From Salinibacter grassmerensis (GTDB lineage: Bacteria; Bacteroidota; Rhodothermia; Rhodothermales; Salinibacteraceae): a stretch of DNA of 64,000 nucleotides. The stretch covers positions 124,001-188,000 of the forward strand of contig NZ_CAMTTF010000004.1 of NCBI RefSeq assembly GCF_947077765.1, written 5' to 3'. A model generated the notes under the pieces. That model did not search any database. It saw nothing but the letters and a program-made list of their open reading frames with translations, and was not told the DNA's origin. Below, one piece after another: positions 1 to 64,000 of the stretch. The translations under genes and the position numbers were made by a program. How positions within the stretch are numbered: the stretch's first letter is position 1; the number at the start of each line of letters is the position of its first letter.

Positions 1-1
1 C

Positions 2-532
2 GACGGCCCGACCGAGGAGCTCACGGACGATCTGCTCGACCTGCTTGCGCAGTACGACGCGCAGGCCACCCACTTCCTCGTCGGCCAGAACGCGGACCGC
101 CATCCGGACCGTGCCCGCGCCATTGTACGGGCTGGGCACCGCGTCGGCAACCATACCTACACCCATGTCGACCCCTGGTCCGTGCCCCACGAGCAGCTGC
201 AGAATGAGCTCTCCCGCACCACACGGCGGCTGCAGTCCCTCACAAAAACCCGAGTCCGGGCGCTCCGCCCGCCCTACGGCCACCCCACGCAGCGGCTCCG
301 CCAGTGGTGTGCGGCCCAGAACCAGCGGATGGTGATGTGGGACGTGATGCCGGGCGACTACCTGAAGACGGCCCGGGCCCGGCGGGTATCAAACTTCGTG
401 GTGCGCCACGTGCGCCCCGGCTCTGTCATTGTCCTCCACGACAACCCCACCTGCGAAGACGTAACCCTCCCGGCCCTAGAGACCATTCTCCATACGCTGT
501 CCGCCGAGGGCTGGACGTTCGACGCGCTCTGA
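2..532 (+). CDS. Polysaccharide deacetylase (NodB/CE4 family), 5'-truncated by window edge
   Basis: Metal-dependent de-N-acetylase of the carbohydrate esterase 4 fold, presumably acting on cell-envelope or exported polysaccharide. The frame is open from the first base, so the N-terminus lies outside the window. Family motifs follow in order: DGP (end of the TFDDGP motif) at the very start, NHTYTH (metal-binding His pair), RPPYG, WDVMPGD and IVLHDN with the catalytic His. About 176 residues are visible, most of a NodB domain. The fold is clear; the actual substrate cannot be told. Confidence 0.88.
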   Translation, partial: DGPTEELTDDLLDLLAQYDAQATHFLVGQNADRHPDRARAIVRAGHRVGNHTYTHVDPWSVPHEQLQNELSRTTRRLQSLTKTRVRALRPPYGHPTQRLRQWCAAQNQRMVMWDVMPGDYLKTARARRVSNFVVRHVRPGSVIVLHDNPTCEDVTLPALETILHTLSAEGWTFDAL

Positions 533-816
533 CAGCCCTCCCTCACATGAATGCAGAGCATGGGAGCATTCCCTAGATTCGACGAAGCCTCAGCGGGACT
601 CTCGAACGAAATCGGAGTTGATCCGCGTGGCCTTTCCTTCTCAGCCCCTTCGAATCCTGTTTGCTCCCGACGCCCCGGACGAGACGGCCACTGAGGTGCA
701 CTGCTGCCGCCACGGCAGCATCCTCCCCCATGTTCTGCGCGAGACGCTGCGAGAGGTGCCGGTGGCGACGTGGCAAACAGCCGTCTCGACGGCTCGGTCC
801 CCCGCTGGAGGCAGGC

Positions 817-1152
817 CTACTCGTCGAGTTGGTCGCGGAGCTCGACGAGGAAGGCCCGGAGCGCTTTCAGGTCGTCTTCGATTTCACTGTCCCCCTCCGC
901 CCCGGCGTCCTCGCGTGCGATGGCCTGCCGTGCGCCCTCGATCGTGTACTTCTCGTCCTTCAGAAGGTGACGAATGCGTTCGACCGTTTCTACATCGTCC
1001 TTGGTGTAGACCCGCCGCCCGGCCCGGTTCTTTCGGGGACTCAGGACCTCGAACTCCTGCTCCCAATACCGGAGGACGTGGGGCTCCTGGTCAACGATTT
1101 CACCAACCTCCCCGATCGAGTAGTAGAGCTTCTCGATTTCGTCCTCAGGCAT
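817..1152 (-). CDS. MerR-family transcriptional regulator
   Basis: DNA-binding regulator of 111 residues. Residues 8-75 form the MerR winged helix: YYSIGEVGEIV, then HVLRYWEQEF (the turn and recognition helix), then GRRVYTKDDVETVERI. The remainder is a short acidic helical tail with no effector domain and no cysteine cluster, so it is the short MerR type common in Bacteroidota rather than a metal sensor. It is the last gene of the leftward host run and lies 112 bases from sbcC. Its target is unknown. About 280 bases to its left, up to the deacetylase gene, show no convincing feature. Confidence 0.85.
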   Translation of the reverse strand: MPEDEIEKLYYSIGEVGEIVDQEPHVLRYWEQEFEVLSPRKNRAGRRVYTKDDVETVERIRHLLKDEKYTIEGARQAIAREDAGAEGDSEIEDDLKALRAFLVELRDQLDE

Positions 1153-1264
1153 GAGCGTAGACGATCGGCAGAAAGGACGTGAGCGGAAGAGTTATGCTCC
1201 CCGTACGACACTGGGCCGTCACCGTTCGGGAGACACCCCGCCGGACTGATTCTCGTCGGTCGGG

Positions 1265-4200
1265 CTACGCCCCGACGAGTTCGAACGTCGAGCCGACGGA
1301 GGGATCCTTCTCGACCTCGATGCGCACCGGAAACGCTCGCTTGAGCCGTTCGAGGTGCGTGATGACGAGAATCTTCGCGAAGTCCTCGCGGATCGCCTGG
1401 ATGGCCTCCACGAGGCGCTCGATCCCGGTCTCGTCCTGCGTGCCGAACCCCTCGTCGATCACGAGGGTGCGCACCCGCACGCCGCTGCGCTCGGCCAGCA
1501 GTTGCGCCAGTGCGACGCGGAGGGCAAAGTTGACCCGGAAGCTCTCGCCGCCCGAGTACGTCTCGTAGGGACGAGGCGCGCCGTGCTCGTCGGTGATGAT
1601 AATCTCGAGCGTTTCCTTGGTGCCTCCGCTTTTCTTCTCCTTGAGGGTCTCGAGCCGCACGTGCATCCGGCCGTCGGTGAGCCGATCCAAGATACGATTT
1701 GCGCGCTCCTCGATGTCGGGAAGCGTTTCTTCGATGATGAGCGACGGGATGCCGTTCTTCCCAAAGGCGGCGCGGAGGTGCTTGTACCGCTGCCGGTCGG
1801 CAACGGCGTCTTGACGCTCTTCTCGGGCCTCCTTCAGGGCCTCCGTGTCCGCCGCGGCCTGCTCTAGCTGCGCGTTCAACTTGCCGAGGCGCTGCTGCAA
1901 ATCGTTGAGCGCCTCTTCTTCCGCCTCCACCCGCTCCGACACGTCCTCTTGCTCGGCGACCACCTCAGGCTTGTCCTCCAACGCCGACTCGCACTCCGCG
2001 AGGCGTCCGGCCAACTCCTGTTTTTCCTCCTCGGCCGCTTCCATCCGGTCCCGAATGCGGGTGCGCTGCTCCGCCCACTCGGTGCGGTTTTCCTGGGCGT
2101 TGACGAGGGCGTTGTGGCGATCCGGCACGTCGCTCAGCTCCTGCAGTCGCTCCCGAATTTCTTGGAAGCGGTCCGGGTCGAAGTCGAGGTCGTCGATCTC
2201 CTCCCGCAGAGCCTCCATGTCTGCCTGTAGGTCCTCGGCCACGCGGTTCTCCTCCAATGCCGTCCGGAGCTGCTCGATCTTCTCGTCCCGCCCGTCCCGT
2301 TTCTCCGTCAGCTCCTCCCGACGCGCCGCTGCGCGCTCGATCTCGCCCAGCCGATCCGCGTACCGGTCGAACTGTGCCGCCCGGTTCTGCAGGGCCTCGA
2401 GGGCTTCCGAATCGACCTCCACGCCCGCGAGGCGCTGCTTGCAGGCCTGCCACTGCCGCCGTGCAGACTCTGCGTAGCGCCCCTCCGTGAGGCGCTGGTC
2501 AAGACGCTCGGCCTTTTCACGGTGGGCCGCAAGCGCCTCCGCCGTCTCCTCCAGCGACCGCTTCTGCTCCTGTGCCGTCGCGAGGGCCTCCCCGACGTCG
2601 TCCAGCGCCTCGCGCTTCTCCTGAAGCTGGCGGTACGTCCGCCGCAGTTCGGCCCGTTGCTCCTTTTCTTCGTCCAGTTGCGCCTGGGCCGACTCGATGG
2701 CCGTATCGAGCTCGTCGATGTGGGTCCGGAGCGTGGCCTCCGCCTCCTCCCGGTGCGTGTCGGTCAGCTCGGTGCCACAGGTCGGACACACGTCCCCGTC
2801 GGCCGCCCGGAACCGCCGTAGCTCCTCAACCTCCCGCTCGCGTTCGTCCCGGAGCGCCTCCAGCTGCCCCGCCTGTTCCTGCACGGCCTGGGACAGGATC
2901 TTCCCCTCCTCCTCGATCTCGGCCATGCGCTCGTCCAGGGCCGCCCGCGTCTCCTGCTTCAAGCGAAGCGCCTCGATCCGCGTCTCGATCTGCTCTCTCT
3001 CTTCCAGCGCCTCCGCCTCCTCCTCAATTTGGGACCGGAGGGTGTCAATCTCGCCCCGGAGTTGCTGGCGGGCCCCTACGATGGCCTCCCGCGCCTCGGC
3101 CTTCTGCTGCTCCAGCCGGTCTCGACGCCGACGCACCCGCTTCCGCTCGGGCACCCGCTGCCGGGCCGCCTGGGCCCGCCGCAGGCGGGTCTCTACCTCG
3201 TCCCGCTGGGTGAGGGTCTCCCGACAATCAGCCAGCGACTCTTCAATCCCGGACCGCTCGGCCACCAGTCGCTCCAGGCGGCGCTCGACGTCGTTGCGCC
3301 GCTCCTGAAGAGCAGACGCCGTTTCGTCCAGCTTCCGCTTCAGGACCCGGTGCCGTTCGCGCGTGTCCTCGAGTGCGTCCCGCTCTGCGACGAGGGACTG
3401 ATGCTCTTCGTAGGCCTCCTCGATGGCCGTGCGGTCTTCTAGAAGCGCCTCGGCCTCCTCGATGCGCTCCGTAAGGGCCTCAATCTCCTCATGGTGCTCG
3501 TCGATCCGATCGTCCAGACCGGCCATCGATTCGCGAATGGACTCGGCCTCCCGGGCCGTTGCCTCCAGATTGGCTCGTTTCTGGGTCAGCGCCGTCTCCC
3601 GGTCGCGCAGATCAGAGAGGGTGTCCGTCTGCGCCTCAATGTCCGCCTGCACGGCCGCCCGCTCTTCTTCCCAGTCCGGCACGTCCTCCAGGGCCGTCTC
3701 CAGGCGCTCCACCTCCACCGTTGCCCGCTGCTGGCGCTCCTTCGCCTCGCGCCAGTGGTCGCGCGCCTCGTCTTCGAGCGCCTCGTACCGACCGAGGTTG
3801 AGGATGCGGGTAAGGATCTCCTTGCGCTGGCTGGGGCGCTTCTGGGTAAACTCGTCGGAGCGGCCCTGCAGAAGAAAGGCCGAGTTGATGAACGTGTCGT
3901 AGTCCAGCCCCAGCGTGTCCTCGATCCGTGCCTGCGTCTCGCGCTGGGTTGCCCTCGTGAGGGGACGGTAGCCATCGCCCGCGGCGTCGCTGAGCTGAAA
4001 CTCAAGGTCCGACGAAGTGGTCTTGCCCGTCTCCGATCGGGAGAAGGAGCGGACCACCCGGTAGCGCGTGTCTTCAAGGTCGAAGGTGAACGAGACCTGC
4101 ATGTGCCGGGTCCCGATCCGGATGAGCTCCTCATCGGGCTTGCGGCGGCCGCTCGACTTGCGCGCCTCCCCCCAGACGGCCCACGTCATGGCGTCGAGAA

Positions 4201-4324
4201 GGGCCGACTTGCCCTCCCCGTTGCCACCGGACAGGCAGGCCACGTCGAAGTGATCAAATTCGAGGGGCGGGGCCTCCGTGCCGTAGCTCAGGAAGTTTTT
4301 CAGTTCCAGACGGACCGGGACCAT
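1265..4324 (-). CDS. sbcC: SbcC/Rad50-like DNA repair exonuclease ATPase subunit
   Basis: SMC-type ATPase of 1019 residues that pairs with SbcD (Mre11) to open hairpins and process DNA ends. The N-terminal Walker A is GGNGEGKSALLDAMTW (about residues 34-49). Long Glu/Arg-rich coiled coils surround a central zinc hook CPTCG near residue 514, where two molecules dimerise. The C-terminal part carries the ABC signature YSGGESFRVNFALR and Walker B LVIDEGFGTQDETG. Length fits the family. No sbcD-like nuclease lies next to it in this window, although the two are often adjacent. The start used follows the conserved opening VPVRLELKNFLSYG. Confidence 0.93.
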   Translation of the reverse strand: MVPVRLELKNFLSYGTEAPPLEFDHFDVACLSGGNGEGKSALLDAMTWAVWGEARKSSGRRKPDEELIRIGTRHMQVSFTFDLEDTRYRVVRSFSRSETGKTTSSDLEFQLSDAAGDGYRPLTRATQRETQARIEDTLGLDYDTFINSAFLLQGRSDEFTQKRPSQRKEILTRILNLGRYEALEDEARDHWREAKERQQRATVEVERLETALEDVPDWEEERAAVQADIEAQTDTLSDLRDRETALTQKRANLEATAREAESIRESMAGLDDRIDEHHEEIEALTERIEEAEALLEDRTAIEEAYEEHQSLVAERDALEDTRERHRVLKRKLDETASALQERRNDVERRLERLVAERSGIEESLADCRETLTQRDEVETRLRRAQAARQRVPERKRVRRRRDRLEQQKAEAREAIVGARQQLRGEIDTLRSQIEEEAEALEEREQIETRIEALRLKQETRAALDERMAEIEEEGKILSQAVQEQAGQLEALRDEREREVEELRRFRAADGDVCPTCGTELTDTHREEAEATLRTHIDELDTAIESAQAQLDEEKEQRAELRRTYRQLQEKREALDDVGEALATAQEQKRSLEETAEALAAHREKAERLDQRLTEGRYAESARRQWQACKQRLAGVEVDSEALEALQNRAAQFDRYADRLGEIERAAARREELTEKRDGRDEKIEQLRTALEENRVAEDLQADMEALREEIDDLDFDPDRFQEIRERLQELSDVPDRHNALVNAQENRTEWAEQRTRIRDRMEAAEEEKQELAGRLAECESALEDKPEVVAEQEDVSERVEAEEEALNDLQQRLGKLNAQLEQAAADTEALKEAREERQDAVADRQRYKHLRAAFGKNGIPSLIIEETLPDIEERANRILDRLTDGRMHVRLETLKEKKSGGTKETLEIIITDEHGAPRPYETYSGGESFRVNFALRVALAQLLAERSGVRVRTLVIDEGFGTQDETGIERLVEAIQAIREDFAKILVITHLERLKRAFPVRIEVEKDPSVGSTFELVGA

Positions 4325-4414
4325 GCAGGGGACAAGCGCGGACGAGAAGACGAGACGCCGGTGGGACTACGGGAAATTCCCGATGCGCCCGCGCTGTTTC
4401 CAGGACGCGCCGTC

Positions 4415-4879
4415 TCACCGAAATTCCACGGGCGTCACGATCACGGTTGCGTCCACCACGTCGGTCAGCTCCCGGTCGCGCAAGCGATCATTGAGCTGCG
4501 CCTCCGCGGCGTCGGCAATCCGGGCCCGCTCCGGTGCGTCCAGGGCATCGTCCGCCGCCGCCAGGGCGGAGCGGTCGGCCTCCACGTTCAGGTCGGCCTC
4601 CACCCGTTGGCGCGGCGCCCCCGGCACCCGGTCCCGTACGAGACTCAAGTCGACGGCAAGCGTGCAGTCCTCCGCGCCTGCACCATCCAGGATCTCACGG
4701 GCCGTGTCTTCAATCGCCCGCTGCAGATCCTCCGCGAGCTCTGGACGCAGGCGTCCGTTCTCCTGCACGAGGCCGCGGATGGTATCGAGCTCAACGTCCC
4801 CGACAATGTGGAGGTCGATCGAGATGTCGCTTCCAAGAACGGGCATAGGAACGAGCAAGGTTGATGAACCCACATGCAT
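4415..4879 (-). CDS. Conserved acidic protein of unknown function
   Basis: Not recognised. The 154-residue product is acidic and mixed alpha/beta, with no signal peptide or membrane segment. An internal ATG at 4846 (MPVLGSDISIDLHIVGDV) is an equally good start and removes a hydrophobic leader. The C-terminus (TDVVDATVIVTPVEFR) looks like a beta strand. It lies about 90 bases upstream of sbcC and about 80 downstream of the cvpA-like gene in a same-strand run, so it may be cotranscribed with them. Confidence 0.6.
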   Translation of the reverse strand: MHVGSSTLLVPMPVLGSDISIDLHIVGDVELDTIRGLVQENGRLRPELAEDLQRAIEDTAREILDGAGAEDCTLAVDLSLVRDRVPGAPRQRVEADLNVEADRSALAAADDALDAPERARIADAAEAQLNDRLRDRELTDVVDATVIVTPVEFR

Positions 4880-4956
4880 GAACGAACCGGTACCGCCAAA
4901 TACACACCTTCATTCGCGTTCTTCCCGAGTGCCCACACGAGCCTTATCCCGCGTCA

Positions 4957-5547
4957 CTAGACGTCGGAGCGGAGGCCCGAGCGGGTGCTCTCCGAATCGG
5001 ACGACTCCGGGACCGCATCCATACGGGACCGCACCTGTCGGCCCAACTGGTCAGCCGCTCGTTTGGCCGCGGGAAACCAAGACTCGGTCGCCTCGATCGT
5101 CTTGGGCAGGAGCTGCGCGACCGGGCGGTAGAGCGCCGAGTCGGTCCGCGTTTCCTTCTCCGGAAGCTCCAGGCCGGCGAGGACCAGAAAAAGCAGGCTC
5201 AGGAGCAACGCCGCCTTTGCCCCGCCGACCGCTCCCCCGGCCGCCCGGTTTAGAAATGAGAGGGACAGGGTGTCGAACAGCTGCTCCAGGAGCCGAGCCA
5301 GGACCAGAAACAGGAGATAGACGCCCAAAAACAGCACCGTGAAGCCGGCGAGCGGCGCGACGGACTCGGCCAGGCCCAGGCTCTCCACGATGAGGGTCCC
5401 CACCGCCCCCATAAACTCCACGGAGAACAGAAGCGCGGCCACGAGCCCCAGCAGACTGGCCGCCTGACGCACGGCCCCCACCAGGTACCCACGGATGAGC
5501 CCCGCGAGGAGGATGGCAAGGATAAGCCAGTCGAGCACAGTCAGCAT
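4957..5547 (-). CDS. CvpA family membrane protein
   Basis: Inner-membrane protein of 196 residues. The N-terminal half has four hydrophobic segments, starting with WLILAILLAGLIRGYLVGAV (the usual CvpA opening) and including the GAV/GGAKAALLLSLLFLV segment. The C-terminal third is soluble and charged. CvpA relatives are linked to colicin V production and, in other bacteria, to envelope stress tolerance. The family call is firm; the role here is not known. It sits in the leftward run between yqeY and an unknown gene. Confidence 0.85.
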   Translation of the reverse strand: MLTVLDWLILAILLAGLIRGYLVGAVRQAASLLGLVAALLFSVEFMGAVGTLIVESLGLAESVAPLAGFTVLFLGVYLLFLVLARLLEQLFDTLSLSFLNRAAGGAVGGAKAALLLSLLFLVLAGLELPEKETRTDSALYRPVAQLLPKTIEATESWFPAAKRAADQLGRQVRSRMDAVPESSDSESTRSGLRSDV

Positions 5548-5752
5548 GTCAACACCGCCGGTGAACTGGATGCGGGATCACGGCCGAAAAGATGAAGAAG
5601 AGATGCAATTATATAAAGCGGCCCGCGGGGACAAGGTTCACGGCAAAGAGGAGGGGCCCTGAAGCGGGTGGGCGACGCGCTGAAAAGCCCCGGAGCACGC
5701 GCCGGGTCCACCGCGCGGAGAGACGTCCCGACTGATCCGTCCAGGGGGCGGC

Positions 5753-6220
5753 CTAATCCGAGAGGCGATCCTGCACCATTTCTCGCACGCGGTTGCCGTC
5801 CACTCGGCCGCGCAGCTCGTCCATGGCGCGCCCCATGACCGGCCCCATGTCGGCCATCGAGGTGGCGCCCACGTCGTCGATGATGGCGTCAAGCCGCTCG
5901 GCCAGCTCTTCGTCGCTCAGCTGGTCTGGCAAATAGTCCTCGAGAACCTCAATCTCCTCCCGCTCTTTCTGGGCCAGGTCGTCGCGATCCGCCTCCTCGT
6001 ACTGTTCGATCGAGTCGCGGCGCTGCTTGACTTGCTTCTGGACGACGGCCAGTTCCTCCTGATCCTCGAGGCTGGAGTCGGACCCCGACCGCCGCTTCGC
6101 AATCTCTTTGTTGGCGAGGGCCGCCCGGAGCGATCGGAGGGCGCGCCGGCGCACGTCATCCTGCGCCTTCATGGCGTCGGTGAGGTCCTGCTTTACACGG
6201 TCGAGAACGGAGTCGGACAT
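5753..6220 (-). CDS. yqeY: GatB/YqeY domain protein
   Basis: Small helical protein of 155 residues with the YqeY fold, related to the C-terminal tRNA-binding tail of GatB. It starts SDSVLDRVKQDLTDAMKAQD and contains LRSLRAALANKEI and the C-terminal part DMGPVMGRAMDELRGRVDG typical of the family. The ATG at 6220 was chosen because the sequence upstream of it, though open, is not conserved in character. The exact function of free-standing YqeY proteins is unsettled; an amidotransferase or RNA-binding role is only assumed. Confidence 0.9.
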   Translation of the reverse strand: MSDSVLDRVKQDLTDAMKAQDDVRRRALRSLRAALANKEIAKRRSGSDSSLEDQEELAVVQKQVKQRRDSIEQYEEADRDDLAQKEREEIEVLEDYLPDQLSDEELAERLDAIIDDVGATSMADMGPVMGRAMDELRGRVDGNRVREMVQDRLSD

Positions 6221-6301
6221 GATTTGCGGTCGGAGATGACTGGAAGGGGATGAAGGGCGGGTACCTAAACAGGCCATGTGCTCTTTCAGCGCCGCTGCGG
6301 G

Positions 6302-8113
6302 TCATCGGTCGGGGGCATCCGTCGCCGAAGCAGCAGTTTCGGAGGACGATAGATGGGTGTCGACCCACGTCCGGGCTCGGCGGCGCACCGCCTGGGCATC
6401 GTCCTCCTGCAGCACCTCACGGCCGAGGCCTTTGGCCGCGTCGTACTCAATTTTCCGGATGATCCGGCGCACAGTGGGCAGCGACTGGGGCGAGACGCTC
6501 AGGGTATCGACGCCGAGGCCCAGCAGCACCGGCACCGCCTGGACGTCGCTCGCGATTTCCCCACAGACCTCCACCGGACAGCCGGACATCCGGCCCGCCT
6601 CGACGACGCGCAGGATCAACCCGAGGACGGCCGGGTGCAGCGCGTCGTGCCGCGCCGCCACCTGTTCGTTGGCCCGGCCCACCGCCAGCACGTACTGGGT
6701 CAGGTCGTTCGTGCCGATGGAGAAAAAGTCCACGACCTCGGTGAACGCAGGCGCCTGCAGGGCCATGGCGGGCACCTCCACCATTGCGCCGAGGGGCACA
6801 TTCGGATCGTGGGGCACGCCGTTCTCCGTGAGGCGGGTACTCTCCTCGTCTAGCATCCGCCGCACGCGCCGCACCTCCGCCACGTCCGTCACCATCGGCA
6901 GTAGGACCCGGAGGGGCCCCTGTCGGTTTGCGCGCAGGAGGGCCCGCAGTTGGGGGCGCAGGAGCTCGTCGGGACGGTCCAGAAGCACCCGAAGTCCCCG
7001 CCAGCCCAGAAAGGAGTTGTCGTCGTGTGCCCCAGTGGCCTGACGGGAGAGCTGATCGCCCCCTAAATCCAAGAGACGGATCGTAGCGCCCTCGTCGCCG
7101 GCGGCCTCAATGACCCGCCGGTACGCATCCACCTGCCGTTCCTCGTCGACCGAAAGCGAATCGCCATCGGCCAGCAAAAACAGTTCAGTGCGAAGAAGCC
7201 CAATGCCGTCCGGCGGGTCGGCCTGGAGCAAATCGAGGTCGGCCTCCAGCCCCACGTTGGCCCGCAGGGTGACGGTGTGGCCGTCGGTCGTTCGGAGGGG
7301 ACGGCTGGGCTCTTGCTCCCCACCTTCTGTCGCGGTCGACGCGTCGGCCGCTCGCCGTCGGTAGTCGTCTACAGTGGACGGATCGGGGCGGGCAATCAGA
7401 CGGCCCTCGTCCCCGTCGACAATGACGCGATCTCCCGACGACACGGTCTCTAGTGCCTCCCCGGCCCCGACGAGGAGGGGCAGCCCGAGCGCCTGGGCGA
7501 CGATGGCCGTGTGCGAGGTGGGTCCCCCGCGGGCCGTGACGCCCCCCAGAAGGTTATGGCGTCGGAAGTGAAGCAGGTCGGTGGCGGTCAGGTCCTGGGC
7601 GGCCACCACCGAGTGCGCATCGATGGGGGCCGCGGCCGCACTTCGTTGTAGCGCCCGCAAGAGACGGCGCTCAAGCTCTCGGAGGTCGTCGGCCCCGGTG
7701 CGCAGGTGGGCGTCGTCGCTGTCTTCGAGTCGTTCGCGGTGGGCCGACAGCACCTCCTGCACCGCCGCCCCCGCCGGCTCTTTCTCGTCCTCGATACGTT
7801 GCCGGACGGCTTGCAGCACGTCTTCGTCGCGCAGCATAAGGGCCTGCGCCTCGAAAATGGCGTCGGCATCCGGCACCAGGGCGTCCGGCGCCAGTGCGCG
7901 AACGGTTTCCAGCTCCTGCTCGGCCCGTTGTACGGCGTTGGCCAGGCGATCCAGTTCTGCGTCCACCTCGTCCGGCGGAATGGAGTCTCGCTGCACGGGG
8001 GGGGCAGAGGCCTCGTACCGGTACGCGGTGCCGATTGCGATTCCGGGCGCTGCACCGGTGCCTTCAATGAGGAGTTCGTCGTCGGAGGTAGACTCCGGGG
8101 GCGTCTCTTCCAT
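6302..8113 (-). CDS. ptsI: PTS Enzyme I (phosphoenolpyruvate-protein phosphotransferase)
   Basis: Cytoplasmic enzyme of 603 residues that takes phosphate from PEP onto a His and passes it to HPr. The N-terminal domain contains the swivelling-domain motif GGVTARGGPTSHTAIVA with the phospho-His near residue 201. The PEP-binding TIM barrel follows, with LLRTELFLL, a LPMVTDVAEVRR segment, GAMVEVPAMAL, FFSIGTNDLTQY and the late Cys in VEVCGE. Length is close to the usual 570-600. It lies 63 bases downstream of the HPr gene, so the two general PTS proteins form one unit. No sugar-specific Enzyme II is visible here. Confidence 0.95.
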   Translation of the reverse strand: MEETPPESTSDDELLIEGTGAAPGIAIGTAYRYEASAPPVQRDSIPPDEVDAELDRLANAVQRAEQELETVRALAPDALVPDADAIFEAQALMLRDEDVLQAVRQRIEDEKEPAGAAVQEVLSAHRERLEDSDDAHLRTGADDLRELERRLLRALQRSAAAAPIDAHSVVAAQDLTATDLLHFRRHNLLGGVTARGGPTSHTAIVAQALGLPLLVGAGEALETVSSGDRVIVDGDEGRLIARPDPSTVDDYRRRAADASTATEGGEQEPSRPLRTTDGHTVTLRANVGLEADLDLLQADPPDGIGLLRTELFLLADGDSLSVDEERQVDAYRRVIEAAGDEGATIRLLDLGGDQLSRQATGAHDDNSFLGWRGLRVLLDRPDELLRPQLRALLRANRQGPLRVLLPMVTDVAEVRRVRRMLDEESTRLTENGVPHDPNVPLGAMVEVPAMALQAPAFTEVVDFFSIGTNDLTQYVLAVGRANEQVAARHDALHPAVLGLILRVVEAGRMSGCPVEVCGEIASDVQAVPVLLGLGVDTLSVSPQSLPTVRRIIRKIEYDAAKGLGREVLQEDDAQAVRRRARTWVDTHLSSSETAASATDAPDR

Positions 8114-8176
8114 GGCATAAGTGACTGGCAGTGGCGGCCTGCACTGAGTCCGGCCTCATGGCTCGAACAGGCCGGA

Positions 8177-8446
8177 TTAGAGCTCTTCTCCGAATCCATC
8201 CTCAAAAAGCGCCTCGATCGCGTCGGCGGCCTCGTCCTCGTCCGCCCCCTCCACCAGGAGCGTGAGCGTCGCGCCCTGCTCGGCGGCGAGGGTCATGACC
8301 CCGATGACACTCTTCCCGTTGATCTCGTAGTTGTCGCGTCGCAGGAACACATCCGCGTCGAATTGGGACGCGGTCTTGACGAGCATCGACGCCGGCCGCG
8401 TGTGCAGGCCGGCCCGGTTGCGGATGGTGACTTCGCGTTCAATCAT
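8177..8446 (-). CDS. ptsH: HPr phosphocarrier protein
   Basis: Phosphocarrier of 89 residues. RNRAGLHTRPAS places the phosphorylated His at position 15, and the regulatory site motif INGKSVIGVM places a Ser at position 46. The family keeps this Ser where HPr kinase/phosphorylase controls carbon use, so a regulatory role besides sugar transport is likely (inference). The ATG at 8446 gives the standard MIEREVTIRN start; open sequence upstream of it has no family similarity. It precedes ptsI on the same strand. Confidence 0.95.
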   Translation of the reverse strand: MIEREVTIRNRAGLHTRPASMLVKTASQFDADVFLRRDNYEINGKSVIGVMTLAAEQGATLTLLVEGADEDEAADAIEALFEDGFGEEL

Positions 8447-8542
8447 GGGGCGTTGAAGGGGGAACGGCGGCGGGCGATCCGCCCACCGGACTCCATTCTG
8501 GGGCTCTCCGGCGGGGCAACCGGCGACGGACAGTGGCAACGG

Positions 8543-9544
8543 TCAGTACTCACGCGCCTGCAGACGATCGAGGAGCCAGTGGAGCGCCTCCGCTGCGGCC
8601 GTGTCCGGGAGGAGGTGCAGATGGTCTCGGGCCTCCTCTGTGTACGTGCGGACTGCCTCCCGGGCCTCCTCGAAAATGCCAAGCTCCGCCATCCGCTCAC
8701 GGGCCTCCGGCACGTCGTCCACCGGAAGCCCCCCGTCGGTCACGAGACGTGCGAACCAGTCGTGCTCCCTCCCCTCGGCACGCTCCAGGGCGCGCAGGGT
8801 CAGGAACGTTTTCTTGCCCTGCACGAGATCGCCCCCCACTCCACGCCCCCACTCCTCCTCATCGTCGGCGGTGAGGTCGAGCAGGTCGTCCTGAATCTGA
8901 AAGGCCCGTCCCACCAGCCGGCCGGCCGTGCCGAGGCGATCACACTCGGGCGCCGGGGCCCCTCCGATGACGCCCCCCAGCTCGAACGCGGCCGAAAGGA
9001 GTGCCCCGGTCTTGCGGTCGATCATGTCCAGATAGGCCTCCACCGTCACCGCGTCGTCGGTCTCGAACGACGCGTCGAGGGCCTGGCCGGCACAGAGCCG
9101 CTCCACCATTGGGTGGTACACTGCGTAGAGGGCCTCTGCGTCCGCTCCGTCCACCTGGCCCAGCAGGTCGTAGGAGAGGCCCATCATGAGGTCTCCCGCA
9201 AGGATCGCCGTACCGGGGTTCCATTTCGCGTGCACGGTTGCGCCCCCCCGTCGCTCCTCGTCTTCGTCCATCAGGTCGTCGTGGACGAGCGTAAAGTTGT
9301 GAAACACCTCCACGGCGAGGGCGGCCGGCAGCGCCCGGTCGACGGACGTGCCGTACGACTGGGCCACCAGGAGAAGCAAGATGGGGCGCACACGCTTCCC
9401 GCCGGCCCGCAGCACGTGCTCCACGGCGTCGTAGAGCGAGGCGGGTGATCGCTCGTCCACCACCGCCGGCAGGGCCTCATCGATGCGCGCCCGCAGCGCC
9501 GCCACACGTTCATCGGACGACACGCTCTGCGTGGAGGAAGCCAT
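8543..9544 (-). CDS. Polyprenyl diphosphate synthase (trans-isoprenyl chain elongation)
   Basis: All-alpha isoprenyl diphosphate synthase of 333 residues. It condenses isopentenyl diphosphate onto an allylic diphosphate. The first Asp-rich motif is VHDDLMDEDEERRG and the second is FQIQDDLLDLTADDEE; GGKRVRP and the FHNFTLVHDD context are also present. It could make geranylgeranyl diphosphate for carotenoids or a longer quinone side chain; sequence reading alone cannot separate these. The ATG at 9544 was chosen; another in-frame ATG lies at 9577. ispH, from the same pathway, is about 3.5 kb away. Confidence 0.92.
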   Translation of the reverse strand: MASSTQSVSSDERVAALRARIDEALPAVVDERSPASLYDAVEHVLRAGGKRVRPILLLLVAQSYGTSVDRALPAALAVEVFHNFTLVHDDLMDEDEERRGGATVHAKWNPGTAILAGDLMMGLSYDLLGQVDGADAEALYAVYHPMVERLCAGQALDASFETDDAVTVEAYLDMIDRKTGALLSAAFELGGVIGGAPAPECDRLGTAGRLVGRAFQIQDDLLDLTADDEEEWGRGVGGDLVQGKKTFLTLRALERAEGREHDWFARLVTDGGLPVDDVPEARERMAELGIFEEAREAVRTYTEEARDHLHLLPDTAAAEALHWLLDRLQAREY

Positions 9545-9595
9545 TGGGGAATCGGGGTCAGCCAACGTGCTCAACAATCGTGCTCGGTGCAGCCC

Positions 9596-10234
9596 CTAGC
9601 GCTCAAGGGCATCCAGCGCCTCCTCGATGCGCCCGAAGACCTCTTCGATCCCTCCGGTCCCGTCCACCGGGACGAGCAGGTCTCGCTCTTCGTAGTACGT
9701 AGCCAGCGGCTCCGTCTCCTCGCGGTACACGTCGAGCCGGTTCTGGATGGTGTCAGGCTCGTCGTCGGAACGCTGGACGATGAGGTCCGAATCTACGTCG
9801 TCGGGGGGCGGGTCATGGTCGAGGTGATACGTTTCTCCCGTTTCCTCGTGGACCCGGCGCCGACTGAGCCGGCGCACGAGCACATCGTCGGGCACCTCCA
9901 TGCTGAGGACGGCGTCGAGGGGCGTCTCGTTCGACTCCGAGAACTCGGTCAGCCACTCCGCCTGCTGGTCGGTACGCGGGTAGCCATCGAGCATGAAGTC
10001 GTCGTGGCCCTCGTCGGCGATGGCCTGTTCGGCGAGATCACGGACCAGCGCGTCCGGCACCAGCTCCCCCGCGTCGATGTAGGACTTGGCCTTCGTGCCA
10101 AGCTCAGTCTCCTGCGCCATGGCCTCTCGGAGGATGTCTCCGGTCGAGATTTGGGTGATGCCGTGGCGCTCTTCCAACAGCCCGGCCTGCGTGCCTTTTC
10201 CGGCACCCGGCGGGCCAAAAATGATCAGTCGCAT
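9596..10234 (-). CDS. adk: Adenylate kinase
   Basis: Interconverts ATP plus AMP with two ADP. The 212-residue protein has the P-loop FGPPGAGKGTQAGLL at its start, AMP-site elements STGDILREAM and LDGYPRTDQQAEW, and a long LID domain (VHEETGETYHLDHDPPP) that lacks the four zinc Cys found in some relatives. The ATG at 10234 begins MRLIIFGPPGAGKG, the normal family start. It is in the leftward run just upstream of the polyprenyl synthase gene. Confidence 0.95.
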   Translation of the reverse strand: MRLIIFGPPGAGKGTQAGLLEERHGITQISTGDILREAMAQETELGTKAKSYIDAGELVPDALVRDLAEQAIADEGHDDFMLDGYPRTDQQAEWLTEFSESNETPLDAVLSMEVPDDVLVRRLSRRRVHEETGETYHLDHDPPPDDVDSDLIVQRSDDEPDTIQNRLDVYREETEPLATYYEERDLLVPVDGTGGIEEVFGRIEEALDALER

Positions 10235-10286
10235 CTGTGTGGGTCGGTCGTGCAAAAGAATGCGTGGACGGGGGTCTGGCGCACCC

Positions 10287-10808
10287 TCATTCGAAGAGCT
10301 CGTCCTCCAGTCCCGCTACGTCGGTGTCGTCGAGCCAGGAGAGGATTTGATCGCGGATCACCTCGCGGGCCACGAGGCGCACCACAAACCCGAGGCTATC
10401 GCCCAGGAACCCTCCGCCGGAGCGACTCGCCGAGGATGACTCTTCCCCATCGCCCCGGTACACCACGAGGGGGGCGCGCCCTCGCAGGGCCTCCTCCACG
10501 GCCTCGCCCGGCGTGTCGCCCGTCGCCATCGCCTCCTCCACCTCCGTGCGGAGGGCGTCGATATATTGATCCAGCAGCTCCGCGTGCTCGGGCCGCCGCG
10601 AACGGCCTCCCCCGACGAGGGCCCCCACCGCCACGCCGGCCGCCAGCATGCCGCCGACGCTCTTCAGCGGGTTCTGGACGACCCAGTCGCGCAGCGACGA
10701 GCCGGTGGTGGACACCTCATCCTGAAGCGAGTCGAAGCGGTCGGCCATGGCGTCCGCTGTTTCTCGAAGGCGCGCCTCCACATCCGCTCTGGTCGAGTCC
10801 GAGTCCAT
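10287..10808 (-). CDS. Envelope-associated protein resembling the DUF883/YqjD type
   Basis: A 173-residue protein. An N-terminal amphipathic helix (about residues 8-35) is followed by a Gly-rich hydrophobic stretch VGGMLAAGVAVGALVGGG near residues 50-68, as in ElaB/YqjD-type inner-membrane, ribosome-associated proteins. The rest is an acidic helical tail. It precedes adk and follows a holin-X-like gene that also resembles the neighbouring YqjE type, which supports a paired membrane function. The assignment rests on architecture rather than a strong motif. Confidence 0.55.
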   Translation of the reverse strand: MDSDSTRADVEARLRETADAMADRFDSLQDEVSTTGSSLRDWVVQNPLKSVGGMLAAGVAVGALVGGGRSRRPEHAELLDQYIDALRTEVEEAMATGDTPGEAVEEALRGRAPLVVYRGDGEESSSASRSGGGFLGDSLGFVVRLVAREVIRDQILSWLDDTDVAGLEDELFE

Positions 10809-10865
10809 GGGGCAGAAAGGGTCGTAAAACAGATTAGTCGAAAAGGCCTGGCGCCTGGGTGCCCA

Positions 10866-11384
10866 CTACGCCTCTATATCTGTATCGGGCGCGGAAGTGC
10901 GCGTCTCGGAGGCGCCCGCCTCGTCCACCGCGGCCGAGGCGGAGCGGGCCGAGGGGCCCTCATCCGACGCGGCCTGTTCTCCACGAAGAGACTCCAACAG
11001 GTTGGACGGCGGCATCAGGGTGGGCTTCGTCACGCGGAGGGTCACGATGATCAGGATGAGCGCCACCGACACCGCGAGGAATCCCCAGAACGGATGCCCA
11101 AGCAGCCACCCCACCCCCAGTGCCACGGTCGTCAACGAGAAGAACGCGGCGAAGAAGGCAAACACGGCGACCGTGAGCCCAAGCGCCAGGTCGTTCTTAA
11201 ACGCGTCGAGCCGCTCCTCCACCTCCAGAATCGCAAGGTCGGCCCGCAAGTCAATCCACTCTCGGAGGTCCGTGAAGAGCCCCTGTGTGTGGGCCGCGAT
11301 GCGACTCACCTTGCCGCCGTCGGGGGACTCCTCCACGGGGCGTTCGGCGTTCGGGGCCGACGGGCGGTCGTCGAGGGACTCCAT
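10866..11384 (-). CDS. Phage-holin-family (holin-X/YqjE-like) membrane protein
   Basis: Membrane protein of 172 residues from the ATG at 11384. An amphipathic segment (LREWIDLRADLAILEVEERL) precedes two hydrophobic hairpin segments, LGLTVAVFAFFAAFFSLTTV and FWGFLAVSVALILIIVTL. The tail is polar. This arrangement is that of the chromosomal holin-X/YqjE family, which is not a phage lysis gene despite the name. The longer open frame to 11525 is rejected as a start because its extra residues are not acidic or helical like the rest. Confidence 0.7.
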   Translation of the reverse strand: MESLDDRPSAPNAERPVEESPDGGKVSRIAAHTQGLFTDLREWIDLRADLAILEVEERLDAFKNDLALGLTVAVFAFFAAFFSLTTVALGVGWLLGHPFWGFLAVSVALILIIVTLRVTKPTLMPPSNLLESLRGEQAASDEGPSARSASAAVDEAGASETRTSAPDTDIEA

Positions 11385-11575
11385 GACCGAGTAGGGAGAC
11401 GTGAAGCTGGAAAGGTGGAGAGTGATAAGATACCATATTCTGCGGAAGACGCAAGTGAATTCACCGTACAACACCAGCGGTCGTTCCACCGTGAACTCAC
11501 CTGTACGGTCCCCGTTTTGCGACATCTGACGTCGTCTCTTCTCCCTTTCCCACCGACCCCGGTTCCAGAACCCCC

Positions 11576-11851
11576 ATGGCCACCACGCAGGCGGAGTCGA
11601 CCCCCAACCCGAACAGCCTCAAGTTCACGACGGACGAGGGCCCGTTTCTCGACGACGGCGTGGCCGCGTACTCCTCAGCGGACGAGGCCGCGGACGATCC
11701 CCTCGCCCGCCGTCTCTTCACGGTGTCGGGGGTAGACGACGTGTTCATCACCCCCCAGTTCGTCACCGTCTCGAAGGCCCCCGCCGTCGACTGGAGTCGC
11801 GTGAAGCCGGACGTAGAGACGATTCTGGCCGAGCACCTGGAGGCGGCGTAG
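11576..11851 (+). CDS. NifU N-terminal-like (Nfu scaffold-type) protein
   Basis: A 91-residue protein of the Nfu N-terminal family, in which this domain accompanies Fe-S scaffold proteins. Motifs: ESTPNPNSLKF at the start, then DPLARRLFTVSGVDDVFITPQFVTVSK. The Cys-containing NifU-like scaffold domain is absent, so it is a stand-alone N-domain and cannot bind a cluster itself with Cys ligands. It is the first rightward gene after the leftward run and ends 2 bases before the convergent LuxC-like gene. Confidence 0.85.
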   Translation: MATTQAESTPNPNSLKFTTDEGPFLDDGVAAYSSADEAADDPLARRLFTVSGVDDVFITPQFVTVSKAPAVDWSRVKPDVETILAEHLEAA

Positions 11852-11853
11852 CG

Positions 11854-12915
11854 TCAGCGCAGGGCCCGCACGAAGTTGGCGACGGCCTGTCCCCCATCGT
11901 CCGCGAGGGGCGGGAGGTGAAGGTCGCCCGGCGTGCGGAGCGGCCAGGTCTCGGGCAGCTGGTCGTGCAGCGGCTCGCGGGCCACGACCGCGCCGAGCAC
12001 CGACCGGTGGTCGTCAATCCAGTCGCCGACCGCGTCCAGGTCCCCGTACTCCGTCCACCGAAGGTGCCCCTCGGGGCTCGGCTCCGTCGGATCGCCCCGG
12101 CTTACGAGAAACTCAAGGCCCTCGGCGTAGGCCCGCGGCTCGTCCCGGGCCTCGAGGAACGCCTTCTGCATCTGGAGGGCGCCCGGCGTATCCTCGTGCG
12201 CCGGGAAGACGCCGCGAAAGCGCGCCATCGCTTCGAGGTACGGGTCCGGGGACAGGTCGCTCGGGGCCCATAGGAGCGCGAGCCGCCGGTGCCCGCCGCC
12301 CTCATAGAGCAGCGCATCCTCCGCCAGTCCGCCCTGAGCGTCGTCGCCCTCGTGCCCGTCGAGGACCGCCACAGCGCGCTGGGAAGGACGCACGAGTCGA
12401 CGGTCGTCCGCGATGTTGTGGTCGTCGCACGCCTCGCGGACCGCGGCGGCGCCCTCTCGGGCCGGCTGCGCCGTGACCGCGGAGGCGCGTTCGAGGAGGG
12501 CCCCCTTCTCCACAAACGCCGCGTCGATGCCGTCGGCCCGGTCCATCACCGCTTGCGCAAACGCGGGAAGCAGGGCGGGCGAGACTTCGGGCGTGTGTCC
12601 GAGGTACGTGTGCCCCTCGGCCCACACCGCCACGGCGTCCCGGAACCCCACGAGGGGGCCGGACGGGCCGTGCAGAACGCCCACCGTCGTACGGGCCTCC
12701 GGGGCTCCGTCGCCCAGCCACTCGGCAAGGGCCTCGGGCGTGAGGCGCTGCATCCACCGGTTGAGGGCGTAGTCGAGCGCCTCTTCGGTCCACCGGTTGG
12801 GCGCCTCCAGGGTATCGGCAACGGCCGTTTCGCGGGGCGGATGGTCCGGCTCCCGCCAGTCCGCGGCGGCGTCGGCAATGGCGTCGATGCGGGCTTGCTT
12901 CGAGCTCACGTACAC
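11854..12915 (-). CDS. Acyl-CoA reductase, LuxC-like
   Basis: A 353-residue protein resembling the LuxC-type acyl-CoA reductases of Bacteroidota, an aldehyde-dehydrogenase-fold family that makes aldehydes from acyl-CoA. Supporting segments are VGVLHGPSGPLVGFRDAVAV with GHTYLGHT (family PLVGF.D and GH), RPSQRAVAVLDGHE (family N+ sVAVL GnE), and the C-terminal LRTPGDLHLPPLADDGG that replaces the family Q.P.L.DYADGVDT. The nucleophilic Cys is not evident at the expected place, so the activity may be altered. Transcribed towards the NifU-N gene. Confidence 0.7.
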   Translation of the reverse strand: MYVSSKQARIDAIADAAADWREPDHPPRETAVADTLEAPNRWTEEALDYALNRWMQRLTPEALAEWLGDGAPEARTTVGVLHGPSGPLVGFRDAVAVWAEGHTYLGHTPEVSPALLPAFAQAVMDRADGIDAAFVEKGALLERASAVTAQPAREGAAAVREACDDHNIADDRRLVRPSQRAVAVLDGHEGDDAQGGLAEDALLYEGGGHRRLALLWAPSDLSPDPYLEAMARFRGVFPAHEDTPGALQMQKAFLEARDEPRAYAEGLEFLVSRGDPTEPSPEGHLRWTEYGDLDAVGDWIDDHRSVLGAVVAREPLHDQLPETWPLRTPGDLHLPPLADDGGQAVANFVRALR

Positions 12916-13088
12916 ATGGGGTAGTCAGGGAGACACGACACGTGTTTTGCTGCGCCCTGCACGCGCACCCCGGCACCGGTTGTTCCTCCTTCACGCCCTC
13001 CACACGTCGGCCCGCTCTGAATCACCGGCGGTCCCCTTCCGTACGACCGGGCGGAGTGTCACTGTCCTCCCGCGATTTCCGACTGCTT

Positions 13089-14330
13089 ATGCGCCAGTTC
13101 GACGTTCCCACGTTCTACAAAAGCCCCATCATCTCGACGGTCACGGACGCGCGCCAGGCCACCGACCCGCGCAAAAAAGACCTGTCTCCATCGGTGATCG
13201 ACTTCGGGCCGGTCCGCTTTAAAATCGCGCGCCACTTCGGCTTCTGCTTCGGAGTGGAGCAGGCCATCGAGATCGCGTACGAGGCGCTGGACGAAAACCC
13301 CGGCAAACGGATCTTCCTCCTCTCGGAGATGATCCACAACCCGCACGTGAACGAGGACCTGCGGGACCGCGGAATCCAGTTCCTGCGCACCACACAGGGG
13401 GAGCAGCTCATCCCGTTCGACGAGCTGGAGCCCGACGACGTGGTCATCATTCCAGCCTTTGGCACCACGCTGGAGGTGGAACAGGAGCTCGAAAAGCACG
13501 GGGTCGACACCGAGACCTACGACACCACCTGCCCGTTCGTCGAGAAGGTGTGGCGCAAGAGCTCCCAGATTGGGGATGACGACTACTCGATCGTGGTCCA
13601 CGGCAAGCGGTACCACGAGGAGACGCGCGCGACGTTCTCCCACGCGAAGGAGGAGGGGCCGGTGGTCGTCGTGCGAGACATGGAGGAGGCGGAAGAACTG
13701 GCGAAGGTGATCCGGGGCGAGAAAGACGCCGGCTTCTTCTACGACTACTTCGAGGACAAGTACTCGGAGAACTTTGACCCGGAGCAGGACCTGCGGAAGC
13801 TGGGCGTGGTCAACCAGACGACCATGCTGGCGGAGGAGACCGCCGCCATTGCGGACCTGATGCGCGACGCCATGATGGAGCGCTACGGCGAGGCCAACGT
13901 CGAGGAGCGCTTCGCCGACACGAGCGACACGCTCTGCTACGCCACCAACGAAAACCAGAACGCCACGAAGGTGCTCATCGAGGACGGGGCCGACCTCGGC
14001 ATCGTCGTGGGCGGCTACAACTCCTCGAACACGAGCCACCTCGTGGAGCTCTGCGAGGAGCACATGCCGACCTACTTTATCCGGGACGCCGGCGAGTTCG
14101 ACGCCCCGTCGGAGATTCATCACTTCGACGTCCACGCGAAGGAGGAGGTCGCGACGGACGACTGGTTTCCCGCCGAGGACACGCCGGTCGACGTGCTGCT
14201 CACCTCCGGGGCCTCCTGCCCCGATGCCCTGCTCGACGAGGTCGTCCGCAACATCATCAGCTGGTTCCCGGACGCCCGTCCCGTGGAGGAGGCCATTGCT
14301 CCTTTCAAGGAGGACTTGGACGACGGGTAG
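13089..14330 (+). CDS. ispH: 4-hydroxy-3-methylbut-2-enyl diphosphate reductase
   Basis: Last enzyme of the MEP isoprenoid pathway, an Fe-S protein producing IPP and DMAPP. The three cluster Cys are all present: HFGFCFGVEQAI, DTTCPFVEKV and TSGASCPDALLDEVV. VVNQTTML and ATNENQNAT, with GGYNSSNTSHL, mark the substrate pocket. The 413-residue form starting at 13089 (MRQFDVPTFY) is of the longer IspH type seen in Bacteroidota and plants. The open frame continues upstream to 12942 but is not conserved in character. The polyprenyl synthase nearby uses its product. Confidence 0.95.
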   Translation: MRQFDVPTFYKSPIISTVTDARQATDPRKKDLSPSVIDFGPVRFKIARHFGFCFGVEQAIEIAYEALDENPGKRIFLLSEMIHNPHVNEDLRDRGIQFLRTTQGEQLIPFDELEPDDVVIIPAFGTTLEVEQELEKHGVDTETYDTTCPFVEKVWRKSSQIGDDDYSIVVHGKRYHEETRATFSHAKEEGPVVVVRDMEEAEELAKVIRGEKDAGFFYDYFEDKYSENFDPEQDLRKLGVVNQTTMLAEETAAIADLMRDAMMERYGEANVEERFADTSDTLCYATNENQNATKVLIEDGADLGIVVGGYNSSNTSHLVELCEEHMPTYFIRDAGEFDAPSEIHHFDVHAKEEVATDDWFPAEDTPVDVLLTSGASCPDALLDEVVRNIISWFPDARPVEEAIAPFKEDLDDG

Positions 14331-14423
14331 GTGCTTCTCGTTGACCACTGCACTGGGTGACCGATCACGTTGGGGGCGACCGCGGTCGCCGTTCCTCCCC
14401 CGTCTTCTCCCTTCTCTCCACAC

Positions 14424-15167
14424 ATGCCCTGGTACGAAGAGTGGTTCTGGAGCGACGCGTACACCCGCGTCTACGACCACCGAGACGACGCGGAGGCCGA
14501 GCGGCTGGTCGACCTGATTGAGCAAAAGATCGCGCCGGCCTCGGGGGCCCACATCCTCGACATCGGCTGCGGCCGGGGCCGGCACGCCCGGGCCCTCGCC
14601 CGGCGCGGCTGGCACGTGACCGGCCTCGACCTGTCGGAGGCCGCCATCGCGGCGGCGCGGTCGAGGGTGGCCGGCGACGACCTCGACGTGAGGGCCTCCT
14701 TCCAAGTGGGCGACATGCGCACCCCGGTGTGCGATGGGTGTGCGGACGGGGTCGTCAACCTGTTCACGTCCTTCGGCTACTTCGACGCGGACGCTGAGAA
14801 TGAGCGCGCCCTCGCGGCCATGGCGACGGCCCTGCGGCCCGGCGGGTGGTTCCTCCAGGACTTCCTTAACGCCCCCCACGTTGCCGAGTCGCTGGGGCCC
14901 TCCGAGTACGAGACCGAGGATGGACACACCATCCACCAGGACCGCTGGATTGAAGACGGCCGTGTTAACAAGAAGATCACCGTCCACCAGAATGGCCACA
15001 CGGAGACCTTTCAAGAGAGTGTGCGCCTGTACACGCTGTCCGATCTGACGGACATGCACGCCCGAGTGGGCCTCGAGGTCGTGGAGCTGTTTGGGGACTA
15101 CGACGGGGGCAGCTACGTCCCCGGCGAGAGCCCGCGCCTCCTGCTTCACGCCGTACGCCCAACGTGA
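14424..15167 (+). CDS. SAM-dependent class I methyltransferase
   Basis: A 247-residue Rossmann methyltransferase. Motif I is ILDIGCGRGRHARALARRGW, followed by VTGLDLSEAAIAAAR and VNLFTSFGYF. It begins MPWYEEWF, with the opening WYEEWFWSDAYTRVYDHRD shared by a Bacteroidota subgroup. Substrate unknown. It lies 94 bases after ispH on the same strand and may be cotranscribed; about 230 bases separate it from the next start. Confidence 0.88.
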   Translation: MPWYEEWFWSDAYTRVYDHRDDAEAERLVDLIEQKIAPASGAHILDIGCGRGRHARALARRGWHVTGLDLSEAAIAAARSRVAGDDLDVRASFQVGDMRTPVCDGCADGVVNLFTSFGYFDADAENERALAAMATALRPGGWFLQDFLNAPHVAESLGPSEYETEDGHTIHQDRWIEDGRVNKKITVHQNGHTETFQESVRLYTLSDLTDMHARVGLEVVELFGDYDGGSYVPGESPRLLLHAVRPT

Positions 15168-15395
15168 CGAAGGCAGTCCGTGCGTCTCCAGCCGTGGCGC
15201 ACACTACTCTCAAGGGAGGCTCTCGCCACGCGGGGGCCCGAGACGGAGACGCAGTGCCCGTTTCGTGAAACATCCGATCCCTCCGTCTGGACATGCGGCC
15301 TCTTTTCTTGTATTCTGTGGGTTCCCGTTGCCAGAACCATGAGGGAAACCCTTCCTGCTCTCTCGAACGTCGCTCATCGCAAGTTGATACCGCCC

Positions 15396-16766
15396 ATGGA
15401 CACCGCGCTCAGCTACGCCGACCGCCACGCCGACCGGTTCGTCAGCGAGCTTCAAGAGCTCCTGCGCATCCCGTCGGTCAGCACCGACTCCGCCTACGAC
15501 GACGAGGTGGAGCGGGCCGCCCAGTGGCTCACCGACCACTTCGACGGCATCGGGATGGAGCACACCGAGATCATCGAGACCGACGGCCATCCCCTCGTCT
15601 ACGCCGAGCACATCACCGACCCCGACAAGCCGACCGTCGTCGTGTACGGCCACTACGACGTGCAACCGCCCGACCCGCTGGAGGAGTGGTCCACCGACCC
15701 GTTCGAGCCAACCCGGCACAACGGCGCCCTGCACGCCCGCGGTGCATGCGACGATAAGGGCCAGATGTTCATGCACGCGAAGGCCGCCGAGGCGTACCTG
15801 TCGGCCGAGGGCGACCTTCCGGTCAACCTCAAGTACATCATCGAAGGCGAGGAGGAGACCGGCTCGATGGCGATCGAGACGTACGTCCGCGATCACGGGG
15901 AGCGGCTCGACGGCGACGTCGTCCTCGTTTCGGATACGGCCATGTTTTCGCCGGAGACGCCGTCGATCACGTATGGCCTGCGCGGGCTGGCCTACGCCGA
16001 GATCACCCTGGAGGGCCCGAACCGCGACCTCCACTCCGGCAACTACGGCGGCGCCGTGGACAACCCGGCCAACGCGCTCAGTCGCCTTGTCGCCGGCCTG
16101 CACGACGACGACCACCACATCGCAATCCCTGGGTTCTACGAGGACGTGCGCGACCTGACGGAGGCCGAGCGCGAGACCTACGCCGACCTCCCGTTCGACG
16201 AGGCGGCCTGGCGGGACACCATCGGCATCGACGACGTGCGGACCGAAGGGGGCTACACAACGCTCGAATGCCTCTCGGCCCGCCCCACACTCGACGTCAA
16301 CGGCATCTGGGGCGGCTACACCGGTGAGGGCGCCAAGACGGTGCTGCCGTCCCAGGCCCACGCCAAGCTCTCGATGCGCCTCGTGCCCGACCAGCAGTTG
16401 GGGGACATCTACGACAAGCTGGAGGCCCACCTGGAGGCGGAAGTGCCCGACACGATGACCTTTTCCATGCGGCGGCTGCACGGGGGCGAGCCGGTGCTCG
16501 TCGACCGGTCCGCCCCGCCAATGCAGGCCGCAAAGGACGCGATGGGCGAGGTGCGCGGCACCGATCCGGTCTTCGTGCGCAACGGCGGCACGATCCCGGT
16601 GGTGGCGGACTTCCAGAACCACCTGGGCCTGGACAGTGTGCTTATGGGGTTTGGGCTCGACTCCGACGCCATCCACTCCCCCGACGAGCACTTCGGCCTC
16701 GACCGCTTCCACCAGGGCATTCAGGCCATCATCCGGTTCCACGACCACTACGCCGCGATGGCCTAA
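15396..16766 (+). CDS. M20 family dipeptidase / metallopeptidase
   Basis: Cytoplasmic di-zinc peptidase of 456 residues. The metal and catalytic motifs are in order: GHYDVQPPDPLEEW (first His and Asp), RGACDDKGQ (bridging Asp), EGEEETGS (catalytic Glu pair), DLHSGNYGG (dimerisation-domain His), and a late HSPDEHFGLD (last His). It resembles the ArgE/DapE/CPG2-like dipeptidase branch. The start at 15396 gives MDTALSYADRHADRFV; open sequence upstream looks non-coding. It is the last host gene before the split tRNA. Confidence 0.93.
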   Translation: MDTALSYADRHADRFVSELQELLRIPSVSTDSAYDDEVERAAQWLTDHFDGIGMEHTEIIETDGHPLVYAEHITDPDKPTVVVYGHYDVQPPDPLEEWSTDPFEPTRHNGALHARGACDDKGQMFMHAKAAEAYLSAEGDLPVNLKYIIEGEEETGSMAIETYVRDHGERLDGDVVLVSDTAMFSPETPSITYGLRGLAYAEITLEGPNRDLHSGNYGGAVDNPANALSRLVAGLHDDDHHIAIPGFYEDVRDLTEAERETYADLPFDEAAWRDTIGIDDVRTEGGYTTLECLSARPTLDVNGIWGGYTGEGAKTVLPSQAHAKLSMRLVPDQQLGDIYDKLEAHLEAEVPDTMTFSMRRLHGGEPVLVDRSAPPMQAAKDAMGEVRGTDPVFVRNGGTIPVVADFQNHLGLDSVLMGFGLDSDAIHSPDEHFGLDRFHQGIQAIIRFHDHYAAMA

Positions 16767-16957
16767 ACTGCCCCGGTGGACGCGTGCCGCGCTTCCACTC
16801 TCGTGTTTCTTCGGGGTCGGGTCCCCGGTCGGGATGGGCGGCCGGGGGACGGTGCGGCCCGGAACCTGAGGGATGATCTACGAATTGAGCCCCCTCGGTA
16901 TCCACAGGGCCGCCCGCCGCACCTCTTCGGGGCCCCGGCGGATTCAACCGCACTCTT

Positions 16958-16997
16958 GCCCGAGTGGCGGAATTGGCAGACGCGACGGATTCAAAAT
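16958..16997 (+). pseudogene. 5' half of host tRNA-Leu(CAA), interrupted by the prophage
   Basis: The sequence GCCCGAG (acceptor 5' strand), TG, the D arm GCGGAATTGGCAGA, and the anticodon stem ACGGA with loop TTCAAAA read as a normal tRNA-Leu up to the anticodon loop, then stop matching at 16998. The missing 3' half begins at 49880, and its CTCGGGC (49928-49934) is the exact complement of GCCCGAG. The anticodon stem ACGGA likewise pairs with TCCGT on the far side. The gene is therefore cut in the anticodon loop and cannot give a tRNA from either end. Confidence 0.93.
16988..16997. other. attL core
   Basis: GATTCAAAAT, shared with 49880-49889 (attR). The bases to its left belong to the host tRNA and those to its right to the phage. 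Bases immediately outside the core differ (ACG before it here, ACA at attR), which limits the identity to 10 bases. Confidence 0.9.
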
Positions 16998-17051
16998 GGT
17001 GTGTCGGATTCTCATAAACTACTACAAAACATAGACTTACAAAAATAAAAA

Positions 17052-17076
17052 CCGCAAAGGGGTAGTCCCTTTGCGG
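17052..17076 (-). terminator. Rho-independent terminator of the leftward phage operon
   Basis: Perfect 10-bp stem CCGCAAAGGG (17052-17061) and CCCTTTGCGG (17067-17076) with a 5-base loop. Read leftward it is followed by a U-rich run (17041-17051). It lies beyond the phage tRNA gene, so leftward transcripts reaching it pass antisense through that tRNA. Confidence 0.88.
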
Positions 17077-17092
17077 CGCTTATAACTACGTT

Positions 17093-17179
17093 GGCGGTGT
17101 GGTGGAATTGGCAGACACGCGGGATTCAAAATCCTGTGGGGTTTGTAGCCCCGTGTGGGTTCGAGTCCCACCACCGCTA
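17093..17179 (+). tRNA. Phage-borne tRNA-Leu(CAA)
   Basis: A complete cloverleaf can be drawn. The acceptor is GGCGGTG/CACCGCT with a terminal G-U pair. The D arm GTGGAATTGGCAGACAC is close to the host copy. The anticodon stem is CGGGA/TCCTG with loop TTCAAAA (anticodon CAA). A long class II variable arm (GGGG...CCCC) and a T arm GTGGG-TTCGAGT-CCCAC follow. The CCA end is not encoded, whereas the host gene encodes it. It has the same anticodon as the gene split by the prophage and probably replaces it in the lysogen. It differs from the host gene in acceptor, variable and T arms, so it is not a recent copy. Confidence 0.95.
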
Positions 17180-17368
17180 CTTCTTCGCCACGGTCTTCGC
17201 TGCGTGCTCTCCAACGTTGCCCAAAGCGTAGATCCCTGCCGTCCACTTTACAAGTTCAACCCAAAGCTCCGGCGGCAAGATACCGACTGTTAAAAAGGTG
17301 GTCGCCGATACGAAGACAATTAGCGTTACTTGGAGCTTTCTCGACTTTAGTTTTTCGGTGTAGTCCAT
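17177..17368 (-). CDS. Small membrane protein, holin-like
   Basis: A 63-residue protein with two hydrophobic stretches: LQVTLIVFVSATTFLTVGIL (about 13-32) and a weaker WTAGIYALGNVGEHAAK near the end. A short charged N-terminus (DYTEKLKSRK) precedes them. Size and topology suit a holin, but no family motif was recognised. It is the last gene of the leftward late operon, and its TAG overlaps the 3' end of the oppositely directed tRNA by 3 bases. An unusual hairpin (AGCGG...CCGCT with inner GGGC/GCCC) lies in the 85-base gap upstream. Confidence 0.5.
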   Translation of the reverse strand: MDYTEKLKSRKLQVTLIVFVSATTFLTVGILPPELWVELVKWTAGIYALGNVGEHAAKTVAKK

Positions 17369-17453
17369 AGGATCGTTAATTTAGCGTTCTAAGCGGCTGA
17401 AGGGCAGGGGCTTACCGATGCCCTTTCCCCCGCTTTTTATAATCTTTTGTTGG

Positions 17454-17711
17454 TTATAAAGGTAGCCCAAATACTACTGCCAAAATAGCGTGGATAACAA
17501 AAAGCCCACCTACGACGTAGTTAATCCAACGAGAGTTTTTATTTACTTTCTCTTTCAAATCGGACTGGCTTTGTATACGCTCTTCTTGCGCTGCGTTGGA
17601 CTGTTCGAGGCGGCGCAAGCGCCCGTTTATTTCGTCCATCCGATCTGCTATTTTCTTTTTTCTCTCGTTTAGCCTTTGCAGGCTTTGAATTACTTTCTGC
17701 TCGTTGTCCAC
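17454..17711 (-). CDS. Coiled-coil/single-TM protein, XhlA-like (lysis-associated)
   Basis: An 85-residue protein starting at GTG. Residues 1-58 form a charged coiled coil (QSLQRLNERKKKIADRMDEI, GRLRRLEQSNAAQEERIQSQ), followed by NSRWINYVVGGLFVIHAILA, one C-terminal membrane segment. This layout is that of haemolysin XhlA, a holin partner in Bacillus phages. A downstream ATG within the coil is an alternative start. It lies upstream of the holin-like gene and overlaps another ORF at its 5' end. Confidence 0.55.
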   Translation of the reverse strand: MDNEQKVIQSLQRLNERKKKIADRMDEINGRLRRLEQSNAAQEERIQSQSDLKEKVNKNSRWINYVVGGLFVIHAILAVVFGLPL

Positions 17712-17808
17712 TTGGTTTGGCTTGAATTATGCGTTCAAGTTTCGAGCATAGCCGCTCTTCCTCGTCGGCAAGCTCTTGTTCAAATTTAATTAGCTCTTCG
17801 ATAGTCAT
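17539..17808 (-). CDS. Small ORF overlapping the XhlA-like gene
   Basis: An 89-codon frame starting 10 bases after the tail-tip gene stop. The first 35 residues (TIEELIKFEQELADEEERL, a charged helix) look like real coding sequence and fill the gap before the XhlA-like start. The remaining 55 residues overlap that gene in another frame and are basic and low in complexity. Either this is a genuine overlapping gene or a +1 shift near 17711 would join its helix to the XhlA-like coil. No slippery site was recognised. Confidence 0.4.
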   Translation of the reverse strand: MTIEELIKFEQELADEEERLCSKLERIIQAKPSGQRAESNSKPAKAKREKKENSRSDGRNKRALAPPRTVQRSARRAYTKPVRFERESK

Positions 17809-17817
17809 AATTTTGCG

Positions 17818-20800
17818 TTACTCATAGTTCACTTGGTCTACGTTTCCGTTCGGCTGCTTGAAGAAGAGCAAAACGCCATCACTTCCGCTACGCTTTGCAT
17901 AAAGCCTACCTTTGCCGCTTGGCGGCGCTGGTGGTTCGGAACTGTTTTTTCCTCTTCCTTGAATATCGATATATGCGTTGCTGTTAAACTCGTATAGGTT
18001 GGCAAGAGCCCCACCTTGAATAATAAAGTCGCTTTCCTGAACCGACACGTTGCCGTTCGGACCTGGCTGAATATACACGTCTTCTGCCTCTGAAGTAAGC
18101 TCCAAACGGTCCTCTGCTTTTACTCGAAGGTTGGAGTGAAACGAGCCAGTGTAGTACTCCGACTGTCCACGAACGTAGCCGTGAAAGTTATTTTGATTAG
18201 GCAGATCTCCGTACCAAGCTATTTGGTTATAACCGAACGATCCGGTCTGCATACTTACGCCGTTGTCGTCGATCTTAAACCCTCCGTCTCCGGTTACAAT
18301 CTTTCCGGTGTTGAGAGTAAAGGTCCCGTCGATATTTAAGTCTAGAGAAAAGAGTTGCGTCGTATCGATCCGGTTTGCGTCGACTGTTCCAGTAACAATA
18401 TCTCCCCCGTCGATCCTTGTGTACGACTGCTTAAAGCCGGAACCCGTATAAGTGTACTGCGCGTCTCCGTCGTTGGTATCGATCCACACGTCCCCCTTTT
18501 GTAGAGAGTCGCCGTTGTCTCTGCTGCTTGGCTGCGTGTCGTTTCGAATCGTCGTCGTGTTTTCGGAAGGGTCGAAGCCGTCTGTAAAGGTGGTGTTGCT
18601 GTTTATTTTGAGCTTCGAAGCGTTAATGTTAATCCCTTCCGTCGAAGCGTTGATAGACCCGATAACGCTGTCTGTCTCAACGGGGCTAAATGCCACCGAA
18701 TCAAGAACAACTAAGTCGGTGTCAATAACTCCCCCGCTTATAACTGTCGTGCCGTTTTTTAGAGAGTCGTCAAGTATGCCGTTAAGGTCGGTTCGAACGC
18801 TATCGTCTAGTCCGTCTGCGTAGTTGAAAGCCGCCGTTTCTGCGTCCGTTTCGGCACTGTCAACGTAGCTTTGGTCTGCTAGATTTTGCGCCTCTGTACC
18901 CCCTACGGTAACAGAGTCTTGAATAATTCCGTCTTCTGCTACGACTACGCCTTTCAAATACGCGTTGTCGCTCCATATACCGTGATCCTGCGGAGTTATG
19001 CCGTCGATGTTAGGCATACCGCTTACGTTTCCGAAGCGTGCTCTTGGCTGCCTGTTGTTAAAGTCTGCGTGGCTGTTTATGCCGTCGAGCGTGTCTATAA
19101 AGGGTCCGTAAGGGCTAAGAAAGACAGAGCTATCTCGTGAAGTATCCGACGAACCGACAACAACAAGGTCGTCGCCCTTCTCTGGCTTTTCGGACGTAGA
19201 GTTAGAGACCGATACTTCGACGGTCTTTGTGCGGTTGGAAGTGGAGTTAACCGTAAGCTCCAACTGCTTTATGATCGTTCGGTCTCCGCTGCCTAAGTCC
19301 GACTCTTGAATAAGGCAAATATCGGTTGTCTGTACGCCCGTAGGCTCTGCAAAGGTAAGCGTGTAAGGTCCGCTTCCGCTTACGCTTTCGACCTTGCCCC
19401 CTCCCGGTCCGAACACTCTGTCGCCCTTAGTTACAGTGATCTTGCGAAGCTCAAATTCCCGAGCGATAAGGCTACCCCGTACTTGCAGATCTTCAAACCA
19501 ACTCTCTTGGTCGTCTATAACGGTTCCGCTGCTGGAAAAACCTGTTGCTGCACCCTGCGTCCGAAGCGTCGTGTCGTCAAGCACAACGCGGCTTGTGTGC
19601 GTCTTCAAGCCGCTTATCGTCTCGTCTTCGGCTTTGAAAGAAAGCGGTGCTAAGTCTGCAAGAAGGTTCGTCGTGCTTCCGACTTTCGAAAATACGCCTT
19701 GCGGGTCGTTGTCTGTTTTAAGAGTTGAAAGCCCGTTGATATCTACTTCGCCGTCGTTGCCGATATCAACGTTGATCGCCCCCGCTATCCTCCGAAGAGA
19801 TCCTTCCGTTCCGGCAACCCATTGGTCGTTTGTCTCGTCCCACCGGATAAGGGCGTTTGGAGAATTGAACCTATTTGCGCTTATATCTACGTCTCTTACA
19901 GTGCCGTTTTCGGTTGCGCTCTCTTCCGAAGCGGCTGTGTTGATCTCCAAAAGGGCGTTTCTTACGTCGAGATCGTTAAGCGTAAGATCGGTTGCGGCTG
20001 AATCTATGTCGTCGTTGTTAAGCCCTACCGTAGAAGTGTAAGTGTCGTTGTCTCCGTTTCGGGCAAACAGATCGGACGGTTTGTTAGTGATCTCGTCCCA
20101 TATGCCGGAACCTTCTCCTACACTTCCCCCGCTTCCGGCTCCCCCGCTGCCGCCTCTTGAAGATCCCCCACCGGACTGCATTTCGTAAAACGCTTGTTCG
20201 AGTCCGGCTGTACCGGAGTCTTTAAGCCTTGTAAGCTCTACTTCCGCACGGTCGCCCCTTTGCCCGTTGAACTGCCGACGCAAGTAAGATACGGTGTAGA
20301 GCTTGCCGTTTATGTCGAATACGTCTTCGGGGCTTATGTCTGCTCCGTCTCGAAGCTCTACTTCGTGGGTAAGCCTCTCTAAGCTGTCCCTTTGCTCTCT
20401 CATACGGTGCTTTGCCGTAAACTCTTCGATGCTTTTACCCGAAGGCGATTCGCCGGAGCTGTAAGGACCTTCTTTCCAGTCGTTTGTTATATCTACACCA
20501 GAAAACTTAATTGCCTTCGGGTGCCCAACTTTAGGACCATCACCGATTAGCTGTTTAATTTCCTCTTCTCTTCCGGTTTGGTCATCAAGTGCGGTGTAAG
20601 AAGTTGAATTTATAACTTCGTCATCTACTGTAACCTTCAAGGATATGTTGTCCAGTAGCACTTTTTGATCTGATCCTACTGACAATTCTACTTTTGCATA
20701 GAAGTATGGTTGACCTGTAACCTTATCTCCGGATATAGTTCGGACAGGTAGTATAAGTTGTTGATTTTGTATGTTAAAATCAGAGTTAGGAATTCTTTTT

Positions 20801-22344
20801 GGCGGCGAAAACTCTGTTTCCGAAGTCGTCCACGTGTAGTATTGAACTTTTGCTCCTTCGGGAATCTCTTCGGAGATTTTACCTTTCAAAACCCCATCTT
20901 CACCCTTAGCAGGTTTTTTAAGATCAATCGTTGCGATTGGGCTATTGAAGTCTGGGTTTTCAGAAGGGTTGTATACTTGAAGCTTGGTTCCGTTAGGAAT
21001 AATTATTTCATCAGATTCGGGTAGTTTGTCAATAAAAACTTCTCCGTTATCTGCGGGAAGAGCTTTACTTTTTACATTAGCTGTCTTCCTTTTTGCATAG
21101 TAGTCCCCAACGGAAAGTTTAAACTTTGCTTCCGTGCTGATTATTCTTTTCGCAAACTCCCAATTACACCGAATTGCCCCTCTTGGACCAGGATCTCTTA
21201 TAGTGGCGGGAACTGTTTGCATTAATTCAGGTGGTTCCGAAGGGTTAACCCCACCCGGTTCTAAGTCTTGCTCTAAAAGAACAGCTTGTTGGTTTTCCTG
21301 CGAAATATCGCCGGGAAGGTTGTTGTAACTCTCAATCGAAACCGTAGAACAAACTTCTGATTGACCTGCACCGTCACACTTTTCGTTTACACTCCACCCT
21401 GTTAAGTCTTCCTCAAACCCCCCGTTTTGAATAAGTTCACCCAATTTTTCGTATAGGTAGACAGATTTTGAAAGGCGAAGGCGTCGGACTCCTGACCGTG
21501 GCTTATCTTTTTGTAGCTTTATAGAAAGGTCGTTCGTAAGGTCTTTTTGCGTCGGGTTGTTGTTTGCAACGTCGCTAACCCCGTCCCACACTTTAATAGA
21601 CCCGTCCCCTGCTATGCGGTGGCGCTGCCGCAAAACCCAATCCCCGCTTGTGTTCTGAAAAAGCTGCATACCGAAGCGGTCAAGCACCGCTTCCAAAATC
21701 GTTCGGGCGTTATTTTCTTCGGTAGTTCTATATTCGCCGTCTTCTCCTTCAATCGGTTCCAGTTCGTCAAAGGCTTGCTCGTCTACTTTGTAGAGCTTTA
21801 AAGGAAGCGTGTCCCCCCCGATTTGGTTGCCGCTACGGTAGGCGTACCACTCCATATTAGCGGCTATATTAAGGTCTTGCGCCCCTCTTACAAGCCGTCT
21901 AAGAACCTCGAACAAGTTGGTCTTTCCCGATAGGTTTAGCTCTGCGTTTTCAAGCAGTGCAAGCCCGTCGATAGCTTCAAGCTTTACAACCTCTTTGTCT
22001 GTGTAGGGGTTGTCTCTTCTAAGGTCGGTTGCAAGATATCCTTGCCAATAAAGGTCGCCTTCAACGTAAAACTGTACGCGGTATTCTTTATCCGGCGCGT
22101 CAAAAGACTCTTCGGAAAGTGCCTCTCCGTTATCGTCTCCGTAAAACCGAAGCACAGCCGTCGAAACGTGAAGCGGAACCGATAGGTCGTTCTTTTCTTT
22201 TTGGCTCCAAGTTATCTCAAACGGGCTACCTGTTGGCGTAAGGTCGTATACGGATCCGCTGTATCCTTGCTTTTGAATTTTAATTTCGCAAGAGCCAGAG
22301 TTTTTATTCTGCCAAGTTGAACTGTACTTTGTGCCGTAAGCCAT
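17818..22344 (-). CDS. Large tail-tip / central tail fibre protein
   Basis: At 1508 residues this is the largest phage protein. It follows the tape measure gene, the usual place for distal-tail, baseplate-hub and receptor-contact proteins. The first 300 residues (from AYGTKYSSTWQNKNSGS, with EYRVQFYVEGDLYWQGYLAT) resemble the structured N-terminus of tail-tip proteins in Bacteroidota prophages. A Gly/Ser linker near 717-745 separates it from a repetitive Asp/Thr/Ser-rich beta-type region. The C-terminus (GRLYAKRSGSDGVLLFFKQPNG) looks like a fibre tip. No peptidase or chaperone motif was seen. The likely role is adhesion; the receptor is unknown. Confidence 0.75.
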   Translation of the reverse strand: MAYGTKYSSTWQNKNSGSCEIKIQKQGYSGSVYDLTPTGSPFEITWSQKEKNDLSVPLHVSTAVLRFYGDDNGEALSEESFDAPDKEYRVQFYVEGDLYWQGYLATDLRRDNPYTDKEVVKLEAIDGLALLENAELNLSGKTNLFEVLRRLVRGAQDLNIAANMEWYAYRSGNQIGGDTLPLKLYKVDEQAFDELEPIEGEDGEYRTTEENNARTILEAVLDRFGMQLFQNTSGDWVLRQRHRIAGDGSIKVWDGVSDVANNNPTQKDLTNDLSIKLQKDKPRSGVRRLRLSKSVYLYEKLGELIQNGGFEEDLTGWSVNEKCDGAGQSEVCSTVSIESYNNLPGDISQENQQAVLLEQDLEPGGVNPSEPPELMQTVPATIRDPGPRGAIRCNWEFAKRIISTEAKFKLSVGDYYAKRKTANVKSKALPADNGEVFIDKLPESDEIIIPNGTKLQVYNPSENPDFNSPIATIDLKKPAKGEDGVLKGKISEEIPEGAKVQYYTWTTSETEFSPPKRIPNSDFNIQNQQLILPVRTISGDKVTGQPYFYAKVELSVGSDQKVLLDNISLKVTVDDEVINSTSYTALDDQTGREEEIKQLIGDGPKVGHPKAIKFSGVDITNDWKEGPYSSGESPSGKSIEEFTAKHRMREQRDSLERLTHEVELRDGADISPEDVFDINGKLYTVSYLRRQFNGQRGDRAEVELTRLKDSGTAGLEQAFYEMQSGGGSSRGGSGGAGSGGSVGEGSGIWDEITNKPSDLFARNGDNDTYTSTVGLNNDDIDSAATDLTLNDLDVRNALLEINTAASEESATENGTVRDVDISANRFNSPNALIRWDETNDQWVAGTEGSLRRIAGAINVDIGNDGEVDINGLSTLKTDNDPQGVFSKVGSTTNLLADLAPLSFKAEDETISGLKTHTSRVVLDDTTLRTQGAATGFSSSGTVIDDQESWFEDLQVRGSLIAREFELRKITVTKGDRVFGPGGGKVESVSGSGPYTLTFAEPTGVQTTDICLIQESDLGSGDRTIIKQLELTVNSTSNRTKTVEVSVSNSTSEKPEKGDDLVVVGSSDTSRDSSVFLSPYGPFIDTLDGINSHADFNNRQPRARFGNVSGMPNIDGITPQDHGIWSDNAYLKGVVVAEDGIIQDSVTVGGTEAQNLADQSYVDSAETDAETAAFNYADGLDDSVRTDLNGILDDSLKNGTTVISGGVIDTDLVVLDSVAFSPVETDSVIGSINASTEGININASKLKINSNTTFTDGFDPSENTTTIRNDTQPSSRDNGDSLQKGDVWIDTNDGDAQYTYTGSGFKQSYTRIDGGDIVTGTVDANRIDTTQLFSLDLNIDGTFTLNTGKIVTGDGGFKIDDNGVSMQTGSFGYNQIAWYGDLPNQNNFHGYVRGQSEYYTGSFHSNLRVKAEDRLELTSEAEDVYIQPGPNGNVSVQESDFIIQGGALANLYEFNSNAYIDIQGRGKNSSEPPAPPSGKGRLYAKRSGSDGVLLFFKQPNGNVDQVNYE

Positions 22345-22354
22345 ATACTTTTGT

Positions 22355-24187
22355 TTAAGATCTATCGGTTCGTCCCTTTCTGCGGTCGTCTTGTTTTGTG
22401 GTTTCGAAAGAAGTAACTATGTCTCTTCCCTCTGTCCGCGTACTTCCGGTTATGTTAATGTTCATATTTTGAGTAGTGCTGGTTGCCCCTGCTCCTGTCG
22501 TTTGCGTTACAGCCGAAGCCGCCGACGCTCCCGACGTTGCTGCACCCGCCGACGACGTTGCTGCTCCTAATCCTCCACCGCCACCGATAATACTTTTAAA
22601 GCTTGAAGCAAAAGAGGTGCTGCCGATACCAAGTACGCTTAAAAGTGCCGACGCTATAACCGCCTTTGCGATAAGGGCGATAAGTTGCTTTACAAGCCCT
22701 TTTATGATCTTCTTAAACGAGTCCAAGAGGTTTTCCCCTTCAACAATAGCGTCTGCGATAGCACCGCCCATTTGCTCCGAAAAGGCAAAAACTGCTTTTT
22801 TTCCAAACGCTTTTATCCTTTTTCCAAGCTGAAATATCATACCACGAAGAGGATTAAGTTTTCTCTTTAAGCGGTCAACTTCTTTACCGTAGTTTTGAAT
22901 ACCTTTCATTTTTCCTTCCGGAAGAAAGTTGCCAATACTATTATCTCCGGTGTCAAGGCTTGCTTGCCCTGCCCCTTGAACTTTAGAAGCGGGTGCTGCG
23001 GGGCTTGGAAGTTGTCTTGTTGGTGCTTCAAAAAGGTCGCTGTCTTGGTCAACGCCAAAGTCCCGCTCTCCGGTGTCTGTTGATCCTGTGGCGTTTTCCA
23101 CAAGCTCTTCGCCGTGGGCACCACCGAGGTCTTTCATATCTTCGGAAGACTCTTCTAAGGCGTCGTCCATCTGTTCAACGCTCTGTTTCATACTCTCCCA
23201 ATCGGGCGTTCCGGCGCTTTCGGGGAAGAAGCTTTCGAGGTACTGCAAAGCGTTAATAACGCCTTTTGCAAGCGCTTGGAAGATCCGAACTATGCCGTCG
23301 ATAGCTTCAACCAGCACAAAGCCAAGGAAATACCCCGCCGCTGCCGTCGCGTCGTGAAGCGCTGCAAAGGTGCGAATAAGAAAGTCAAGTGCTCTAAGGA
23401 TAGCGGGTATATTATCGACAAAGCCCCTTGAAGCATCGATCATAGACGGAACCCACGTCTCTGCAAAGTCGGCAAGCTCCGGTATAACCTTCTCTACTTC
23501 TTGCGCCATAGACTTCAAAGCCGGAATAACCGTGTCGGCAAGAAGGGGGCTCATTTCCTTCACAAACTGCCTCTTCAAGTTTTCTGCGGCGTTGTTAAGG
23601 TCTTTCATTCCGGCTTGAACTGCCGCCGATCCTGCCCCGTCAAGCTCGTTAGCAAGCTGCATAGCCTTCACAGCAAGCCCCGCTGCCCCTGCTAGTGCGG
23701 CACCCGCCGTTAGTGCGGCTGCTCCAACCCCTGCTATCGCTGTTCCGGCGACTGCTGTTGCGGCTGTTGTTCTGCCTAGTGTTGCGGAAAGCTTTCCGGC
23801 TGCTTCGCCGATATCTCTTCCCATATCTTCTTCGATTACTCCGGTCATACCGACCGCTTCACCGACGCCTCTTCCGACTCTTCCTGCACGGTCTGTATCG
23901 ACGTTTACTTCGGCGTTTACGTCCCTGCCGTCTATGTCGTTAAGAGCCCTGTCGAGTTGTTGTACTTCGTCTTTTGCCCCGTCTACGTCTCCTTCCATAG
24001 ACGAAAAGTTTCGGGCAAAAGCACGGGCAAGCCTTTTCGTTGATCGTTTTAAGTCTTCGGAGTCGTCGGTTACGTCTGCCATTTGCTCCCCCGTATCCTC
24101 TACGGTGTCCCCCGCAGACTTCATCTTCCGTTCGAAGCTAGAAGTGTTTGCCGTTAAGTTTGCTTGTAGAGCGTCTAGTTGTGCCAT
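22355..24187 (-). CDS. Tail tape measure protein
   Basis: A 610-residue protein that sets tail length and helps DNA entry. The N-terminal 110 residues are charged helix (DALQANLTANTSSFERKMK), like other tape measures. There is a Gly/Ala hydrophobic segment AGTAIAGVGAAALTAGAALA near residues 142-172 and a second hydrophobic segment LIALIAKAVIASALLSVLGI near 499-522. The C-terminus ends in the family-typical NMNINITGS...SFETTKQDDRRK. It follows the frameshifted chaperone gene. Its length suggests a medium-length siphovirus tail. Confidence 0.9.
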   Translation of the reverse strand: MAQLDALQANLTANTSSFERKMKSAGDTVEDTGEQMADVTDDSEDLKRSTKRLARAFARNFSSMEGDVDGAKDEVQQLDRALNDIDGRDVNAEVNVDTDRAGRVGRGVGEAVGMTGVIEEDMGRDIGEAAGKLSATLGRTTAATAVAGTAIAGVGAAALTAGAALAGAAGLAVKAMQLANELDGAGSAAVQAGMKDLNNAAENLKRQFVKEMSPLLADTVIPALKSMAQEVEKVIPELADFAETWVPSMIDASRGFVDNIPAILRALDFLIRTFAALHDATAAAGYFLGFVLVEAIDGIVRIFQALAKGVINALQYLESFFPESAGTPDWESMKQSVEQMDDALEESSEDMKDLGGAHGEELVENATGSTDTGERDFGVDQDSDLFEAPTRQLPSPAAPASKVQGAGQASLDTGDNSIGNFLPEGKMKGIQNYGKEVDRLKRKLNPLRGMIFQLGKRIKAFGKKAVFAFSEQMGGAIADAIVEGENLLDSFKKIIKGLVKQLIALIAKAVIASALLSVLGIGSTSFASSFKSIIGGGGGLGAATSSAGAATSGASAASAVTQTTGAGATSTTQNMNINITGSTRTEGRDIVTSFETTKQDDRRKGRTDRS

Positions 24188-24201
24188 ACTGTTTAGTTAA
24201 T

Positions 24202-24225
24202 AAAAAAGGCTCCGTTGCCGGAGCC
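24202..24225 (-). terminator. Terminator between tail chaperone and tape measure genes
   Basis: Read leftward: GGCTCCG, loop GCAA, CGGAGCC, then six U. It begins one base after the chaperone extension stop (24226) and lies upstream of the tape measure ATG (24187). It should lower expression of the tape measure and tail tip relative to upstream tail genes. Confidence 0.85.
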
Positions 24226-25058
24226 TTATTTGTGTTCGTCCCAATCGTATTCTTCCGGCGATATGTGGGCGTCTGCGTGCTCTGTTCCGTCGAACCCAAG
24301 TAGCTTATCCATCGACGGCGGCTGCTCTTCTGCCATCGACGTTGCGTGCATCATCTGTTCAAGCCTTGCAAAACGAGTGTCTTTTTTTAACTCTTGGTCC
24401 CAATAGGCTATAAGGCGGTGAAAGTAGATTCGGGGGGTTGCTTCCCAAAAGTCTTCTACGTCGTCGTATCCTACCTGAAAAGCCGTTTGAATAAGGCTAT
24501 GGAAGTCGTAGGTGTCGATAAGCCTGTCAACGGGGTCGCCCGTGTCTATCGGCTCTTCGTTTTCTCCACGGGCAAGGTGCCTATCTATGCTTTTTTTTGA
24601 CGGTCGCTAACTTCCCGCTCGTTGATGTACTCGTTGAACTTCTCTGCCTCTGTCTCTTCAAGATCCGATAGCCAAGCCCCAACGTCTTCGGGGGTAATTT
24701 CTTTTTCTCCGACAACCTCTTCGCTCATTTCGTCGGCTTCGGGGTCGTAGGTTACTTCAACCTCTTCGGCAGTAAAGTCCTTGCCCGCTCTCCTGTGCCC
24801 CTCTTCAAGGCAGTAGAACCACTGGTAAAGCACGAAGTCTGTGCCCCCTTGCGACGCTACCAAGTCCTCTTTATCCTCTTCTGAAAGCTCTTCAACGGAC
24901 TCTGCGCCTACCTCTTGAAGCTTCTCTTGCAGGGCGCTAGCCATTTTCTCCCTGTACTCCGAAGTGTTTAGCTCTTCCTGGATGTTCTTAACTACGTTGA
25001 AGTTATAAGAAACAGGGCGGTGTTTGCCGCCGATTTTAATAAAAGTTAGGTTATCCAT
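24226..25058 (-). CDS. Tail assembly chaperone, -1 frameshift product (G-T type)
   Basis: Long form of the tail chaperone, about 277 residues. Ribosomes reading CAA AAA AAA GCA TAG slip back one base at the A8 run (24591-24598) and continue AGC ATA GAT AGG. This frame is open for 121 codons down to TAA at 24226 and contains DFWEATPRIYFHRLIAYWDQ and ISPEEYDWDEHK. The extension has no start codon of its own upstream and reads as good protein, so frameshifting is the simplest account. Lambda G/GT-type chaperones between tail tube and tape measure genes do the same. Efficiency is unknown. Confidence 0.82.
24585..25058 (-). CDS. Tail assembly chaperone, short form (G type)
   Basis: Unshifted product of 157 residues, beginning DNLTFIKIGGKHRPVSYNFN, rich in Glu/Asp and mostly helical. 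TAG follows one codon after the A8 run. It lies 5 bases downstream of the tail tube gene and upstream of the tape measure gene, the fixed place for this chaperone in long-tailed phages. It is assumed to coat the tape measure during tail assembly. Confidence 0.8.
   Translation of the reverse strand: MDNLTFIKIGGKHRPVSYNFNVVKNIQEELNTSEYREKMASALQEKLQEVGAESVEELSEEDKEDLVASQGGTDFVLYQWFYCLEEGHRRAGKDFTAEEVEVTYDPEADEMSEEVVGEKEITPEDVGAWLSDLEETEAEKFNEYINEREVSDRQKKA
24589..24599 (-). promoter_or_regulatory. Slippery site for -1 frameshifting
   Basis: On the coding strand CAAAAAAAAGC with the zero frame CAA AAA AAA GCA. This contains the heptamer A AAA AAA, which lets both site tRNAs re-pair after a one-base slip. 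No strong pseudoknot was identified just downstream. Confidence 0.75.
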
Positions 25059-25063
25059 CTATG

Positions 25064-25471
25064 TTACGCTACTTGATCTTCGGTAATCTCTCCGTCTGTG
25101 CGGATCGTAAGCTCAAAAACGGAAAGCTCGTTAAGGTTGTGTGTCCTGCTCCAATCTTCGATATGACCGTCAAACTTAATTTGTACGTCGCCTGTCTCGT
25201 CTCCTTCAAGCTTCATAGAGGTTGGAGAGTCGCTTTCAAAGGCGGCTTGAATAAGGGTTTGTCCTGGGTCGTCCGGTGCATACAAGCCGCTAATAGTTAC
25301 CTCTCCCTCTCTTAGCCCTCCGATGTAAGAAGCGTCTGTTGGGCTATCGTCGCTTGAACGGTCGAGCAAGTCCTTGGAGCGGTTAACGCTTTTCTCTCTC
25401 GTTTCTCCGACTTTCTGCATAGTGCCGCCGTCGTCGATGTAAAATCTGTACTTTTGACCTTTCTCTGGCAT
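25064..25471 (-). CDS. Major tail (tube) protein
   Basis: A 135-residue protein beginning MPEKGQKYRFYIDDGG with internal segments YIGGLREGEVTISGLY and GDVQIKFDGHIEDWSRTHN. This matches the beta-rich tail tube proteins of the TP901-1/phage-tail family. Its position before the tail chaperone supports this. Its own upstream region holds a TTATACTTAA motif and a CGAACC-containing A-rich leader shared with other phage promoters, consistent with high expression. Confidence 0.82.
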   Translation of the reverse strand: MPEKGQKYRFYIDDGGTMQKVGETREKSVNRSKDLLDRSSDDSPTDASYIGGLREGEVTISGLYAPDDPGQTLIQAAFESDSPTSMKLEGDETGDVQIKFDGHIEDWSRTHNLNELSVFELTIRTDGEITEDQVA

Positions 25472-25490
25472 ATTATTATTTTTTGTTTAG

Positions 25491-25520
25491 GGTTCGTTTC
25501 TTCTGCTATTAAGTATAACG
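25491..25520 (-). promoter_or_regulatory. Candidate phage promoter and leader for the tail tube gene
   Basis: Read leftward: TTATACTTAATA (TATACTT at 25517-25511), then CGAACC (25496-25491) and an A-rich leader to ATG at 25471. The same pair of motifs lies in the 38.7-kb divergent region. No consistent -35 box was found, so an activator or a host-specific sigma factor would be needed. Confidence 0.45.
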
Positions 25521-25534
25521 GGTTTGATTAGTAT

Positions 25535-26494
25535 TTAGACGTATACGAAAGCTTTGTATACCCCCAATACAGATCCGTCGCTGTAAGTATTGTCAAATAC
25601 AAATCCTAGAGTTGGACTACTGTTAGCTGTGGAAAAATTCCATATAGTACTTGAAGTCGAAACATACACGCTAGAATCGTAATAGCTAATGTTTTTTGGA
25701 ACCTCCGATATATCTAAACTGAAGTTAAAGGTTAGGTCTAAATTAAATCCTCCAAAGTTGTAGTTACCTGCTTCGTCCCAAGCCACGTAAAGTTCTCCGT
25801 TTGGGTTAGACATCAATTTTACAGGCACTCCGGAATTAAAACTACCAGTATATGTAGTAGCAACAGAACTGCCGTCGGTGGTAAGTTTTTTTAACTCTCC
25901 GTTTGCGTTTCCGTAAATAACGTTTCCGTTTCCGGTTGTTGCAATAGCTGTTTTGTTTTCCGACGTGTTGTAGCTCCACAATTCGTTTCCGTTAGTATCA
26001 AACTTTCTAATAGGACCGGAAGAATCTTCCGCTACAACAGCGTTTCCGTTATCAAAAACGGCTAAGTCATTTACTCCCGATATCGAAGTTGAAAACCATT
26101 GATACGACCCGCCGAACCTTTCGAGTGTTGTAGAAGTGGCAACGTAAACGTTATCGTTTGGCTTGTTGTAAATAAGTTTTTGTGGATCGCTTCCGCTGGT
26201 TGTTCCCTGTAAATTTATAGATCCTGGTTGGAAGCCTCTCGTATTAAATTTGCTTATTTGTCCAGACGAATTTACTCCATACATTTCGTCTTTGCTCGCT
26301 TCTACGTCAATGCTTACTTGATGACCACTAAAGTCATTTTGCCAAGCTACTTGAGGACCGCCGTTGTTTGCCAATGAATATACTTTCCCTTCCGTAGAGT
26401 TGCTGGTAATAAAGTAATTTCTTACTCTGGGTTGGACTTCTTTGTTGCCCTGCGTTATATTTTCCCAACTTCCATTTATTTTTTGATAGAACAT
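25535..26494 (-). CDS. Beta-propeller-like virion protein
   Basis: A 319-residue protein made of repeated blade-like units with aromatic and Gly turns: GKVYSLANNGGPQVAWQ, GPIRKFDTNGNELWSYN, GNVIYGNANGELKKL and GELYVAWDEAGNYNFGGF. This is the pattern of PQQ/NHL-type propellers. It has no signal peptide. It lies within the tail operon between the fibre-fused completion protein and the tail tube gene, so a virion surface or receptor-contact role is inferred. It is Asn/Ser-rich and AT-richer than its neighbours, suggesting separate acquisition. Confidence 0.55.
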   Translation of the reverse strand: MFYQKINGSWENITQGNKEVQPRVRNYFITSNSTEGKVYSLANNGGPQVAWQNDFSGHQVSIDVEASKDEMYGVNSSGQISKFNTRGFQPGSINLQGTTSGSDPQKLIYNKPNDNVYVATSTTLERFGGSYQWFSTSISGVNDLAVFDNGNAVVAEDSSGPIRKFDTNGNELWSYNTSENKTAIATTGNGNVIYGNANGELKKLTTDGSSVATTYTGSFNSGVPVKLMSNPNGELYVAWDEAGNYNFGGFNLDLTFNFSLDISEVPKNISYYDSSVYVSTSSTIWNFSTANSSPTLGFVFDNTYSDGSVLGVYKAFVYV

Positions 26495-26507
26495 ACTGTT
26501 TATTTGT

Positions 26508-29500
26508 TTAAGTTAGGTTGATAGTTGCTGTCTTAGATGATCCATTAGGGAAGGATACAGCAAAAACCAACTGGTCGTTATATTTGTCTAGTTCAAGTGC
26601 GATAAATTTATCATTTTTAAGAGCGGCAATTTCTTTTGCCTCGTTCGGGTCTCCTATGTTTGAACTTACGTCGTTCATAACGTTGTCATTTTCCGCTCTT
26701 GTGTCGAAGTAAATGTCTCCGTTTTCTCCTAGTGAATTACTAGGCACCCCTCTTCCTTGCAGGTCGGCGTGTGCCTTTACGCTTGCGGAGTTGTCTCCGT
26801 CGTCGGTAACTGCTATTCCCCTTCCGAAGTTGATGCCGTCTGCTCTGGAAAGAACGCTTGTAGCGGAGTCCTCTATTCCGATTCCCCCGTCTACTGTTAG
26901 GCTGTTGTTTGCGTCGTCGTACGTAAGCCCGATACCGCTGCCGCCTGTAAGTAGGCTGTTTGCGGCGTCTTGTGCGTCTTCGTCCGTGTAGTGGGTAAGG
27001 TCGCTGATCTGGCTTTCTGTAACTGTAAGAGCCGATTCGTGCTGCGTAACGTCGGTCTCCGTGACCGTGTACCCCGTGATAAATCCGGCGTCGTTTGTGT
27101 AAGTCGAAAGGTTATCGTCTACGTCAACTGTAAGCGACGGAGCGGCGTCGTCGTACGTAACAGAAGCGTTCGTGCCGCCGCTTAACAGGCTTGCAGCGTC
27201 GTCTTGTGCCCGTTCGGTGGTATAGTAAAGGTTGCTTGTCCCTTCGCTTAGACCGTCTGTTGTCTTGCTTCCGAAGTCGCTGTCAAAGTCGGTAGAGCCG
27301 TAGTGCGTAAGATCGCTAATTTGGCTCTCCGTGATGGTCAAGGCGGTTTCGTGCTGCGTAACGTCGGACTGCGTAACCGTGTACCCTGTAATAAACCCGC
27401 TCGTAGAGTTGTCAAATTGGCTTAGGTCCGAGGTTACTTCGTAGCTTACGTTCCTGTTTGCGTCGTCGTAGGCTACGCTTATAAGGCTCTGTGTGCCCGT
27501 AAGAACGTTGTTGTATACGGCGTCTTGAACCTCTTCGCTTGTAAGCTGCGTGTCGGTAGAGCTTACAGTTATAGCGTTGTTGGCGTCGTCTCTCGTAACC
27601 GAAGCGTTTGTACCGCCCGAAAGTACAGAAGCCACGTGGTCTTCAACCCTCTCGTCTGTGTAGTAAAGGTTACTTGTGCCTTCACTTAGAGCGTCGGTTG
27701 TTTTGTTGCTAAAGTCTGTACCGAAGTCCGTAGACGTGTAGTGGGTAAGATCGCTAATTTGGCTTTCGGTAATAGTAAGTGCGCTTTCGTGTTGGGTTAC
27801 AGCACTTTCACTTACGCTAGAAAGAAAGCCCGAGGTTGTGTTATCATACTGGCTTAGGTCGTCGTTAACGTTGAACTCCGTTCCAGAGAGAGAAAGCAGA
27901 GTTCCGGCGCTGTAAGTCGTATCTGTGCCGTCGATAGTAAGACTGTTTCCGGCGTCGTCGTACGTCAAGGCTACGTTGCTTCCCCCCGTAAGAAGAGAGT
28001 TTACAGCGTCTTGCGCCTCTTCGTCTGTGTAGTGGGTAAGGTCGCTAATTTGGCTCTCCGTGACCGTTAGAGCGGCTTCGTGTTGGGTTACGTCCGACTC
28101 CGTTACCGTGTAACCGGAGATAAAGCCAGCGTCGTTGTTCAAGAGGCTTACGTTCTCCCCTTCTTCCATATAGGTTGCAGGAATATCCGACGCCGTAAAC
28201 TTATCAAGATCGCTGATTTGGCTTTCTGTGACCGTTAAAGCGGTCTCGTGCTGCGTGACAGCGGCTTCGCTTACGCTTGAAATATACCCTGTCGTAGAGT
28301 TGTCGTACTCGCTTAGGTCGGTCTCGACGTTTACCGTAAGAGTGTTTCCGGCGTCGTCGTGGCTTAGAGTTGCGTTTGTACCTCCGGAAAGAAGGCTATT
28401 TGCTGCGTCTTGCGCCCTCTCTTCGGTAAAGTACAGGTTGTTTATGCCTTCACTTAGGTTGTCGCTGGACTTGTTCGAAAAGTCGGTGTCGAAATCCGAC
28501 GACGTGTAGTGTACGAGGTCGCTAATTTGACTCTCTGTGATAGTAAGCGCCCCTTCGTGCTGCGTAACGTCGGACTCCGTTACGGTGTAGCCCGTAATAA
28601 AGCCTATGTCGTTGTTATAAGCGCTTAGGTTGTCGTCAACGTCAAGCGTTAAGTTGCCGTTGCTATCGGTGTAAGTCTTAATTACGTGCGTGCCGCCCGA
28701 AACGAGGTTGCTTACGCGGTCGTCAACTCGCTCTTCTGTAAAGTACAGGTTCGAGCCCTCCGCTAGGTCGCCCGTAGCAAAGTTCGAGAGACCGCTAATA
28801 AAGCCGCTTACAGAGTTGTCGTATTGGCTTAGATCCGACTCTATTTCGAAGTCTACTTCGTCGTTGCTGTCGTCGTAGGTAACGTCGATAAGGGTTTGTG
28901 TACCTGTAAGAACGTCCCACGCTTTGTCCTGAATAACTTCAAAGCTTATGTCGTCCGCTGTAACGGTTAGCGAGTCGCTTTCGTCGTCGTAAGCAAGGGT
29001 GATCCCCTCCCCCCCTTCAAGCAAGCTGTCTACGGCGTCTTGTGTCCGCTCTTGCGTAAAGTAAAGGTTGTTTTCTCCCTCTATTACTTTGTCGCTTGTT
29101 ATGCTTACAGCGTCGGCGCTGCGGTCTTCTACTATCGTATACGCAAGGGTAATCGTTGCTTTCTTTTCGGTGGTCCCGTCTCCAGAAAAAGTCGTCCGGT
29201 TTACGTTGTCGATTTGTTCGTCTGTAACTTCGGCACCGGAAACATAAAGTGCGTTTTTAAATCCGTCTTTAACGTTTTCAATGTTTTTCTCGAAGCCGTA
29301 GTCGTTAATCTTTCCGGCTTCCCACTGGTACCAAAGAGCAATATTAATTGTTGCTTCTGTTACCCTCGAATCGTCGGTGTAAAATACTTCGTCGTCTACG
29401 CCTTCAAGAGTAACATACGGAAAGTCCGGTGGAGTAGGTACGGACGTATAAACTTCGACCGTATTATAGTAGTCTATTTTTTTGAGCCTTTGGTTGACCG

Positions 29501-29522
29501 ACTCTATAAGATCAAGTATCAT
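26508..29522 (-). CDS. Tail-completion-like domain fused to a repetitive tail fibre
   Basis: A 1004-residue protein. Residues 1-130 (MILDLIESVNQRLKKIDYYN, FPYVTLEGVDDEVFYTDDSR, ALWYQWEAGK) look like a small tail terminator/completion protein, and the gene holds exactly that slot after the gp10-like gene. From about residue 150 it becomes a fibre with repeats: NLYFTEERAQDAVNSLL-GG, YDDAGNSLTV, GFITGYTVTESDVTQHE and LTVTESQISDLTHYT. TESQISDL occurs six times, and so does VTQHE.AL. NLYFT.ER repeats are known from fibres of marine T4-like phages. Such a fusion is unusual. Repeats may promote length change by recombination. Confidence 0.7.
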   Translation of the reverse strand: MILDLIESVNQRLKKIDYYNTVEVYTSVPTPPDFPYVTLEGVDDEVFYTDDSRVTEATINIALWYQWEAGKINDYGFEKNIENVKDGFKNALYVSGAEVTDEQIDNVNRTTFSGDGTTEKKATITLAYTIVEDRSADAVSITSDKVIEGENNLYFTQERTQDAVDSLLEGGEGITLAYDDESDSLTVTADDISFEVIQDKAWDVLTGTQTLIDVTYDDSNDEVDFEIESDLSQYDNSVSGFISGLSNFATGDLAEGSNLYFTEERVDDRVSNLVSGGTHVIKTYTDSNGNLTLDVDDNLSAYNNDIGFITGYTVTESDVTQHEGALTITESQISDLVHYTSSDFDTDFSNKSSDNLSEGINNLYFTEERAQDAANSLLSGGTNATLSHDDAGNTLTVNVETDLSEYDNSTTGYISSVSEAAVTQHETALTVTESQISDLDKFTASDIPATYMEEGENVSLLNNDAGFISGYTVTESDVTQHEAALTVTESQISDLTHYTDEEAQDAVNSLLTGGSNVALTYDDAGNSLTIDGTDTTYSAGTLLSLSGTEFNVNDDLSQYDNTTSGFLSSVSESAVTQHESALTITESQISDLTHYTSTDFGTDFSNKTTDALSEGTSNLYYTDERVEDHVASVLSGGTNASVTRDDANNAITVSSTDTQLTSEEVQDAVYNNVLTGTQSLISVAYDDANRNVSYEVTSDLSQFDNSTSGFITGYTVTQSDVTQHETALTITESQISDLTHYGSTDFDSDFGSKTTDGLSEGTSNLYYTTERAQDDAASLLSGGTNASVTYDDAAPSLTVDVDDNLSTYTNDAGFITGYTVTETDVTQHESALTVTESQISDLTHYTDEDAQDAANSLLTGGSGIGLTYDDANNSLTVDGGIGIEDSATSVLSRADGINFGRGIAVTDDGDNSASVKAHADLQGRGVPSNSLGENGDIYFDTRAENDNVMNDVSSNIGDPNEAKEIAALKNDKFIALELDKYNDQLVFAVSFPNGSSKTATINLT

Positions 29523-29527
29523 ATTTT

Positions 29528-29911
29528 TTAAGTTGTCTCTATATCTTCAATTCTTTCTTTAAGCCTTTTGCCAAAGTCCTTTGTCTCTTCTCGAAAGGCT
29601 CTTGATAAGGGAAACTGTCCTTTTTGCGTGTAAGTGCGCCCAAGCTCGTCCGTCCCGACAAAGCCGAACTCTATTCGCTTTGCGTACTCGACGGGGTTGA
29701 AGACGACGCCGGAAAAACCGTCCGCTGATAGCTCGTGTTGATAGCCTCTTACAAGCGTTCCAGTCTCTTCGGGGGCGTTGTCCTTTGCCTTGTTTTGAAC
29801 GCTCTTAGTCGTCTTGTCAACCTCTTCTTTTGTCTCTTCAACGGCTTTTTCGGTGTACTCTTCTATCTGCTCTTCAACCTCTTCAAAACCGTCGAACTCT
29901 ACGTCAAGCAT
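29528..29911 (-). CDS. HK97 gp10-like head-tail connector/tail component
   Basis: A 127-residue protein. The N-terminal charged helix precedes KDNAPEETGTLVRGYQHEL and FNPVEYAKRIEFGFVG, the hallmark of the HK97 gp10 family (AP.dTG.L..S... and V.YA..vEfG). C-terminal PLSRAFREETKDFGKRLK is also typical. Order between closure and completion genes is canonical. It acts at the head-tail interface during assembly. Confidence 0.85.
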   Translation of the reverse strand: MLDVEFDGFEEVEEQIEEYTEKAVEETKEEVDKTTKSVQNKAKDNAPEETGTLVRGYQHELSADGFSGVVFNPVEYAKRIEFGFVGTDELGRTYTQKGQFPLSRAFREETKDFGKRLKERIEDIETT

Positions 29912-29912
29912 A

Positions 29913-30233
29913 TTATTTTCTGTTTACTACTATTGCCCCGTTGAACGCCCCTTTCGGCTGGTACTCTGCAACGGAGCAGATTACTTCGTCTCCTGTGCGT
30001 GTCGTAACCTTCGCTTTCATACCGACGCTTACGGCAGTGTAGTCGGGCGCTTTCGACGGAAAAACCGTTAGATCTCCGACCTTCTCAAAGCCGCCGTCCG
30101 GTCCCGCTGTCGTGATCCCTTCTTCGTCAACGGTTGCGCTGGACTCGAACAAAACGGTCTCTACGCCCTCCACGTAACCGAAGTCGTTTTGCGTTCCGGT
30201 CTCTTCGTAAAGCGTTATAGATCCGTCATTCAT
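29913..30233 (-). CDS. Head closure / head-tail adaptor protein
   Basis: A 106-residue beta-rich protein (DGSITLYEETGTQNDFGYVE, VSVGMKAKVTTRTGDEVICS, YQPKGAFNGAIVVNRK) resembling SPP1 gp16/HK97 closure proteins in length and strand pattern. Gene order supports the call: it follows the connector gene, with a 4-base overlap, and precedes the gp10-like gene. Motif similarity alone is weak. Confidence 0.65.
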   Translation of the reverse strand: MNDGSITLYEETGTQNDFGYVEGVETVLFESSATVDEEGITTAGPDGGFEKVGDLTVFPSKAPDYTAVSVGMKAKVTTRTGDEVICSVAEYQPKGAFNGAIVVNRK

Positions 30234-30652
30234 ATTAGCGGTCTTGCGTCAAATTCTGTAAGAAACTTGCCGAAGTTCGGCGGTCGTTCTTTTTGCATAA
30301 GCTCGTTATCGAAAGAAACGCTTTCTTTTCCTACGCTTCTGGACTCGTGGAAGGGGTTGTTATCTTTTTTAAGTAAGTTCCACCACAACTGGCTTCCGAC
30401 CGTTCTTCGGTAAGCCTGCAAAAACTCTCGTTCTTGCTCGTTGGGGTTGTCGTCTAGACCGTGCTCTTCCCACTCGTAAAGATATACAATTCGGTCCCCC
30501 ACTCCGTTTGTATAAGTATAATAATCTAAAACCAAGTCTTCGGCTCTATCTGCTAAACCTTCTGTCGCGTTTTCGGGGTTGACCCCTGCATCGGTCGGTA
30601 TGTACTTCCGGTGCTCCTGTAAGTTAAAGTAAGAGTCTGCTTCAATCGGCAT
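30230..30652 (-). CDS. Head-tail connector protein (gp6-like position)
   Basis: A 140-residue, mostly helical protein (LADRAEDLVLDYYTYTNGVG, NEQEREFLQAYRRTVGSQLW). It fills the position of the helical adaptor that binds beneath the portal in HK97/SPP1-like phages, directly after the capsid gene and before the closure gene. The assignment rests mainly on order, size and helical character. Confidence 0.6.
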   Translation of the reverse strand: MPIEADSYFNLQEHRKYIPTDAGVNPENATEGLADRAEDLVLDYYTYTNGVGDRIVYLYEWEEHGLDDNPNEQEREFLQAYRRTVGSQLWWNLLKKDNNPFHESRSVGKESVSFDNELMQKERPPNFGKFLTEFDARPLI

Positions 30653-30682
30653 ACTGTTTATTTTTGTTTGTATAAAAGAAAA

Positions 30683-30712
30683 ACCCGAACCCGACGACTG
30701 CCGAGTTCGGGT
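30683..30712 (-). terminator. Terminator after the capsid gene
   Basis: An 8-bp stem ACCCGAAC (30683-30690) and GTTCGGGT (30705-30712), followed leftward by a U-rich run. It lies between the capsid gene and the connector gene and should make capsid mRNA more abundant than downstream mRNA. Confidence 0.82.
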
Positions 30713-30744
30713 CTTTCTGTGACGTTCAAAGAGTTGCCCTTTGC

Positions 30745-31704
30745 TTAAATAGTCTTGATAATAACGCCTGGACTATTCTTGATACTGGACATAACGTGAT
30801 TCCAGTTTGCAGTATCAACAAGCTCTGCGTCGGACGGGTGATTTGGTCCGTCGTAGCTAAACCCGCGAACATCAACTTTCTGCCCTTGGATTCCTGCCAT
30901 ACGCGTTGCTGGTCCTGCTTGCCCCGTTACATCCGTCTCCGTGCTCATTCCCGGCGCGAATAGCTCTTCAAGCTGAAGCGCTCCGTCGCGGAGTGCAAGC
31001 GTTCGGAACTCTTCACCGTCAACAAGAGCGTCGTTGTCGATAACGATAGCGTCCCTGTTAAGCGTGCCTACGGTTCCCTCGTAGATCGTAGCGCCTGGAA
31101 CGTCGGTTCCTGCTTGGTTAATAGCGTCGCCCATAAGGTCGTAAAACGGCTTGGAGTGCATAACAAAGGTTCCGATCTTAGAACCCGCGTCTCCAAACGC
31201 TGCAAGCCCGTCAACGAGTGCTTGGTAGTCAAGCTTTTCAAGGCTTGTGTCTCCGGTGTCGGGGTTGTGCTCAACGGTCAAGCCGGATTCGCTTCCGCAA
31301 GCTCCGACCATACCCTTAACGAGCGTGTTTACGTAGTCCTCTTGCGTATCTTCTGCAACTTGCTCTCCGAGGACAGCCGAATACTGCTGGCTGTTCATTT
31401 GCCGCCTTTCAAGTTCGATATCTCGTACTTCGAACGGTCCGACTCGACGGGTAACGTGCGGTACGTCCCGCTGTCCTTCTCCTAGCTCTTGAATAGTTGC
31501 GTCTCCTGTACCGGAAGGATCCATTTCGTTAACGGTGCCTCCGATACGCTGGAAGAACGATTCTCTCGTCTTCTCTCCCTGCGCGTCGTCAACAGAGATA
31601 GTAACTTCGGGTCCTGCCTGGTTTACGAACGCTTCAACGTTCTCTTGTAGTGTGTCGCGGTAGCCCCCACGAAACTGCTCTTCGAAAAATACAAAATTAG
31701 CCAT
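30745..31704 (-). CDS. Major capsid protein
   Basis: A 319-residue protein encoded directly after a scaffold-like gene. Features of HK97-fold capsids include an extended N-arm, VTRRVGPFEVRDIELERRQM, FVMHSKPFYDLMGDAINQ (backbone-helix region), a Gly-rich P-domain TYEGTVG-like turn (ATIYEGTVGTLNRDAIVIDN) and a late strand segment VDVRGFSYDGPNHPS. No protease gene was found and the scaffold is separate. A strong terminator follows it. The call rests on order, size and general pattern. Confidence 0.82.
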   Translation of the reverse strand: MANFVFFEEQFRGGYRDTLQENVEAFVNQAGPEVTISVDDAQGEKTRESFFQRIGGTVNEMDPSGTGDATIQELGEGQRDVPHVTRRVGPFEVRDIELERRQMNSQQYSAVLGEQVAEDTQEDYVNTLVKGMVGACGSESGLTVEHNPDTGDTSLEKLDYQALVDGLAAFGDAGSKIGTFVMHSKPFYDLMGDAINQAGTDVPGATIYEGTVGTLNRDAIVIDNDALVDGEEFRTLALRDGALQLEELFAPGMSTETDVTGQAGPATRMAGIQGQKVDVRGFSYDGPNHPSDAELVDTANWNHVMSSIKNSPGVIIKTI

Positions 31705-31738
31705 TTTGGTTAGTTTATAGTTTAGTGATTCAATCTTC

Positions 31739-32530
31739 TTAACTTTGTGGTAGTGTAGCCCAAGCGTCGTAGCCGTTTTCTGCGATATAATCTGTTCGGT
31801 CTACGTCTTGCTTGGTAAGTCCTTTTTGTGTGGTCGTGTTTTCGTTGTATCCCGAGTCTGTTTTTTGCGGCTTGTCAATAGCAAAGCGATTCCATTTGCC
31901 GTCCGATAGCTCTCGAACAACTTCATCGATCTCCTTAACAGCCTTATCCGACTTGTTCGACGGAACGGGGTCGCCGTCTTTGTCAACAGCAATTCTACGA
32001 AAGTTTCCGTCTTCGTCTTCTTTAAACTCTGTACGCCTCTTTACGTCTTCAATAAAGTCTTGCCGAAAGTTGCCTTCAATTACCTCTTCATCGAAGTAGG
32101 CGTCGGCGTGTTCAAGAATAAGGTCTCTGTCGCGCTGCTCTTTTAGCTTCTCGTACTTCTCTTCGACCGGACGATATTCTTCCCGTACGTTCTCTTCGAC
32201 CTGTTCTTTTAATTCGGCAATCTTATCTTCTTTAAGATCGTCTACAACTTCTTGGTGCTCTTCGAAGATTTGATCGACTGAACCTTCGCGCAAGTCTTCT
32301 TCGCTTACAAGGTCAAGGTCAACCCCAAGTTCTCGTAGGCTTTGCTTTTTGCCTCTTAGAATCATATCGTCGGCGTGCTGGTCGAACTTGCTTTGAAACT
32401 TTTCGTCTGCAAGCTCTTCTGCCTTGCTCTCGACTCTATTTTCAAGCTCTTCCTGCGTCAACTCTAAGGTTTCCGACGTTTCTTCTGTCTCTTGCTGTTG
32501 TGCCTCTTCGCTTTGCTCTTCATCTGCCAT
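31739..32530 (-). CDS. Capsid scaffolding protein
   Basis: A 263-residue, very acidic, coiled-coil protein: an N-terminal Glu/Gln-rich tract, ENRVESKAEELADEKFQSKF, repeated E/K heptads through about residue 160, then a less charged C-terminal part. This is the usual build of phage scaffold proteins (phage DUF4355 type). It lies 34 bases upstream of the capsid gene. It is expected to guide procapsid assembly and then leave the head. Confidence 0.8.
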   Translation of the reverse strand: MADEEQSEEAQQQETEETSETLELTQEELENRVESKAEELADEKFQSKFDQHADDMILRGKKQSLRELGVDLDLVSEEDLREGSVDQIFEEHQEVVDDLKEDKIAELKEQVEENVREEYRPVEEKYEKLKEQRDRDLILEHADAYFDEEVIEGNFRQDFIEDVKRRTEFKEDEDGNFRRIAVDKDGDPVPSNKSDKAVKEIDEVVRELSDGKWNRFAIDKPQKTDSGYNENTTTQKGLTKQDVDRTDYIAENGYDAWATLPQS

Positions 32531-32655
32531 AAAAAACTAGGTTGTTTCCTAAATTAAAATCACCACTATAAGTTAAGATCAACCGCTTGGGTGAGTAGTG
32601 GGAGACTCGACGGGCGGTGAATCCGTCCATTTTGTACGTTATTAGATATGCGGTT

Positions 32656-33330
32656 CTAACTTTCTTTTACAGGGGGCTTAGGATCAACGTGCTGCCAGCT
32701 TTTGTCGCGTTTTATTAAAGACACGTTTGTTTGATCTATTCCATAAGAACTTGCAATTTCTTTCTGCGTCATATTGGAGTTTCTTGCAAGCCACTTAACT
32801 GTTGCAGCCTCTTCTTTTGTAAGAGTAGAATCGGGGTTCTCTTCTCCTTTTGTGTTAGTGTTCTTGGACATTTTTCTTTTAGAATCTTCGCTGTGTGTTC
32901 GTCCGGAAAGAGCTTTTGATAGCTTTCTTCTTGTCTCTTCCGAAAAAGTCTTGCCCTTGTGCGCTTCCGACATCTTCTTGCGTACCTCTTCTCGTTTCGA
33001 CGGGTGATCTTCTCCCGCTTTTACGCCTTTGCCCCCTCTTGTCATATTTGTTAGGTTCTCGTACACGTCGTCTCTCTGCAAGATAGCCTCTTCAAGAGCG
33101 TAAGCCTTCTCTTCGGTCAAACCGCCCTTAATAATTTTGCTAAATGGTTCGTAGCCTTGCCGTTGCAGTTTGGCTATTTTGTTGTCTTTGTACGGGTTGT
33201 CCCCCGTTGTAGAACTGTAAAAATGATTTTCGTGCCTATATCCTGTGCCCTTGCCAATGTAAAAACAAACGTTGTTGCCGTCGTCGTCTTCGTAAAAGAG
33301 CCCGTAAACGTAGAATCTGTGCTTATTCAT
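32656..33330 (-). CDS. GIY-YIG homing endonuclease with NUMOD repeats
   Basis: A 224-residue free-standing homing endonuclease. The nuclease domain starts FYVYGLFYEDDDGNNVCFYIGKG (GLFY/YIGKG replaces GIY/YIG), with the catalytic Glu in ALEEAILQRDD. NUMOD3 motifs follow: MSEAHKGKTFSEETRRKLS and ALSGRTHSEDSKRKMS. A C-terminal helix-turn-helix (MTQKEIASSYGIDQTNVSLI) completes DNA binding. It is inserted between the MuF and scaffold genes, spaced by non-coding DNA on both sides, as expected of a mobile intruder in the structural operon. Confidence 0.9.
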   Translation of the reverse strand: MNKHRFYVYGLFYEDDDGNNVCFYIGKGTGYRHENHFYSSTTGDNPYKDNKIAKLQRQGYEPFSKIIKGGLTEEKAYALEEAILQRDDVYENLTNMTRGGKGVKAGEDHPSKREEVRKKMSEAHKGKTFSEETRRKLSKALSGRTHSEDSKRKMSKNTNTKGEENPDSTLTKEEAATVKWLARNSNMTQKEIASSYGIDQTNVSLIKRDKSWQHVDPKPPVKES

Positions 33331-33362
33331 AGTACTATAAAATAAAAAAAGACTTAACCGCC

Positions 33363-33427
33363 GTGTTTAGGGCACGACGACCAAGTCTGAATCTCGTTTC
33401 GTTTGTGCGTGAAAGCGCCCTAAACAC
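33363..33427. repeat. 11-bp inverted repeat upstream of the homing endonuclease gene
   Basis: GTGTTTAGGGC (33363-33373) and GCCCTAAACAC (33417-33427) enclose 43 bases. On the transcribed (leftward) strand the pair is followed 12 bases later by seven T. It could fold in the mRNA between MuF and the endonuclease and block or end transcription/translation of the intruder in late transcripts, as known for T4 free-standing homing genes. Confidence 0.6.
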
Positions 33428-33443
33428 TCTCACTGTTTACATA

Positions 33444-34313
33444 TTAGTCAACAAATTTATAGCGGCTTGAGCAGGTGCAAGACGGGTGGGGTAGGCTTGG
33501 AAACTCTTCTGCGGGATACACCCCGCTGCCTAAGCCGTATTTATCTTGCGTTGCAAGCGTATCGCAAATGTCTTCGTGTGTATGGTTTGTAGATAGCGTC
33601 CACTTTAGCCCCTCTACTACATCCGAACGCATACCCGCTCGACGATCTGCTTCCAAGAAGGACTGCGACATTTCTGTTCGGGCAATCATACGAGCGTCGC
33701 TACCTATACGCCTTGCAAGCTGTTGTAGCCTCTCGTTCGGCTCTTCTGTTGCAGCACGTAGACCGCCCCGCCTACCAAATCTTGATACTGCCTCCTGCAT
33801 TTCTGCATCTCCGCTTGCAAGCGAAGCCATTATGCGGTTTGTCGCCTTTTCGGGGCTTGAACCGTTTCGGACCATAGCCGACAACTCTTCTTCGACCATA
33901 GCCCCCGATCCTCCCCAATTCTCGACGGTTTTAAAGCTGTCTACAACGTCAAGAGACCGCCGCTTATACATATCGTCTATTGCGTCCGTAGCCACCTTAG
34001 AAAGGCTTTCGTCAAAGATATTATCCGAGCCTTTAACCTGCTTTAAGGCTTGCTCGTGCGTAGACATTCTGCGTTTTAAGGCGTTTATCGTCGCTTCTCT
34101 TATGCGACGTTCGCCTTGCTGTGCAAACCTCTTAAAAGCCCTCTTAAAGGCTGCAACAACGGCAGGGGTGTTTGATAGATCTTCTGGAAGCTCTTCGTCA
34201 ATAGCCTTTACGTACTCTTCTCCGATTTTAGTAAAAGCGTTGTTTATTAGCTCCGGAAGATTCTTATTTCTAGCTTCGGTTACTATGGAGTTGTATTCTC
34301 TCTCGTCTGCCAT
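33444..34313 (-). CDS. Phage Mu F-like head morphogenesis (minor capsid) protein
   Basis: A 289-residue protein. The C-terminal MuF domain shows RMIARTEMSQSFLEADR, then LKWTLSTNHTHEDICDTLATQ, then the Cys/His-rich end FPSLPHPSCTCSSRYKFV. The N-terminal 180 residues are helical. MuF proteins are injected or bound near the portal in many phages, and its start overlaps the portal stop. It follows the portal gene as usual. Confidence 0.9.
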   Translation of the reverse strand: MADEREYNSIVTEARNKNLPELINNAFTKIGEEYVKAIDEELPEDLSNTPAVVAAFKRAFKRFAQQGERRIREATINALKRRMSTHEQALKQVKGSDNIFDESLSKVATDAIDDMYKRRSLDVVDSFKTVENWGGSGAMVEEELSAMVRNGSSPEKATNRIMASLASGDAEMQEAVSRFGRRGGLRAATEEPNERLQQLARRIGSDARMIARTEMSQSFLEADRRAGMRSDVVEGLKWTLSTNHTHEDICDTLATQDKYGLGSGVYPAEEFPSLPHPSCTCSSRYKFVD

Positions 34314-35938
34314 TATTCGATATTAATAGGGGCTTGGTCGCTTGCCTGTTGCTCCTGTGCTCTCGTGATTTGCTGTTCACGGGCTTCGGCAAGCAACTCT
34401 TCTTCTTCATATTCTATGTTCATTAATTCTAGGATCCTGCCGACTACGCGACTTTTGGTTTCCGGCGGCAGTTCTATCGATGGAACGTCAAAGAAGATCG
34501 ACCGAAGCTTTTTGGCTTGCGCCTCTTTGTTTGTCGGTTCGAAGTCCGACGTTCTGCTTACAGTTGCTTGCCCCCAAAGCGACGGAGAGTTTTGAAAGTA
34601 AACCTGTTCGAGAAGCTGCAACACCTTCTGCTCTCCACGGTCTAGCTCGTTTTTAAAGACGTTTAGGATAGCCTCTAAGCCGCTTCGAAAGTCCTGCCGT
34701 AGCTCTGTTGCGGTTTTCTGTACGGCGCTGTCTTGGTTGTTAAGAAAGAAGCTCTTGTACAAGTCCGCTTCTTTGCGCTTGATCGTGTCGCTGTAACTCT
34801 CGACGGGTTCGGCAGAAGGGTTGATAAACTGCCCCTTGCCTTGTACAGTGCGCCCCCCTCTCGTAAGTGTTCGCCGTGCCTCTTCAAAGCCTTGGTCTTC
34901 TACGTCGAGCGTAAGCAGTTGCGCGTTCATCATACGCTGCTTGTGGTCGCGTTCGGACTGTTTTTGAAAGATCCTGTTTGCCTTTACTGCAAGCTCCGAA
35001 CCGACGTTAATATCAAGCTCCATTTCGACAACCGGAATCGTTTTGCTGCTTTCGTCTTGCTCTGCTCCGTCGTAAAACTCGTACGTTCCAGAGATAGGGT
35101 TGCCGTCGTCGTCGGTTACTCGAACAACTTCGTCGTCTTGCTTTCTGTATCTGTCGAAGCCTTCACGGTGGTAGTGAATGTACTCAACTTGTTCTCTGCG
35201 CTTGGACTTCAAAGACGGCTCTATAACCCTCGTGTCTTGAACTAGCAGTTCTACAAGGTTGCCCCCCTCGTACTTTTTGTTAACGACGTTGCGCGGATCG
35301 ATAAATTTAATTTTTGCTTCGTCGTCGCCCTCTTCACTTAGCCCCTCTACCAAGACGTAGGCTTTGTCGAACTTCAAAAGTTGTATAAGCAAGTCCTGAA
35401 ATTTTTCGCTCCACGAAGTACCCTTTCCATCGGCTTCTTTTTTTAGCTTAGAAGCTACGTCGCCTCTTGCAGGGTGATTTTTAAGCCCTCTGTCTTGGTC
35501 GTCTTCTTGCCAAGTGCGCTTATTTTTGTCGGCTACTGCCGCCATCATTCCGGCATAGGTGTTTACGACTCGTGCAAAGTGGTTCGTGTAGTCCGACGTT
35601 TTAAGGCGGTCAACGTAGTTTTGCAGCGGCTCTCGTGGCACCCTTGGAAGGTACGTTCCATACATACCGTCGTCTCCAAGCGTAATCGACTTCTTTTTTA
35701 GCACTTCCGATACCTCTACTTCGCCGTTATCTTTTATCTCGTCTACAACAAAGTCAACGGTCGCACTGTCAAGCGTGCTTTCCATCTTGCTTCCAAGACG
35801 GGTCGACTTATCTGCAATTTCGTCAATAAGTGCTTGCCCGTCGTAGTGCTTGTGCTGGTACGTCCACTTCTTGCGGTTTTCTCTATACTCTTTACACCGC
35901 TTGTCCAGCCAAGTTGATTTTTTGTTTCTGTGTGCCAT
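34313..35938 (-). CDS. Portal protein
   Basis: A 541-residue protein of the DUF4055-like portal type. Segments supporting this: YLPRVPREPLQNYVDRLKTS, FARVVNTYAGMMAAVADKNK, WSEKFQDLLIQLLKFDKAYV (wing/stem), and the C-terminal EARRTLTRGGRTVQGKGQF and FRSGLEAILNVFKNELDRGE. It lies between terminase and MuF genes and forms the dodecameric DNA gate of the head. Length fits the family. Confidence 0.87.
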   Translation of the reverse strand: MAHRNKKSTWLDKRCKEYRENRKKWTYQHKHYDGQALIDEIADKSTRLGSKMESTLDSATVDFVVDEIKDNGEVEVSEVLKKKSITLGDDGMYGTYLPRVPREPLQNYVDRLKTSDYTNHFARVVNTYAGMMAAVADKNKRTWQEDDQDRGLKNHPARGDVASKLKKEADGKGTSWSEKFQDLLIQLLKFDKAYVLVEGLSEEGDDEAKIKFIDPRNVVNKKYEGGNLVELLVQDTRVIEPSLKSKRREQVEYIHYHREGFDRYRKQDDEVVRVTDDDGNPISGTYEFYDGAEQDESSKTIPVVEMELDINVGSELAVKANRIFQKQSERDHKQRMMNAQLLTLDVEDQGFEEARRTLTRGGRTVQGKGQFINPSAEPVESYSDTIKRKEADLYKSFFLNNQDSAVQKTATELRQDFRSGLEAILNVFKNELDRGEQKVLQLLEQVYFQNSPSLWGQATVSRTSDFEPTNKEAQAKKLRSIFFDVPSIELPPETKSRVVGRILELMNIEYEEEELLAEAREQQITRAQEQQASDQAPINIE

Positions 35939-35972
35939 ATTAGTTTTGTTTGACGTTCACCTTTTAGATATG

Positions 35973-37406
35973 CTAAAAGAAGGGTCTGTTCATTTTGAAT
36001 CCACCCTTTGTTTGCTTGCTGTTTTCTTCGTCTTCGCTAAGGTGTTCGATAGCTTGGGAAAAGGCGTCTGCTAGGTCGTCGTGTTGTCCGTTCGGAAACT
36101 CTAATATGCCCTGCTTTTTGTCGAGCAAAAGAGTCGAGTAGCAGTCCGGATGCACGAATATATTTTTATCGTTTACAGACATTTTTGCTATCTTTGCTCG
36201 TGCAACCTTATCGCCCTGCACGTCTACTTCTTCGGCTGGAAGCCCGTTGCGCGTAAGAGCTTGTACTAGGCTTTTGCCGGAAGCCTTATTCTCTATCATT
36301 ATCGGGCAGTCGTATCGGGATATGCTCTGCAAAAGCTCCGGTAGTTCAAGCCAATCGAAGCCTACGTCGAGCACATAGACGTTACCGCTCCGGTCTTTTG
36401 CCGCTTTCACCCAAGCAGAAGCAGAGTTTTGTTCGTTCTCTGTGTAAGCTGCGTCTACGTGCAAGCCTGTATCAACTAGCTCCACAGAATCGGGCTTTCT
36501 CATCCCGAAAAGGTCTTCTTTCCAGATATTACCGGACTCCGGTGCTGGTCGCTGTTGGTACAGAGCGTTCCACTTGTAAGCCCCCTGCGTGCCTTTAATC
36601 TGCTTCAAGTCCTCTACGTCGTACCTTTCGGGGCACAAGGCTTCCCCTGCCTCTCTGTCTGTCCGAACGACGTTGCAGCCGTCCGGATAGTCGATCTCGT
36701 TTTCTTCTTTAAGCGCCGGAAAGCTAACGATCCTCCAACCCTCCGGTCTGTCTGCTTCTCTCTCTTGCTGTAAGAGCGTTCCTGCAAGGTCCTTTCTGTG
36801 CCAACGTGTATGGATTACGATAACAGAAGCGTTCGGCTCTAAGCGGGTGTAAAAGTCGCTGCTAAACCACTCCCGCAAGCTTTCCCGCTTTGTGCGGCTG
36901 AAAGCGTCTTCTATGCCCTTAATCGGGTCGTCTATAATAGCAAGGTCGAACCCCTTGCCTGTGATCGATCCCCCAACAGAGGTTCCAAAGAAGCCGCCGT
37001 TTTTATCTGTCTTCCAGTCGGTTTTTGCTTTTGTGGATTTAGATATACTGCCGTCCGACCGCCTGAAAAAGCGCCGTGCCTCTTCGGAGTGGTCGGAAAC
37101 AAAGTCTGCGTTGTAGCCGACGATACCGACGTTCTTGCTTGGGTTGCGGTACAAGTAGTACGCAGAAAAGAGTTGTGTAGCCGTTAGAGACTTGCCGTGT
37201 CGAGGCGGCATAAACATCATAAGGCGGTCGTTTTTGCCTCTCTCGACCGCTTCAAGCTCTTCTACAACCCGCTCTATGTGGTCGTAAAACTTGTAGTCTG
37301 GAAAGACCTGCTTGATAAACTGCCGGAAGCTTTTCTTCTCTTCCTCTTCGGTAAGCTCTTCAAGCTCGTTTACTAATTTAGATTTGGCGTCTTCGTCGTT
37401 AAAGAT
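35973..37406 (-). CDS. Terminase large subunit, apparent non-ATG start
   Basis: Packaging motor ATPase-nuclease. Walker A is MPPRHGKSLTATQ, Walker B is FDLAIIDDPIKG, and the arginine/coupling region is VIVIHTRWHRKDLAGTLL. Nuclease acids appear in HVDAAYTENEQNS, IMIENKASGKSL and GQHDDLADAFSQAIEH. The first ATG (37220) lies only a few codons before Walker A. Yet the preceding 62 codons encode the expected family N-terminus (SFRQFIKQVFPDYKF, VEELEAVERGKNDRL). No ATG, GTG or TTG occurs in that stretch. The frame follows directly after the TerS TAA, so initiation at ATC (37406), or readthrough of that TAA, is proposed. Confidence 0.85.
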   Translation of the reverse strand: MFNDEDAKSKLVNELEELTEEEEKKSFRQFIKQVFPDYKFYDHIERVVEELEAVERGKNDRLMMFMPPRHGKSLTATQLFSAYYLYRNPSKNVGIVGYNADFVSDHSEEARRFFRRSDGSISKSTKAKTDWKTDKNGGFFGTSVGGSITGKGFDLAIIDDPIKGIEDAFSRTKRESLREWFSSDFYTRLEPNASVIVIHTRWHRKDLAGTLLQQEREADRPEGWRIVSFPALKEENEIDYPDGCNVVRTDREAGEALCPERYDVEDLKQIKGTQGAYKWNALYQQRPAPESGNIWKEDLFGMRKPDSVELVDTGLHVDAAYTENEQNSASAWVKAAKDRSGNVYVLDVGFDWLELPELLQSISRYDCPIMIENKASGKSLVQALTRNGLPAEEVDVQGDKVARAKIAKMSVNDKNIFVHPDCYSTLLLDKKQGILEFPNGQHDDLADAFSQAIEHLSEDEENSKQTKGGFKMNRPFF

Positions 37407-37415
37407 ATCGCTTAA

Positions 37416-38153
37416 TTAACCTTGAAATACTTTCTTTATGTCGTTAATAACTTTGCGCTGCGCGTCTTTGTCTGCGTGCTGCTCCAAAGAGGTTTTGAGC
37501 ACTTCGATAAGTTTATCTACCTCTTTCATCGTAAGAGCGTGGTTAGCTTCAACGTCTTTCTTTGCTTTCCACGTCTTCGTTATGTCCCTGCTTACTTTAA
37601 GAAGCGTTTCTTCGGTTACGTTTTCTGCGTCGTCAAAGCGCTCTAGAAGATTCTGCTGTACGGCTTTCTGCAAAGCCATTTCGTCTTCGATGCTGTCAAG
37701 CCGTTCGTCGTTTAAGAACCGCTCCATCTTTTCTTGAAGCTCGTTGTCGCTGTCCTCTTGAATTTTGTAGATCGGCTTTAAGTAGTCCTGCACAGGTGGG
37801 TTTTCTTTTGTCCCGCCGCCGTGCATACGGCACGTGTCGAACCCGTTTCTAGCAGGGTTGCGGCACCGCTTGCCTGTGTTCTGCGTGGTGGCGGTGCAAC
37901 GCTTAACGGGTTGCTTCCCCCCTTTTCCATCGGGGATCATAATGTGATCTTGGGATTCGGGGTAGTCCTTATAGCCCCTGGACTCGTGCCGCTTTTCGTA
38001 GAGCTTGCGCCTTTGCTCTTGGCTTAAGTGCTCTTTGCCCGGATCTTGCGCAAACTGCCTGTTCAAAGACTTCGCTTCGTCTTCTGTGTAAACAGAGTCG
38101 AAGTTCTCCCAATCAACGTCTTCGATATTATTTATTTTGCTAAGATCTGCCAT
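37416..38153 (-). CDS. Terminase small subunit-like protein with Cys/His motif
   Basis: A 245-residue protein. A central zinc-type motif (RCTATTQNTGKRCRNPA, then CRMHGGG, about residues 84-113) is found in many phage terminase-linked proteins. The C-terminal half is coiled coil (ALTMKEVDKLIEVLKTSLEQ). It is immediately upstream of, and in the same frame as, the large terminase. A TerS role is inferred from order. Its start overlaps the stop of the preceding small gene (TAATG). Confidence 0.7.
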   Translation of the reverse strand: MADLSKINNIEDVDWENFDSVYTEDEAKSLNRQFAQDPGKEHLSQEQRRKLYEKRHESRGYKDYPESQDHIMIPDGKGGKQPVKRCTATTQNTGKRCRNPARNGFDTCRMHGGGTKENPPVQDYLKPIYKIQEDSDNELQEKMERFLNDERLDSIEDEMALQKAVQQNLLERFDDAENVTEETLLKVSRDITKTWKAKKDVEANHALTMKEVDKLIEVLKTSLEQHADKDAQRKVINDIKKVFQG

Positions 38154-38296
38154 TATTCTTCGTAATCTGTGTTCTCTTCAACCCAGTCTTCGACTAGCTC
38201 TTTCATAGTCTTGCCTTCTTTTGCAGACTGGACTTTAAGAAACGTGTGGTGATCTTCGCTTACGGTAACTTCTTTTGTATCTCTTGTGTTAGCCAT
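38153..38296 (-). CDS. Small ribbon-helix-helix-like protein
   Basis: A 47-residue protein. KEVTVSEDHHTFLKVQSAKE followed by GKTMKELVEDWVEEN matches a beta strand plus two helices, as in Arc/CopG repressors. The TAA overlaps the TerS ATG by one base, so the two are translationally coupled. Possible late-gene regulator or TerS partner; no partner evidence. Confidence 0.65.
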   Translation of the reverse strand: MANTRDTKEVTVSEDHHTFLKVQSAKEGKTMKELVEDWVEENTDYEE

Positions 38297-38298
38297 AA

Positions 38299-38658
38299 TT
38301 AATTAATCATTTCTAGGATTCCGGAGATTTGGTTTCCGTTAAGGCTGTTTGGCACGTCTTCTGCCTTGACGGTTTCAATCTCTACTTCTCTCGTTTTTTC
38401 TTCTAGCTCTCGAATCTCGTCTTTTGCTTCGTTTTTGGCTTCGGCGCTTTGAAAAGCATATAGCCCGTCTTCTGTCGGTTCGCCGTACTCCTGTTGAATC
38501 TCTCGAACTTGCTTTTGCACGTCTTGCGCCAGCGGTTCAAGCGTCCGCTTGTTGCGTGCCCCTGCTAGGTTAAAGTTCCAAGCGTGGTCGTAGTCGTCTT
38601 CAAGAACGTTTTTTAGTTCGGCGTAAAGGTTGACAATTCTGCTGTTTTGGATCTGCAT
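38299..38658 (-). CDS. Unknown phage protein upstream of terminase
   Basis: Not recognised; 119 residues from the ATG at 38658 (MQIQNSRIVNLYAELKNVLE), with an in-frame ATG at 38715 as an alternative. Acidic and largely helical with a Glu/Lys-rich heptad stretch (EAKNEAKDEIRELEEKTREV). The 38658 start leaves an A-rich leader with the CGAACC motif and an upstream TATACTT box, matching other phage promoters; this is why it is preferred. It is probably the first gene of the packaging-head transcript. Confidence 0.65.
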   Translation of the reverse strand: MQIQNSRIVNLYAELKNVLEDDYDHAWNFNLAGARNKRTLEPLAQDVQKQVREIQQEYGEPTEDGLYAFQSAEAKNEAKDEIRELEEKTREVEIETVKAEDVPNSLNGNQISGILEMIN

Positions 38659-38675
38659 AATTTGTGTTTGTTTTT

Positions 38676-38787
38676 GGTTCGTGTCCTTGACTGCACTGTT
38701 AAGTATAATAGGCATAACTCTTGTTTTCCGTAAATAGAGTTATACTTAATAATAGAGCAGGCAAGTTGCTTGCCCTTTCCGAACCAC
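38676..38787. promoter_or_regulatory. Divergent phage promoter region
   Basis: Two head-out copies of a TATACTT motif: leftward at 38707-38701 and rightward at 38741-38747. They are followed on each side by CGAACC (38681-38676 leftward; 38780-38785 rightward) and A-rich leaders to the ATGs at 38658 and 38806. A short GGCAAG/CTTGCC hairpin lies at 38760-38774. Likely controls the terminase operon and the lipoprotein gene. Confidence 0.5.
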
Positions 38788-38805
38788 AAACAAAAACTTA
38801 TTACT

Positions 38806-39159
38806 ATGACTCGTTTTATTACTATTATCGCTTTCGCCTTTGCGCTTGTAGGTTGCACCGGAGCCGGAGAACTTGCAGAGAAAAGAGGTTACACCGGAGC
38901 TAAGAAGCAGTGTATGAGCAAAGACAAACCCGACGTGTACTGCGGCGGTCGCTACACCTTAGAAGACGTGCAGACCATAAACGAAAACAACTACGTGGCT
39001 AGCTTAACGTACTCTGCTAACCCTCGTCCGGACGTTCTTATCGGCTGTTGGCGGTCCGATATGTTCGGCGTAACGAACTGCTATATGTTCGAAAAGAGAA
39101 GCGGCGTCTGGAAGGTTGAAAGCCACTCTCAAGGCTCTTACAGGTCGTTTGCTTATTAA
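38806..39159 (+). CDS. Phage-encoded lipoprotein (candidate lysogenic conversion gene)
   Basis: A 117-residue protein with a lipoprotein signal: MTRFITIIAFAFALVGCTGA, lipobox LVGC. The mature part has four further Cys (KKQCMS, VYCGG, IGCW, TNCYMF), suggesting two disulfides, and ends VESHSQGSYRSFAY. It is alone on the plus strand inside the leftward late operon, with its own promoter-like region and terminator, which is the classic moron layout. Surface exposure in the lysogen, for example superinfection exclusion, is inferred. Family not recognised. Confidence 0.75.
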   Translation: MTRFITIIAFAFALVGCTGAGELAEKRGYTGAKKQCMSKDKPDVYCGGRYTLEDVQTINENNYVASLTYSANPRPDVLIGCWRSDMFGVTNCYMFEKRSGVWKVESHSQGSYRSFAY

Positions 39160-39177
39160 ACTTCCCTTCAACAGCAA

Positions 39178-39205
39178 AGCCCCCCGGCGACGGGGGGCTT
39201 TTTTT
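39178..39205 (+). terminator. Terminator of the lipoprotein gene
   Basis: AGCCCCCC (39178-39185), 6-base loop, GGGGGGCT (39192-39199), then a run of T (to 39205). The A-rich other side allows weaker action on leftward transcripts as well. Confidence 0.9.
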
Positions 39206-39632
39206 ATTCGTCTATGATCGCTTCCGAGGGTTCAAGCAAAAACACTAGCTTTTCCTTGTGCCCTGTCGCTTCGGCTGTTGTCTTCGGGCACCACTTCGTA
39301 TCTGTCTCCGGTTTGTCCATCTTGCCAAGATCCCACACTAGACGCCCCCCACCTTTGAAGTAGCAAACGTAAAGCGTGTCGTCTATGCCGTCTTTGCGGT
39401 TGTGCCTCTCTGAAAGCGCCTTCATTTTCTTCGCTTCCAGAATCCAAGTGTCGTACTTGCCTTTCGGCACGTTGCGGTGTTTGATCTCGACTTGTGCCGT
39501 TTGTCCCGCTACTTCAAGTTCTGCGTCGTAAATCGATTTCGGGTCGTCGGAAAAGTCTATGTCCGCTTCGTTCCAGTTTTCTTTAAAGCGCTCTCTTCCT
39601 TTCTTCTCTGCCTGTGAAAAAGAATCGTTAAT
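39204..39632 (-). CDS. PD-(D/E)XK-like nuclease, apparent ATT start
   Basis: A 142-residue protein if started at ATT (39632). Conserved-looking core: SIYDAELEVAGQTAQVEIKH (D...E.K-type nuclease core), then YDTWILEAKKMKAL and DDTLYVCYFKGGGRLVWDL. The only usual start is a GTG at 39470, which would delete the core strands. No ATG or TTG exists upstream of it in frame before a TAA. ATT lies where an A-rich leader (ACTAAACTAAA) ends. It could be a Holliday-junction or recombination nuclease; function inferred from fold pattern only. Confidence 0.6.
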   Translation of the reverse strand: MNDSFSQAEKKGRERFKENWNEADIDFSDDPKSIYDAELEVAGQTAQVEIKHRNVPKGKYDTWILEAKKMKALSERHNRKDGIDDTLYVCYFKGGGRLVWDLGKMDKPETDTKWCPKTTAEATGHKEKLVFLLEPSEAIIDE

Positions 39633-39684
39633 TTTAGTTTAGTTGATAGAGCGTCTTCCGCTCCTGTTTGTGGTTCTATGTTTT

Positions 39685-40062
39685 TTATGCTCCGATGAAG
39701 TAACCAATTATAAGACCCCCTGCCACTGTTACATATGACCGAATCTTCTGATATAACTTTTGCTCTTCAAGGCGGCTGATTCGTTCGTCTCTTGCTTTGA
39801 TCCTTTCGTCTTTGATATCAAGCTGTTTTTCGGTTAGCTGCAAGATCGTAGAGTCGCGTAAGGCTTTCTCTTCGTAAAGCTCTATTTGACGGGCTTGCTC
39901 TTCGATAAGACTGTCTTGTAGCTCGACGCGTCGCTTCCGCTCTTCAACGCTTTCTTTCAAGTTGCGCAACGCTTCTGTCGAGACAGTTACGCTATCCGTC
40001 TGCGCTTTTGCAGGGCACGTAAGAAAGGCTACGATAAGCAGAGCAGCGAAAACTTTATTCAT
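39685..40062 (-). CDS. Secreted coiled-coil/TM protein, spanin-like
   Basis: A 125-residue protein. The signal peptide (MNKVFAALLIVAFLTCPAKA) precedes a long coiled coil (about 30-100; RRVELQDSLIEEQARQIELY) and a C-terminal hydrophobic segment SYVTVAGGLIIGYFIGA. This resembles periplasm-spanning lysis proteins. It overlaps the preceding membrane protein gene by 8 bases, and both follow the endolysin gene, making a lysis cassette. Confidence 0.6.
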   Translation of the reverse strand: MNKVFAALLIVAFLTCPAKAQTDSVTVSTEALRNLKESVEERKRRVELQDSLIEEQARQIELYEEKALRDSTILQLTEKQLDIKDERIKARDERISRLEEQKLYQKIRSYVTVAGGLIIGYFIGA

Positions 40063-40414
40063 AACTGTTTGCCCACTTTTTTAGCTGTTCTGCGTCTTCG
40101 TCTGCGGTCCTATCAACGCTTTCAACGTCTTCTCTTAGCCTCTCTGCACGCCGCTTAGACTGTTTTATCTTCTTTTCGGTGTTGTCCTTCTCTTGCTTTG
40201 CTTCGTCTATGCGGTCCTGTGTGCTTCTGCTTTCGCTTTTTAACTTTCGGTCGGCTTTCTGCCAAGCATCGACCCAACTCTTTTGCTTTCCGAAAGCTAG
40301 ATAAAGAGCCGCCAAGAGGATAATAGCAGCCGATACAGCCGCTCGTTTTCCGAAGAGATAGTAGGCAAGGGCAACTGCCCCGCCCGCTGCTAAGACGTAG
40401 AGAAGTGCTTTCAT
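40055..40414 (-). CDS. Two-TM coiled-coil protein, holin or inner spanin-like
   Basis: A 119-residue protein with two N-terminal hydrophobic segments (ALLYVLAAGGAVALAYYLFG and AVSAAIILLAALYLAFGK) and a long charged coiled coil after them (DEAKQEKDNTEKKIKQSKRR). It overlaps the endolysin stop by 4 bases and the next gene by 8. Either a holin with a cytoplasmic tail or an inner spanin; the sequence does not decide. Confidence 0.6.
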   Translation of the reverse strand: MKALLYVLAAGGAVALAYYLFGKRAAVSAAIILLAALYLAFGKQKSWVDAWQKADRKLKSESRSTQDRIDEAKQEKDNTEKKIKQSKRRAERLREDVESVDRTADEDAEQLKKWANSYE

Positions 40415-40785
40415 ATCTGTGCTAAGTGGACGTGCCCCAACTCCGGATATGGAATATTTTCTTCAACGGGCAAGTCGGTTAGGTCGATAGCTCTTGATAG
40501 GCTTTGCGGGTCTTTGTCCGGTACAACTATGTCGGCGGCTTTACCCTTCTTGTGCAAGCTACCGGAGACGCCGCCTACGGCTTTGTTAAGCTCTTCGGAC
40601 CGGAACCCGCTTGTAACTTGCACCGGACGGTTTAAGAAGCTCCGTACAGGCTGCAAGACTTCAACACATAAGCTTCGCAAGTTTTGAATTTGCGAAGCGT
40701 TAGGGGTGTTGTCGATCTCTGGATATTCTGCGGAGCCTGTGAACTCCTGTAAGTCGAAGTTTTTAGTAAGTCGTAGTGTATCCAT
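40411..40785 (-). CDS. Peptidase M15-type endolysin
   Basis: A 124-residue zinc peptidase cutting peptidoglycan cross-bridges or stems. Motifs: NFDLQEFTGS at the start, VTSGFRSEELNKAVGGVSGS, SLHKKGKAADIVVPD (first His and Asp ligands) and GHVHLAQI (last His). This is the short M15 domain (DacB/VanY-like C-terminal family) used as lysin by many phages. No signal peptide, so it needs a holin; candidates are the two genes just downstream and those at 17.2-17.7 kb. Confidence 0.9.
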   Translation of the reverse strand: MDTLRLTKNFDLQEFTGSAEYPEIDNTPNASQIQNLRSLCVEVLQPVRSFLNRPVQVTSGFRSEELNKAVGGVSGSLHKKGKAADIVVPDKDPQSLSRAIDLTDLPVEENIPYPELGHVHLAQI

Positions 40786-40788
40786 TTA

Positions 40789-40935
40789 TTATCTGTTGTC
40801 GATGCCCCAAAGCATAACTTTTTCTTCGTACTTCTCCACTTTGGGCAAACGTTTAGAGTTTTCGTCTACGAGGTCGTATGCTTCGTCAAATTTGCCTGTG
40901 GTTACGTCTTCGTTCTGAATAGAGACGTAAACCAT
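40789..40935 (-). CDS. Small phage protein of unknown function
   Basis: A 48-residue reading frame MVYVSIQNEDVTTGKFDEAY...MLWGIDNR. An in-frame ATG at 40959 would add eight residues; the leader TAAACAAAAT before 40935 resembles other phage starts. It lies a few bases upstream of the endolysin gene. Acidic, no motif. Confidence 0.5.
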   Translation of the reverse strand: MVYVSIQNEDVTTGKFDEAYDLVDENSKRLPKVEKYEEKVMLWGIDNR

Positions 40936-40986
40936 ATTTTGTTTACTTTCAAGCTCCATAGTTCTTTGATTTGTTTTGCGCCCTCT

Positions 40987-41253
40987 TCATTCCTCGTTTA
41001 AGTATCGCTCTATGCGCTCTTCTTTTGCTTCTTGGTCTATCTGCTCCATAATCTTTCGGGCTTGCCGCCGATAGTACTCGTTCTCTCGACGGATCTGCTC
41101 CGACCGTTCAAGCCTTTCGTCTCCAAGTATGCTAACTACGCGTTCGTAAGTAGTGTCGAGCATATCTGCTATTCGAGACGGGGGCATACCGTCTTCAAGG
41201 TGCAGGTTTAAAACCCGCTTGTCATCGAAGTAGTGTTCTTTTTTCTTTCCCAT
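40987..41253 (-). CDS. Small helix-turn-helix-like phage protein
   Basis: An 88-residue protein. The stretch RVLNLHLEDGMPPSRIADML plus TTYERVVSIL fits a helix-turn-helix, followed by a charged helix (RRQARKIMEQIDQEAKEERI). Start overlaps the upstream stop (TAATG). Possible regulator of late genes; no family recognised. Confidence 0.6.
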   Translation of the reverse strand: MGKKKEHYFDDKRVLNLHLEDGMPPSRIADMLDTTYERVVSILGDERLERSEQIRRENEYYRRQARKIMEQIDQEAKEERIERYLNEE

Positions 41254-41471
41254 TAGTTTAGGTTGATTCTGAAAGAGTGATAAGGTTGCTTCGTGCCGAC
41301 TCTATCTGTCGAGTGCAAGTAATAGCTTGTGTTTTGCTTCAAGTCGGTCATTTCTATGCCGATAAACGTTTTCCCGTCTGCGTGCCTTTGTGCGTCTTGA
41401 AAGCCTACGCTCTCGTCTCTTACAACTTTTAGCGTCTCCTGCATTATTACTTCTTTGGTGTATCTGTCCAT
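41253..41471 (-). CDS. Unknown small phage protein
   Basis: A 72-residue protein (MDRYTKEVIMQETLKVV...YHSFRINLN), probably a small alpha/beta domain with a central strand TFIGIEMTDLKQNTSYYL. Coupled to the next gene by a TAATG overlap. Function unknown. Confidence 0.6.
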   Translation of the reverse strand: MDRYTKEVIMQETLKVVRDESVGFQDAQRHADGKTFIGIEMTDLKQNTSYYLHSTDRVGTKQPYHSFRINLN

Positions 41472-41472
41472 A

Positions 41473-41661
41473 TTAGTTTTTTGCCTGACTAAGAATTGCC
41501 CTTTTTCTCAGCGCTTTAAGTTTGTATATAAGTTCTTGCCGTTCAATACCGCACTTTCTCATATACCTAAGCTCGTGATTACAGAATACTTCACTCCTTT
41601 CAAACATTCTTTCGTCGTCGAATTGATTTGCGTATTCTATGTCGCGCGACGTAAATAGCAT
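41473..41661 (-). CDS. Unknown small phage protein
   Basis: A 62-residue protein, mostly helical (RKCGIERQELIYKLKALRKR), with two Cys. It lies between the exonuclease gene and another small gene with almost no spacing. No motif recognised. Confidence 0.5.
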   Translation of the reverse strand: MLFTSRDIEYANQFDDERMFERSEVFCNHELRYMRKCGIERQELIYKLKALRKRAILSQAKN

Positions 41662-41667
41662 AATATA

Positions 41668-42219
41668 TTATTGTTGTTTTGCATTTCGTATAAGCCGGAC
41701 CACTTGAAGGGCGTCCGATAAAGCGGTGTGGTCAACGGGCTCTTCTATTCCGGCTCTTTCTAAACACTCGTCTAGCGTCGGGGGGCGCTCTTCCTGTAGC
41801 TTGTAGTAAAGCGTCGTAGGGTCGAGCACTCTTGCACGGACGCAGAAAGCGTCGGTAAAGTGAGGCATTTGCTCTTTTAAAAAAGGAATATCGAAAGTCG
41901 CAGCGTTTTTGCCTGCTACTGTTATGTAGTCTCTGCCGAACGGACTATCGCAAAAGCCCTCGTCTACAAGCCAACCTTTAAGGCTAGCTGCAAAATGCTT
42001 CGGCTTAACAGAAGGCAGGTCGGAGTTAAGCAAGCCGTTTTCACTTGCCATTTCCAGAGACCGCCGTTGCCCTATAACCGTGTCGTTGTGAATCTGCCGT
42101 TGGTAGGTGGGCAAGTCTTCTATCGGGTCGCCGTTGTCTATAACTGCTCCTACTTCCAAGATGCTGTGCTCTTCGGGGTCAACTCCGGCTGTCTCTATGT
42201 CGAGGGCTAAGTAGCTAAT
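41668..42219 (-). CDS. DEDDh 3'-5' exonuclease, apparent ATT start
   Basis: A 183-residue RNase T/DnaQ-type exonuclease if started at ATT (42219). Exo I SYLALDIETAGVD carries the catalytic Asp and Glu, Exo II is KNAATFDIPFLKEQ, and Exo III DHTALSDALQVV supplies His and Asp. The first TTG (42159) and any later start would remove Exo I. No ATG, GTG or TTG lies between the upstream gene's TAA (42237-42235) and Exo I. The ATT gives the natural family start (M)SYLALDIET after an A-rich leader. It probably trims DNA ends or recycles host DNA. Confidence 0.82.
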   Translation of the reverse strand: MSYLALDIETAGVDPEEHSILEVGAVIDNGDPIEDLPTYQRQIHNDTVIGQRRSLEMASENGLLNSDLPSVKPKHFAASLKGWLVDEGFCDSPFGRDYITVAGKNAATFDIPFLKEQMPHFTDAFCVRARVLDPTTLYYKLQEERPPTLDECLERAGIEEPVDHTALSDALQVVRLIRNAKQQ

Positions 42220-42234
42220 TCTATTTTGGTTGTT

Positions 42235-42522
42235 TTAACTGCGGTGCGATAGGCTTTTGTTATTTAGCTTGCTGCAAAGCTCTGGATCTTCTGCCATAGC
42301 AAAGAGGGTCGTGTAAGCCCTGATTAGCTGCTCTTCCGAAGCGTTGTCTTTGAAAGGTCTGCTTACCTTTTCGTCCCACTGGCAATCCGTAGCGTAGTCG
42401 AAAGCTATACGCTTAAAGCAGTGGTCGAGGTAAACGGGGTAGCCGTCTTCTTCTTTTGCTTTGCGTGGCAGCACTTTTTGTGCAAGATTGTCGATTCTGT
42501 CGTTTAGCTCTTGGCGGTTCAT
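42235..42522 (-). CDS. Conserved small phage protein (HCF.RIAFD motif)
   Basis: A 95-residue helical protein. VYLDHCFKRIAFDYATDCQW followed by a C-terminal PELCSKLNNKSLSHRS is a pattern I associate with uncharacterised phage and bacterial proteins. No catalytic site assigned. Located just upstream of the exonuclease in the same frame. Confidence 0.55.
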   Translation of the reverse strand: MNRQELNDRIDNLAQKVLPRKAKEEDGYPVYLDHCFKRIAFDYATDCQWDEKVSRPFKDNASEEQLIRAYTTLFAMAEDPELCSKLNNKSLSHRS

Positions 42523-42537
42523 ATCTGTGGTTTTGGT

Positions 42538-42732
42538 TTAAGGGTTAAATAGCTCTTCGAAAGCGGCGTCGGCTTTCTGCCTGTCTTCTTCGGTCGGTCC
42601 GTCGTCTTCGCCAGCGTCAAGATTGGCTTCTTCTTCGCCGCCGAACACTTCATCGAAAGCCTCTTCTGCTTCGTCTTGCGCGTCTTCTGTGTCGAGTCCT
42701 GCCCACTCTTGAAAGTCTACGTCGTCTTTCAT
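42538..42732 (-). CDS. Small, highly acidic phage protein
   Basis: A 64-residue protein, nearly half Asp and Glu (DTEDAQDEAEEAFDEVFGGE), with a repeated FDE.F/FEELF element. No Cys, no hydrophobic segment. It could be a DNA mimic or just a small acidic factor of a halophile phage; neither is shown. It follows the HNH gene by 7 bases. Confidence 0.5.
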   Translation of the reverse strand: MKDDVDFQEWAGLDTEDAQDEAEEAFDEVFGGEEEANLDAGEDDGPTEEDRQKADAAFEELFNP

Positions 42733-42739
42733 TATCGGT

Positions 42740-43189
42740 TTAATTTCTATTTTGGTAAATTCCGCACGAAAGTTTTCTAACTACGCTCTTGGTAGCGCCG
42801 TACTTTTCCGCTACTTCACCGCTGGTCTGTTCGGTGTTTCTAACTTCGCGCTTCATATCGTTTAGCTCTTCTACGCTGTACTTGGAGCTTCTTCTAACAT
42901 TTTCTTTCCTAGTAACCCACTGCAAGTTATTTATGTCGTTGTTCGATTTGTCTTCGTCTATGTGGTCTACTTCGTGGTCTTCGCTAGGCTGCTCCGGTCC
43001 GAAGTTCTCCATAACAAGTCTGTGGACGTTGAACGTCTTGCCCTGCCCGTCGGAGCTAATTCTTATGATTCTATAACCGTTGTTTTGATTTGTCTGTACT
43101 TTAAGCTCTCTTCCGGAGTGCTTTGACCATACCCTTCCGTCGTCGCTTATTTTGTGGTTAAATCCGTCGATATCTTTCCAGTTTGCCAT
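42740..43189 (-). CDS. HNH homing endonuclease (NUMOD4 + HNH_3)
   Basis: A 149-residue free-standing endonuclease. N-terminal NUMOD4 (WKDIDGFNHKISDDGRVWS) leads to the HNH motif FNVHRLVMENFG, HEVDHIDEDKSNNDINNLQW and VTRKENVRRSS. The C-terminal helix-turn-helix (GEVAEKYGATKSVVRKLSCG) is for DNA binding. It is the first gene of the leftward operon, next to the control region, and carries GAACCAC directly before its ATG. Confidence 0.9.
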   Translation of the reverse strand: MANWKDIDGFNHKISDDGRVWSKHSGRELKVQTNQNNGYRIIRISSDGQGKTFNVHRLVMENFGPEQPSEDHEVDHIDEDKSNNDINNLQWVTRKENVRRSSKYSVEELNDMKREVRNTEQTSGEVAEKYGATKSVVRKLSCGIYQNRN

Positions 43190-43466
43190 AGTGGTTCGTT
43201 TGTTTAAGGTTTTATGTCTTCTTCGTCTATTGTTATGTATGTTTCTATCTTATAAAGTTCGAATAATCTTCTTTTGCGTATACACGAACTTCGCAAAACG
43301 GTCTTATATGTATAAACAGAAGCGGGACACAAGAACCACCGACACACAACCTGTTTGGCGACGGCAAGCTTAAAAGCGTTTAGTTGGTGGTTCGGTTATC
43401 CGCTTATAGCCTGCCGTCGCCTTTTATTTGCTAAAAACCGAACCACAAAACATAATATAAAAAGAA
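43190..43466. promoter_or_regulatory. Phage divergent control region
   Basis: This 277-base gene-free stretch separates the leftward operon from the rightward early module. It contains four GAACCAC motifs in alternating orientation: 43191-43197 (reverse), 43333-43339, 43387-43393 (reverse) and 43440-43446. It also holds the pseudoknot-capable element described separately. The left half is T-rich with no clear -10. It could hold the lysogeny operator and/or an origin. Confidence 0.6.
43357..43446 (+). ncRNA. Candidate pseudoknot RNA element in the polymerase-like gene leader
   Basis: Stem 1 pairs GGCGACGGCA (43357-43366) with TGCCGTCGCC (43412-43421), with an inner AAGCG/CGCTT helix and TTTTA after it. 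The loop segment GTGGTTCGGTT (43387-43397) is exactly complementary to AACCGAACCAC (43436-43446) downstream, forming an H-type pseudoknot. The loop could alternatively pair with AACCACC at 43334-43340 upstream, so two exclusive structures exist. The ATG of the polymerase-like gene follows 20 bases later. A riboregulator, an attenuator or a replication signal are all possible. Confidence 0.55.
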
Positions 43467-44945
43467 ATGAACAACACGATACTATTTGGAGCAGATAAAG
43501 GCATTTCTGGAGAGATCGCCTCTAAGCTTATAGACGACGAAGTTTTAACTTTGCCGCCGCAAAAGACTTATCGAAACAAAAGGCGCAAAGAGCTACGACG
43601 CTTTCTTTACAACTTGATACACGCCCGTAGTCTAACAAAGGCAAGAGATACAGCCGTAAAAGTAGCTCTTCCGCTAAGAGAGATAAACCAAAACAACTGC
43701 TACAACGGCAAAGTAAGTTACAGCGGGTTGAAAGCAGTTATGAGCGACTTGCAAGAAAGCGGCTACCTTTACGTTAACAAAGGCAGCTTCTTCGTAAACT
43801 GCTCTAAGGAGTGGAAAGAGGCTTGTCTTGAAGACGGAAATCTAAAGAACAGGTGTACGGAAGTTTGGGGCACCCGAAAACTAAACAGTCTTATAGACGA
43901 CTACCTTAGAGAGAATACAGACGTTGGAGCAGACGTAGACTTGCTCGTTACCTCTACCGGAGTCGAGATCAAAGACAAAGAAGGGCAGGTAGTCGGAAGC
44001 GTCGAAAAAGAAGACGAAGTTGAAAAGGTAAAAGAAGTAGACGACGCCACTGCCTCTGCCGTTACCCTCTCTCTCCCTCTGTCCTCTCTTGTCTCCTCCA
44101 TAAGTGTTAGAACATCCCCCCTACGGGCGCAAGGGGGCGCAAGCTCTTCCCTCTCCACCTCTTCACTCTCTCTCCCCTCCATTAATGTTAGAACATCCCC
44201 CCCCGTCCCTTACAAAGAGCAAGAAACAGCAATCGACAAACTACACAACGTTGTTGTCCACAGGATCGGGGCTGCGTGGAGTTGGAAGCACCGAATCGAA
44301 GACGGGCGGCTTGTTTACGAGGTGCCGGAAGAAGCCCTAAGCAACACAAGAAAGTACGTAAGGGGCAGTTGGAATAAAGGGGGGCGCTTTTACAACGACG
44401 TGCAAAACGTTCCGTCCGATTGGCGAAAGCATCTCCGAATCGAAGGCGAAGAGGTAGTAGAGCTAGACTACGACAACCTGCACTTTAATATGCTCTACGC
44501 GAAAGAAGGCGAAGAGCTAGAAGGCGACGCGTACAAGACGACTTGCAATTTGCTTGAAGAGCTTGCAAGAGACGTAAACAAAACTACGGCAAACGTAATG
44601 CTCAACGCACGAAGCCCACAAGCCTTGTACGGGTGCCTTAAAAACAACATAGACTGGAAAGAAGAGGTAGGGGTAAGCATACCCGACGAAGCTTTTAAGC
44701 CGCTTGTAAACGCCTTAAGAGACAGGCACGAGCCGATAAAAGAATGCTTCCACTCCGACGTAGGGGTTAGCTTGCAGTACGAAGACAGCCGACTTGCCTA
44801 CGAAGTTATAACGGAGACGGGGGGCACGCTTGGGGTCCACGACGGCTTTGTTGCGAAGAAAAGCAAAGAGCAAGAGCTTCGAAAGAATATGAAAGAGGCG
44901 TTCCGAAGCGAGTACGGGCAAGACATTTCTGTGTCATCGGAATAA
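43467..44945 (+). CDS. Polymerase-like phage replication protein (family-A palm-like motifs)
   Basis: A 492-residue protein in two parts. Residues 1-150 contain a winged-helix-like region (YSGLKAVMSDLQESGYLYVN). A Ser/Leu-rich linker covers 190-250. Residues 255-492 carry motifs in the order of a single-subunit polymerase palm: VVELDYDNLHFNMLYA (motif A-like Asp), RDVNKTTANVMLNARS (motif B-like Arg...Lys) and LGVHDGFVAKKS (motif C-like HD). RFYNDVQNVPSDWRKHL precedes motif A. First gene of the rightward module. A replicative or priming polymerase is inferred; no exact family is assigned. Confidence 0.6.
   Translation: MNNTILFGADKGISGEIASKLIDDEVLTLPPQKTYRNKRRKELRRFLYNLIHARSLTKARDTAVKVALPLREINQNNCYNGKVSYSGLKAVMSDLQESGYLYVNKGSFFVNCSKEWKEACLEDGNLKNRCTEVWGTRKLNSLIDDYLRENTDVGADVDLLVTSTGVEIKDKEGQVVGSVEKEDEVEKVKEVDDATASAVTLSLPLSSLVSSISVRTSPLRAQGGASSSLSTSSLSLPSINVRTSPPVPYKEQETAIDKLHNVVVHRIGAAWSWKHRIEDGRLVYEVPEEALSNTRKYVRGSWNKGGRFYNDVQNVPSDWRKHLRIEGEEVVELDYDNLHFNMLYAKEGEELEGDAYKTTCNLLEELARDVNKTTANVMLNARSPQALYGCLKNNIDWKEEVGVSIPDEAFKPLVNALRDRHEPIKECFHSDVGVSLQYEDSRLAYEVITETGGTLGVHDGFVAKKSKEQELRKNMKEAFRSEYGQDISVSSE
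44105..44204 (+). repeat. 81-base direct repeat inside the polymerase-like gene
   Basis: TGTTAGAACATCCCCCC occurs at 44105-44121 and again at 44186-44202, each preceded by a CTCTC-rich tract, and encodes VRTSP twice in the linker. The TGTT..AACA core is a palindrome. The repeat period (27 codons) keeps the frame. Repeated sites inside an initiator gene recall lambda O and its internal origin. Confidence 0.6.
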
Positions 44946-44954
44946 AACGGAGCT

Positions 44955-45458
44955 ATGATATCGATAGGACAGGGGGTTCTTATAGGTAGCCCGAAGACTG
45001 GAACACCTTTTGCTCTGGAAAAAGGGCAAGCAGCAACGTTTCATTCAACCCCTTTCCGACCGATGCCTAAGTCCTTAGACGAAGTAAAGAAGACCGAAGA
45101 ACAGATAGACGAAAGCGAGTTCTTTGCAAGGTTTTCCGGTGGAGGGCGCTCGACAAAATGGAGCAAGATTGCCGACGAAGTAGAGAATATGGAAGTCGGA
45201 GAGGCGAAAGTATACAGCGACTTGAAAGAGTCTACGATCTCTTCGATACGGAACCAAATCTACAAGCTCAACGGATCGGTAGAGGACCGGACCGACCTGG
45301 ACAGCAAAAACAGGCACCGGAAGTACATCGTCAAAATGTCGAAGACGGGCAAAACTCGAATCGAAGAAGGGCAGAACGGCAAAGAGAAAGAGTACGACCT
45401 GTACGAAGTCGGCATACTTCGGCAACAGCCGCAACCCTTGCCCAACGGAGAAGCATAA
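44955..45458 (+). CDS. Unknown phage early protein
   Basis: A 167-residue reading frame; a start at 45063 (PKSLDEVKKTEEQIDESEFF) is equally possible and drops a less convincing leader. The core IRNQIYKLNGSVEDRT, then HRKYIVKMS and EYDLYEVGILRQ, suggests a small DNA-binding alpha/beta domain. The 47843-48139 protein ends with a similar pattern. A strong terminator follows. Function unknown. Confidence 0.55.
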   Translation: MISIGQGVLIGSPKTGTPFALEKGQAATFHSTPFRPMPKSLDEVKKTEEQIDESEFFARFSGGGRSTKWSKIADEVENMEVGEAKVYSDLKESTISSIRNQIYKLNGSVEDRTDLDSKNRHRKYIVKMSKTGKTRIEEGQNGKEKEYDLYEVGILRQQPQPLPNGEA

Positions 45459-45472
45459 GTGCCCCACCGATC

Positions 45473-45502
45473 CCCCCGCATACAAGCGGGGGTTTTCTTT
45501 TT
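45473..45502 (+). terminator. Terminator of the early module's first transcript
   Basis: CCCCCGC (45473-45479), loop ATACAA, GCGGGGG (45486-45492), then TTTTCTTTTT. It separates the polymerase-like gene pair from the two paralogous genes. Confidence 0.9.
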
Positions 45503-45524
45503 GTGCAAAGACCCGTCTTGCGCT

Positions 45525-46346
45525 ATGGATCGCCCTTACTTCTTAGACGAGTTTCTTGAAAGCTTCGGCTTTTGGTTTAGGGTGCAGGACCACAACCCTT
45601 TTCCGAAGTTTGATAGCGGCTGGACAAAAGAGTTCGAAGAAGACGAGTACGACGGCACGCTTGGAGACCCGAACGATAGCGATTATAGACCGACGTGGAA
45701 GCGAAGTGGCGAGTGGGACGAAGACTTTCAAGAGCTTTGGGACTTTGCCGGAAACCACGGCATTTACAAAGGTGGAGAGTGGAGAATAAACCCTGCTTGC
45801 TATGAAGAGGAATGGGATTTTGACTTTATTGACCAAGAGTACAGTTACAGCCCCTCCACCGACTATCTGCTATCTAAGAACCCAGAGAAAAAGTTTTGGA
45901 CTCTCTTAGACCGGATAGAGGGAACGAGCGAAGAAGTGTTTTGCACCCTCCGGACCAAAGAAGGGGGTTTCGACCACGCTTCGATACCGGAGTTTCGAGA
46001 GGCGTACAACGACCACTGCTTCGAAGTAGAAGACAGTTTCGAGGTTGGAAGAGGAAAAACGTATCTTGCTTACGGAGTCAAAGGCGTTAAAGCCAAGGTA
46101 AACGGAACAGTGCTTGTGAAAAACGGCAAGGGCTACTTCGTCGGAGTCGAGCAAGAGAAAACAGGCGGCGAAGTCGTAAGCAAAAACGCAAAGGTGCTGA
46201 AAGGGGAAGTCCACCACGACACCTTAATGCCTATCCACGGAAGGACAGACTTTATAAAAGTCGCAGATGACGTTTCGGAGATATACGAGATAGCAGACGA
46301 CATATACGCAAACCACGAGATCCGCTATATGCAAAACAACTCTTAG
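45525..46346 (+). CDS. Unknown phage protein, member 1 of a tandem paralogue pair
   Basis: A 273-residue protein beginning MDRPYFLDEFLESF and ending IYEIADDIYANHEIRYMQNN. It is acidic and aromatic-rich, with no signal peptide or TM segment. The next gene shares both the first 8-10 residues and the last 20 in pattern (YFLDE...; Y.DI...NH.LRYI.NN). The central section (TYLAYGVKGVKAKVNGTVLV) is strand-rich. No family recognised. It lies between two terminators, apart from the replication gene, which suits accessory or host-takeover factors. Confidence 0.65.
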   Translation: MDRPYFLDEFLESFGFWFRVQDHNPFPKFDSGWTKEFEEDEYDGTLGDPNDSDYRPTWKRSGEWDEDFQELWDFAGNHGIYKGGEWRINPACYEEEWDFDFIDQEYSYSPSTDYLLSKNPEKKFWTLLDRIEGTSEEVFCTLRTKEGGFDHASIPEFREAYNDHCFEVEDSFEVGRGKTYLAYGVKGVKAKVNGTVLVKNGKGYFVGVEQEKTGGEVVSKNAKVLKGEVHHDTLMPIHGRTDFIKVADDVSEIYEIADDIYANHEIRYMQNNS

Positions 46347-46420
46347 AACCCGCATAGTAGCTCTCTGCAAGGCGCTTGCAAAACAGAAGTAGCGTTGCCC
46401 GTCCGATAACAGAAACCTCT

Positions 46421-47041
46421 ATGAACCGCCCTTACTTTCTTGACGAGTACATAAAACAGTTCACTTTGTCGGTAGGCAAAAGGGTAAAGTCGCCGGACGT
46501 GAACTTTCGAGAGTTGAAAAGTTGGCTTGGCAGAGCGTCCGACAGCGTTGTTGAACAGCCCGACAACTGGACTTACAAACAGAAAGACTTAACGCACGTC
46601 CCAAGCGGTTTCCGTAACGTACTCGACTGGGTAAGAAAAACAGGGATTAAGGGGCAAGTAGACCTTTTCGTAGATACGATAGACGGCAGTTACGACGAAT
46701 ACGGCGTATCGGAGATCGAAAAGCAAATAGAAGAGAAGTGCTGGCTTGCCGTCGAGAGAATAACCGTATCGGGAGAGGACTACACCGCCTACGGGCTAAA
46801 GTGGCTTCCGGAATACGAAGAAGGCATCGACCCGATACTAACCGATTGGGGAGACGACTACTTCGTTGGGCACTCCATTATGAGAGATAAACCCAAAAGC
46901 GAAGCGGCTTCCGTCTACGTTAGCAAAGACGATTTCGATAGCGTTGAGCTATATTCGGACGATCCTGGCGATATGTACGAGGACATAGTAGAACAGGTAT
47001 TTAAAAACCACGACCTGCGCTACATACGAAACAACTCGTAA
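46421..47041 (+). CDS. Unknown phage protein, member 2 of a tandem paralogue pair
   Basis: A 206-residue protein starting MNRPYFLDEYIKQF and ending MYEDIVEQVFKNHDLRYIRN. It is shorter than its upstream neighbour, mostly in the middle. Shared ends with diverged centres imply duplication followed by fast change. DYTAYGLKWLPEYEE matches TYLAYGVKGV in the first copy. The start at 46421 was chosen because it aligns with the neighbour's start. Function unknown. Confidence 0.65.
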   Translation: MNRPYFLDEYIKQFTLSVGKRVKSPDVNFRELKSWLGRASDSVVEQPDNWTYKQKDLTHVPSGFRNVLDWVRKTGIKGQVDLFVDTIDGSYDEYGVSEIEKQIEEKCWLAVERITVSGEDYTAYGLKWLPEYEEGIDPILTDWGDDYFVGHSIMRDKPKSEAASVYVSKDDFDSVELYSDDPGDMYEDIVEQVFKNHDLRYIRNNS

Positions 47042-47079
47042 GAGGCGCTGCAAGAGGCTGTATAGAGCGTTCGAAGAGA

Positions 47080-47116
47080 GGCAGGGGGCAACCAAACCCT
47101 CCTGCCTTTTCTTTTT
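47080..47116 (+). terminator. Terminator after the paralogue pair
   Basis: GGCAGG (47080-47085) and CCTGCC (47101-47106) with an inner GGG/CCC extension, then TTTTCTTTTTT. Confidence 0.85.
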
Positions 47117-47212
47117 TAAGGGGCTTACAAAGGCTTTGCCCTTCCGAAAGGGGGGGCAAATTTAAGGACCGATAACAAGAGCTTATCAATTTTTATCGGC
47201 TGTAAAATGTCT

Positions 47213-47303
47213 TTCGCTAGGGGGTTAGCAACCCACCCCCCTGCCGTTGCCTTCATATGCCCGATATAGAGAGAAAAGAGGTTCGCTAGGGGGTTAACGA
47301 CCC
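47213..47303. repeat. Direct repeat TTCGCTAGGGGGTTA
   Basis: Two copies at 47213-47227 and 47282-47296, each followed by a diverged C.ACCC (GCAACCC and ACGACCC); starts are 69 bases apart. Possible protein-binding or replication sites. Confidence 0.6.
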
Positions 47304-47387
47304 GTGCGGGGCAAGGGGGGTCTTAGTGGAGATAGCGTTGGGGGGTGCGGAGATAAAATAGCTTTCCCTCTCCCTCTTAGCACCCCG

Positions 47388-47500
47388 ATGGCAGGGCGGT
47401 AGAGTACCTGTACTTGCCCTTCTTTCCCTCGTTGCTCCGATGGCAGAGCAGTTGAGCTACCTCTGTACCCCTCCTAGCACCCCGATGGCAGAGCAGTTGT
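47388..47500. repeat. GATGGCAGAGCAGTTG repeat cluster
   Basis: Imperfect copies begin near 47388 (GATGGCAGGGCGGTAG), 47439 and 47483, and a partial copy (TTAGCAGTTGTCTAT) near 47523. They are separated by TTCCCTC.CGTTGCTC-type spacers. The core resembles the D-arm of many tRNA genes, but no cloverleaf can be completed around any copy. Confidence 0.6.
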
Positions 47501-47584
47501 CTATGCTTCCCTCTCGTTGCTCTTAGCAGTTGTCTATACCCCTCTTCCGCTCGTTTTTTATGCCTTGTCCCCCCTCTTGCAAAC

Positions 47585-47605
47585 AAAAAAGCGGCAACCC
47601 GCCGC
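47585..47605 (-). terminator. Leftward terminator
   Basis: GCGGC (47591-47595), loop, GCCGC (47601-47605); read leftward it is followed by six U. A backup to the terminator at 47782-47811. Confidence 0.6.
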
Positions 47606-47781
47606 AAAGCGAGTCGCCGCCGTTGACGGGGCTTGTGTCTGCCCACCTCCGGACCATTTATAGACCCGAGGGTGTCGCATACCTTTGTTCTAAAGGCATT
47701 TAGGGTGATGACTCCCCGTATGCACTGCTTTACCGTCGCTAGTTGTTTACTGTGCGGGTTTGCTTTGTTTCGGGGGGTCAT

Positions 47782-47811
47782 AAAAAAAAGACGACCCGAT
47801 TATGAGCCGCC
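47782..47811 (-). terminator. Terminator of the 48.1-kb leftward gene
   Basis: In leftward RNA GGCGGCUC pairs with GGGUCGUC using G-U pairs (47804-47811 and 47790-47797), followed by eight U. It ends the transcript of the gene at 47843-48139. Confidence 0.72.
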
Positions 47812-47842
47812 TTTTTTCTTTCTCTGTAAGTATGATCGAAAA

Positions 47843-48139
47843 TTAGGTCTCCGGAAAGACAAAGACTTCGTAGACCGCTTCCTGTTGGTCCTTGCCCTCT
47901 TCCCCTTCTGCCTTTGCGCTTTTTACTTCGTAGTCGCCGGAAGCGTTGTCGTCTAAGTAGCGGCGAAGCCCCGACACTTTACTGTACCCTTCCAGAGAAA
48001 GTTGAAGGACTTCGTTTTCTTCAAGCCCTTCAACGTCGTCAAGGTATTCGGCAAACATCGACTTTCCCCCTCCACCTTGGCTTCGGAGATCGGAAAGTTG
48101 TTTTTTTGCTTCGTCGGCTGAAAGCACGTTATCGGACAT
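47843..48139 (-). CDS. Unknown small phage protein
   Basis: A 98-residue acidic protein. Its C-terminal half (VSGLRRYLDDNASGDYEVKS, then EAVYEVFVFPET) recalls the end of the 44955-45458 product, so the two may share a small domain. It lies between a terminator and the 48184 gene on the integrase side of the prophage, where lysogeny control genes are expected. No motif assigned. Confidence 0.55.
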   Translation of the reverse strand: MSDNVLSADEAKKQLSDLRSQGGGGKSMFAEYLDDVEGLEENEVLQLSLEGYSKVSGLRRYLDDNASGDYEVKSAKAEGEEGKDQQEAVYEVFVFPET

Positions 48140-48183
48140 AAAGGCGTGTTGTCGGTTTTATTAACGGATCTGGCTTCCGGTTT

Positions 48184-48525
48184 TCATTGGTGCCGCACGA
48201 ACTCTGTTCCGGTCGATACCACTTCCCCTTGACGCTTGATAAGGTACTTTTGCTCTTTCTTGTCGCGCAAAAAGCGAACGACTGCATCAAGCGGTATAGC
48301 CTTTTTCACCGTCTCTCTTTCGGCTGCAAGCTCCACGTCGTACAGATACGTGGTGTCCGCAACCTTAATCGCTTGCTCGTACAAAAACTGTGGGCTTTCC
48401 CCTATCTGCTTTGCGGCAAGCTTTTTTAAGCGGCAAAGCTCCGCTGCTTCGGAGTCTGTAAGGCTTTCAAGGTGTTTGTTGATTAGGTTGTTGATTTGAT
48501 TTTTCGCTGCTTTCCACTTGTTCAT
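48184..48525 (-). CDS. Unknown phage protein next to integrase
   Basis: A 113-residue protein from the ATG at 48525 (MNKWKAAKNQINNLINKHLE); an in-frame start at 48573 adds 16 less convincing residues. N-terminal half helical (LTDSEAAELCRLKKLAAKQI); C-terminal half has DAVVRFLRDKKEQKYLIKRQ followed by strands. Position beside the integrase suggests an excisionase or repressor candidate, but no helix-turn-helix is clear. Confidence 0.5.
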   Translation of the reverse strand: MNKWKAAKNQINNLINKHLESLTDSEAAELCRLKKLAAKQIGESPQFLYEQAIKVADTTYLYDVELAAERETVKKAIPLDAVVRFLRDKKEQKYLIKRQGEVVSTGTEFVRHQ

Positions 48526-48625
48526 AATCGGCTGCTTTGCTTTGTGCGTCGTTTTATGCGTCGACGACGACAAGGTCGAAGCAGCCTTGTTCTATTTTCT
48601 TTTACTGATCTACAGTCTCTTCACA

Positions 48626-49705
48626 CTATAAACTGTCCATCATATCTTCTAGGTCTCCTGCGTCGAGGTGGGCGTACATCGAAACGATTCGCCTTGAAGA
48701 CTGCCCCACCATTCTAGCTATTTTCTCGTACGAGTAGTCTTTTTTAACTAGCTCTGTAATAAACATATGCCGCAAGCTGTGGTTGGTCATTTCCTCGTAG
48801 CCGATTTCCGTTAAGAAGTGCCCTGTACGCCTAGACCAGTTCGAGCGGTCAACGTGCGTTTCTCTCTGTGGGCTTTCAAAGACGTAAGGGGTCGTTCCAT
48901 CGTTGTCTATTAGCTGTATCTCGTCCCATATGTGCTTTAAGGGGATTACCCTGTTTTTGCGCTTAAACTGTATCGTCGCCGTCCGGTTAGACTGGTTTAG
49001 GTAAGCGTACTTGCCCCTGTCCGTAAACGTTTTGTGCCAAGTTAAACGTATTACCTCTCCGATTCGAAGCCCCGCGTTTGCTTGTATCCATAGGGCTTTC
49101 CAAAGCCTGTCGTCTTCGTTGTATACGCGGTGCTTAATTTCTTTTTTGATCTCGTCAAACTCTTTTTGAGAGGGTACTTCTACGTCCGATTCCGGTTGCG
49201 GTATGTGGATCCGGCTAAATGGTCTACTGTCTATAACCTGTTGGTCGTGCAGCCAAGAAAAGAAGCTTGATAGGTGGCGCAAGTTCGTTTCTACTGTCGT
49301 TGAAGAAACCGACTGCAAGCGCCAGTACTTGAAGTCTCTTATGTGGTCCTCGTTGGGCTCTGCGGTTAAAATATAAGGGTCGATTCCCGATTCTTCTTCG
49401 ATCCAACGACCAAACATTTTTAGTGCAAGTCTGTCGCTGTTGATCGTATAGTCGGACAGTTCCCCCGCCCGTTCTTTCATCCGTCGAAGCTCTAAATAGT
49501 CTTCTTTCGCCTCTTCGAACGTCGTGTCTGCTAGGTCTTCCCCCCGTTCCAGTTTGCGGTAGTAGTCGTCCCACTTGCGCTGCTTTTTCTTTGCTTCGGT
49601 CTCTTCTTTTGTCTTCAAAGAAAAGCCGACTCGCTCTTTTTCGTCCTCTTTGGTTACGTAGGCTTGGTAGTAGTAGACGCCCCTTTTCGTGTAGATACTG
49701 GACAT
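48626..49705 (-). CDS. int: Phage integrase, tyrosine recombinase
   Basis: A 359-residue recombinase expected to catalyse integration at the tRNA-Leu core. The N-terminal arm-binding domain starts SSIYTKRGVYYYQAYVTKED; a SAM-like core-binding domain spans about 60-165. Catalytic residues: Arg in NAGLRIGEVIRL (near 212), Lys in RKNRVIPLKH, HSLRH (near 308-312), and the nucleophile Tyr in SMYAHLD (near 343). The usual GHSS box reads VGQSSRR, with Gln for His. It lies about 170 bases from the attR core. The dead integrase at 50165 is a clear relative. Confidence 0.93.
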   Translation of the reverse strand: MSSIYTKRGVYYYQAYVTKEDEKERVGFSLKTKEETEAKKKQRKWDDYYRKLERGEDLADTTFEEAKEDYLELRRMKERAGELSDYTINSDRLALKMFGRWIEEESGIDPYILTAEPNEDHIRDFKYWRLQSVSSTTVETNLRHLSSFFSWLHDQQVIDSRPFSRIHIPQPESDVEVPSQKEFDEIKKEIKHRVYNEDDRLWKALWIQANAGLRIGEVIRLTWHKTFTDRGKYAYLNQSNRTATIQFKRKNRVIPLKHIWDEIQLIDNDGTTPYVFESPQRETHVDRSNWSRRTGHFLTEIGYEEMTNHSLRHMFITELVKKDYSYEKIARMVGQSSRRIVSMYAHLDAGDLEDMMDSL

Positions 49706-49879
49706 ATGCAGAGTTGCGTTATGACCGTTTCGACTTGATGTCGGGACGACAAGGTCGAGTTGCAGGTTCCAAAAAAGCGGTAGTTATAGGGGTTGCAAAT
49801 TCACTACCTTGCACTGTTTCGCAACAGCATAAAGCGTTGACAGACAACGGGTAAGGTCGGGTGTAAAAGAGCCCTCACA

Positions 49880-49889
49880 GATTCAAAAT
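49880..49889. other. attR core
   Basis: GATTCAAAAT matching attL at 16988-16997. The phage side to the left (CCCTCACA) does not supply a tRNA 5' half. Confidence 0.9.
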
Positions 49890-49938
49890 CCGTTGTCCTT
49901 TCCTGGACGTGAGGGTTCAAGTCCCTCCTCGGGCACCA
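49880..49938 (+). pseudogene. 3' half of host tRNA-Leu(CAA), with encoded CCA
   Basis: From the anticodon loop: TTCAAAA, TCCGT, a class II variable arm (GTCCTTTCCTGGAC), T arm GAGGG-TTCAAGT-CCCTC, acceptor CTCGGGC (49928-49934), discriminator A and CCA (49936-49938). Its acceptor and anticodon-stem strands complement the 5' half at 16958. No promoter or 5' half lies upstream in the prophage, so it should not yield a tRNA. Confidence 0.93.
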
Positions 49939-50164
49939 CCTCACCAGGGCTGGGGAGCCCTCTTGAACGCCGCTTGGAGGGAAGTAACAGAGGTTTCTTG
50001 TCTATCTTTCTCCTGTTCTACCTTTCTCCCCTCCCTCTCGTCTCCGGCCAGATGGTAGTAAAGATCGAGCTAATCGGTCGTAAATCCGGCGAACTGGCTC
50101 CGTATCTCCGTGTAGCCCGGGAGAGCTAAATCACGCTCTCCGGCAACCACAAATCGGGGTCGCT

Positions 50165-51087
50165 ATGAGTTCGCTCTACCAGAAACGGGGCATCTTCTAC
50201 TACCAAGGCGAGGACGAAGACGGGAACCGCATCTAGAAGTCTTTGCGCACTCGGGATGAGGCTGGGGCGAAGGAGAAGAAAGCGAAGTTGGACGAGCGGT
50301 TTTCGTCGGATTTCCCTTTCACTCTCTCTAAGCTCATTGAGGACTATTTGGAGCACCGCCGCCGGAAGCGGGACCGAGATGAGCTGTCGGGTCGGACGGT
50401 CGGTTCTGACGAGTATGTTCTTCCCCTCTTCCTCAGTTGGGTTGAGGGCAAGTACGGAACGGTCTTCTCCGACGAGGTAGGCGAAGTCAACTTCTCAGCT
50501 TTCAGAGAAAAGCGGCTGAAAAACGTCTCCCCCACAACTGTCGGCAAAGATCTGCGCCACATCCAGTCGTTCTTCTCTCATCTCCGCCGGAAAGAGGTTC
50601 TTTCAAGAGGCCCGCTTACGCCTCGGCGAAATGGCAATGATGAAGTGGCGACGAGGTCTCGAGGATGTGAGCACGGGACACGCCCGGAACTACGTCTATC
50701 TTGCGCCTAAAGAGCAGACGCTCACGACTAAGTTCAAGCGGAAGTTGCGAGCAATCCCCGTCGGATAAATTTGGGATATTTTTGAACGTATGAAGGCGCA
50801 GAAATATCCTTCAGATACTTTCGTCTTCTCTTCTCCTGTGACTGACAGTCACCTCACCACTTCCACTCTCTGCCACCTGGAAGGACGAAGTGAAGAGGGT
50901 TGACGAACTCTCTCGCCCGTATACCTCCCCCTCCATTCGCCACCGGGCCGTGACGCATCTGCTTCGGCAGGGCGTCCCCGTCTACAAGGTCGGCAAAATC
51001 GTCGGGCACAGCTCGGAAAAAATCACGGAGCGCTACTCACACTTCATTCCCGGCGACCTGGAAGACGCAATGAGCCTTCTGGAATAG
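50165..51087 (+). pseudogene. Decayed tyrosine integrase from an earlier element
   Basis: Begins SSLYQKRGIFYYQGEDEDGN, parallel to the prophage integrase start. TAG at 50234 interrupts it after 23 codons; the frame then runs through DYLEHRRRKRDRDELSGRTV and GKDLRHIQSFFSHLRRKEVL. It shifts frame near 50600-50640, showing ARLRLGEMAMMKW (catalytic Arg region) in another frame, then a TAA, and ends in a third frame with HRAVTHLLRQGVPVYKVGKI, VGHSSEKITERYSH and GDLEDAMSLLE. Several lesions, so it is not functional. Its place beside the tRNA 3' end shows previous use of this site. Confidence 0.85.
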
Positions 51088-51169
51088 GGTTTGACAAAAC
51101 AGAGGTCACGCGAAGGTTCGTCTTTCGGATCGTGCGTTTCGGATTTTTACCTCCAATAGAGTGTACGAC

Positions 51170-51376
51170 ATGCCGTTTGCCGGAGTCATTCAGGAGCTGG
51201 AAGAAAAAGGGTTCGGCGTGAAAGTCGTTGACGGTGGTATCATTGCCCGTCTCGGTTCTCGCAAGCCGAGCCGTCATGAGTTGGTCAATGCGGTACCCAG
51301 GCTCGAAAACTTCCTCATGGAGACGGTTGGAGAAGGTGTGTTCATTTCGTCTTGGGAAGAACAGTTCTCGGTCTGA
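51170..51376 (+). CDS. Small ORF of unknown function in the decayed zone
   Basis: A 68-codon frame (PFAGVIQELEEKGFGVKVVD...FISSWEEQFSV). An ATG three codons upstream (51161) is an alternative start. The pattern looks like a helix and a beta hairpin, but no family is recognised and it may be a remnant of the earlier mobile element. Confidence 0.4.
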   Translation: MPFAGVIQELEEKGFGVKVVDGGIIARLGSRKPSRHELVNAVPRLENFLMETVGEGVFISSWEEQFSV

Positions 51377-51505
51377 GCAGGCACGAGGAGCCGATCAAAA
51401 GCGATGTGCGCTGTTGTCTTGGTCACTGTGGAGTCTTCGAGGGTGGAAAATGGCAGTGAGCCCTCCAGTCCCTCGTCTATTTAGAGCTGGAAATAACCGC
51501 TCGTC

Positions 51506-51709
51506 TCACTTCCCTACCCTGTTTCCAAACTTCTCGGCGAGGTCGGAAAGCACCTTCTCGGCGGCTTCGGAGAGTTCGTGGTCGTCGGTCTGCTCTCCCA
51601 TGTCCTCATCTGTTTCCTCCTCTTTCTCTTCGTCCTTGTGGACTGGTGAAAGCGTCCACACGCTCTCGTCGGGATAGTCCAACTCTTCGGAGCGCTCACG
51701 GGCGTTCAT
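51506..51709 (-). CDS. Small acidic ORF in the decayed zone
   Basis: A 67-codon frame starting at 51709: NARERSEELDYPDESVWTLS, then a Glu-rich tract and SEAAEKVLSDLAEKFGNRVG. Typical acidic halophile composition argues for real coding. It overlaps the start of the epimerase remnant by 2 bases on the other strand. The open frame further upstream is a shadow of the epimerase. Confidence 0.4.
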   Translation of the reverse strand: MNARERSEELDYPDESVWTLSPVHKDEEKEEETDEDMGEQTDDHELSEAAEKVLSDLAEKFGNRVGK

Positions 51710-52660
51710 GCGGGAGCATGCCTGGGACCAGGAGCACGGCGGGTACGTCGATGCCCTGCACCGGGACGGGTCTGTGAAGAGCCCCACAAGGACTTCTCCT
51801 CCCAGTTGGCTCCTCTCTCCGGCTACCTGCTGTACCTCTATTCCGCAGCCCGCACCCCCACGTACCTTCGCGAGGCGGAGCGGATCATGGACCTGACCCT
51901 CACCCACATGCAGGACGACCGTGGGTGGATTCTGGAGCGCTTCGCAGCGGACTGGACGTTTCGTCCAGACGACCCGAAGAACAGCCACATCAACGTGGGC
52001 CACAACGCGGAGGTGGCCTGGCTGCTGCTCCGGCTCCACGCCCTCACCGGCAAGGAGCGGTACCGGCGCAAGGGGCTGGCACTCACGGACAAGCTTCTGA
52101 GAACAGCCTTCCGCGACGAGACCGGCGCGTGGCGCCACGAGCTCCGGCGCACCGACCCGGCCCGGCACCCCGACACGGCGGTCTGGTGGGTGCAGGCGCA
52201 CGGCAACATGCTCCAGCTCTATGCCTACTGCGCCACCGGGGCCGACCGCTACCTGGACGCCTTCCGAAAGGGCGCCCGGTTTTGGATGGACGCGTTCGTG
52301 GACGCCGACCACGGCGGCACTGTGCTCCGCACGACCCTCGACGGAACGGTGGTGGACGGCGAAAAGGCCGTGCGCACCAAAACCTCGTACCACGCCGTCG
52401 AGCACGCCCTGCTGGCGTCGCTCTACCTGGACCTGTGGGCCAGGGGGGCGGCCACGACGCTTCACTACCGCCTCGACTCCGTACAGGACCTCTCTCTTTC
52501 TCCGCCTCTTGTCGAAGACACGCCCCGGATCGAACGTGTGCTCGTAGACGGTACCCCGCGTCCCCGAACCGCCTTCCCCGATGGGACAGTGCGCCTCCCG
52601 GACACCCTCACCGCCCCGGTTCGTCTTCAAATTGACCTGAGTAGCCCCTCATTCCCATGA
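51708..52660 (+). pseudogene. AGE-family epimerase (N-acylglucosamine/cellobiose 2-epimerase type), truncated and frameshifted
   Basis: Only the C-terminal three quarters of a normal ~400-residue (alpha/alpha)6-barrel enzyme remain. The first frame gives AWDQEHGGYVDALHRDGSVK, then breaks near 51775-51790. The rest continues in another frame as PHKDFSSQLAPLSGYLLYLY, NSHINVGHNAEVAWLLLR (catalytic His region), DTAVWWVQAHGNMLQLY and KTSYHAVEHALLA (second His). The N-terminus appears to have been lost next to the mobile element. The remaining catalytic motifs are intact, so the damage looks recent. Confidence 0.75.
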
Positions 52661-52714
52661 TCCGTTGGCGTCCTTCCGGAACAGTGGCCCCGGGAGGTGA
52701 CCCCTCCCGTCCGG

Positions 52715-55129
52715 TTAGAACGGCACCGAGAGGCTGACGCGCACGTCCCGCCCCGGCGACAGGGCGTACCCCTTGTACGTGTCCAGGAAGTCGCGGTACG
52801 TGGTGTCGAACGCGTTGCGTACCTCAACGCGAAGGATAGGCGTCACGCCCAGACCAAGCGCGAACCGGCTTTCCGCGGACGCGTCAACGGTCGTGTAGGC
52901 CTTCGTGGACGCCGTCCCGAACGGCGGGTTGGGGCCCCCCTCAAGGTCGTCGAACTGCGAAAACGGTTCAAACCGACCAGCCGCGTCCTTGTCAAAGCCG
53001 CGCTTCAGGTCTACCTCGATCCGCGGACTGCGGAGCAGCCCGGGGCCGTCGGGCGTGACGTGGACAAAGCCCTGTACGTTGTTGGCCGGGAGCAGCGGCA
53101 GGTCCCCATCGGCCCCGTTGGGGCCGAGGCCGTCGCCGCTGCCGCCGAGGACGGTCGCCTGCCCGCCTACGTGCAACCAGGGCCGCAACTGCGCCTCCAC
53201 CTTCGCCTCTATCCCAGGGATGACGGCATCGGTCTGGTTCGCCTCGTAAATCGGGGGCCCATTTCCCTGCGGTCCGCGATTATCGCCTGTGTTCTCCAGG
53301 TAGATGTAATCGTTGATGGCGTTCACGTACCCGGTAAGCTCGGCGGTCAGCCGGTCGCGTCGCACCCGCACCGACACGTCGGCGCTGTAGGCGCGCTCCG
53401 GGTCGAGGCTCGGCGTGCCCCGCTGGAACGCCGCAACCCCGCCGTGGACGCCATTGGCGTACAGCTCAAAGATACTGGGTGCCCGAAAGCCGCTGCTCAG
53501 ATTGGTCGCTACGGCCACGCCGTCGGCCACCTTCACGTTCGCCCCGACGGCGCCGGACAAGGTCAGGTAGTCGTTCTCCAGCGCGTCCGGGTCGTCTGTG
53601 TTCTGGTTCGGCTCCGCGTCGATGGTGCGGACGTCGCCCCGAACGCCCGCGTTGAAGGTCCAGGGGGCGAGGTCGATCTCCTCAAATACGAAGAGTCCCA
53701 CGTTCCAGGTGTCGGCGGTTGGCTGCAGCTCCGCCGAGCCCCGCGTGTTCGCGTCCTGGAGCTGGACCTCCGCGCCGAGCGTGCCGCTCACAGGTCCGAC
53801 CTTCGGGTGGGCCACCTCCAGGCGCCCGGTGTAAATGTCGGTCTTTAGGTCGAGGGGATAATCAAAGTCCCCAAACCCCCCGTTGTCGTCGATGAAGTCG
53901 AGCGTCTGAGTGCCATTGTCATTTCCCGATTGACGAATCGAGGTCTGGACGCTCAGGCGGGGCCGGACCACGAAGCCGTCGGCCACGAGGTTGGCCTTCG
54001 CCACCAGATTCCCATGCTCCAGGTTTTGGCCAAGGCCGTTTGCGTTCTCCGCTCCCGGGCCTCCTGTGGGAAGCAGGAAGTTATGCCGGTTGATCCAGTA
54101 GTCCCCGTAGACCTGCACAGTCCCGAAGTCCCCCTGCGTGCCGACCTGCGCGTAGCCGTTCCACTGCTCGAAGTTCGTGAACGGGACCTCGTCGGTGTAC
54201 TTCGGATCTCCGAAGGTGCCGCCGTTGCTCGTGTCGAAGAAGGTGTCCTCGTCGGGCGCGGTGTAGTTGCCGGCAACGCGCCGCTCGAAGCCGACACGGA
54301 CGCCCACCGGGCCGCGGGCGCCCTGGAGATCCAGTCCCACGGCGCGCTCGTTGTTGTTCGTGAAGTACTGAGAGCGAAATGTGCCCCCGAGTCGGGTCGC
54401 GTCCACGTCGGCGGTGGGGGCGTCCTTGGTGAGCACGTTGATCGCGCCGCCGAGGGCGTCGGAGCCGTACTGGATGCTGCTGGGGCCGCGCACCACCTCA
54501 ATGCGCTCGGCCTCGTTCGTGGAGGTGGAGGGGAAGTGGCGCACCCCAAACTGGTAGTACTCCTGGGCGATGCCGTCTTTCAACAGGCGGATGCGGTTGC
54601 CCGAGAGGCCGCGCAGCACAGGCTTGCCCGCCTGCGAACCCGTCTGGATGGAGGAGACGCCCGCAACGTTGCCGGAGAGCACGCCGCCGAGCGACGCGCT
54701 GCCCTCGGTGTCAAGGTCCTCGGCGCCCAACACGCTGACGCTCTGGGGCGTGGTCAGCGTGCTTCGGGCCCGCGCCGTGCCGGTGACGGTCACCCCGTCC
54801 GTCTCCAGCACGCGCTCCTTGAGCGACACGTTGATTTCGCGGGTCGCGCCGGCCTGGAGGGTGACCTCCCGGATGGCCGTCTGGTAGCCGACGAATCGAA
54901 TTTCGAGGGTGTGGTCGCCGGGCGGAAGCCCGTCGAGCGTGTACTGGCCGTCGGGGCCAGCGGTGGTGCCCCGCTGGAACGCCACGTCGGCAATCTGGGC
55001 GCCGGGCAGGGGCGCCCCGTCCGCGTCCGTGACGGTGCCGGTCACGGTGCTGCGGGTGGACTGGGCCTCGGCGGTGGGGATGAGGAGGCAGGTGAGAAGG
55101 GAAAGAACAACGAGGATACGGGTCGACAT
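52715..55129 (-). CDS. TonB-dependent outer-membrane receptor with carboxypeptidase-like N-domain
   Basis: An 804-residue receptor. The signal peptide (MSTRILVVLSLLTCLLIPTA) leads into a CarboxypepD_reg-like domain (STVTGTVTDADGAPLPGAQI, GQYTLDGLPPGDHTLEIRFV). The plug follows (STLTTPQSVSVLGAEDLDTE, KPVLRGLSGNRIRLLKDGIA, RIEVVRGPSSIQYGSDALGG), then a long barrel ending VRVSLSVPF. The plug wording is that of the FepA/CirA-like metal-chelate receptors. The upstream small secreted CxxC protein is on the same strand, so a metal or metal-complex substrate is inferred. Confidence 0.9.
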   Translation of the reverse strand: MSTRILVVLSLLTCLLIPTAEAQSTRSTVTGTVTDADGAPLPGAQIADVAFQRGTTAGPDGQYTLDGLPPGDHTLEIRFVGYQTAIREVTLQAGATREINVSLKERVLETDGVTVTGTARARSTLTTPQSVSVLGAEDLDTEGSASLGGVLSGNVAGVSSIQTGSQAGKPVLRGLSGNRIRLLKDGIAQEYYQFGVRHFPSTSTNEAERIEVVRGPSSIQYGSDALGGAINVLTKDAPTADVDATRLGGTFRSQYFTNNNERAVGLDLQGARGPVGVRVGFERRVAGNYTAPDEDTFFDTSNGGTFGDPKYTDEVPFTNFEQWNGYAQVGTQGDFGTVQVYGDYWINRHNFLLPTGGPGAENANGLGQNLEHGNLVAKANLVADGFVVRPRLSVQTSIRQSGNDNGTQTLDFIDDNGGFGDFDYPLDLKTDIYTGRLEVAHPKVGPVSGTLGAEVQLQDANTRGSAELQPTADTWNVGLFVFEEIDLAPWTFNAGVRGDVRTIDAEPNQNTDDPDALENDYLTLSGAVGANVKVADGVAVATNLSSGFRAPSIFELYANGVHGGVAAFQRGTPSLDPERAYSADVSVRVRRDRLTAELTGYVNAINDYIYLENTGDNRGPQGNGPPIYEANQTDAVIPGIEAKVEAQLRPWLHVGGQATVLGGSGDGLGPNGADGDLPLLPANNVQGFVHVTPDGPGLLRSPRIEVDLKRGFDKDAAGRFEPFSQFDDLEGGPNPPFGTASTKAYTTVDASAESRFALGLGVTPILRVEVRNAFDTTYRDFLDTYKGYALSPGRDVRVSLSVPF

Positions 55130-55370
55130 AAAGCGAGACAAACGGATGCAACGGAGCAAACAGATCGGGGCCGTCCATCAGGGACGGACGAGGGGCGACA
55201 AGAGGAGACCTGCCCGTTGCAGTCGCGGCGACTTGCGGCATGCACGCACATCGGTTCCACGCGCCGGGTTTGCTGCCGACCAGAACGGACGCCGGGTCGA
55301 TGCGGACGACACGTGTACACGCAGGGCATCCGTAGCGTCCGGAGGGCGGACGGTGCCGGACGCACCGGGA

Positions 55371-55751
55371 CTACGCTAGACGGGCCTCGGAGAGAGAGGG
55401 AGGCCCGCGGATGAACGGATCGGCCACCACGGGGGCGACGGCCGCCTGCGACCGAACCTCGACGGCCAGGGTCCCGACTGTGCGCGGGGCCGTGGACGGC
55501 GGCGGGGTCGGCGTCACCACCAGAAGCCGGGTGGCACAGAGGTCACACTCCGGCACAACACGACCGTCGGTCGTGTCCGTCCAGAGGGGGCCCTCCGCGG
55601 CGTGCACGTCCGCCGGGTGACAAGACGATTCCGCCTGATTGCTCCGTTGCGCCGCCCCGTGCTGCACGAGGTGTACGGTCGGCCCAACGACCCCGCCCGT
55701 GGCGAACGCCACGAGCAGTAGCCCGACCAGAATGCGGCGGCGTCCCTGCAT
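55371..55751 (-). CDS. Small secreted CxxC protein upstream of the TonB receptor
   Basis: A 126-residue protein. The N-terminal hydrophobic leader (RILVGLLLVAFATGGVVGPT) is followed by His/Cys elements HLVQHG, SSCHP and VPECDLCATRLLVV. Similar small secreted Cys/His proteins precede TonB receptors for metals in Bacteroidota. It lies 240 bases upstream of the receptor on the same strand. Metal handling is inferred; no firm family. Confidence 0.6.
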   Translation of the reverse strand: MQGRRRILVGLLLVAFATGGVVGPTVHLVQHGAAQRSNQAESSCHPADVHAAEGPLWTDTTDGRVVPECDLCATRLLVVTPTPPPSTAPRTVGTLAVEVRSQAAVAPVVADPFIRGPPSLSEARLA

Positions 55752-55954
55752 GGGAAGACGGAGAGTTGTTGGGGTTCTTCGTCCCTATTGTCGAGCGCCG
55801 ACCCTGGTTCCTCGGTTGAAAACGACCACACATGCACATTCATTCACACGACTTACTCTCACAGGGCCACCGGGGCAGGCCCTCCGGATCGATACTCTCA
55901 GCGCCGTTGACTACATTGGTGCTTGAATCATCGGTCTTCCAGCCGCCGCCCGTC

Positions 55955-56416
55955 ATGCCTGGATCGGTCGTCCGTGTCGTCGACGTGTACCCGTACCGCG
56001 ACTCGTCCGTGAACCCTGAGTTTTTGCTGCTCCGCCGCGCCCCCGGCACGCAGTACGCCGGGCAGTGGCGCATGGTGGGGGGCAAAATCGAACCCGGAGA
56101 GGCGGCGTGGGAGACGGCCCACCGCGAGGTCACTGAGGAAACCAGCCACGCCCCCAATCGGCTCTGGACGGTCCCCTCGGTCAACGCGTTCTACGAGTGG
56201 CAGGACGACCGCATCAATCTAATTCCGGCCTTCGCCGCGGCCCTGCCCGCCGACCCGGTGCTCGACGAGGAGCACGACGCGTTCGCCTGGCTGCCGGCCG
56301 AAGAGGCCGTCGACCGGCTGACCTGGCCCGAGCAGCAGCGCCTCCTCCGCCTGGCCGACCAGACGCTCCGAGCCGGCATTCCGCCGCGCCTGGTCGTGCA
56401 GGCGGCCCCCGAATAA
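55955..56416 (+). CDS. Nudix hydrolase
   Basis: A 153-residue pyrophosphohydrolase. The Nudix box reads GKIEPGEAAWETAHREVTEE followed by TSH (G5xE7xREUxEE; the final G is replaced by Ser). The start at 55955 gives PGSVVRVVDVYPYRDSSVNP. LLLRRAPGTQYAGQWRMVGG precedes the box. Substrate not deducible; it resembles MutT/dihydroneopterin-type small Nudix proteins. Promoter region shared with the divergent CxxC gene. Confidence 0.88.
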   Translation: MPGSVVRVVDVYPYRDSSVNPEFLLLRRAPGTQYAGQWRMVGGKIEPGEAAWETAHREVTEETSHAPNRLWTVPSVNAFYEWQDDRINLIPAFAAALPADPVLDEEHDAFAWLPAEEAVDRLTWPEQQRLLRLADQTLRAGIPPRLVVQAAPE

Positions 56417-56630
56417 CCGCTCCGTTTCCCAGACGGTCGTCCCCGTGCCTCGGTCGCCCCGCGTCCCCGCTGGGCTCTGCCTGGAACGCCCACTCCGGGT
56501 CCGGGGACGTGACCCAACAAGGTGGTGCACACGAACCACAGGCGCAGGACAGGCGTCAGGACGTTCACCGAGCGGGTGGGGGGGCCACCGCCCAGCTGCG
56601 CCGTCGGTAGCCGTGGGCACGCCGGCTCCG

Positions 56631-57260
56631 TCATCCGTCCCCACCAGGACCCGCCTCCGCCGCGGACGGGACGAACCACCCCTCCCGCAGCGCCAGGAAG
56701 CCGAGCAGGTTGTTAACGGCATGGGCGAGCACCGGGGCCCACAGCGAGCCCGTGACGGTGAAGAGCCCGCCCAGCAGCCCGCCCATCCCGGCGGCGTACA
56801 GACCATAGGGGACGGCGTCGCGTCCCCACACGTGGGCCGCCCCAAAGAGCAGGCTGGCCCCCACGAGGCCCATCTCGGCCTGCAGCCAGCCTCGGAAGAG
56901 CACCTCCTCCCCGATTCCCGACGCGAGCGCCAGCAGCACGAGACTCAGGGTTCGCACACCGCGTAGTTGAGGACGCAGCGTGCGCACGAGGGGGCGGTAG
57001 ATGGTGCGGTACAACGGGTTGCGCGTCCCTCCGGACCGAAGCAGCATCAGGTGGAGCACCACGAGCGCACATCCCGCCAGCACACCCCATAAAACGGCAT
57101 CGGGCGCCCACCGGAGCTGTGCACCCCAGTCAATGCCCCGCCACAGTCCTGCGCCCCACCCGCCCAGGCCCAGGGCGACCTCGGACAGGAGGCCCATCCA
57201 CACGAAGGCAGTCGCCCTCCGCTTCTGAGCATTGGGGATTGGCTCAGACGCGTTCTCCAT
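56631..57260 (-). CDS. CPBP family intramembrane metalloprotease
   Basis: A 209-residue membrane protein of the CAAX-protease/bacteriocin-processing family. Motifs: GIGEEVLFRGWLQAE (catalytic EExxxR), LLFGAAHVWG (His) and APVLAHAVNNLLG (HxxxN). Several hydrophobic segments surround them. The ATG at 57260 (MENASEPIPNAQKRR) is preferred; the long open frame upstream is a shadow of the next gene. Role in Bacteroidota is mostly unknown. Confidence 0.88.
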   Translation of the reverse strand: MENASEPIPNAQKRRATAFVWMGLLSEVALGLGGWGAGLWRGIDWGAQLRWAPDAVLWGVLAGCALVVLHLMLLRSGGTRNPLYRTIYRPLVRTLRPQLRGVRTLSLVLLALASGIGEEVLFRGWLQAEMGLVGASLLFGAAHVWGRDAVPYGLYAAGMGGLLGGLFTVTGSLWAPVLAHAVNNLLGFLALREGWFVPSAAEAGPGGDG

Positions 57261-57392
57261 GGCATTGAGAGGGCTCGATCGCGTTCCAGTGTGTTGCGTC
57301 GCCGCAGGCTCGGTGGTACGTTGGAACAGCTCGGGCCCGTTCCCGGAGTGTGGACCCGCTCTTCCGCCAACCGCCAACCCCTTGCGCCCTCC

Positions 57393-58811
57393 ATGCCCGC
57401 CTTGTCCCGCCTCGCGTGCCTCTTCGCCGTCGCCCTGCTTGCCGGCTGCGCCGGAACCGATTCGTTGGCTCCTTCCTCGCCCAGCGGGGCACAGACGGAG
57501 TACGACGCGGCCACGCGGGAGAACATGCGCGAGGGCACCTACAACGACGCCTTCACGTCGAGCTACGAGCCGCTTCCGGCTACGCCCACACTCATCCAGA
57601 ACGCCACCGTCATGACAGCCGCGGGCCGGACGATCGAGAACGGCGACCTGTTGATGCGGAGTCGCCAGATCGACACGCTCGGCACCGACCTGCCGGTCCC
57701 CGACGATGCGCGGGTGGTGGACGGCAGCGGCATGTACGTGACGCCGGGCCTCATCGACAGCCACTCGCACCTGGGCGTGTCCGCCACGCCGGAGGTGGGC
57801 CCGCACTACGACAACAACGAGGTGGGCATGGCCACGCCCCAGCTCTGGATGGAGCACGGCGTGTGGCCCCAGGGCCCCGGCTTTGCGCGGGCCCTGGCCG
57901 GCGGCACCACCACGGCCCTCCTCCTGCCCGGCAGCGGCGACCTGATCGAGGGGCGCGGCTTCACCGCCAAGCTCCTCCCCGCCCGCACGCCGCAGGACAT
58001 GAAGTTTCCCGACGCGCCCGGCACCCTCAAGATGGCGTGCGGCGAAAACCCGAAGGGCGGCTCCAATTTTCCCACCACCCGCATGGGCACGGCCGCCGGG
58101 TTCCGAAGCACGTTCCTCGACGCCCGAAACTACCGCGAACAGTGGGACGCGTGGCTGGCCGACCCGACCGGTGCGCCGCCAGAGCGCAACCTCGGGATGG
58201 AGACACTAGCACAGGTGCTGCGCGGCGACATGCTGGTGCAGGTGCACTGCTACCGCGCCGATGACATGACCACGATCATGGAGATTGCGCAGGAGTTTGA
58301 CTTCGATGTTCGGTCGTTCCACCACGCCGTGGAGGCCTACAAAATCCGCGACCTGCTGGCCGAGCGGGACATCTCGGCCTCCATGTGGTCGAACTGGTGG
58401 GGCTTCAAGATGGAGGCGTTCGACGGCATCCCGCAGAACGTGCCGCTGGTGCACGAGGCCGGGGCCCGCGCCATCGTCCACTCCGACGACGACCTCGAAA
58501 TCCAGCGCCTCCACCACGAGGCCGCGAAGGCGCTGCGGGCAGGACGCGAGGCGGGACTCGACATCTCGCGCAACGAGGCGCTCCGCTGGATCACCGCCCA
58601 CCCGGCCTGGGCCCTCGGCATCCACGACCGCGTGGGGACGCTGGAGCCCGGCAAGAACGCCGACGTGGTGCTCTGGTCCGGCGACCCGTTCAGCGTCTAC
58701 ACGAAGGCCCGGCGGGTATGGATGGACGGCGCCCTCGTCTACGACCGCACCGACCCTGAGCGCCAGCCGCGCTCCGACTTTGAACTGGGCGGGCCCCGCA
58801 CCGAGAACTGA
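57393..58811 (+). CDS. Amidohydrolase family lipoprotein
   Basis: A 472-residue protein. A lipoprotein signal (RLACLFAVALLAGCAGT) is followed by the amidohydrolase opening TLIQNATVMTAAGRTIENGD, metal motif VTPGLIDSHSHLG, FHHAVEAYKI and VHSDDDLE. The C-terminal PGKNADVVLWSGDPFSVYTK is standard for imidazolonepropionase-like enzymes. Expected to be an envelope metal hydrolase with unknown substrate. The next gene is a related amidohydrolase 50 bases on, and the two are probably cotranscribed. Confidence 0.88.
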   Translation: MPALSRLACLFAVALLAGCAGTDSLAPSSPSGAQTEYDAATRENMREGTYNDAFTSSYEPLPATPTLIQNATVMTAAGRTIENGDLLMRSRQIDTLGTDLPVPDDARVVDGSGMYVTPGLIDSHSHLGVSATPEVGPHYDNNEVGMATPQLWMEHGVWPQGPGFARALAGGTTTALLLPGSGDLIEGRGFTAKLLPARTPQDMKFPDAPGTLKMACGENPKGGSNFPTTRMGTAAGFRSTFLDARNYREQWDAWLADPTGAPPERNLGMETLAQVLRGDMLVQVHCYRADDMTTIMEIAQEFDFDVRSFHHAVEAYKIRDLLAERDISASMWSNWWGFKMEAFDGIPQNVPLVHEAGARAIVHSDDDLEIQRLHHEAAKALRAGREAGLDISRNEALRWITAHPAWALGIHDRVGTLEPGKNADVVLWSGDPFSVYTKARRVWMDGALVYDRTDPERQPRSDFELGGPRTEN

Positions 58812-58861
58812 CGCCCGGCTTTCCGCCTCCGCCGCCCTGTTTGCCCCAACGCCCGTTCCCC

Positions 58862-60151
58862 ATGCGCATTTTCCGCTCCGTCCTGCTCGCCCTTCTGCTT
58901 CTCGCCGGCCTCGCCGTTCCGGCCGCGGCCCAACCCACCGCCCTCGTGGGCGGCACGGTGCACCCCGTGAGCGGCCCCGCGATCGAGGACGGCGTCGTGC
59001 TTCTGCGCGGCGACACGATCGCGGCGGTCGGCCTCCGCGGCGACGTGTCGATTCCCGCCGACGCCCGGCGGATCGACGCCTCCGGGGAGGTGGTGACGCC
59101 GGGCCTCATGGACGCGGCCACGGCCACCGGCCTCATCGAGGTGAGCGCGGTGGGCGAGACCCGCGACAACGCCCTCAACACCGACGACGCCATCCGTGCC
59201 GCCTTCCGCGTGACGGACGGCATCAATCCCAACTCGGTGGTCGTCCCCGTCACGCGCCTCGGGGGCGTCACGACCGTTGCCTCCACCCCGTCCGGCGGGG
59301 CTGTGGCCGGGCAGGGGGCGGTGATTGACCTGCACGGCGAAACCATCGACGAGATGCTGGTGCGCGACCGGGCGGCCCTCTACGCCGCGTTCACGCCAGA
59401 AGCAGCTGAGGCGACCGGAGCAGCGCGCGGCGGCCTCGCCATGCGGCTCCGCGAGGCGTTCGAGGACGCCCGGTTCTACGCCGAGAACAGGGACAACTAT
59501 CGGCGCGGGGCCACACGCGACCTCTCGATGTCGCGACTCGACCTGGAGGCGATGGCGGCAGTGCTCGACGGCGAACGGCCGCTCGTGGTGCGCGCCGCCC
59601 GCGCCAGCGACATCGACGCGGCCCTGCGCATCGCGGAGGCGTTTGGCATCGATCTGCGCATCGAGGGCGGCGAGGAGGCCTGGATGCGGGCCGACCGCCT
59701 GGCCGCGGCCGACGTGCCCGTCGTCGTGAAGGCGCTCAACAACCTGCCGACGGCGTTCGACCGCCTGGGCACGCGGTTCGACAACGCCGCCCGGCTGGCC
59801 GAGGCCGGCGTGTCAGTGGTGATTTCGTCATTCGACACCCACAACGCCCGCAATCTGCGGCTGGAGGCGGGCAACGCCGTCCGGTTCGGTCTGGACCGCG
59901 ACGCGGCGCTCCGGGCCGTCACCCTCGCCCCGGCCCGGATGCTGGACGTGGCCGACACCCACGGCTCGCTGGAGGCCGGCAAGACGGCCAACGTCGTCGT
60001 GTGGTCGGGCGACCCGTTCGAGCCCCTCACGAGCGTCGAGCACGTCTTCATCGGCGGCACGGAGATGCCCGACGACTCGCGCCAGAAGCGGCTCCTGCGG
60101 CGCTACGAGGACCTGGGCGAGTGGCCGCCGGGCTACGACGACGGGTCGTAG
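58862..60151 (+). CDS. Amidohydrolase-like secreted protein lacking the HxH metal motif
   Basis: A 429-residue protein with a signal peptide (RSVLLALLLLAGLAVPAAAQ) and the amidohydrolase frame: ALVGGTVHPVSGPAIEDGVV and LEAGKTANVVVWSGDPFEPL. At the place of HSH it reads VTPGLMDAATATGLIEVSAV, so the first metal site is missing; the later VISSFDTHNARNLRLEAG keeps an Asp/His pair. It belongs to the branch with DA.T.TGL in Bacteroidota and may be a partner subunit for the preceding enzyme or use a different chemistry. Confidence 0.82.
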   Translation: MRIFRSVLLALLLLAGLAVPAAAQPTALVGGTVHPVSGPAIEDGVVLLRGDTIAAVGLRGDVSIPADARRIDASGEVVTPGLMDAATATGLIEVSAVGETRDNALNTDDAIRAAFRVTDGINPNSVVVPVTRLGGVTTVASTPSGGAVAGQGAVIDLHGETIDEMLVRDRAALYAAFTPEAAEATGAARGGLAMRLREAFEDARFYAENRDNYRRGATRDLSMSRLDLEAMAAVLDGERPLVVRAARASDIDAALRIAEAFGIDLRIEGGEEAWMRADRLAAADVPVVVKALNNLPTAFDRLGTRFDNAARLAEAGVSVVISSFDTHNARNLRLEAGNAVRFGLDRDAALRAVTLAPARMLDVADTHGSLEAGKTANVVVWSGDPFEPLTSVEHVFIGGTEMPDDSRQKRLLRRYEDLGEWPPGYDDGS

Positions 60152-60389
60152 CGAAAACGCCCACCGGCCCCGGGCACGGGAAAATGCTTGCTCCAGTCTA
60201 CGCCGAGAGGATGACCGCGTCCGACCAGCCGTTCACTTGCTCGCGTCGTCACTTCCGCTCGAAGAAAGCGAACGGCTCTACCGACCGCGTCGAGAAACGG
60301 CAACCGTCCAGGTTCAAGGGCAGCAGTGGTTATGCCGCAGTCTCTTCTACCGGCGATACGGTCAGTCCCTTCCAGATCATCCCGCCGAT

Positions 60390-61250
60390 GCCTCCCCACC
60401 CAGAACCAGGCCTTGAGCGCCCTGGTCTTTCTCCACGAACAGGTGCCGAGCACAGAGCTTGGCGAGATTGGACCGATCGACCGGGCCGACGAGCCCAAGC
60501 GTCCCCCCACGGTGCTCTCCCCCGAGGAGGTGCGTCACCTGTTCGACGCCATGTCGGCAGGCCCGAATCGCCTGGTCGCTCATCTCCTGTAGGGCCGAAG
60601 GTCATCCCGCGGATGGGAGCGGACTTCGATTGTCGGAAGCGCTCCGGCTCCGGGTGAAGGAACTCGACGTTGACTCGGACCGCATCCACGTGCGGGACGG
60701 CAAGGGCGGCAAAGACCGGTCGACGGTGCTGCCCGAGCGCCTCCACGGTCCGCTCCGGCGGCACCTGAAAAAGGGGAAGGCCCAGTACGAGGCGGACTAC
60801 GCCGAGGGCGTGGGCAGCATCTACCTGCCGGACGCCCTCGCGGAAAAGTCCCCCAATTCCGCGACGGAGTGGCGATGGCAATATGTCTTCCCGTCCACCC
60901 GGCTCTCGGAGGACCCGCGCAGCGGCACCGTCCGCCGCCACCACCGCTTCACCTCATCGGTGCAGCGGGCCGTCAAGACGGCCGCCGACGCGGCGGCCAT
61001 CGAGAAGCACGCCCCCTGTCACACCGTGTGCCCTAGGCGAAGCGAGGAAGTAGTTTTAGACTGCGGCATTCGTTTACTCCGCTTCGCTTCGTGAACCTCC
61101 CTGCGGTCGGGTTGGCCACGCATCTGCTGCAAGACAGCACCGATGGGCGCACCATCCAGACGCTGCTGGATTACGAGCAGCTGCGCACCACCATGCAGTT
61201 CATCCACGTCCTGGAGCAGAGCGGCGACGGGGTCCCTCGCCCGCTCGACA
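60390..61250 (+). pseudogene. Decayed integron-type (IntI-like) integrase
   Basis: Pieces in different frames match an integron integrase in order: TQNQALSALVFLHEQV and PPTVLSPEEVRHLFDAM in one frame, stop at 60590-60592, then GSGLRLSEALRLRVKELDVD, GKGGKDRSTVLPERLHGPLR and the IntI-typical YLPDALAEKSPNSATEWRWQ, VFPSTRLSEDPRSG. The region for HxxR (after CHT at 61017) is broken by an insertion, then it resumes LATHLLQDSTDGRTIQTLLD and HVLEQSGDGVPRPLD. The N-terminal ~100 residues are absent or unrecognisable. Non-functional. No attC array is visible around it. Confidence 0.85.
61026..61100. repeat. Small inverted-repeat insertion in the IntI remnant
   Basis: About 75 bases lie between the CHT codons and the resumption near CTGCGG. 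They contain CGAAGCGAGGAAGTA on one side and TTTACTCCGCTTCGCTTCG on the other, an imperfect hairpin. The insertion removes the catalytic HxxR box. It may be a miniature element; no second copy was seen in the window. Confidence 0.5.
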
Positions 61251-61298
61251 TCTCTCTCAAATCGCCTCTCGCCCGCCGGTCGCTCCGGCCCGTCGCCC

Positions 61299-61799
61299 TC
61301 ACACCATGTAGTCGTCCGTGGGCACGTCGAGGAAGTCCATGAGCCAGTCGAGGGCCCAGGTCTGGTTGTCCTCGCCGCTCCACTCATAGCCGGCCTGCAC
61401 CTCGTCGGCCACCTCGGGCCAGTCGACGGTCCAGTCCTTATATACGTGGAAGGAGAACTGGCTCACGTCGGTCTCGAAGTAGACGCAGCCCTCGTCGGGG
61501 TCGTAGATGGAGGTGGCGGTATCGTCCGCACGGGCCTGCTTGGCGGCCCACGCCACGAGCGGGACCTTGAAGCGGTAGTCCATCTCGTGGACCCGCTTGG
61601 CCTCGCTGTTGAGGTAGTTGGCAAGGACGACGCTCCCGTCCCCGTGCTCGATGGCCGCCTCCGCGGCGTCACGGGTCGAGGGGTCGGCGTCGATCTTGTC
61701 GAGGGCCGCCTCGATCAGGGGCCACACCTCCACAGGCTCGGAGTCATTGGCGGCGTCTTCTTCGCGGGGAATCGTGACGGTACAGCGGTCAAGGTCCAC
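61299..61799 (-). CDS. Conserved acidic protein of unknown function
   Basis: From the GTG at 61799 the product has 166 residues (DLDRCTVTIPREEDAANDSE...DWLMDFLDVPTDDYMV); the frame is open to an ATG at 61946, which would overlap the next gene. It is acidic, soluble and Trp-rich in its last third (WTVDWPEVADEVQAGYEWSG). Not recognised as a family. The GTG is preferred because residues before it look non-conserved. Confidence 0.55.
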   Translation of the reverse strand: MDLDRCTVTIPREEDAANDSEPVEVWPLIEAALDKIDADPSTRDAAEAAIEHGDGSVVLANYLNSEAKRVHEMDYRFKVPLVAWAAKQARADDTATSIYDPDEGCVYFETDVSQFSFHVYKDWTVDWPEVADEVQAGYEWSGEDNQTWALDWLMDFLDVPTDDYMV

Positions 61800-61920
61800 G
61801 GGCGGTACGGGATTGGTGAACGAAATCAGGCGCGTCGGTCCGATAATGGGAGTCCGACAAGTGTCCGTAATATGCACGCCGGGCTCAAAAGATCGCGCCG
61901 GCGGACCCGGGACCTCGCCC

Positions 61921-62658
61921 TCACTCGATCGGGCCGACCTCTCCACTTCCCACCGTACTCGTGGAGACGGAGGGCTCTCCGCGGTAGTGGACGTCCCCGG
62001 AGCCGAAGATGGAGGCGTCCAGTTCGTCGGTCACGTGCACCTCCGCGTCCCCGGACCCGGCAATGCTTGCCTCCATCATCCGCGTTTCCAGGTCCGTGGC
62101 CTGCAGATCGCCCGACCCGGCGATGTCGACGGTGAGGGCGTCCGTCTGCCCCCCGAGCATTGTCGTTCCCGAACCGGCCACCTGTACCTCCAGCTCGTCG
62201 GCGTTCACGTCCAGGCGCGTGCGGCCCGACCCCGCGACGGTGAGTTCGAACGTCTCCCCCTCAATCTGATTCTCGCCGACAATCTCGCCCGCCCCCGCCA
62301 GCGACACGGACTCGATCGTCGGCGCGGTCACGTAGATGTCCACCGTCCCGTCGTAGGACTCGTCGTCGCCGAAGAGGCCGCCGAACAGGCCGTCGTCCTC
62401 ATCGGCCGGAAGTTCGAGCGTCCCGTCGTCGACCTCGATTTCGAACTGGTCGAGGACGGCCTGCGGGGCCTCGACCTCGACGGACCGTTCGGGGCCCTGC
62501 CGCAGGTAAAGGGTCCCGGGCGCCCGAAACCCAACGGCGGTGAACGCCTCTACCGAGCGGGCCTCACGGGTGCTCTCTTGGGCAGAGGCGACGTGGAGGG
62601 GCAGAGCAAGGAGGACAGCGAGCAGCGCGGTACGCAACACAGACGTTGGTTGGGGCAT
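61921..62658 (-). CDS. Head-GIN domain (DUF2807) secreted protein
   Basis: A 245-residue protein with a signal peptide (SVLRTALLAVLLALPLHVAS). The body is a right-handed beta-helix-like repeat: GAGEIVGE, VAGSGRTRLDVNADELEVQV, AGSGTTMLGG, IAGSGDLQATD, IAGSGDAEVHV and IFGSGDVHYRG, typical of DUF2807. Such proteins are common and exported in Bacteroidota; some are tied to adhesion but none well defined. Confidence 0.88.
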   Translation of the reverse strand: MPQPTSVLRTALLAVLLALPLHVASAQESTREARSVEAFTAVGFRAPGTLYLRQGPERSVEVEAPQAVLDQFEIEVDDGTLELPADEDDGLFGGLFGDDESYDGTVDIYVTAPTIESVSLAGAGEIVGENQIEGETFELTVAGSGRTRLDVNADELEVQVAGSGTTMLGGQTDALTVDIAGSGDLQATDLETRMMEASIAGSGDAEVHVTDELDASIFGSGDVHYRGEPSVSTSTVGSGEVGPIE

Positions 62659-62749
62659 GGTGCGGCGGACGGATTGGTGACAGAATGCACGAACGCCTAC
62701 AAGGCATCTTCATCACGGCCGGCCGCGCGCCAGTGTTACACCGTCCTCT

Positions 62750-63247
62750 CTACCGCGATTTCCGCACCTCAGCGGGGACGTCACAGGCTTGTCGCCGGGT
62801 GTCCGTGAGCTGGAGGATCCGCCAGCCGTTGGGCCCCTGCACCAATTGCACCGTGTTGACACCACAGTACGACCGCTCGTCACCGAGGTAGAAGACGTAC
62901 GGCACCCAGGCGCTCGCAAGTGGCCCGTTCACCCGAACCTCCACGTCCCAGGTGCGCTCGTCCCATACGCGCTCGTGGGGCTGGCCGACCGACTCGACGA
63001 ATGTGTCGACTGGGGTTTCGCTCACGCCGGCCGTGTCACTCGGACCTACCGCGGTGTACAGGCGAGCCTCGTCGTGGAAAACGGCCCGGACCGCGGTGCT
63101 GTCCCCGGCCCGCATCCCGTCGAAAAGGGCGTCGATGGTAGCGCGGATGGCCTGCTCCGTGGGGGCAGGGTCCTCTTCGGGCTGGGCCGACGCGACCGGG
63201 CCCAGAAGACTTGCCACGAAGAGGAGCGCCAGGCAGCGACGCATCAT
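62750..63247 (-). CDS. NTF2/SnoaL-like secreted protein
   Basis: A 165-residue protein with a signal peptide (MMRRCLALLFVASLLGPVAS) and a cone-shaped NTF2-like fold: AIRATIDALFDGMRAGDSTA, VFHDEARLYTAVGP, TWDVEVRVNGPLASAWVPYV and VQLVQGPNGWRILQLTDTRR. These proteins are small binding or lyase domains with many roles. The start at 63247 gives a normal signal. It is 16 bases downstream of the aminopeptidase gene stop and may share its transcript. Confidence 0.8.
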   Translation of the reverse strand: MMRRCLALLFVASLLGPVASAQPEEDPAPTEQAIRATIDALFDGMRAGDSTAVRAVFHDEARLYTAVGPSDTAGVSETPVDTFVESVGQPHERVWDERTWDVEVRVNGPLASAWVPYVFYLGDERSYCGVNTVQLVQGPNGWRILQLTDTRRQACDVPAEVRKSR

Positions 63248-63263
63248 GGGGCGGTGGAGGCTG

Positions 63264-64000
63264 CTATTCGGCGCGGCGCATCGACAGCTCCGCGAGGAGA
63301 TCCGTATCGGGATCGATCGTAACGGACGACGGCGCCCGTGGACAGTTGACGCGCGACTGTGCCTCCCGGCCCCGCATGAAAAGCGTCGTGGTGCGGGGAG
63401 AAGACGCTTCGAGGGCCACCTGCACCGGCACCTCAAACGGCCGCTCGGCCTGGGTTTGGCGCAGCGTCACCACACACTCGCCCGCGGCGGCGTCGTGGCG
63501 CCAGGTCCCCTCGATCACCGGGTGCCCCGGGCGGCGCGTCCACTGGTCGAAGAAGGCCTCCAGATTCTGCCCCGAGACATCCTCCATCACGGCCCGGAAG
63601 TCGCGGGTGCTCGCATTGCCGTCCCGGTAGCGCTCGTAGTAGGTCCGCAGGCCCGTCCAAAAGGTGTCGGTGCCCACCTCGCGACGGAGCATGTGCAGTA
63701 CCCAGCCCCCCTTCTGGTAGGGATTCGCGTTGAGGAGCTCGTTCGGATCGCTGTAGGTCGTGTCCACAAGGGGCGTGTCCGGATTTGCGTCGTGGAACTG
63801 CACGACCTGCCGCCGTGCAGCGGTCATGTATCGCGTCAGGGCCGCCTCCCCCCGGGCGTGCTCCAGGTACAGGCCCGTCAGGTACGTGGCGAAGCCCTCA
63901 CTGAGCCAGAGGTGCGGCCAGTCCGCCTCGGTGACGGTATTCCCGTACCACTGATGCGCAATCTCGTGGGCCAGCAACGAGGTGTCGTCCTCGCCGTCGG
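63264..64000 (-). CDS. M1 family metallo-aminopeptidase, C-terminal part (window edge)
   Basis: Only the last 245 codons are in the window; the frame runs off the right edge. The zinc site is HEIAHQWYGN with the third ligand Glu in LWLSEGFATY. The C-terminal half includes NPYQKGGWVLHMLRREVG and VIEGTWRHDAAAGECVVTLR, as in the shorter bacterial M1 enzymes that lack the full C-terminal helical domain. Likely exported, but the signal is outside the window. Confidence 0.92.
   Translation of the reverse strand, partial: DGEDDTSLLAHEIAHQWYGNTVTEADWPHLWLSEGFATYLTGLYLEHARGEAALTRYMTAARRQVVQFHDANPDTPLVDTTYSDPNELLNANPYQKGGWVLHMLRREVGTDTFWTGLRTYYERYRDGNASTRDFRAVMEDVSGQNLEAFFDQWTRRPGHPVIEGTWRHDAAAGECVVTLRQTQAERPFEVPVQVALEASSPRTTTLFMRGREAQSRVNCPRAPSSVTIDPDTDLLAELSMRRAE

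Follow-up and report, generated by a model that had tools for sequence, protein, structure and literature searches.

Candidate ATT and ATC start codons of an exonuclease, a PD-(D/E)XK-like protein and the large terminase subunit in a Salinibacter prophage

Introduction

How is a gene translated when its reading frame holds no standard start codon? A low-GC prophage of about 32 kb in a Salinibacter-type genome raises this question with three such coding frames, those of a DEDDh exonuclease, a short PD-(D/E)XK-like protein and the terminase large subunit, TerL. Because gene finders take only ATG, GTG and TTG, genes like these are shortened or missed, and standard calling would leave TerL short by its first 62 residues. 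The infC gene (IF3) of E. coli and other bacteria starts at AUU, AUC or AUA and is autoregulated. Among the matches listed in a search of titles and abstract openings of the open-access literature, we found no report of an AUU- or AUC-started phage terminase or nuclease gene. Here, we analyze a window of 64,000 nucleotides of Salinibacter grassmerensis contig NZ_CAMTTF010000004.1, and propose that the three proteins are probably translated from AUU (42219), AUU (39632) and AUC (37406), respectively.

Results

Three prophage frames without a standard start

Re-reading the sequence confirmed the coordinates and codons that a preliminary description had given for the three genes, although its range of 39204-42219 covers only the exonuclease and the nuclease-like gene and omits TerL. 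The features, in window coordinates, are as follows.

48626-49705, minus strand: tyrosine integrase of the prophage (phrog_1, 2.3e-38)
42235-42522, minus strand: 95-aa gene ahead of the exonuclease, in the same frame and ending in TAA; no Pfam or PHROG family
42220-42237, minus strand: TAA of that gene (42235-42237) and A-rich leader (sequence; leader model)
42217-42219, minus strand: candidate ATT start of the exonuclease (leader score 8.3 bits, 99.3rd percentile)
41668-42219, minus strand: DEDDh 3'-5' exonuclease (DnaQ/RNase T fold), 183 aa from ATT (PF00929, 1.4e-10; phrog_192, 4.5e-19)
39630-39632, minus strand: candidate ATT start of the nuclease-like gene (5.7 bits, 97.5th percentile)
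39204-39632, minus strand: PD-(D/E)XK-like nuclease, 142 aa from ATT (by motif only)
37416-38153, minus strand: gene ahead of TerL, in the same frame and ending in TAA; small terminase by position only (weak match to phrog_3678, unknown function)
37404-37406, minus strand: candidate ATC start of TerL (6.3 bits, 98.2nd percentile)
35973-37406, minus strand: TerL, terminase large subunit, 477 aa from ATC (phrog_38, 1.4e-89, residues 12-463; PF03237; alignment)

In a sequence scan, none of the three frames had an ATG, GTG or TTG between its nearest upstream in-frame TAA and the part whose translation is required. As had been described, this TAA lies a few codons ahead of each ATT or ATC: the exonuclease gene opens with TAA-AAC-AAC-CAA-AAT-AGA-ATT(42219)-AGC-TAC-TTA, the nuclease-like gene with TAA-ACT-AAA-ATT(39632)-AAC and TerL with TAA-TTA-AGC-GAT-ATC(37406)-TTT. 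The claim that no standard start precedes the key residues also holds: the first is TTG 42159, past the DIET motif of the exonuclease; GTG 39470, past the E-x-K motif of the nuclease-like protein; and ATG 37220, directly before the Walker A motif of TerL.

Homologues and leaders point to the ATT and ATC codons

The starts are well supported, by homologue alignment for the exonuclease, by N-terminal length for TerL and by leader context for all three genes. Two megaphage homologues of the exonuclease (LR756508 and LR756511) carry an ATG exactly at the position of the ATT. In TerL, the conserved stretch opens about 39 codons ahead of the first ATG, in a region that aligns with S-CBS2 'FIRQVFPNYKFY', and among the matches listed homology opens at query residues 24-36 in 28 of 30 phage records. 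An ATC start would give TerL a homologue-like N-terminal length, with 23 residues ahead of the match (before residue 24) vs 24 in the TerL of Listeria phage B054, whose annotated CDS runs from 888 and match from 960. The comparison with homologous ATG codons that had been suggested as a check thus places the exonuclease ATT under an ATG, speaks for TerL only through N-terminal length, and found no homologue of the nuclease-like protein.

For this last protein, no Pfam or PHROG family and no match in phages were found. A D-x12-E-x-K motif can be read in its translation, and the start-less part of the gene has a coding score of 25.7 nats in a codon-usage survey, while the frame ahead of 39632 is non-coding. 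AlphaFold models made without an alignment were poor (pLDDT 52.7 for the nuclease-like protein and 33.3 for the exonuclease) and a Foldseek search had no hit with E<=0.001 among 183, so the nuclease assignment follows from the motif only.

We scored leaders with a model trained on the 33 ATG starts of this prophage only, with percentiles taken against ATT, ATC, ATA and CTG codons inside the prophage. All three candidates fall within the highest-scoring 0.7-2.5% of these codons and score above the leave-one-out median for true starts, 3.0; the TerL ATC scores highest among the 29 codons from the stop to 37331. Under a stricter control, using in-frame ATT, ATC or ATA codons at most 8 codons from true starts, 0, 2 and 1 of 34 scored as high as the exonuclease, nuclease-like and TerL candidates, respectively. 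The resemblance to the leaders of the prophage's ATG genes, described earlier for ATT, is borne out by these high scores in all three cases. Local RNA folding at the three starts (-4.9, -6.1 and -4.7 kcal/mol) is unremarkable when compared with the ATG-gene median of -3.9.

Start-less frames in the prophage, other phages and the host

The codon-usage survey, whose threshold and sorting of flagged frames were set after the prophage had been inspected, flagged 6 of 36 prophage coding frames. Two were set aside, as 0.81 and 0.65 of the length of their "missing" part lies within another gene, one is a tail-chaperone frameshift, and three are the genes under study, which is more than chance would give. 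Applied to nine other phages (five from Salinibacter, with 171 frames, and four others), the survey flagged 4 of 385 frames, and in 229.5 kb of host DNA it flagged 2 of 179; none of these combines a close upstream stop with a leader-fitted ATT or ATC. Four further fragments of related genomes (103 frames) held no comparable case either, and infC was the only apparent host example of an ATT or ATC start that we encountered. The "lineage-specific start rule" offered in the preliminary description thus finds no like case in the nine phages, the host DNA or the four fragments, and a lineage-wide altered start rule is not supported. Selection for ATT or ATC starts is likewise unproven, the five Salinibacter phages surveyed showing none.

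Alternative explanations

The strongest alternative, though an unlikely one, is decay or sequence error, in which an ATG was lost by mutation or misread in the draft, so that the genes are not made or the ATT and ATC codons are not real. The genome is a draft of 19 contigs and the prophage is single-copy, with no relatives for comparison: none close enough for a DNA-level comparison of starts was found via TerL (41 genomes) or the portal protein (114 genomes; no match in phages), via the nuclease-like protein and the exonuclease (146 genomes each), or among viral contigs, genome contigs searched with the nuclease-like protein and phages searched by DNA. Against this, three start codons would have been struck in frames that are otherwise open and intact. 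Across 27 prophage genes, 2992 possible substitutions create a stop vs 81 that convert a start ATG to ATT, ATC or ATA, and random decay should thus produce about 37 stops for each lost start.

Rather less probable is initiation at another weak codon (GTA 37373 or TTA 37415) or at a standard start further along the frame, which would yield a truncated protein. GTA lies in frame at TerL residue 12 with a leader score of 2.7 bits, and TerL homology, opening only near residue 24, is compatible with it. The ATC leader scores 3.6 bits higher, however, the homologues' ATG coincides with the ATT in the exonuclease, and proteins begun at the late starts would lack DIET, E-x-K or the whole of TerL ahead of Walker A.

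Stop-codon readthrough, with TerL and the exonuclease made as fusions to the preceding in-frame genes, appears very unlikely. These genes do end in frame, 9 bases upstream of the TerL ATC and 15 bases upstream of the exonuclease ATT. TAA is usually a strong terminator, though, the bases that follow it resemble a leader, annotation treats TerL homologues as proteins in their own right, and coding continuity does not extend to all three cases, the nuclease-like gene having no in-frame coding sequence upstream.

The same phage does contain a frameshifted gene:

24585-25058, minus strand: tail-assembly chaperone, first half (gpG-like), ATG start
24226-24606, minus strand: tail-assembly chaperone, second half (gpGT-like), start-less; -1 frameshift on an eight-A run (codon scan)

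This fourth start-less frame overlaps the end of the first half, directly precedes a gene of tape-measure size (22355-24187) and was rejected as an ATT/ATC-type case, being an ordinary tail-chaperone frameshift. Programmed frameshifting of this kind is the least credible explanation for the three genes, since no other coding frame runs into them (overlap 0.0 in the survey) and TerL and the exonuclease need no shift, the preceding gene being already in frame.

IF3 and infC of the host

Initiation from AUU and AUC, as favored here, could be throttled by IF3. Comparison with relatives indicates that the host infC (L035) apparently starts at ATT, in a frame that also has an in-frame GTG 28 codons ahead. 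A tally by eye of 30 loci of the order, three of them unreadable, shows ATC or ATT followed by GCN at this position in 25 of 27. Of the close relatives (L071-L081), 11 of 11 have ATC. IF3-throttled initiation is plausible in this host because its own infC is apparently ATT-started and those of sister species appear to start at ATC or ATT. A relaxed host IF3 with a missing domain was considered and rejected, as the protein aligns nearly full-length with solved bacterial IF3. A search for tRNA genes turned up no phage-encoded initiator tRNA, only a tRNA-Leu at 17093.

Discussion

Regulated use of ATT and ATC starts, which the preliminary description had raised beside a lineage rule, is plausible in this prophage. 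Initiator tRNA would pair with AUU or AUC despite the third-position mismatch, on ribosomes placed by an A-rich leader of the type found ahead of the phage AUG genes. IF3 would discard most of these initiation complexes and so keep protein levels low. Both in the lysogen and during growth, this may cap how much DNA-cutting protein is made, and it may leave synthesis of the three proteins sensitive to IF3 supply.

Known systems offer partial parallels. The phage genes would share with infC an AUU or AUC start that is IF3-sensitive by mechanism, but infC encodes a host fidelity factor controlling itself, while the phage genes have no such feedback reason or known IF3 dependence. IF3 represses the GTC-started sigR of Streptomyces (PMC5472188), where a non-canonical start brings scarcity relative to a partner; sigR differs in its GTC and strong ribosome-binding sequence from the ATT/ATC and A-rich leaders of three genes in one phage. 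Non-canonical starts also occur in S. aureus (AUU in cvfC1, AUA in ccpN and infC; PMC13009471), where those of cvfC1 and ccpN, seen by ribosome profiling, lower the yield and, unlike in the phage genes, an extended Shine-Dalgarno compensates. Bacteroidetes are described as without detectable Shine-Dalgarno signals, and the Salinibacter ruber logo as aberrant (PMC3155529). M13 gene VII similarly has a weak start right after an upstream stop and is reached by re-initiation; excess IF3 cuts use of this start and blocks M13 growth (PMC2268962). The M13 pair was reporter-tested, whereas in the Salinibacter prophage the 9- and 15-base gaps do no more than suggest re-initiation.

What we infer is that initiation occurs at ATT or ATC, that its yield is low and that IF3 controls it, as well as why nucleases would carry such starts. 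That IF3-limited dosing of nucleases is the purpose of these starts is a tentative proposal, which we hold at somewhat below even weight. A bolder version strikes us as improbable: that only DNA-cutting proteins sit behind IF3-gated AUU and AUC codons, as a safety catch and timer borrowing infC control, with nuclease and packaging synthesis kept low in the lysogen and freed when IF3 becomes limiting vs ribosomes late in infection. If dosing of this kind is real, IF3-gated starts would be a phage means of dosing nucleases, and start-less coding frames would provide a search signal for other phages.

Three prophage genes lack a standard start codon

GC content is ~67% across the window and ~46-54% from roughly 17 to 51 kb; since this low-GC stretch holds integrase, terminase, portal, head and tail genes, it is a prophage. 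A tRNA-Leu(caa) gene (17093-17180, +) lies at the end opposite the integrase. Adjoining the prophage, a second integrase-like N-terminal fragment (50243-50710, +; DELSGRTVGSDEY...) resembles the intact integrase (48626-49705, -) and is possibly a remnant of another insertion. Two genes set between phage genes, 32656-33330 (-) and 42740-43189 (-), may encode homing-type endonucleases, having by eye a GIY-YIG and an HNH look, respectively. An NH(E/D)(I/L)RY(M/I) motif recurs in three prophage proteins, of which the last two look like tandem paralogues:

41473-41661 (-), motif protein
45525-46346 (+), motif protein, also with an MxRPYFLDE start
46421-47041 (+), motif protein, also with an MxRPYFLDE start

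The genes studied here are:

41668-42219 (-), DEDDh exonuclease, proposed start ATT at 42219
39204-39632 (-), PD-(D/E)XK-like nuclease (assigned by motif), proposed start ATT at 39632
35973-37406 (-), TerL, proposed start ATC at 37406

We confirmed the three start-less frames of the preliminary description: each lacks ATG, GTG and TTG from the preceding in-frame TAA to well within the protein. The earliest standard starts are TTG 42159, past the catalytic DIET segment (exonuclease), GTG 39470, past the E-x-K segment (nuclease-like), and ATG 37220, immediately ahead of MMFMPPRHGKS, the Walker A segment (TerL). In a self-trained codon-usage scan, the start-less parts scored 11.0, 25.7 and 28.5 nats, respectively.

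A fourth frame without a start codon, 24226-24606 (-), sits just upstream of a tape-measure-size gene (22355-24187); translation reaches it from the 3' end of 24585-25058 via a -1 shift at a run of eight A. We take this tail-chaperone pair to be the known gpG/gpGT arrangement; it shows that the scan detects genuine recoding and that frames can lack a start codon for different reasons. A plain gene finder would pass over the bulk of the pair's second half (pair at 24226-25058, -).

Homologues and leaders point to ATT and ATC

The exonuclease matches Pfam RNase_T from residue 5 and phrog_192 from residue 3. The two best of six phage homologues align from its residue 1, placing their ATG on the ATT (ATT AGC TAC TTA GCC CTC GAC ATA GAG here, ATG AAG TAT TTT TCA CTT GAT ATA GAA in LR756508, ATG AAA TAT TGT AGC ATC GAC ATA GAG in LR756511); the remaining four match from residues 4-5. 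For TerL, agreement is by N-terminal length. Among the 30 phage matches listed (of 1,810 matching records), the alignment begins between query residues 24 and 36 in 28, and at residue 57 in the other two, both Faecalibacterium phage FP_Brigit records. Ahead of the match point, Listeria B054 TerL (annotated CDS from 888, match from 960) has 24 residues vs 23 in the ATC-started protein, Cellulophaga phi12:1 21 vs 26, and S-CBS2 40 vs 28. A five-protein alignment, including a Tunturi_4 sequence too divergent to be informative, pairs FRQFIKQVFPDYKFY here with LWKFIRQVFPNYKFY in S-CBS2, ~36 residues ahead of the first ATG. The nuclease-like protein had no homologue in the data searched, so its start rests on leader, coding score and motif.

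The A-rich leader described for this phage's ATG genes was borne out. An 18-base model trained on 33 ATG starts of the prophage is A-rich from -17 to -6 with A at -3, which fits with the missing Shine-Dalgarno signals in Bacteroidetes described in PMC3155529; that paper terms the S. ruber logo aberrant. The sole ATT/ATC/ATA codon of each gap, the proposed start, reaches 8.3 bits in the exonuclease gene, 5.7 in the nuclease-like gene and 6.3 in TerL, or percentiles 99.3, 97.5 and 98.2 among minus-strand prophage ATT/ATC/ATA/CTG codons; the leave-one-out median of true ATG starts is 3.0. Under a stricter control (34 in-frame ATT/ATC/ATA codons at most 8 codons from true ATG starts), 0, 2 and 1 codons equal or exceed these scores. 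The leader score alone is imperfect, ranking the true ATG first of 17 in-frame codons for 13 of the 33 genes and no lower than third for 22, and in both ATT genes a nearby, non-start-like codon outscores the ATT. Taken together, the ATT, ATT and ATC are likely the start codons of the three genes.

The host's own infC appears to start at ATT

The gene for IF3, the initiation factor that discriminates against AUU and AUC starts, reads ATT GCT GAC GTC GAT AAA ... ahead of RVN in the host. Its product shares 98% identity with that of Salinibacter altiplanensis and 88-95% with those of eight more relatives, including Salinivenus, which places the host in the Salinibacter group. By eye, 25 of 27 readable infC loci (30 read, 3 not parsed) carry ATC-GCN or ATT-GCN where the host has its ATT; of the two exceptions, one shows an ATG at a different position and the other has neither. 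At several loci a stop lies a few codons upstream, making a standard start impossible there. ATC occurs in 11/11 close relatives, which partly overlap the 30 loci, and ATA in a Desulfuromonas MAG. These apparent ATC/ATT starts span most of the Salinibacter order, a distribution that looks as if selection maintained the non-AUG start. In PMC5472188, ATT is documented as the infC start codon of E. coli and ATC as that of Streptomyces, coupled to feedback by IF3. It is thus very likely that the host initiates at AUU and that its IF3 limits such initiation.

Start-less frames in other phages and the host

A lineage-specific start rule, proposed in the preliminary description, is unsupported. The scan flagged 4 of 385 coding frames kept from nine other phages (171 from five Salinibacter phages, two assigned to one species, and 214 from four others):

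M1EM-1 10836-11210, just ahead of a tape-measure-size gene
Tunturi_4 9368-9679, just ahead of a tape-measure-size gene
M1EM-1 24785, overlapping another gene (0.71)
Cellulophaga phi12:1 4-918, weak (5.1 nats)

From their position, we infer that the first two are tail-chaperone frameshifts. Two of 179 host frames were flagged, neither with a tight upstream stop and ATT/ATC, and 103 frames from four further related-genome fragments held no start-less case of this type. With 3 cases among 36 frames, this prophage stands out, although the flagged frames were sorted after the data were seen.

Possible mechanism and role

AUU/AUC initiation is the simplest account of the three genes: a mismatched initiator tRNA would read the codons, the A-rich leader would aid initiation and IF3 would limit its amount. 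Ribosomes ending the previous gene may also re-initiate at TerL and the exonuclease, 9 and 15 bases past the stop. M13 re-initiation sites are IF3-sensitive in E. coli, according to PMC2268962. We infer the low yield, IF3 control and purpose of these starts, and their regulated use is possible. All three proteins are nucleases or, like TerL, carry a nuclease domain, which suggests dose limitation, a theme that could be chance given three genes and one motif-only assignment.

Follow-up and report, generated by a model that had tools for sequence, protein, structure and literature searches.

A hairpin followed by a T-run was found in the leader of a polymerase-like replication gene of a prophage of a halophilic bacterium, and the hairpin loop is complementary to one segment upstream of the hairpin and to another between the T-run and the start codon. 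The layout was improbable by chance and recurred with different letters in five loci, belonging to four lineages. By analogy with the immunity RNA of phage P4, the leader may be an RNA off-switch for the replication polymerase, a reading for which we see the balance as close to even. The hairpin is best read as an attenuator releasing a short RNA, which would repress the polymerase gene in trans.

The window, the whole stretch of 64,000 nucleotides analysed (G000:C4:124001-188000), belongs to a host genome of 3.78 Mb. The leader sits inside a prophage with terminase, portal and tyrosine integrase genes, where, at about 17 kb, the GC content falls from 66-68% to about 47%, climbing back near 50 kb. 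The structural genes of the prophage run leftward and the polymerase-like gene runs rightward; the leader occupies the gap between the latter and an HNH endonuclease gene. This HNH gene carries a NUMOD4 motif (42740-43189, minus strand), adjoins the leader on its upstream side and probably encodes a homing endonuclease. The left edge of the prophage carries a tRNA-Leu(caa) (17093-17180), and the right edge a 3' remnant resembling tRNA-Leu (49866-49939). In the anticodon region both contain GATTCAAAATCC, which may be the attachment core.

The label "polymerase-like" held, as the predicted model of the protein resembles family A DNA polymerases (best structural match 8jrb, E 4.8e-6; mean pLDDT 72, with the C-terminal part confident). 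Residues D334, K372, H458 and D459 were invariant in 23 sequences, and the protein was 45-49% identical to its relatives. In the searched genomes the closest gene relatives were L005 and L003, and L008 was full-length and more distant. Widening the profile search to the class and phylum added L038/L064 (G138), L039/L065 (G111) and weaker matches. Scans of viral and genome contigs with a single protein as query gave no relatives. The family phrog_4756 is annotated as of unknown function, and about 130 records of Vibrio, Aeromonas and related phages contain relatives of the protein.

Table 1. Positions in the window of the leader elements and of two genes of the prophage.
Feature	Position	Strand	Remark
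Candidate -10 element TATAAA, TG before it	43311..43316	+	Putative promoter, read from the letters only
Outer extension of the upstream pairing, AAGCGGG	43320..43326	+	Partner TCCGCTT, 43399-43405
A, upstream complement of the loop, GAACCACCGAC	43333..43343	+	11 bp with 43383-43393, one G-U
Stem S, 5' arm, terminator-like, GGCGACGGCA	43357..43366	+	
Inner stem, 5' arm AAGCG	43374..43378	+	MFE fold; 3' arm CGCTT, 43401-43405
L, loop segment, GTTGGTGGTTCGGTT	43383..43397	+	Partner A or A'
Stem S, 3' arm, TGCCGTCGCC	43412..43421	+	
T-run, TTTTATTT	43422..43429	+	Right after stem S
A', downstream complement of the loop, AACCGAACCAC	43436..43446	+	11 bp; ends 20 nt before ATG
Replication protein gene, presumably regulated	43467..44945	+	492 aa, phrog_4756; C-terminal family A polymerase-like palm
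Prophage tyrosine integrase	48626..49705	-	

As the initial annotation had stated, the arms of stem S paired at 10/10 positions and the loop matched the downstream segment over 11/11 bases (GTGGTTCGGTT, 43387-43397, with A'). The upstream pairing was present too, and its length had been understated at 7 bases: A and GTTGGTGGTTC form a helix of 11 pairs including one G-U, with an outer extension of 7 bp. Both loop pairings use 43387-43393 and are therefore mutually exclusive, as had been claimed; A and A' are direct repeats of each other. The inner stem encloses a 22-nt apical loop. With the T-run directly 3' of it, stem S has the form of an intrinsic terminator, a feature absent from the initial annotation and unlisted by the consensus scanner because the scanner's loops are limited to 3-8. 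The candidate -10 element had no good -35 and was unreported in the consensus promoter scan; a transcription start near 43322-43325 would possibly make the upstream complement the 5' end of the RNA. The leader had been said to match no known family, and the Rfam covariance-model scan likewise gave no gathering-score match (best 21.6 bits vs a cut-off of 80), with chance-level matches only at permissive thresholds.

Homologous leaders that keep the gene and lose the pairings had been named as the observation that would speak against the switch. All five of the closest leaders (5/5) keep the hairpin, the T-run and a loop complement at the start; the more distant homologues are without this architecture. 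A structured leader whose loop can pair upstream or downstream, before the polymerase-like gene, is borne out, and its architecture is conserved in four other loci. The five are the leaders of the window, of L005 (a second element of the same genome, on C5), of L003 (Salinivenus lutea, from the congeneric genome G001), and of L038 and L039 (two other genomes of the same class). Their letters are largely unrelated and gave no usable consensus. The T-run follows the hairpin in all five, more weakly in L038 than in L003, L005 and L039. The downstream complement, near the first gene, is likewise found at every locus, is weakest in L005, and ends 3-15 nt before ATG in the relatives against 20 nt in the window. 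The upstream complement is present in 3/5 (window, L003 and L005), and L038 and L039 have a second downstream copy instead.

The L003 hairpin has 20 contiguous pairs, a 20-nt loop (TTTTCAGCTTGCTCAGTCTT) and the T-run ATTTTCTATTT, counted from the last G-C pair; its complements are GAAGACTGGCAAGC upstream and AAGACTGA downstream, the latter ending 9 nt before ATG. The L005 hairpin is that of L003 with some letters changed. Its upstream complement AGGCTGGTAGGC forms 12 bp with three G-U pairs, and its downstream complement AAGACTG ends 10 nt before ATG, with GCAAG extending the pairing across a bulge. L005, on the minus strand, also has an extra hairpin TGACCGCAAGGTCA between T-run and A', which L003 lacks, and the 5' side of this hairpin can pair with the terminator 3' arm (TGCGGTTGG/CTGACCGCA). 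The L038 stem GAACTGGA/TCCAGTTC, with inner GCTTGG/CCAAGC, presents the loop TTTCTACTTCA, all 11 bases of which are complementary to TGAAGTAGAAG, 3 nt before ATG; a partial second copy of this complement is also present. In L039, the stem AGCAGGGGGT/ACCCCCTGCT is followed by TTCTTTTT, the loop is TTTTCCGATCCG, and GGATCGGA occurs twice before ATG.

The layout was absent from the leader of L008 (entry L036), and the architecture was not found in the leaders of distant homologues, tested three ways. Isolated low-P hits in L036, L072, L025 and L013 were excluded for a complement far from the start, the lack of a T-run or a G-U-rich match. An exact search of viral contigs for the L003/L005 hairpin returned none, and a DNA search of 60 related genomes with the leader gave hits above background only in the host's own C5 element and in G001.

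With the stem held fixed, the chance scores of the window loop were 24/2000 against shuffled upstream sequence, 17/2000 against shuffled downstream sequence and 1/2000 for both jointly. None of 1000 dinucleotide shuffles of the 214-nt window leader reached the score of the whole triad, and 0/1000 did so in L003 and in L005. In scans of the leaders of alignment homologues, L003, L005, L064/L038 and L065/L039 came out low-scoring or shifted in register, owing to competition among nested stems. L003, L005, L038 and L039 were judged by a targeted test and a control-gene test. In the targeted test, the chance P of L:A in the window was 164/20000, and that of L:A' was 33/20000, 686/20000, 22/20000 and 216/20000 in the window, L003, L038 and L039, respectively. 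The contiguous L:A' match of L005 was weak alone (4528/20000), and reached 56/2000 with a bulge allowed. Fisher's method over the downstream tests of the window, L003, L038 and L039 gave about 1e-6, the L038 and L039 hairpins in this combination having been picked by eye.

A two-strand scan of 165 kb ranked the window triad third of 247 by summed pairing energy; the two above it were the homologous L003 leader in another register and a triad in GC-rich host DNA. The control-gene filter combined a stem, a T-run and a loop complement near the start, and was applied to 415 ATG-started ORFs. Nine of the 415 passed, namely 5/5 close rep leaders and 4/410 others, with the rep five having the best five scores; the thresholds were fixed after the five rep leaders were known, so these counts show rarity and are not an independent test.

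L003 and L005 differ by 8 substitutions in 41 tested pairs of the 5' hairpin, A:L and S. Seven of the eight retain a standard pair by changing to or from G-U, and the remaining one disrupts a pair at the edge of A. Pairing was 98.8% against 40-48% in slid controls, a gap that partly reflects the structure having been read off L003 and L005 themselves, and with two sequences a column-shuffle control is uninformative. Recurrence with unrelated letters is stronger evidence than this covariation. The same comparison bears on the repeats as DNA, with A, A' and the inverted copy L serving as binding sites for a repressor or for the replication protein. The direct repeats A and A' would suit such sites, as would the two copies of the L039 motif before the start. 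However, the inverted copy is always found within the loop of a hairpin with a T-run, and the upstream pairing of L005 survives three changes that create G-U pairs, which weaken a DNA repeat and not an RNA helix; we regard binding sites of this kind as highly improbable.

The predicted folds depended on the length of the transcript. When it ended at L, the MFE structure was the A:L helix in the window, L003 and L005 (-33.5, -42.6 and -36.5 kcal/mol, respectively), and when it was cut at the T-run, with the 3' arm included, the fold was the S hairpin. A:L followed by S is the predicted order for an antiterminator and then a terminator. The full L003 leader reverted to A:L in its predicted fold, and folding alone therefore does not settle the balance between A:L and S. 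These folds would also suit a simple attenuator in cis, in which A:L is the antiterminator, the terminator-like S hairpin of the longer transcript the terminator, some signal shifts the balance and A' is incidental. Yet A' is the part kept in 5/5 loci and A is missing from two, and the Rfam scan detected neither a ligand-binding domain nor an Rfam riboswitch in the leader, which makes attenuation of this kind improbable.

The loops differ in which targets they would recognise. Predicted pairing of the L003 and L005 loops with each other's targets gave -16.9 and -27.9 upstream and -22.3 and -10.9 downstream. Both matched the window targets poorly (-3.4 and about -1; for the C5 loop of L005, -3.4 and -1.0 kcal/mol). 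The window loop gave -20.1 and -21.0 with its own targets and -11.6 to -14.2 with those of the others. It discriminates less sharply, which its G- and U-rich composition probably explains. The pair of elements in genome G000 carries unrelated loops and is thus predicted to be largely, not perfectly, independent. T4 DNA polymerase gp43 represses its own translation by binding its leader RNA, and here, too, a polymerase gene opens with a structured RNA, which invites the same explanation. The loops are unrelated despite 45-49% protein identity, though, and a site bound by the protein is expected to keep its letters; as the exact loop complements would also be left unexplained, we give autoregulation by the polymerase hardly any weight.

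A switch acting in cis only deserves more attention. Here an L:A' pseudoknot within the same mRNA would set polymerase translation in competition with A, and an antisense RNA from the opposite strand might compete as well, as in IncI-alpha/IncB (ColIb-P9 repZ). The complementarity of loop and start region in five loci fits this scheme, proximity favours pairing in cis, and studies cited in PMC10724649 establish that pseudoknot and antisense RNA compete in the control of IncI-alpha. Cis and trans pairing would look the same in the layout of the letters. Against the cis-only switch, a leader peptide shared by the window, L003 and L005 was not seen by eye; the window has a TTG-started frame (43355-43498), and no short ORF is conserved between it and the L003 and L005 leaders. 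A second hairpin closing the start region was not found either: the start and A' regions are unpaired in the folds of the window and L038, leaving nothing to open, and L039 has a weak hairpin at the rep start. The promoter scan listed no sigma-70-like site opposite the hairpin-to-start region, with the caveat that host promoters may not fit that consensus. Moreover, the T-run and the upstream complement would be without a role, and we find the cis-only switch rather unlikely. Of the earlier proposal of a riboregulator or plasmid-like copy-control RNA, the switching leader stands and the plasmid type gives way: the three-part layout of the P4 type and the terminator form fit better, and the P4 type is preferred because no opposite-strand promoter match, shared leader peptide or start-closing hairpin was found.

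Under the preferred P4-like reading, hairpin S and the T-run would halt most leader transcripts, and termination would free a short RNA, roughly 100 nt long, that displays L in its loop. L would then bind A', which on read-through mRNA closely precedes the polymerase start codon, and hinder ribosome loading. In the window, L003 and L005, A is predicted by folding to pair with L in the nascent transcript and so to delay the terminator; capture of A in trans by the L of the short RNA would remove this delay and enforce termination. More copies of the element would give more short RNA and less polymerase, amounting to immunity or copy control. Several points count against this scheme. The window A' lies far from ATG for direct occlusion of the ribosome, L038 and L039 are without an upstream complement, and the distant homologues are without the layout. 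The released RNA would also hold both A and L and might pair with itself unless trimmed.

The carriers of the other leaders are small. The L005 carrier (about 10.7 kb, G000:C5 ~241650-252330; L057, L058) has a 52-bp tRNA-Ser repeat at its far end, and the L003 carrier (about 13.2 kb, G001:C3 ~112500-125800; L060) is bounded by a repeat at tRNA-Leu. Both are of satellite-like size and contain an integrase and the polymerase-like gene, and no capsid genes were recognised among the ORFs examined. The carriers of L038 and L039 (about 10-11 kb; L081 ~7627-17664 and L082 ~3606-14750) come from two genomes of one class, have large serine recombinases (Pfam) and seem to interrupt a gene resembling comM/yifB, an identity read from the translated ends. 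Leader and rep gene occur in carriers of both the tRNA and the serine-recombinase type, and the leader therefore travels with the replication gene across integration types.

RNA-only immunity is known in detail for a few enterobacterial phages, namely P4, P1/P7 and N15. We tentatively propose, with more doubt than conviction, an independently evolved P4-like RNA immunity and copy control guarding the family A polymerase-like protein of integrated elements in Rhodothermia. The hairpin would be both terminator and source of the antisense loop, and the loop letters would set incompatibility groups, letting the two elements of G000 coexist. If so, a sequence-unrelated counterpart in Rhodothermota would suggest that RNA-only immunity arose more than once, loop-based immunity groups would be readable from sequence, and the control would attach to a replication protein of a family annotated as of unknown function.

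Known systems share parts of this layout. In IncI-alpha/IncB repZ, too, the loop of a hairpin is complementary to a stretch preceding a replication gene; that system needs a leader peptide, a second hairpin covering the start and an opposite-strand RNA, none of which was found here by folds, by-eye ORFs and the consensus promoter scan. The pT181-type attenuator has a leader terminator before a replication gene and a competing pairing; unlike here, its competitor pairs with a terminator arm and its trans RNA is a countertranscript. The C4 antisense RNA of P1/P7 and the related N15 RNA control antirepressor genes. They resemble the present proposal in being short antisense RNAs from the leader of the transcript they control, and differ in these antirepressor targets, with no Rfam match here. 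IsrK of the prophage Gifsy-1 is one of two products of a single promoter, a short RNA that ends at a terminator and interacts with the read-through mRNA, and P4 has been named as a structural parallel (PMC4825925). The interaction of a terminated short RNA with read-through mRNA is alike, whereas the short IsrK activates translation and repression is proposed here.

P4 itself is the closest comparison, and the window layout agrees with it in order and position. In P4 lysogens, the CI RNA, produced by processing, comes from an untranslated leader and makes transcription terminate early by base-pairing with the upstream seqA and the downstream seqC (PMC4825925). In contrast, the hairpin here ends in a T-run, the guarded gene is family A polymerase-like and not P4 alpha, and the second complement of L038 and L039 lies downstream, not upstream. 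By eye, no sequence relation is evident between the hairpins of P4 and the window, and no common descent is claimed. As a positive control, the same scan was run on P4. Its top result lay in the annotated cI region and was a hairpin with the loop GGCAGCCTCC, which can pair with GGAGGCTGCC, 3 nt before ATG; the upstream match of this hairpin was only 6 bp, weak, and is not claimed as seqA. P4 measures 11.6 kb, close to the 10-13 kb of 4/5 carriers here. In both systems, the loop of a leader hairpin (seqB in P4) has one complement upstream (seqA; here found for the window, L003 and L005, not L038 and L039) and another immediately before the first gene (seqC; five loci here), and the replication genes of an integrated element are what the leader guards or, here, would guard.
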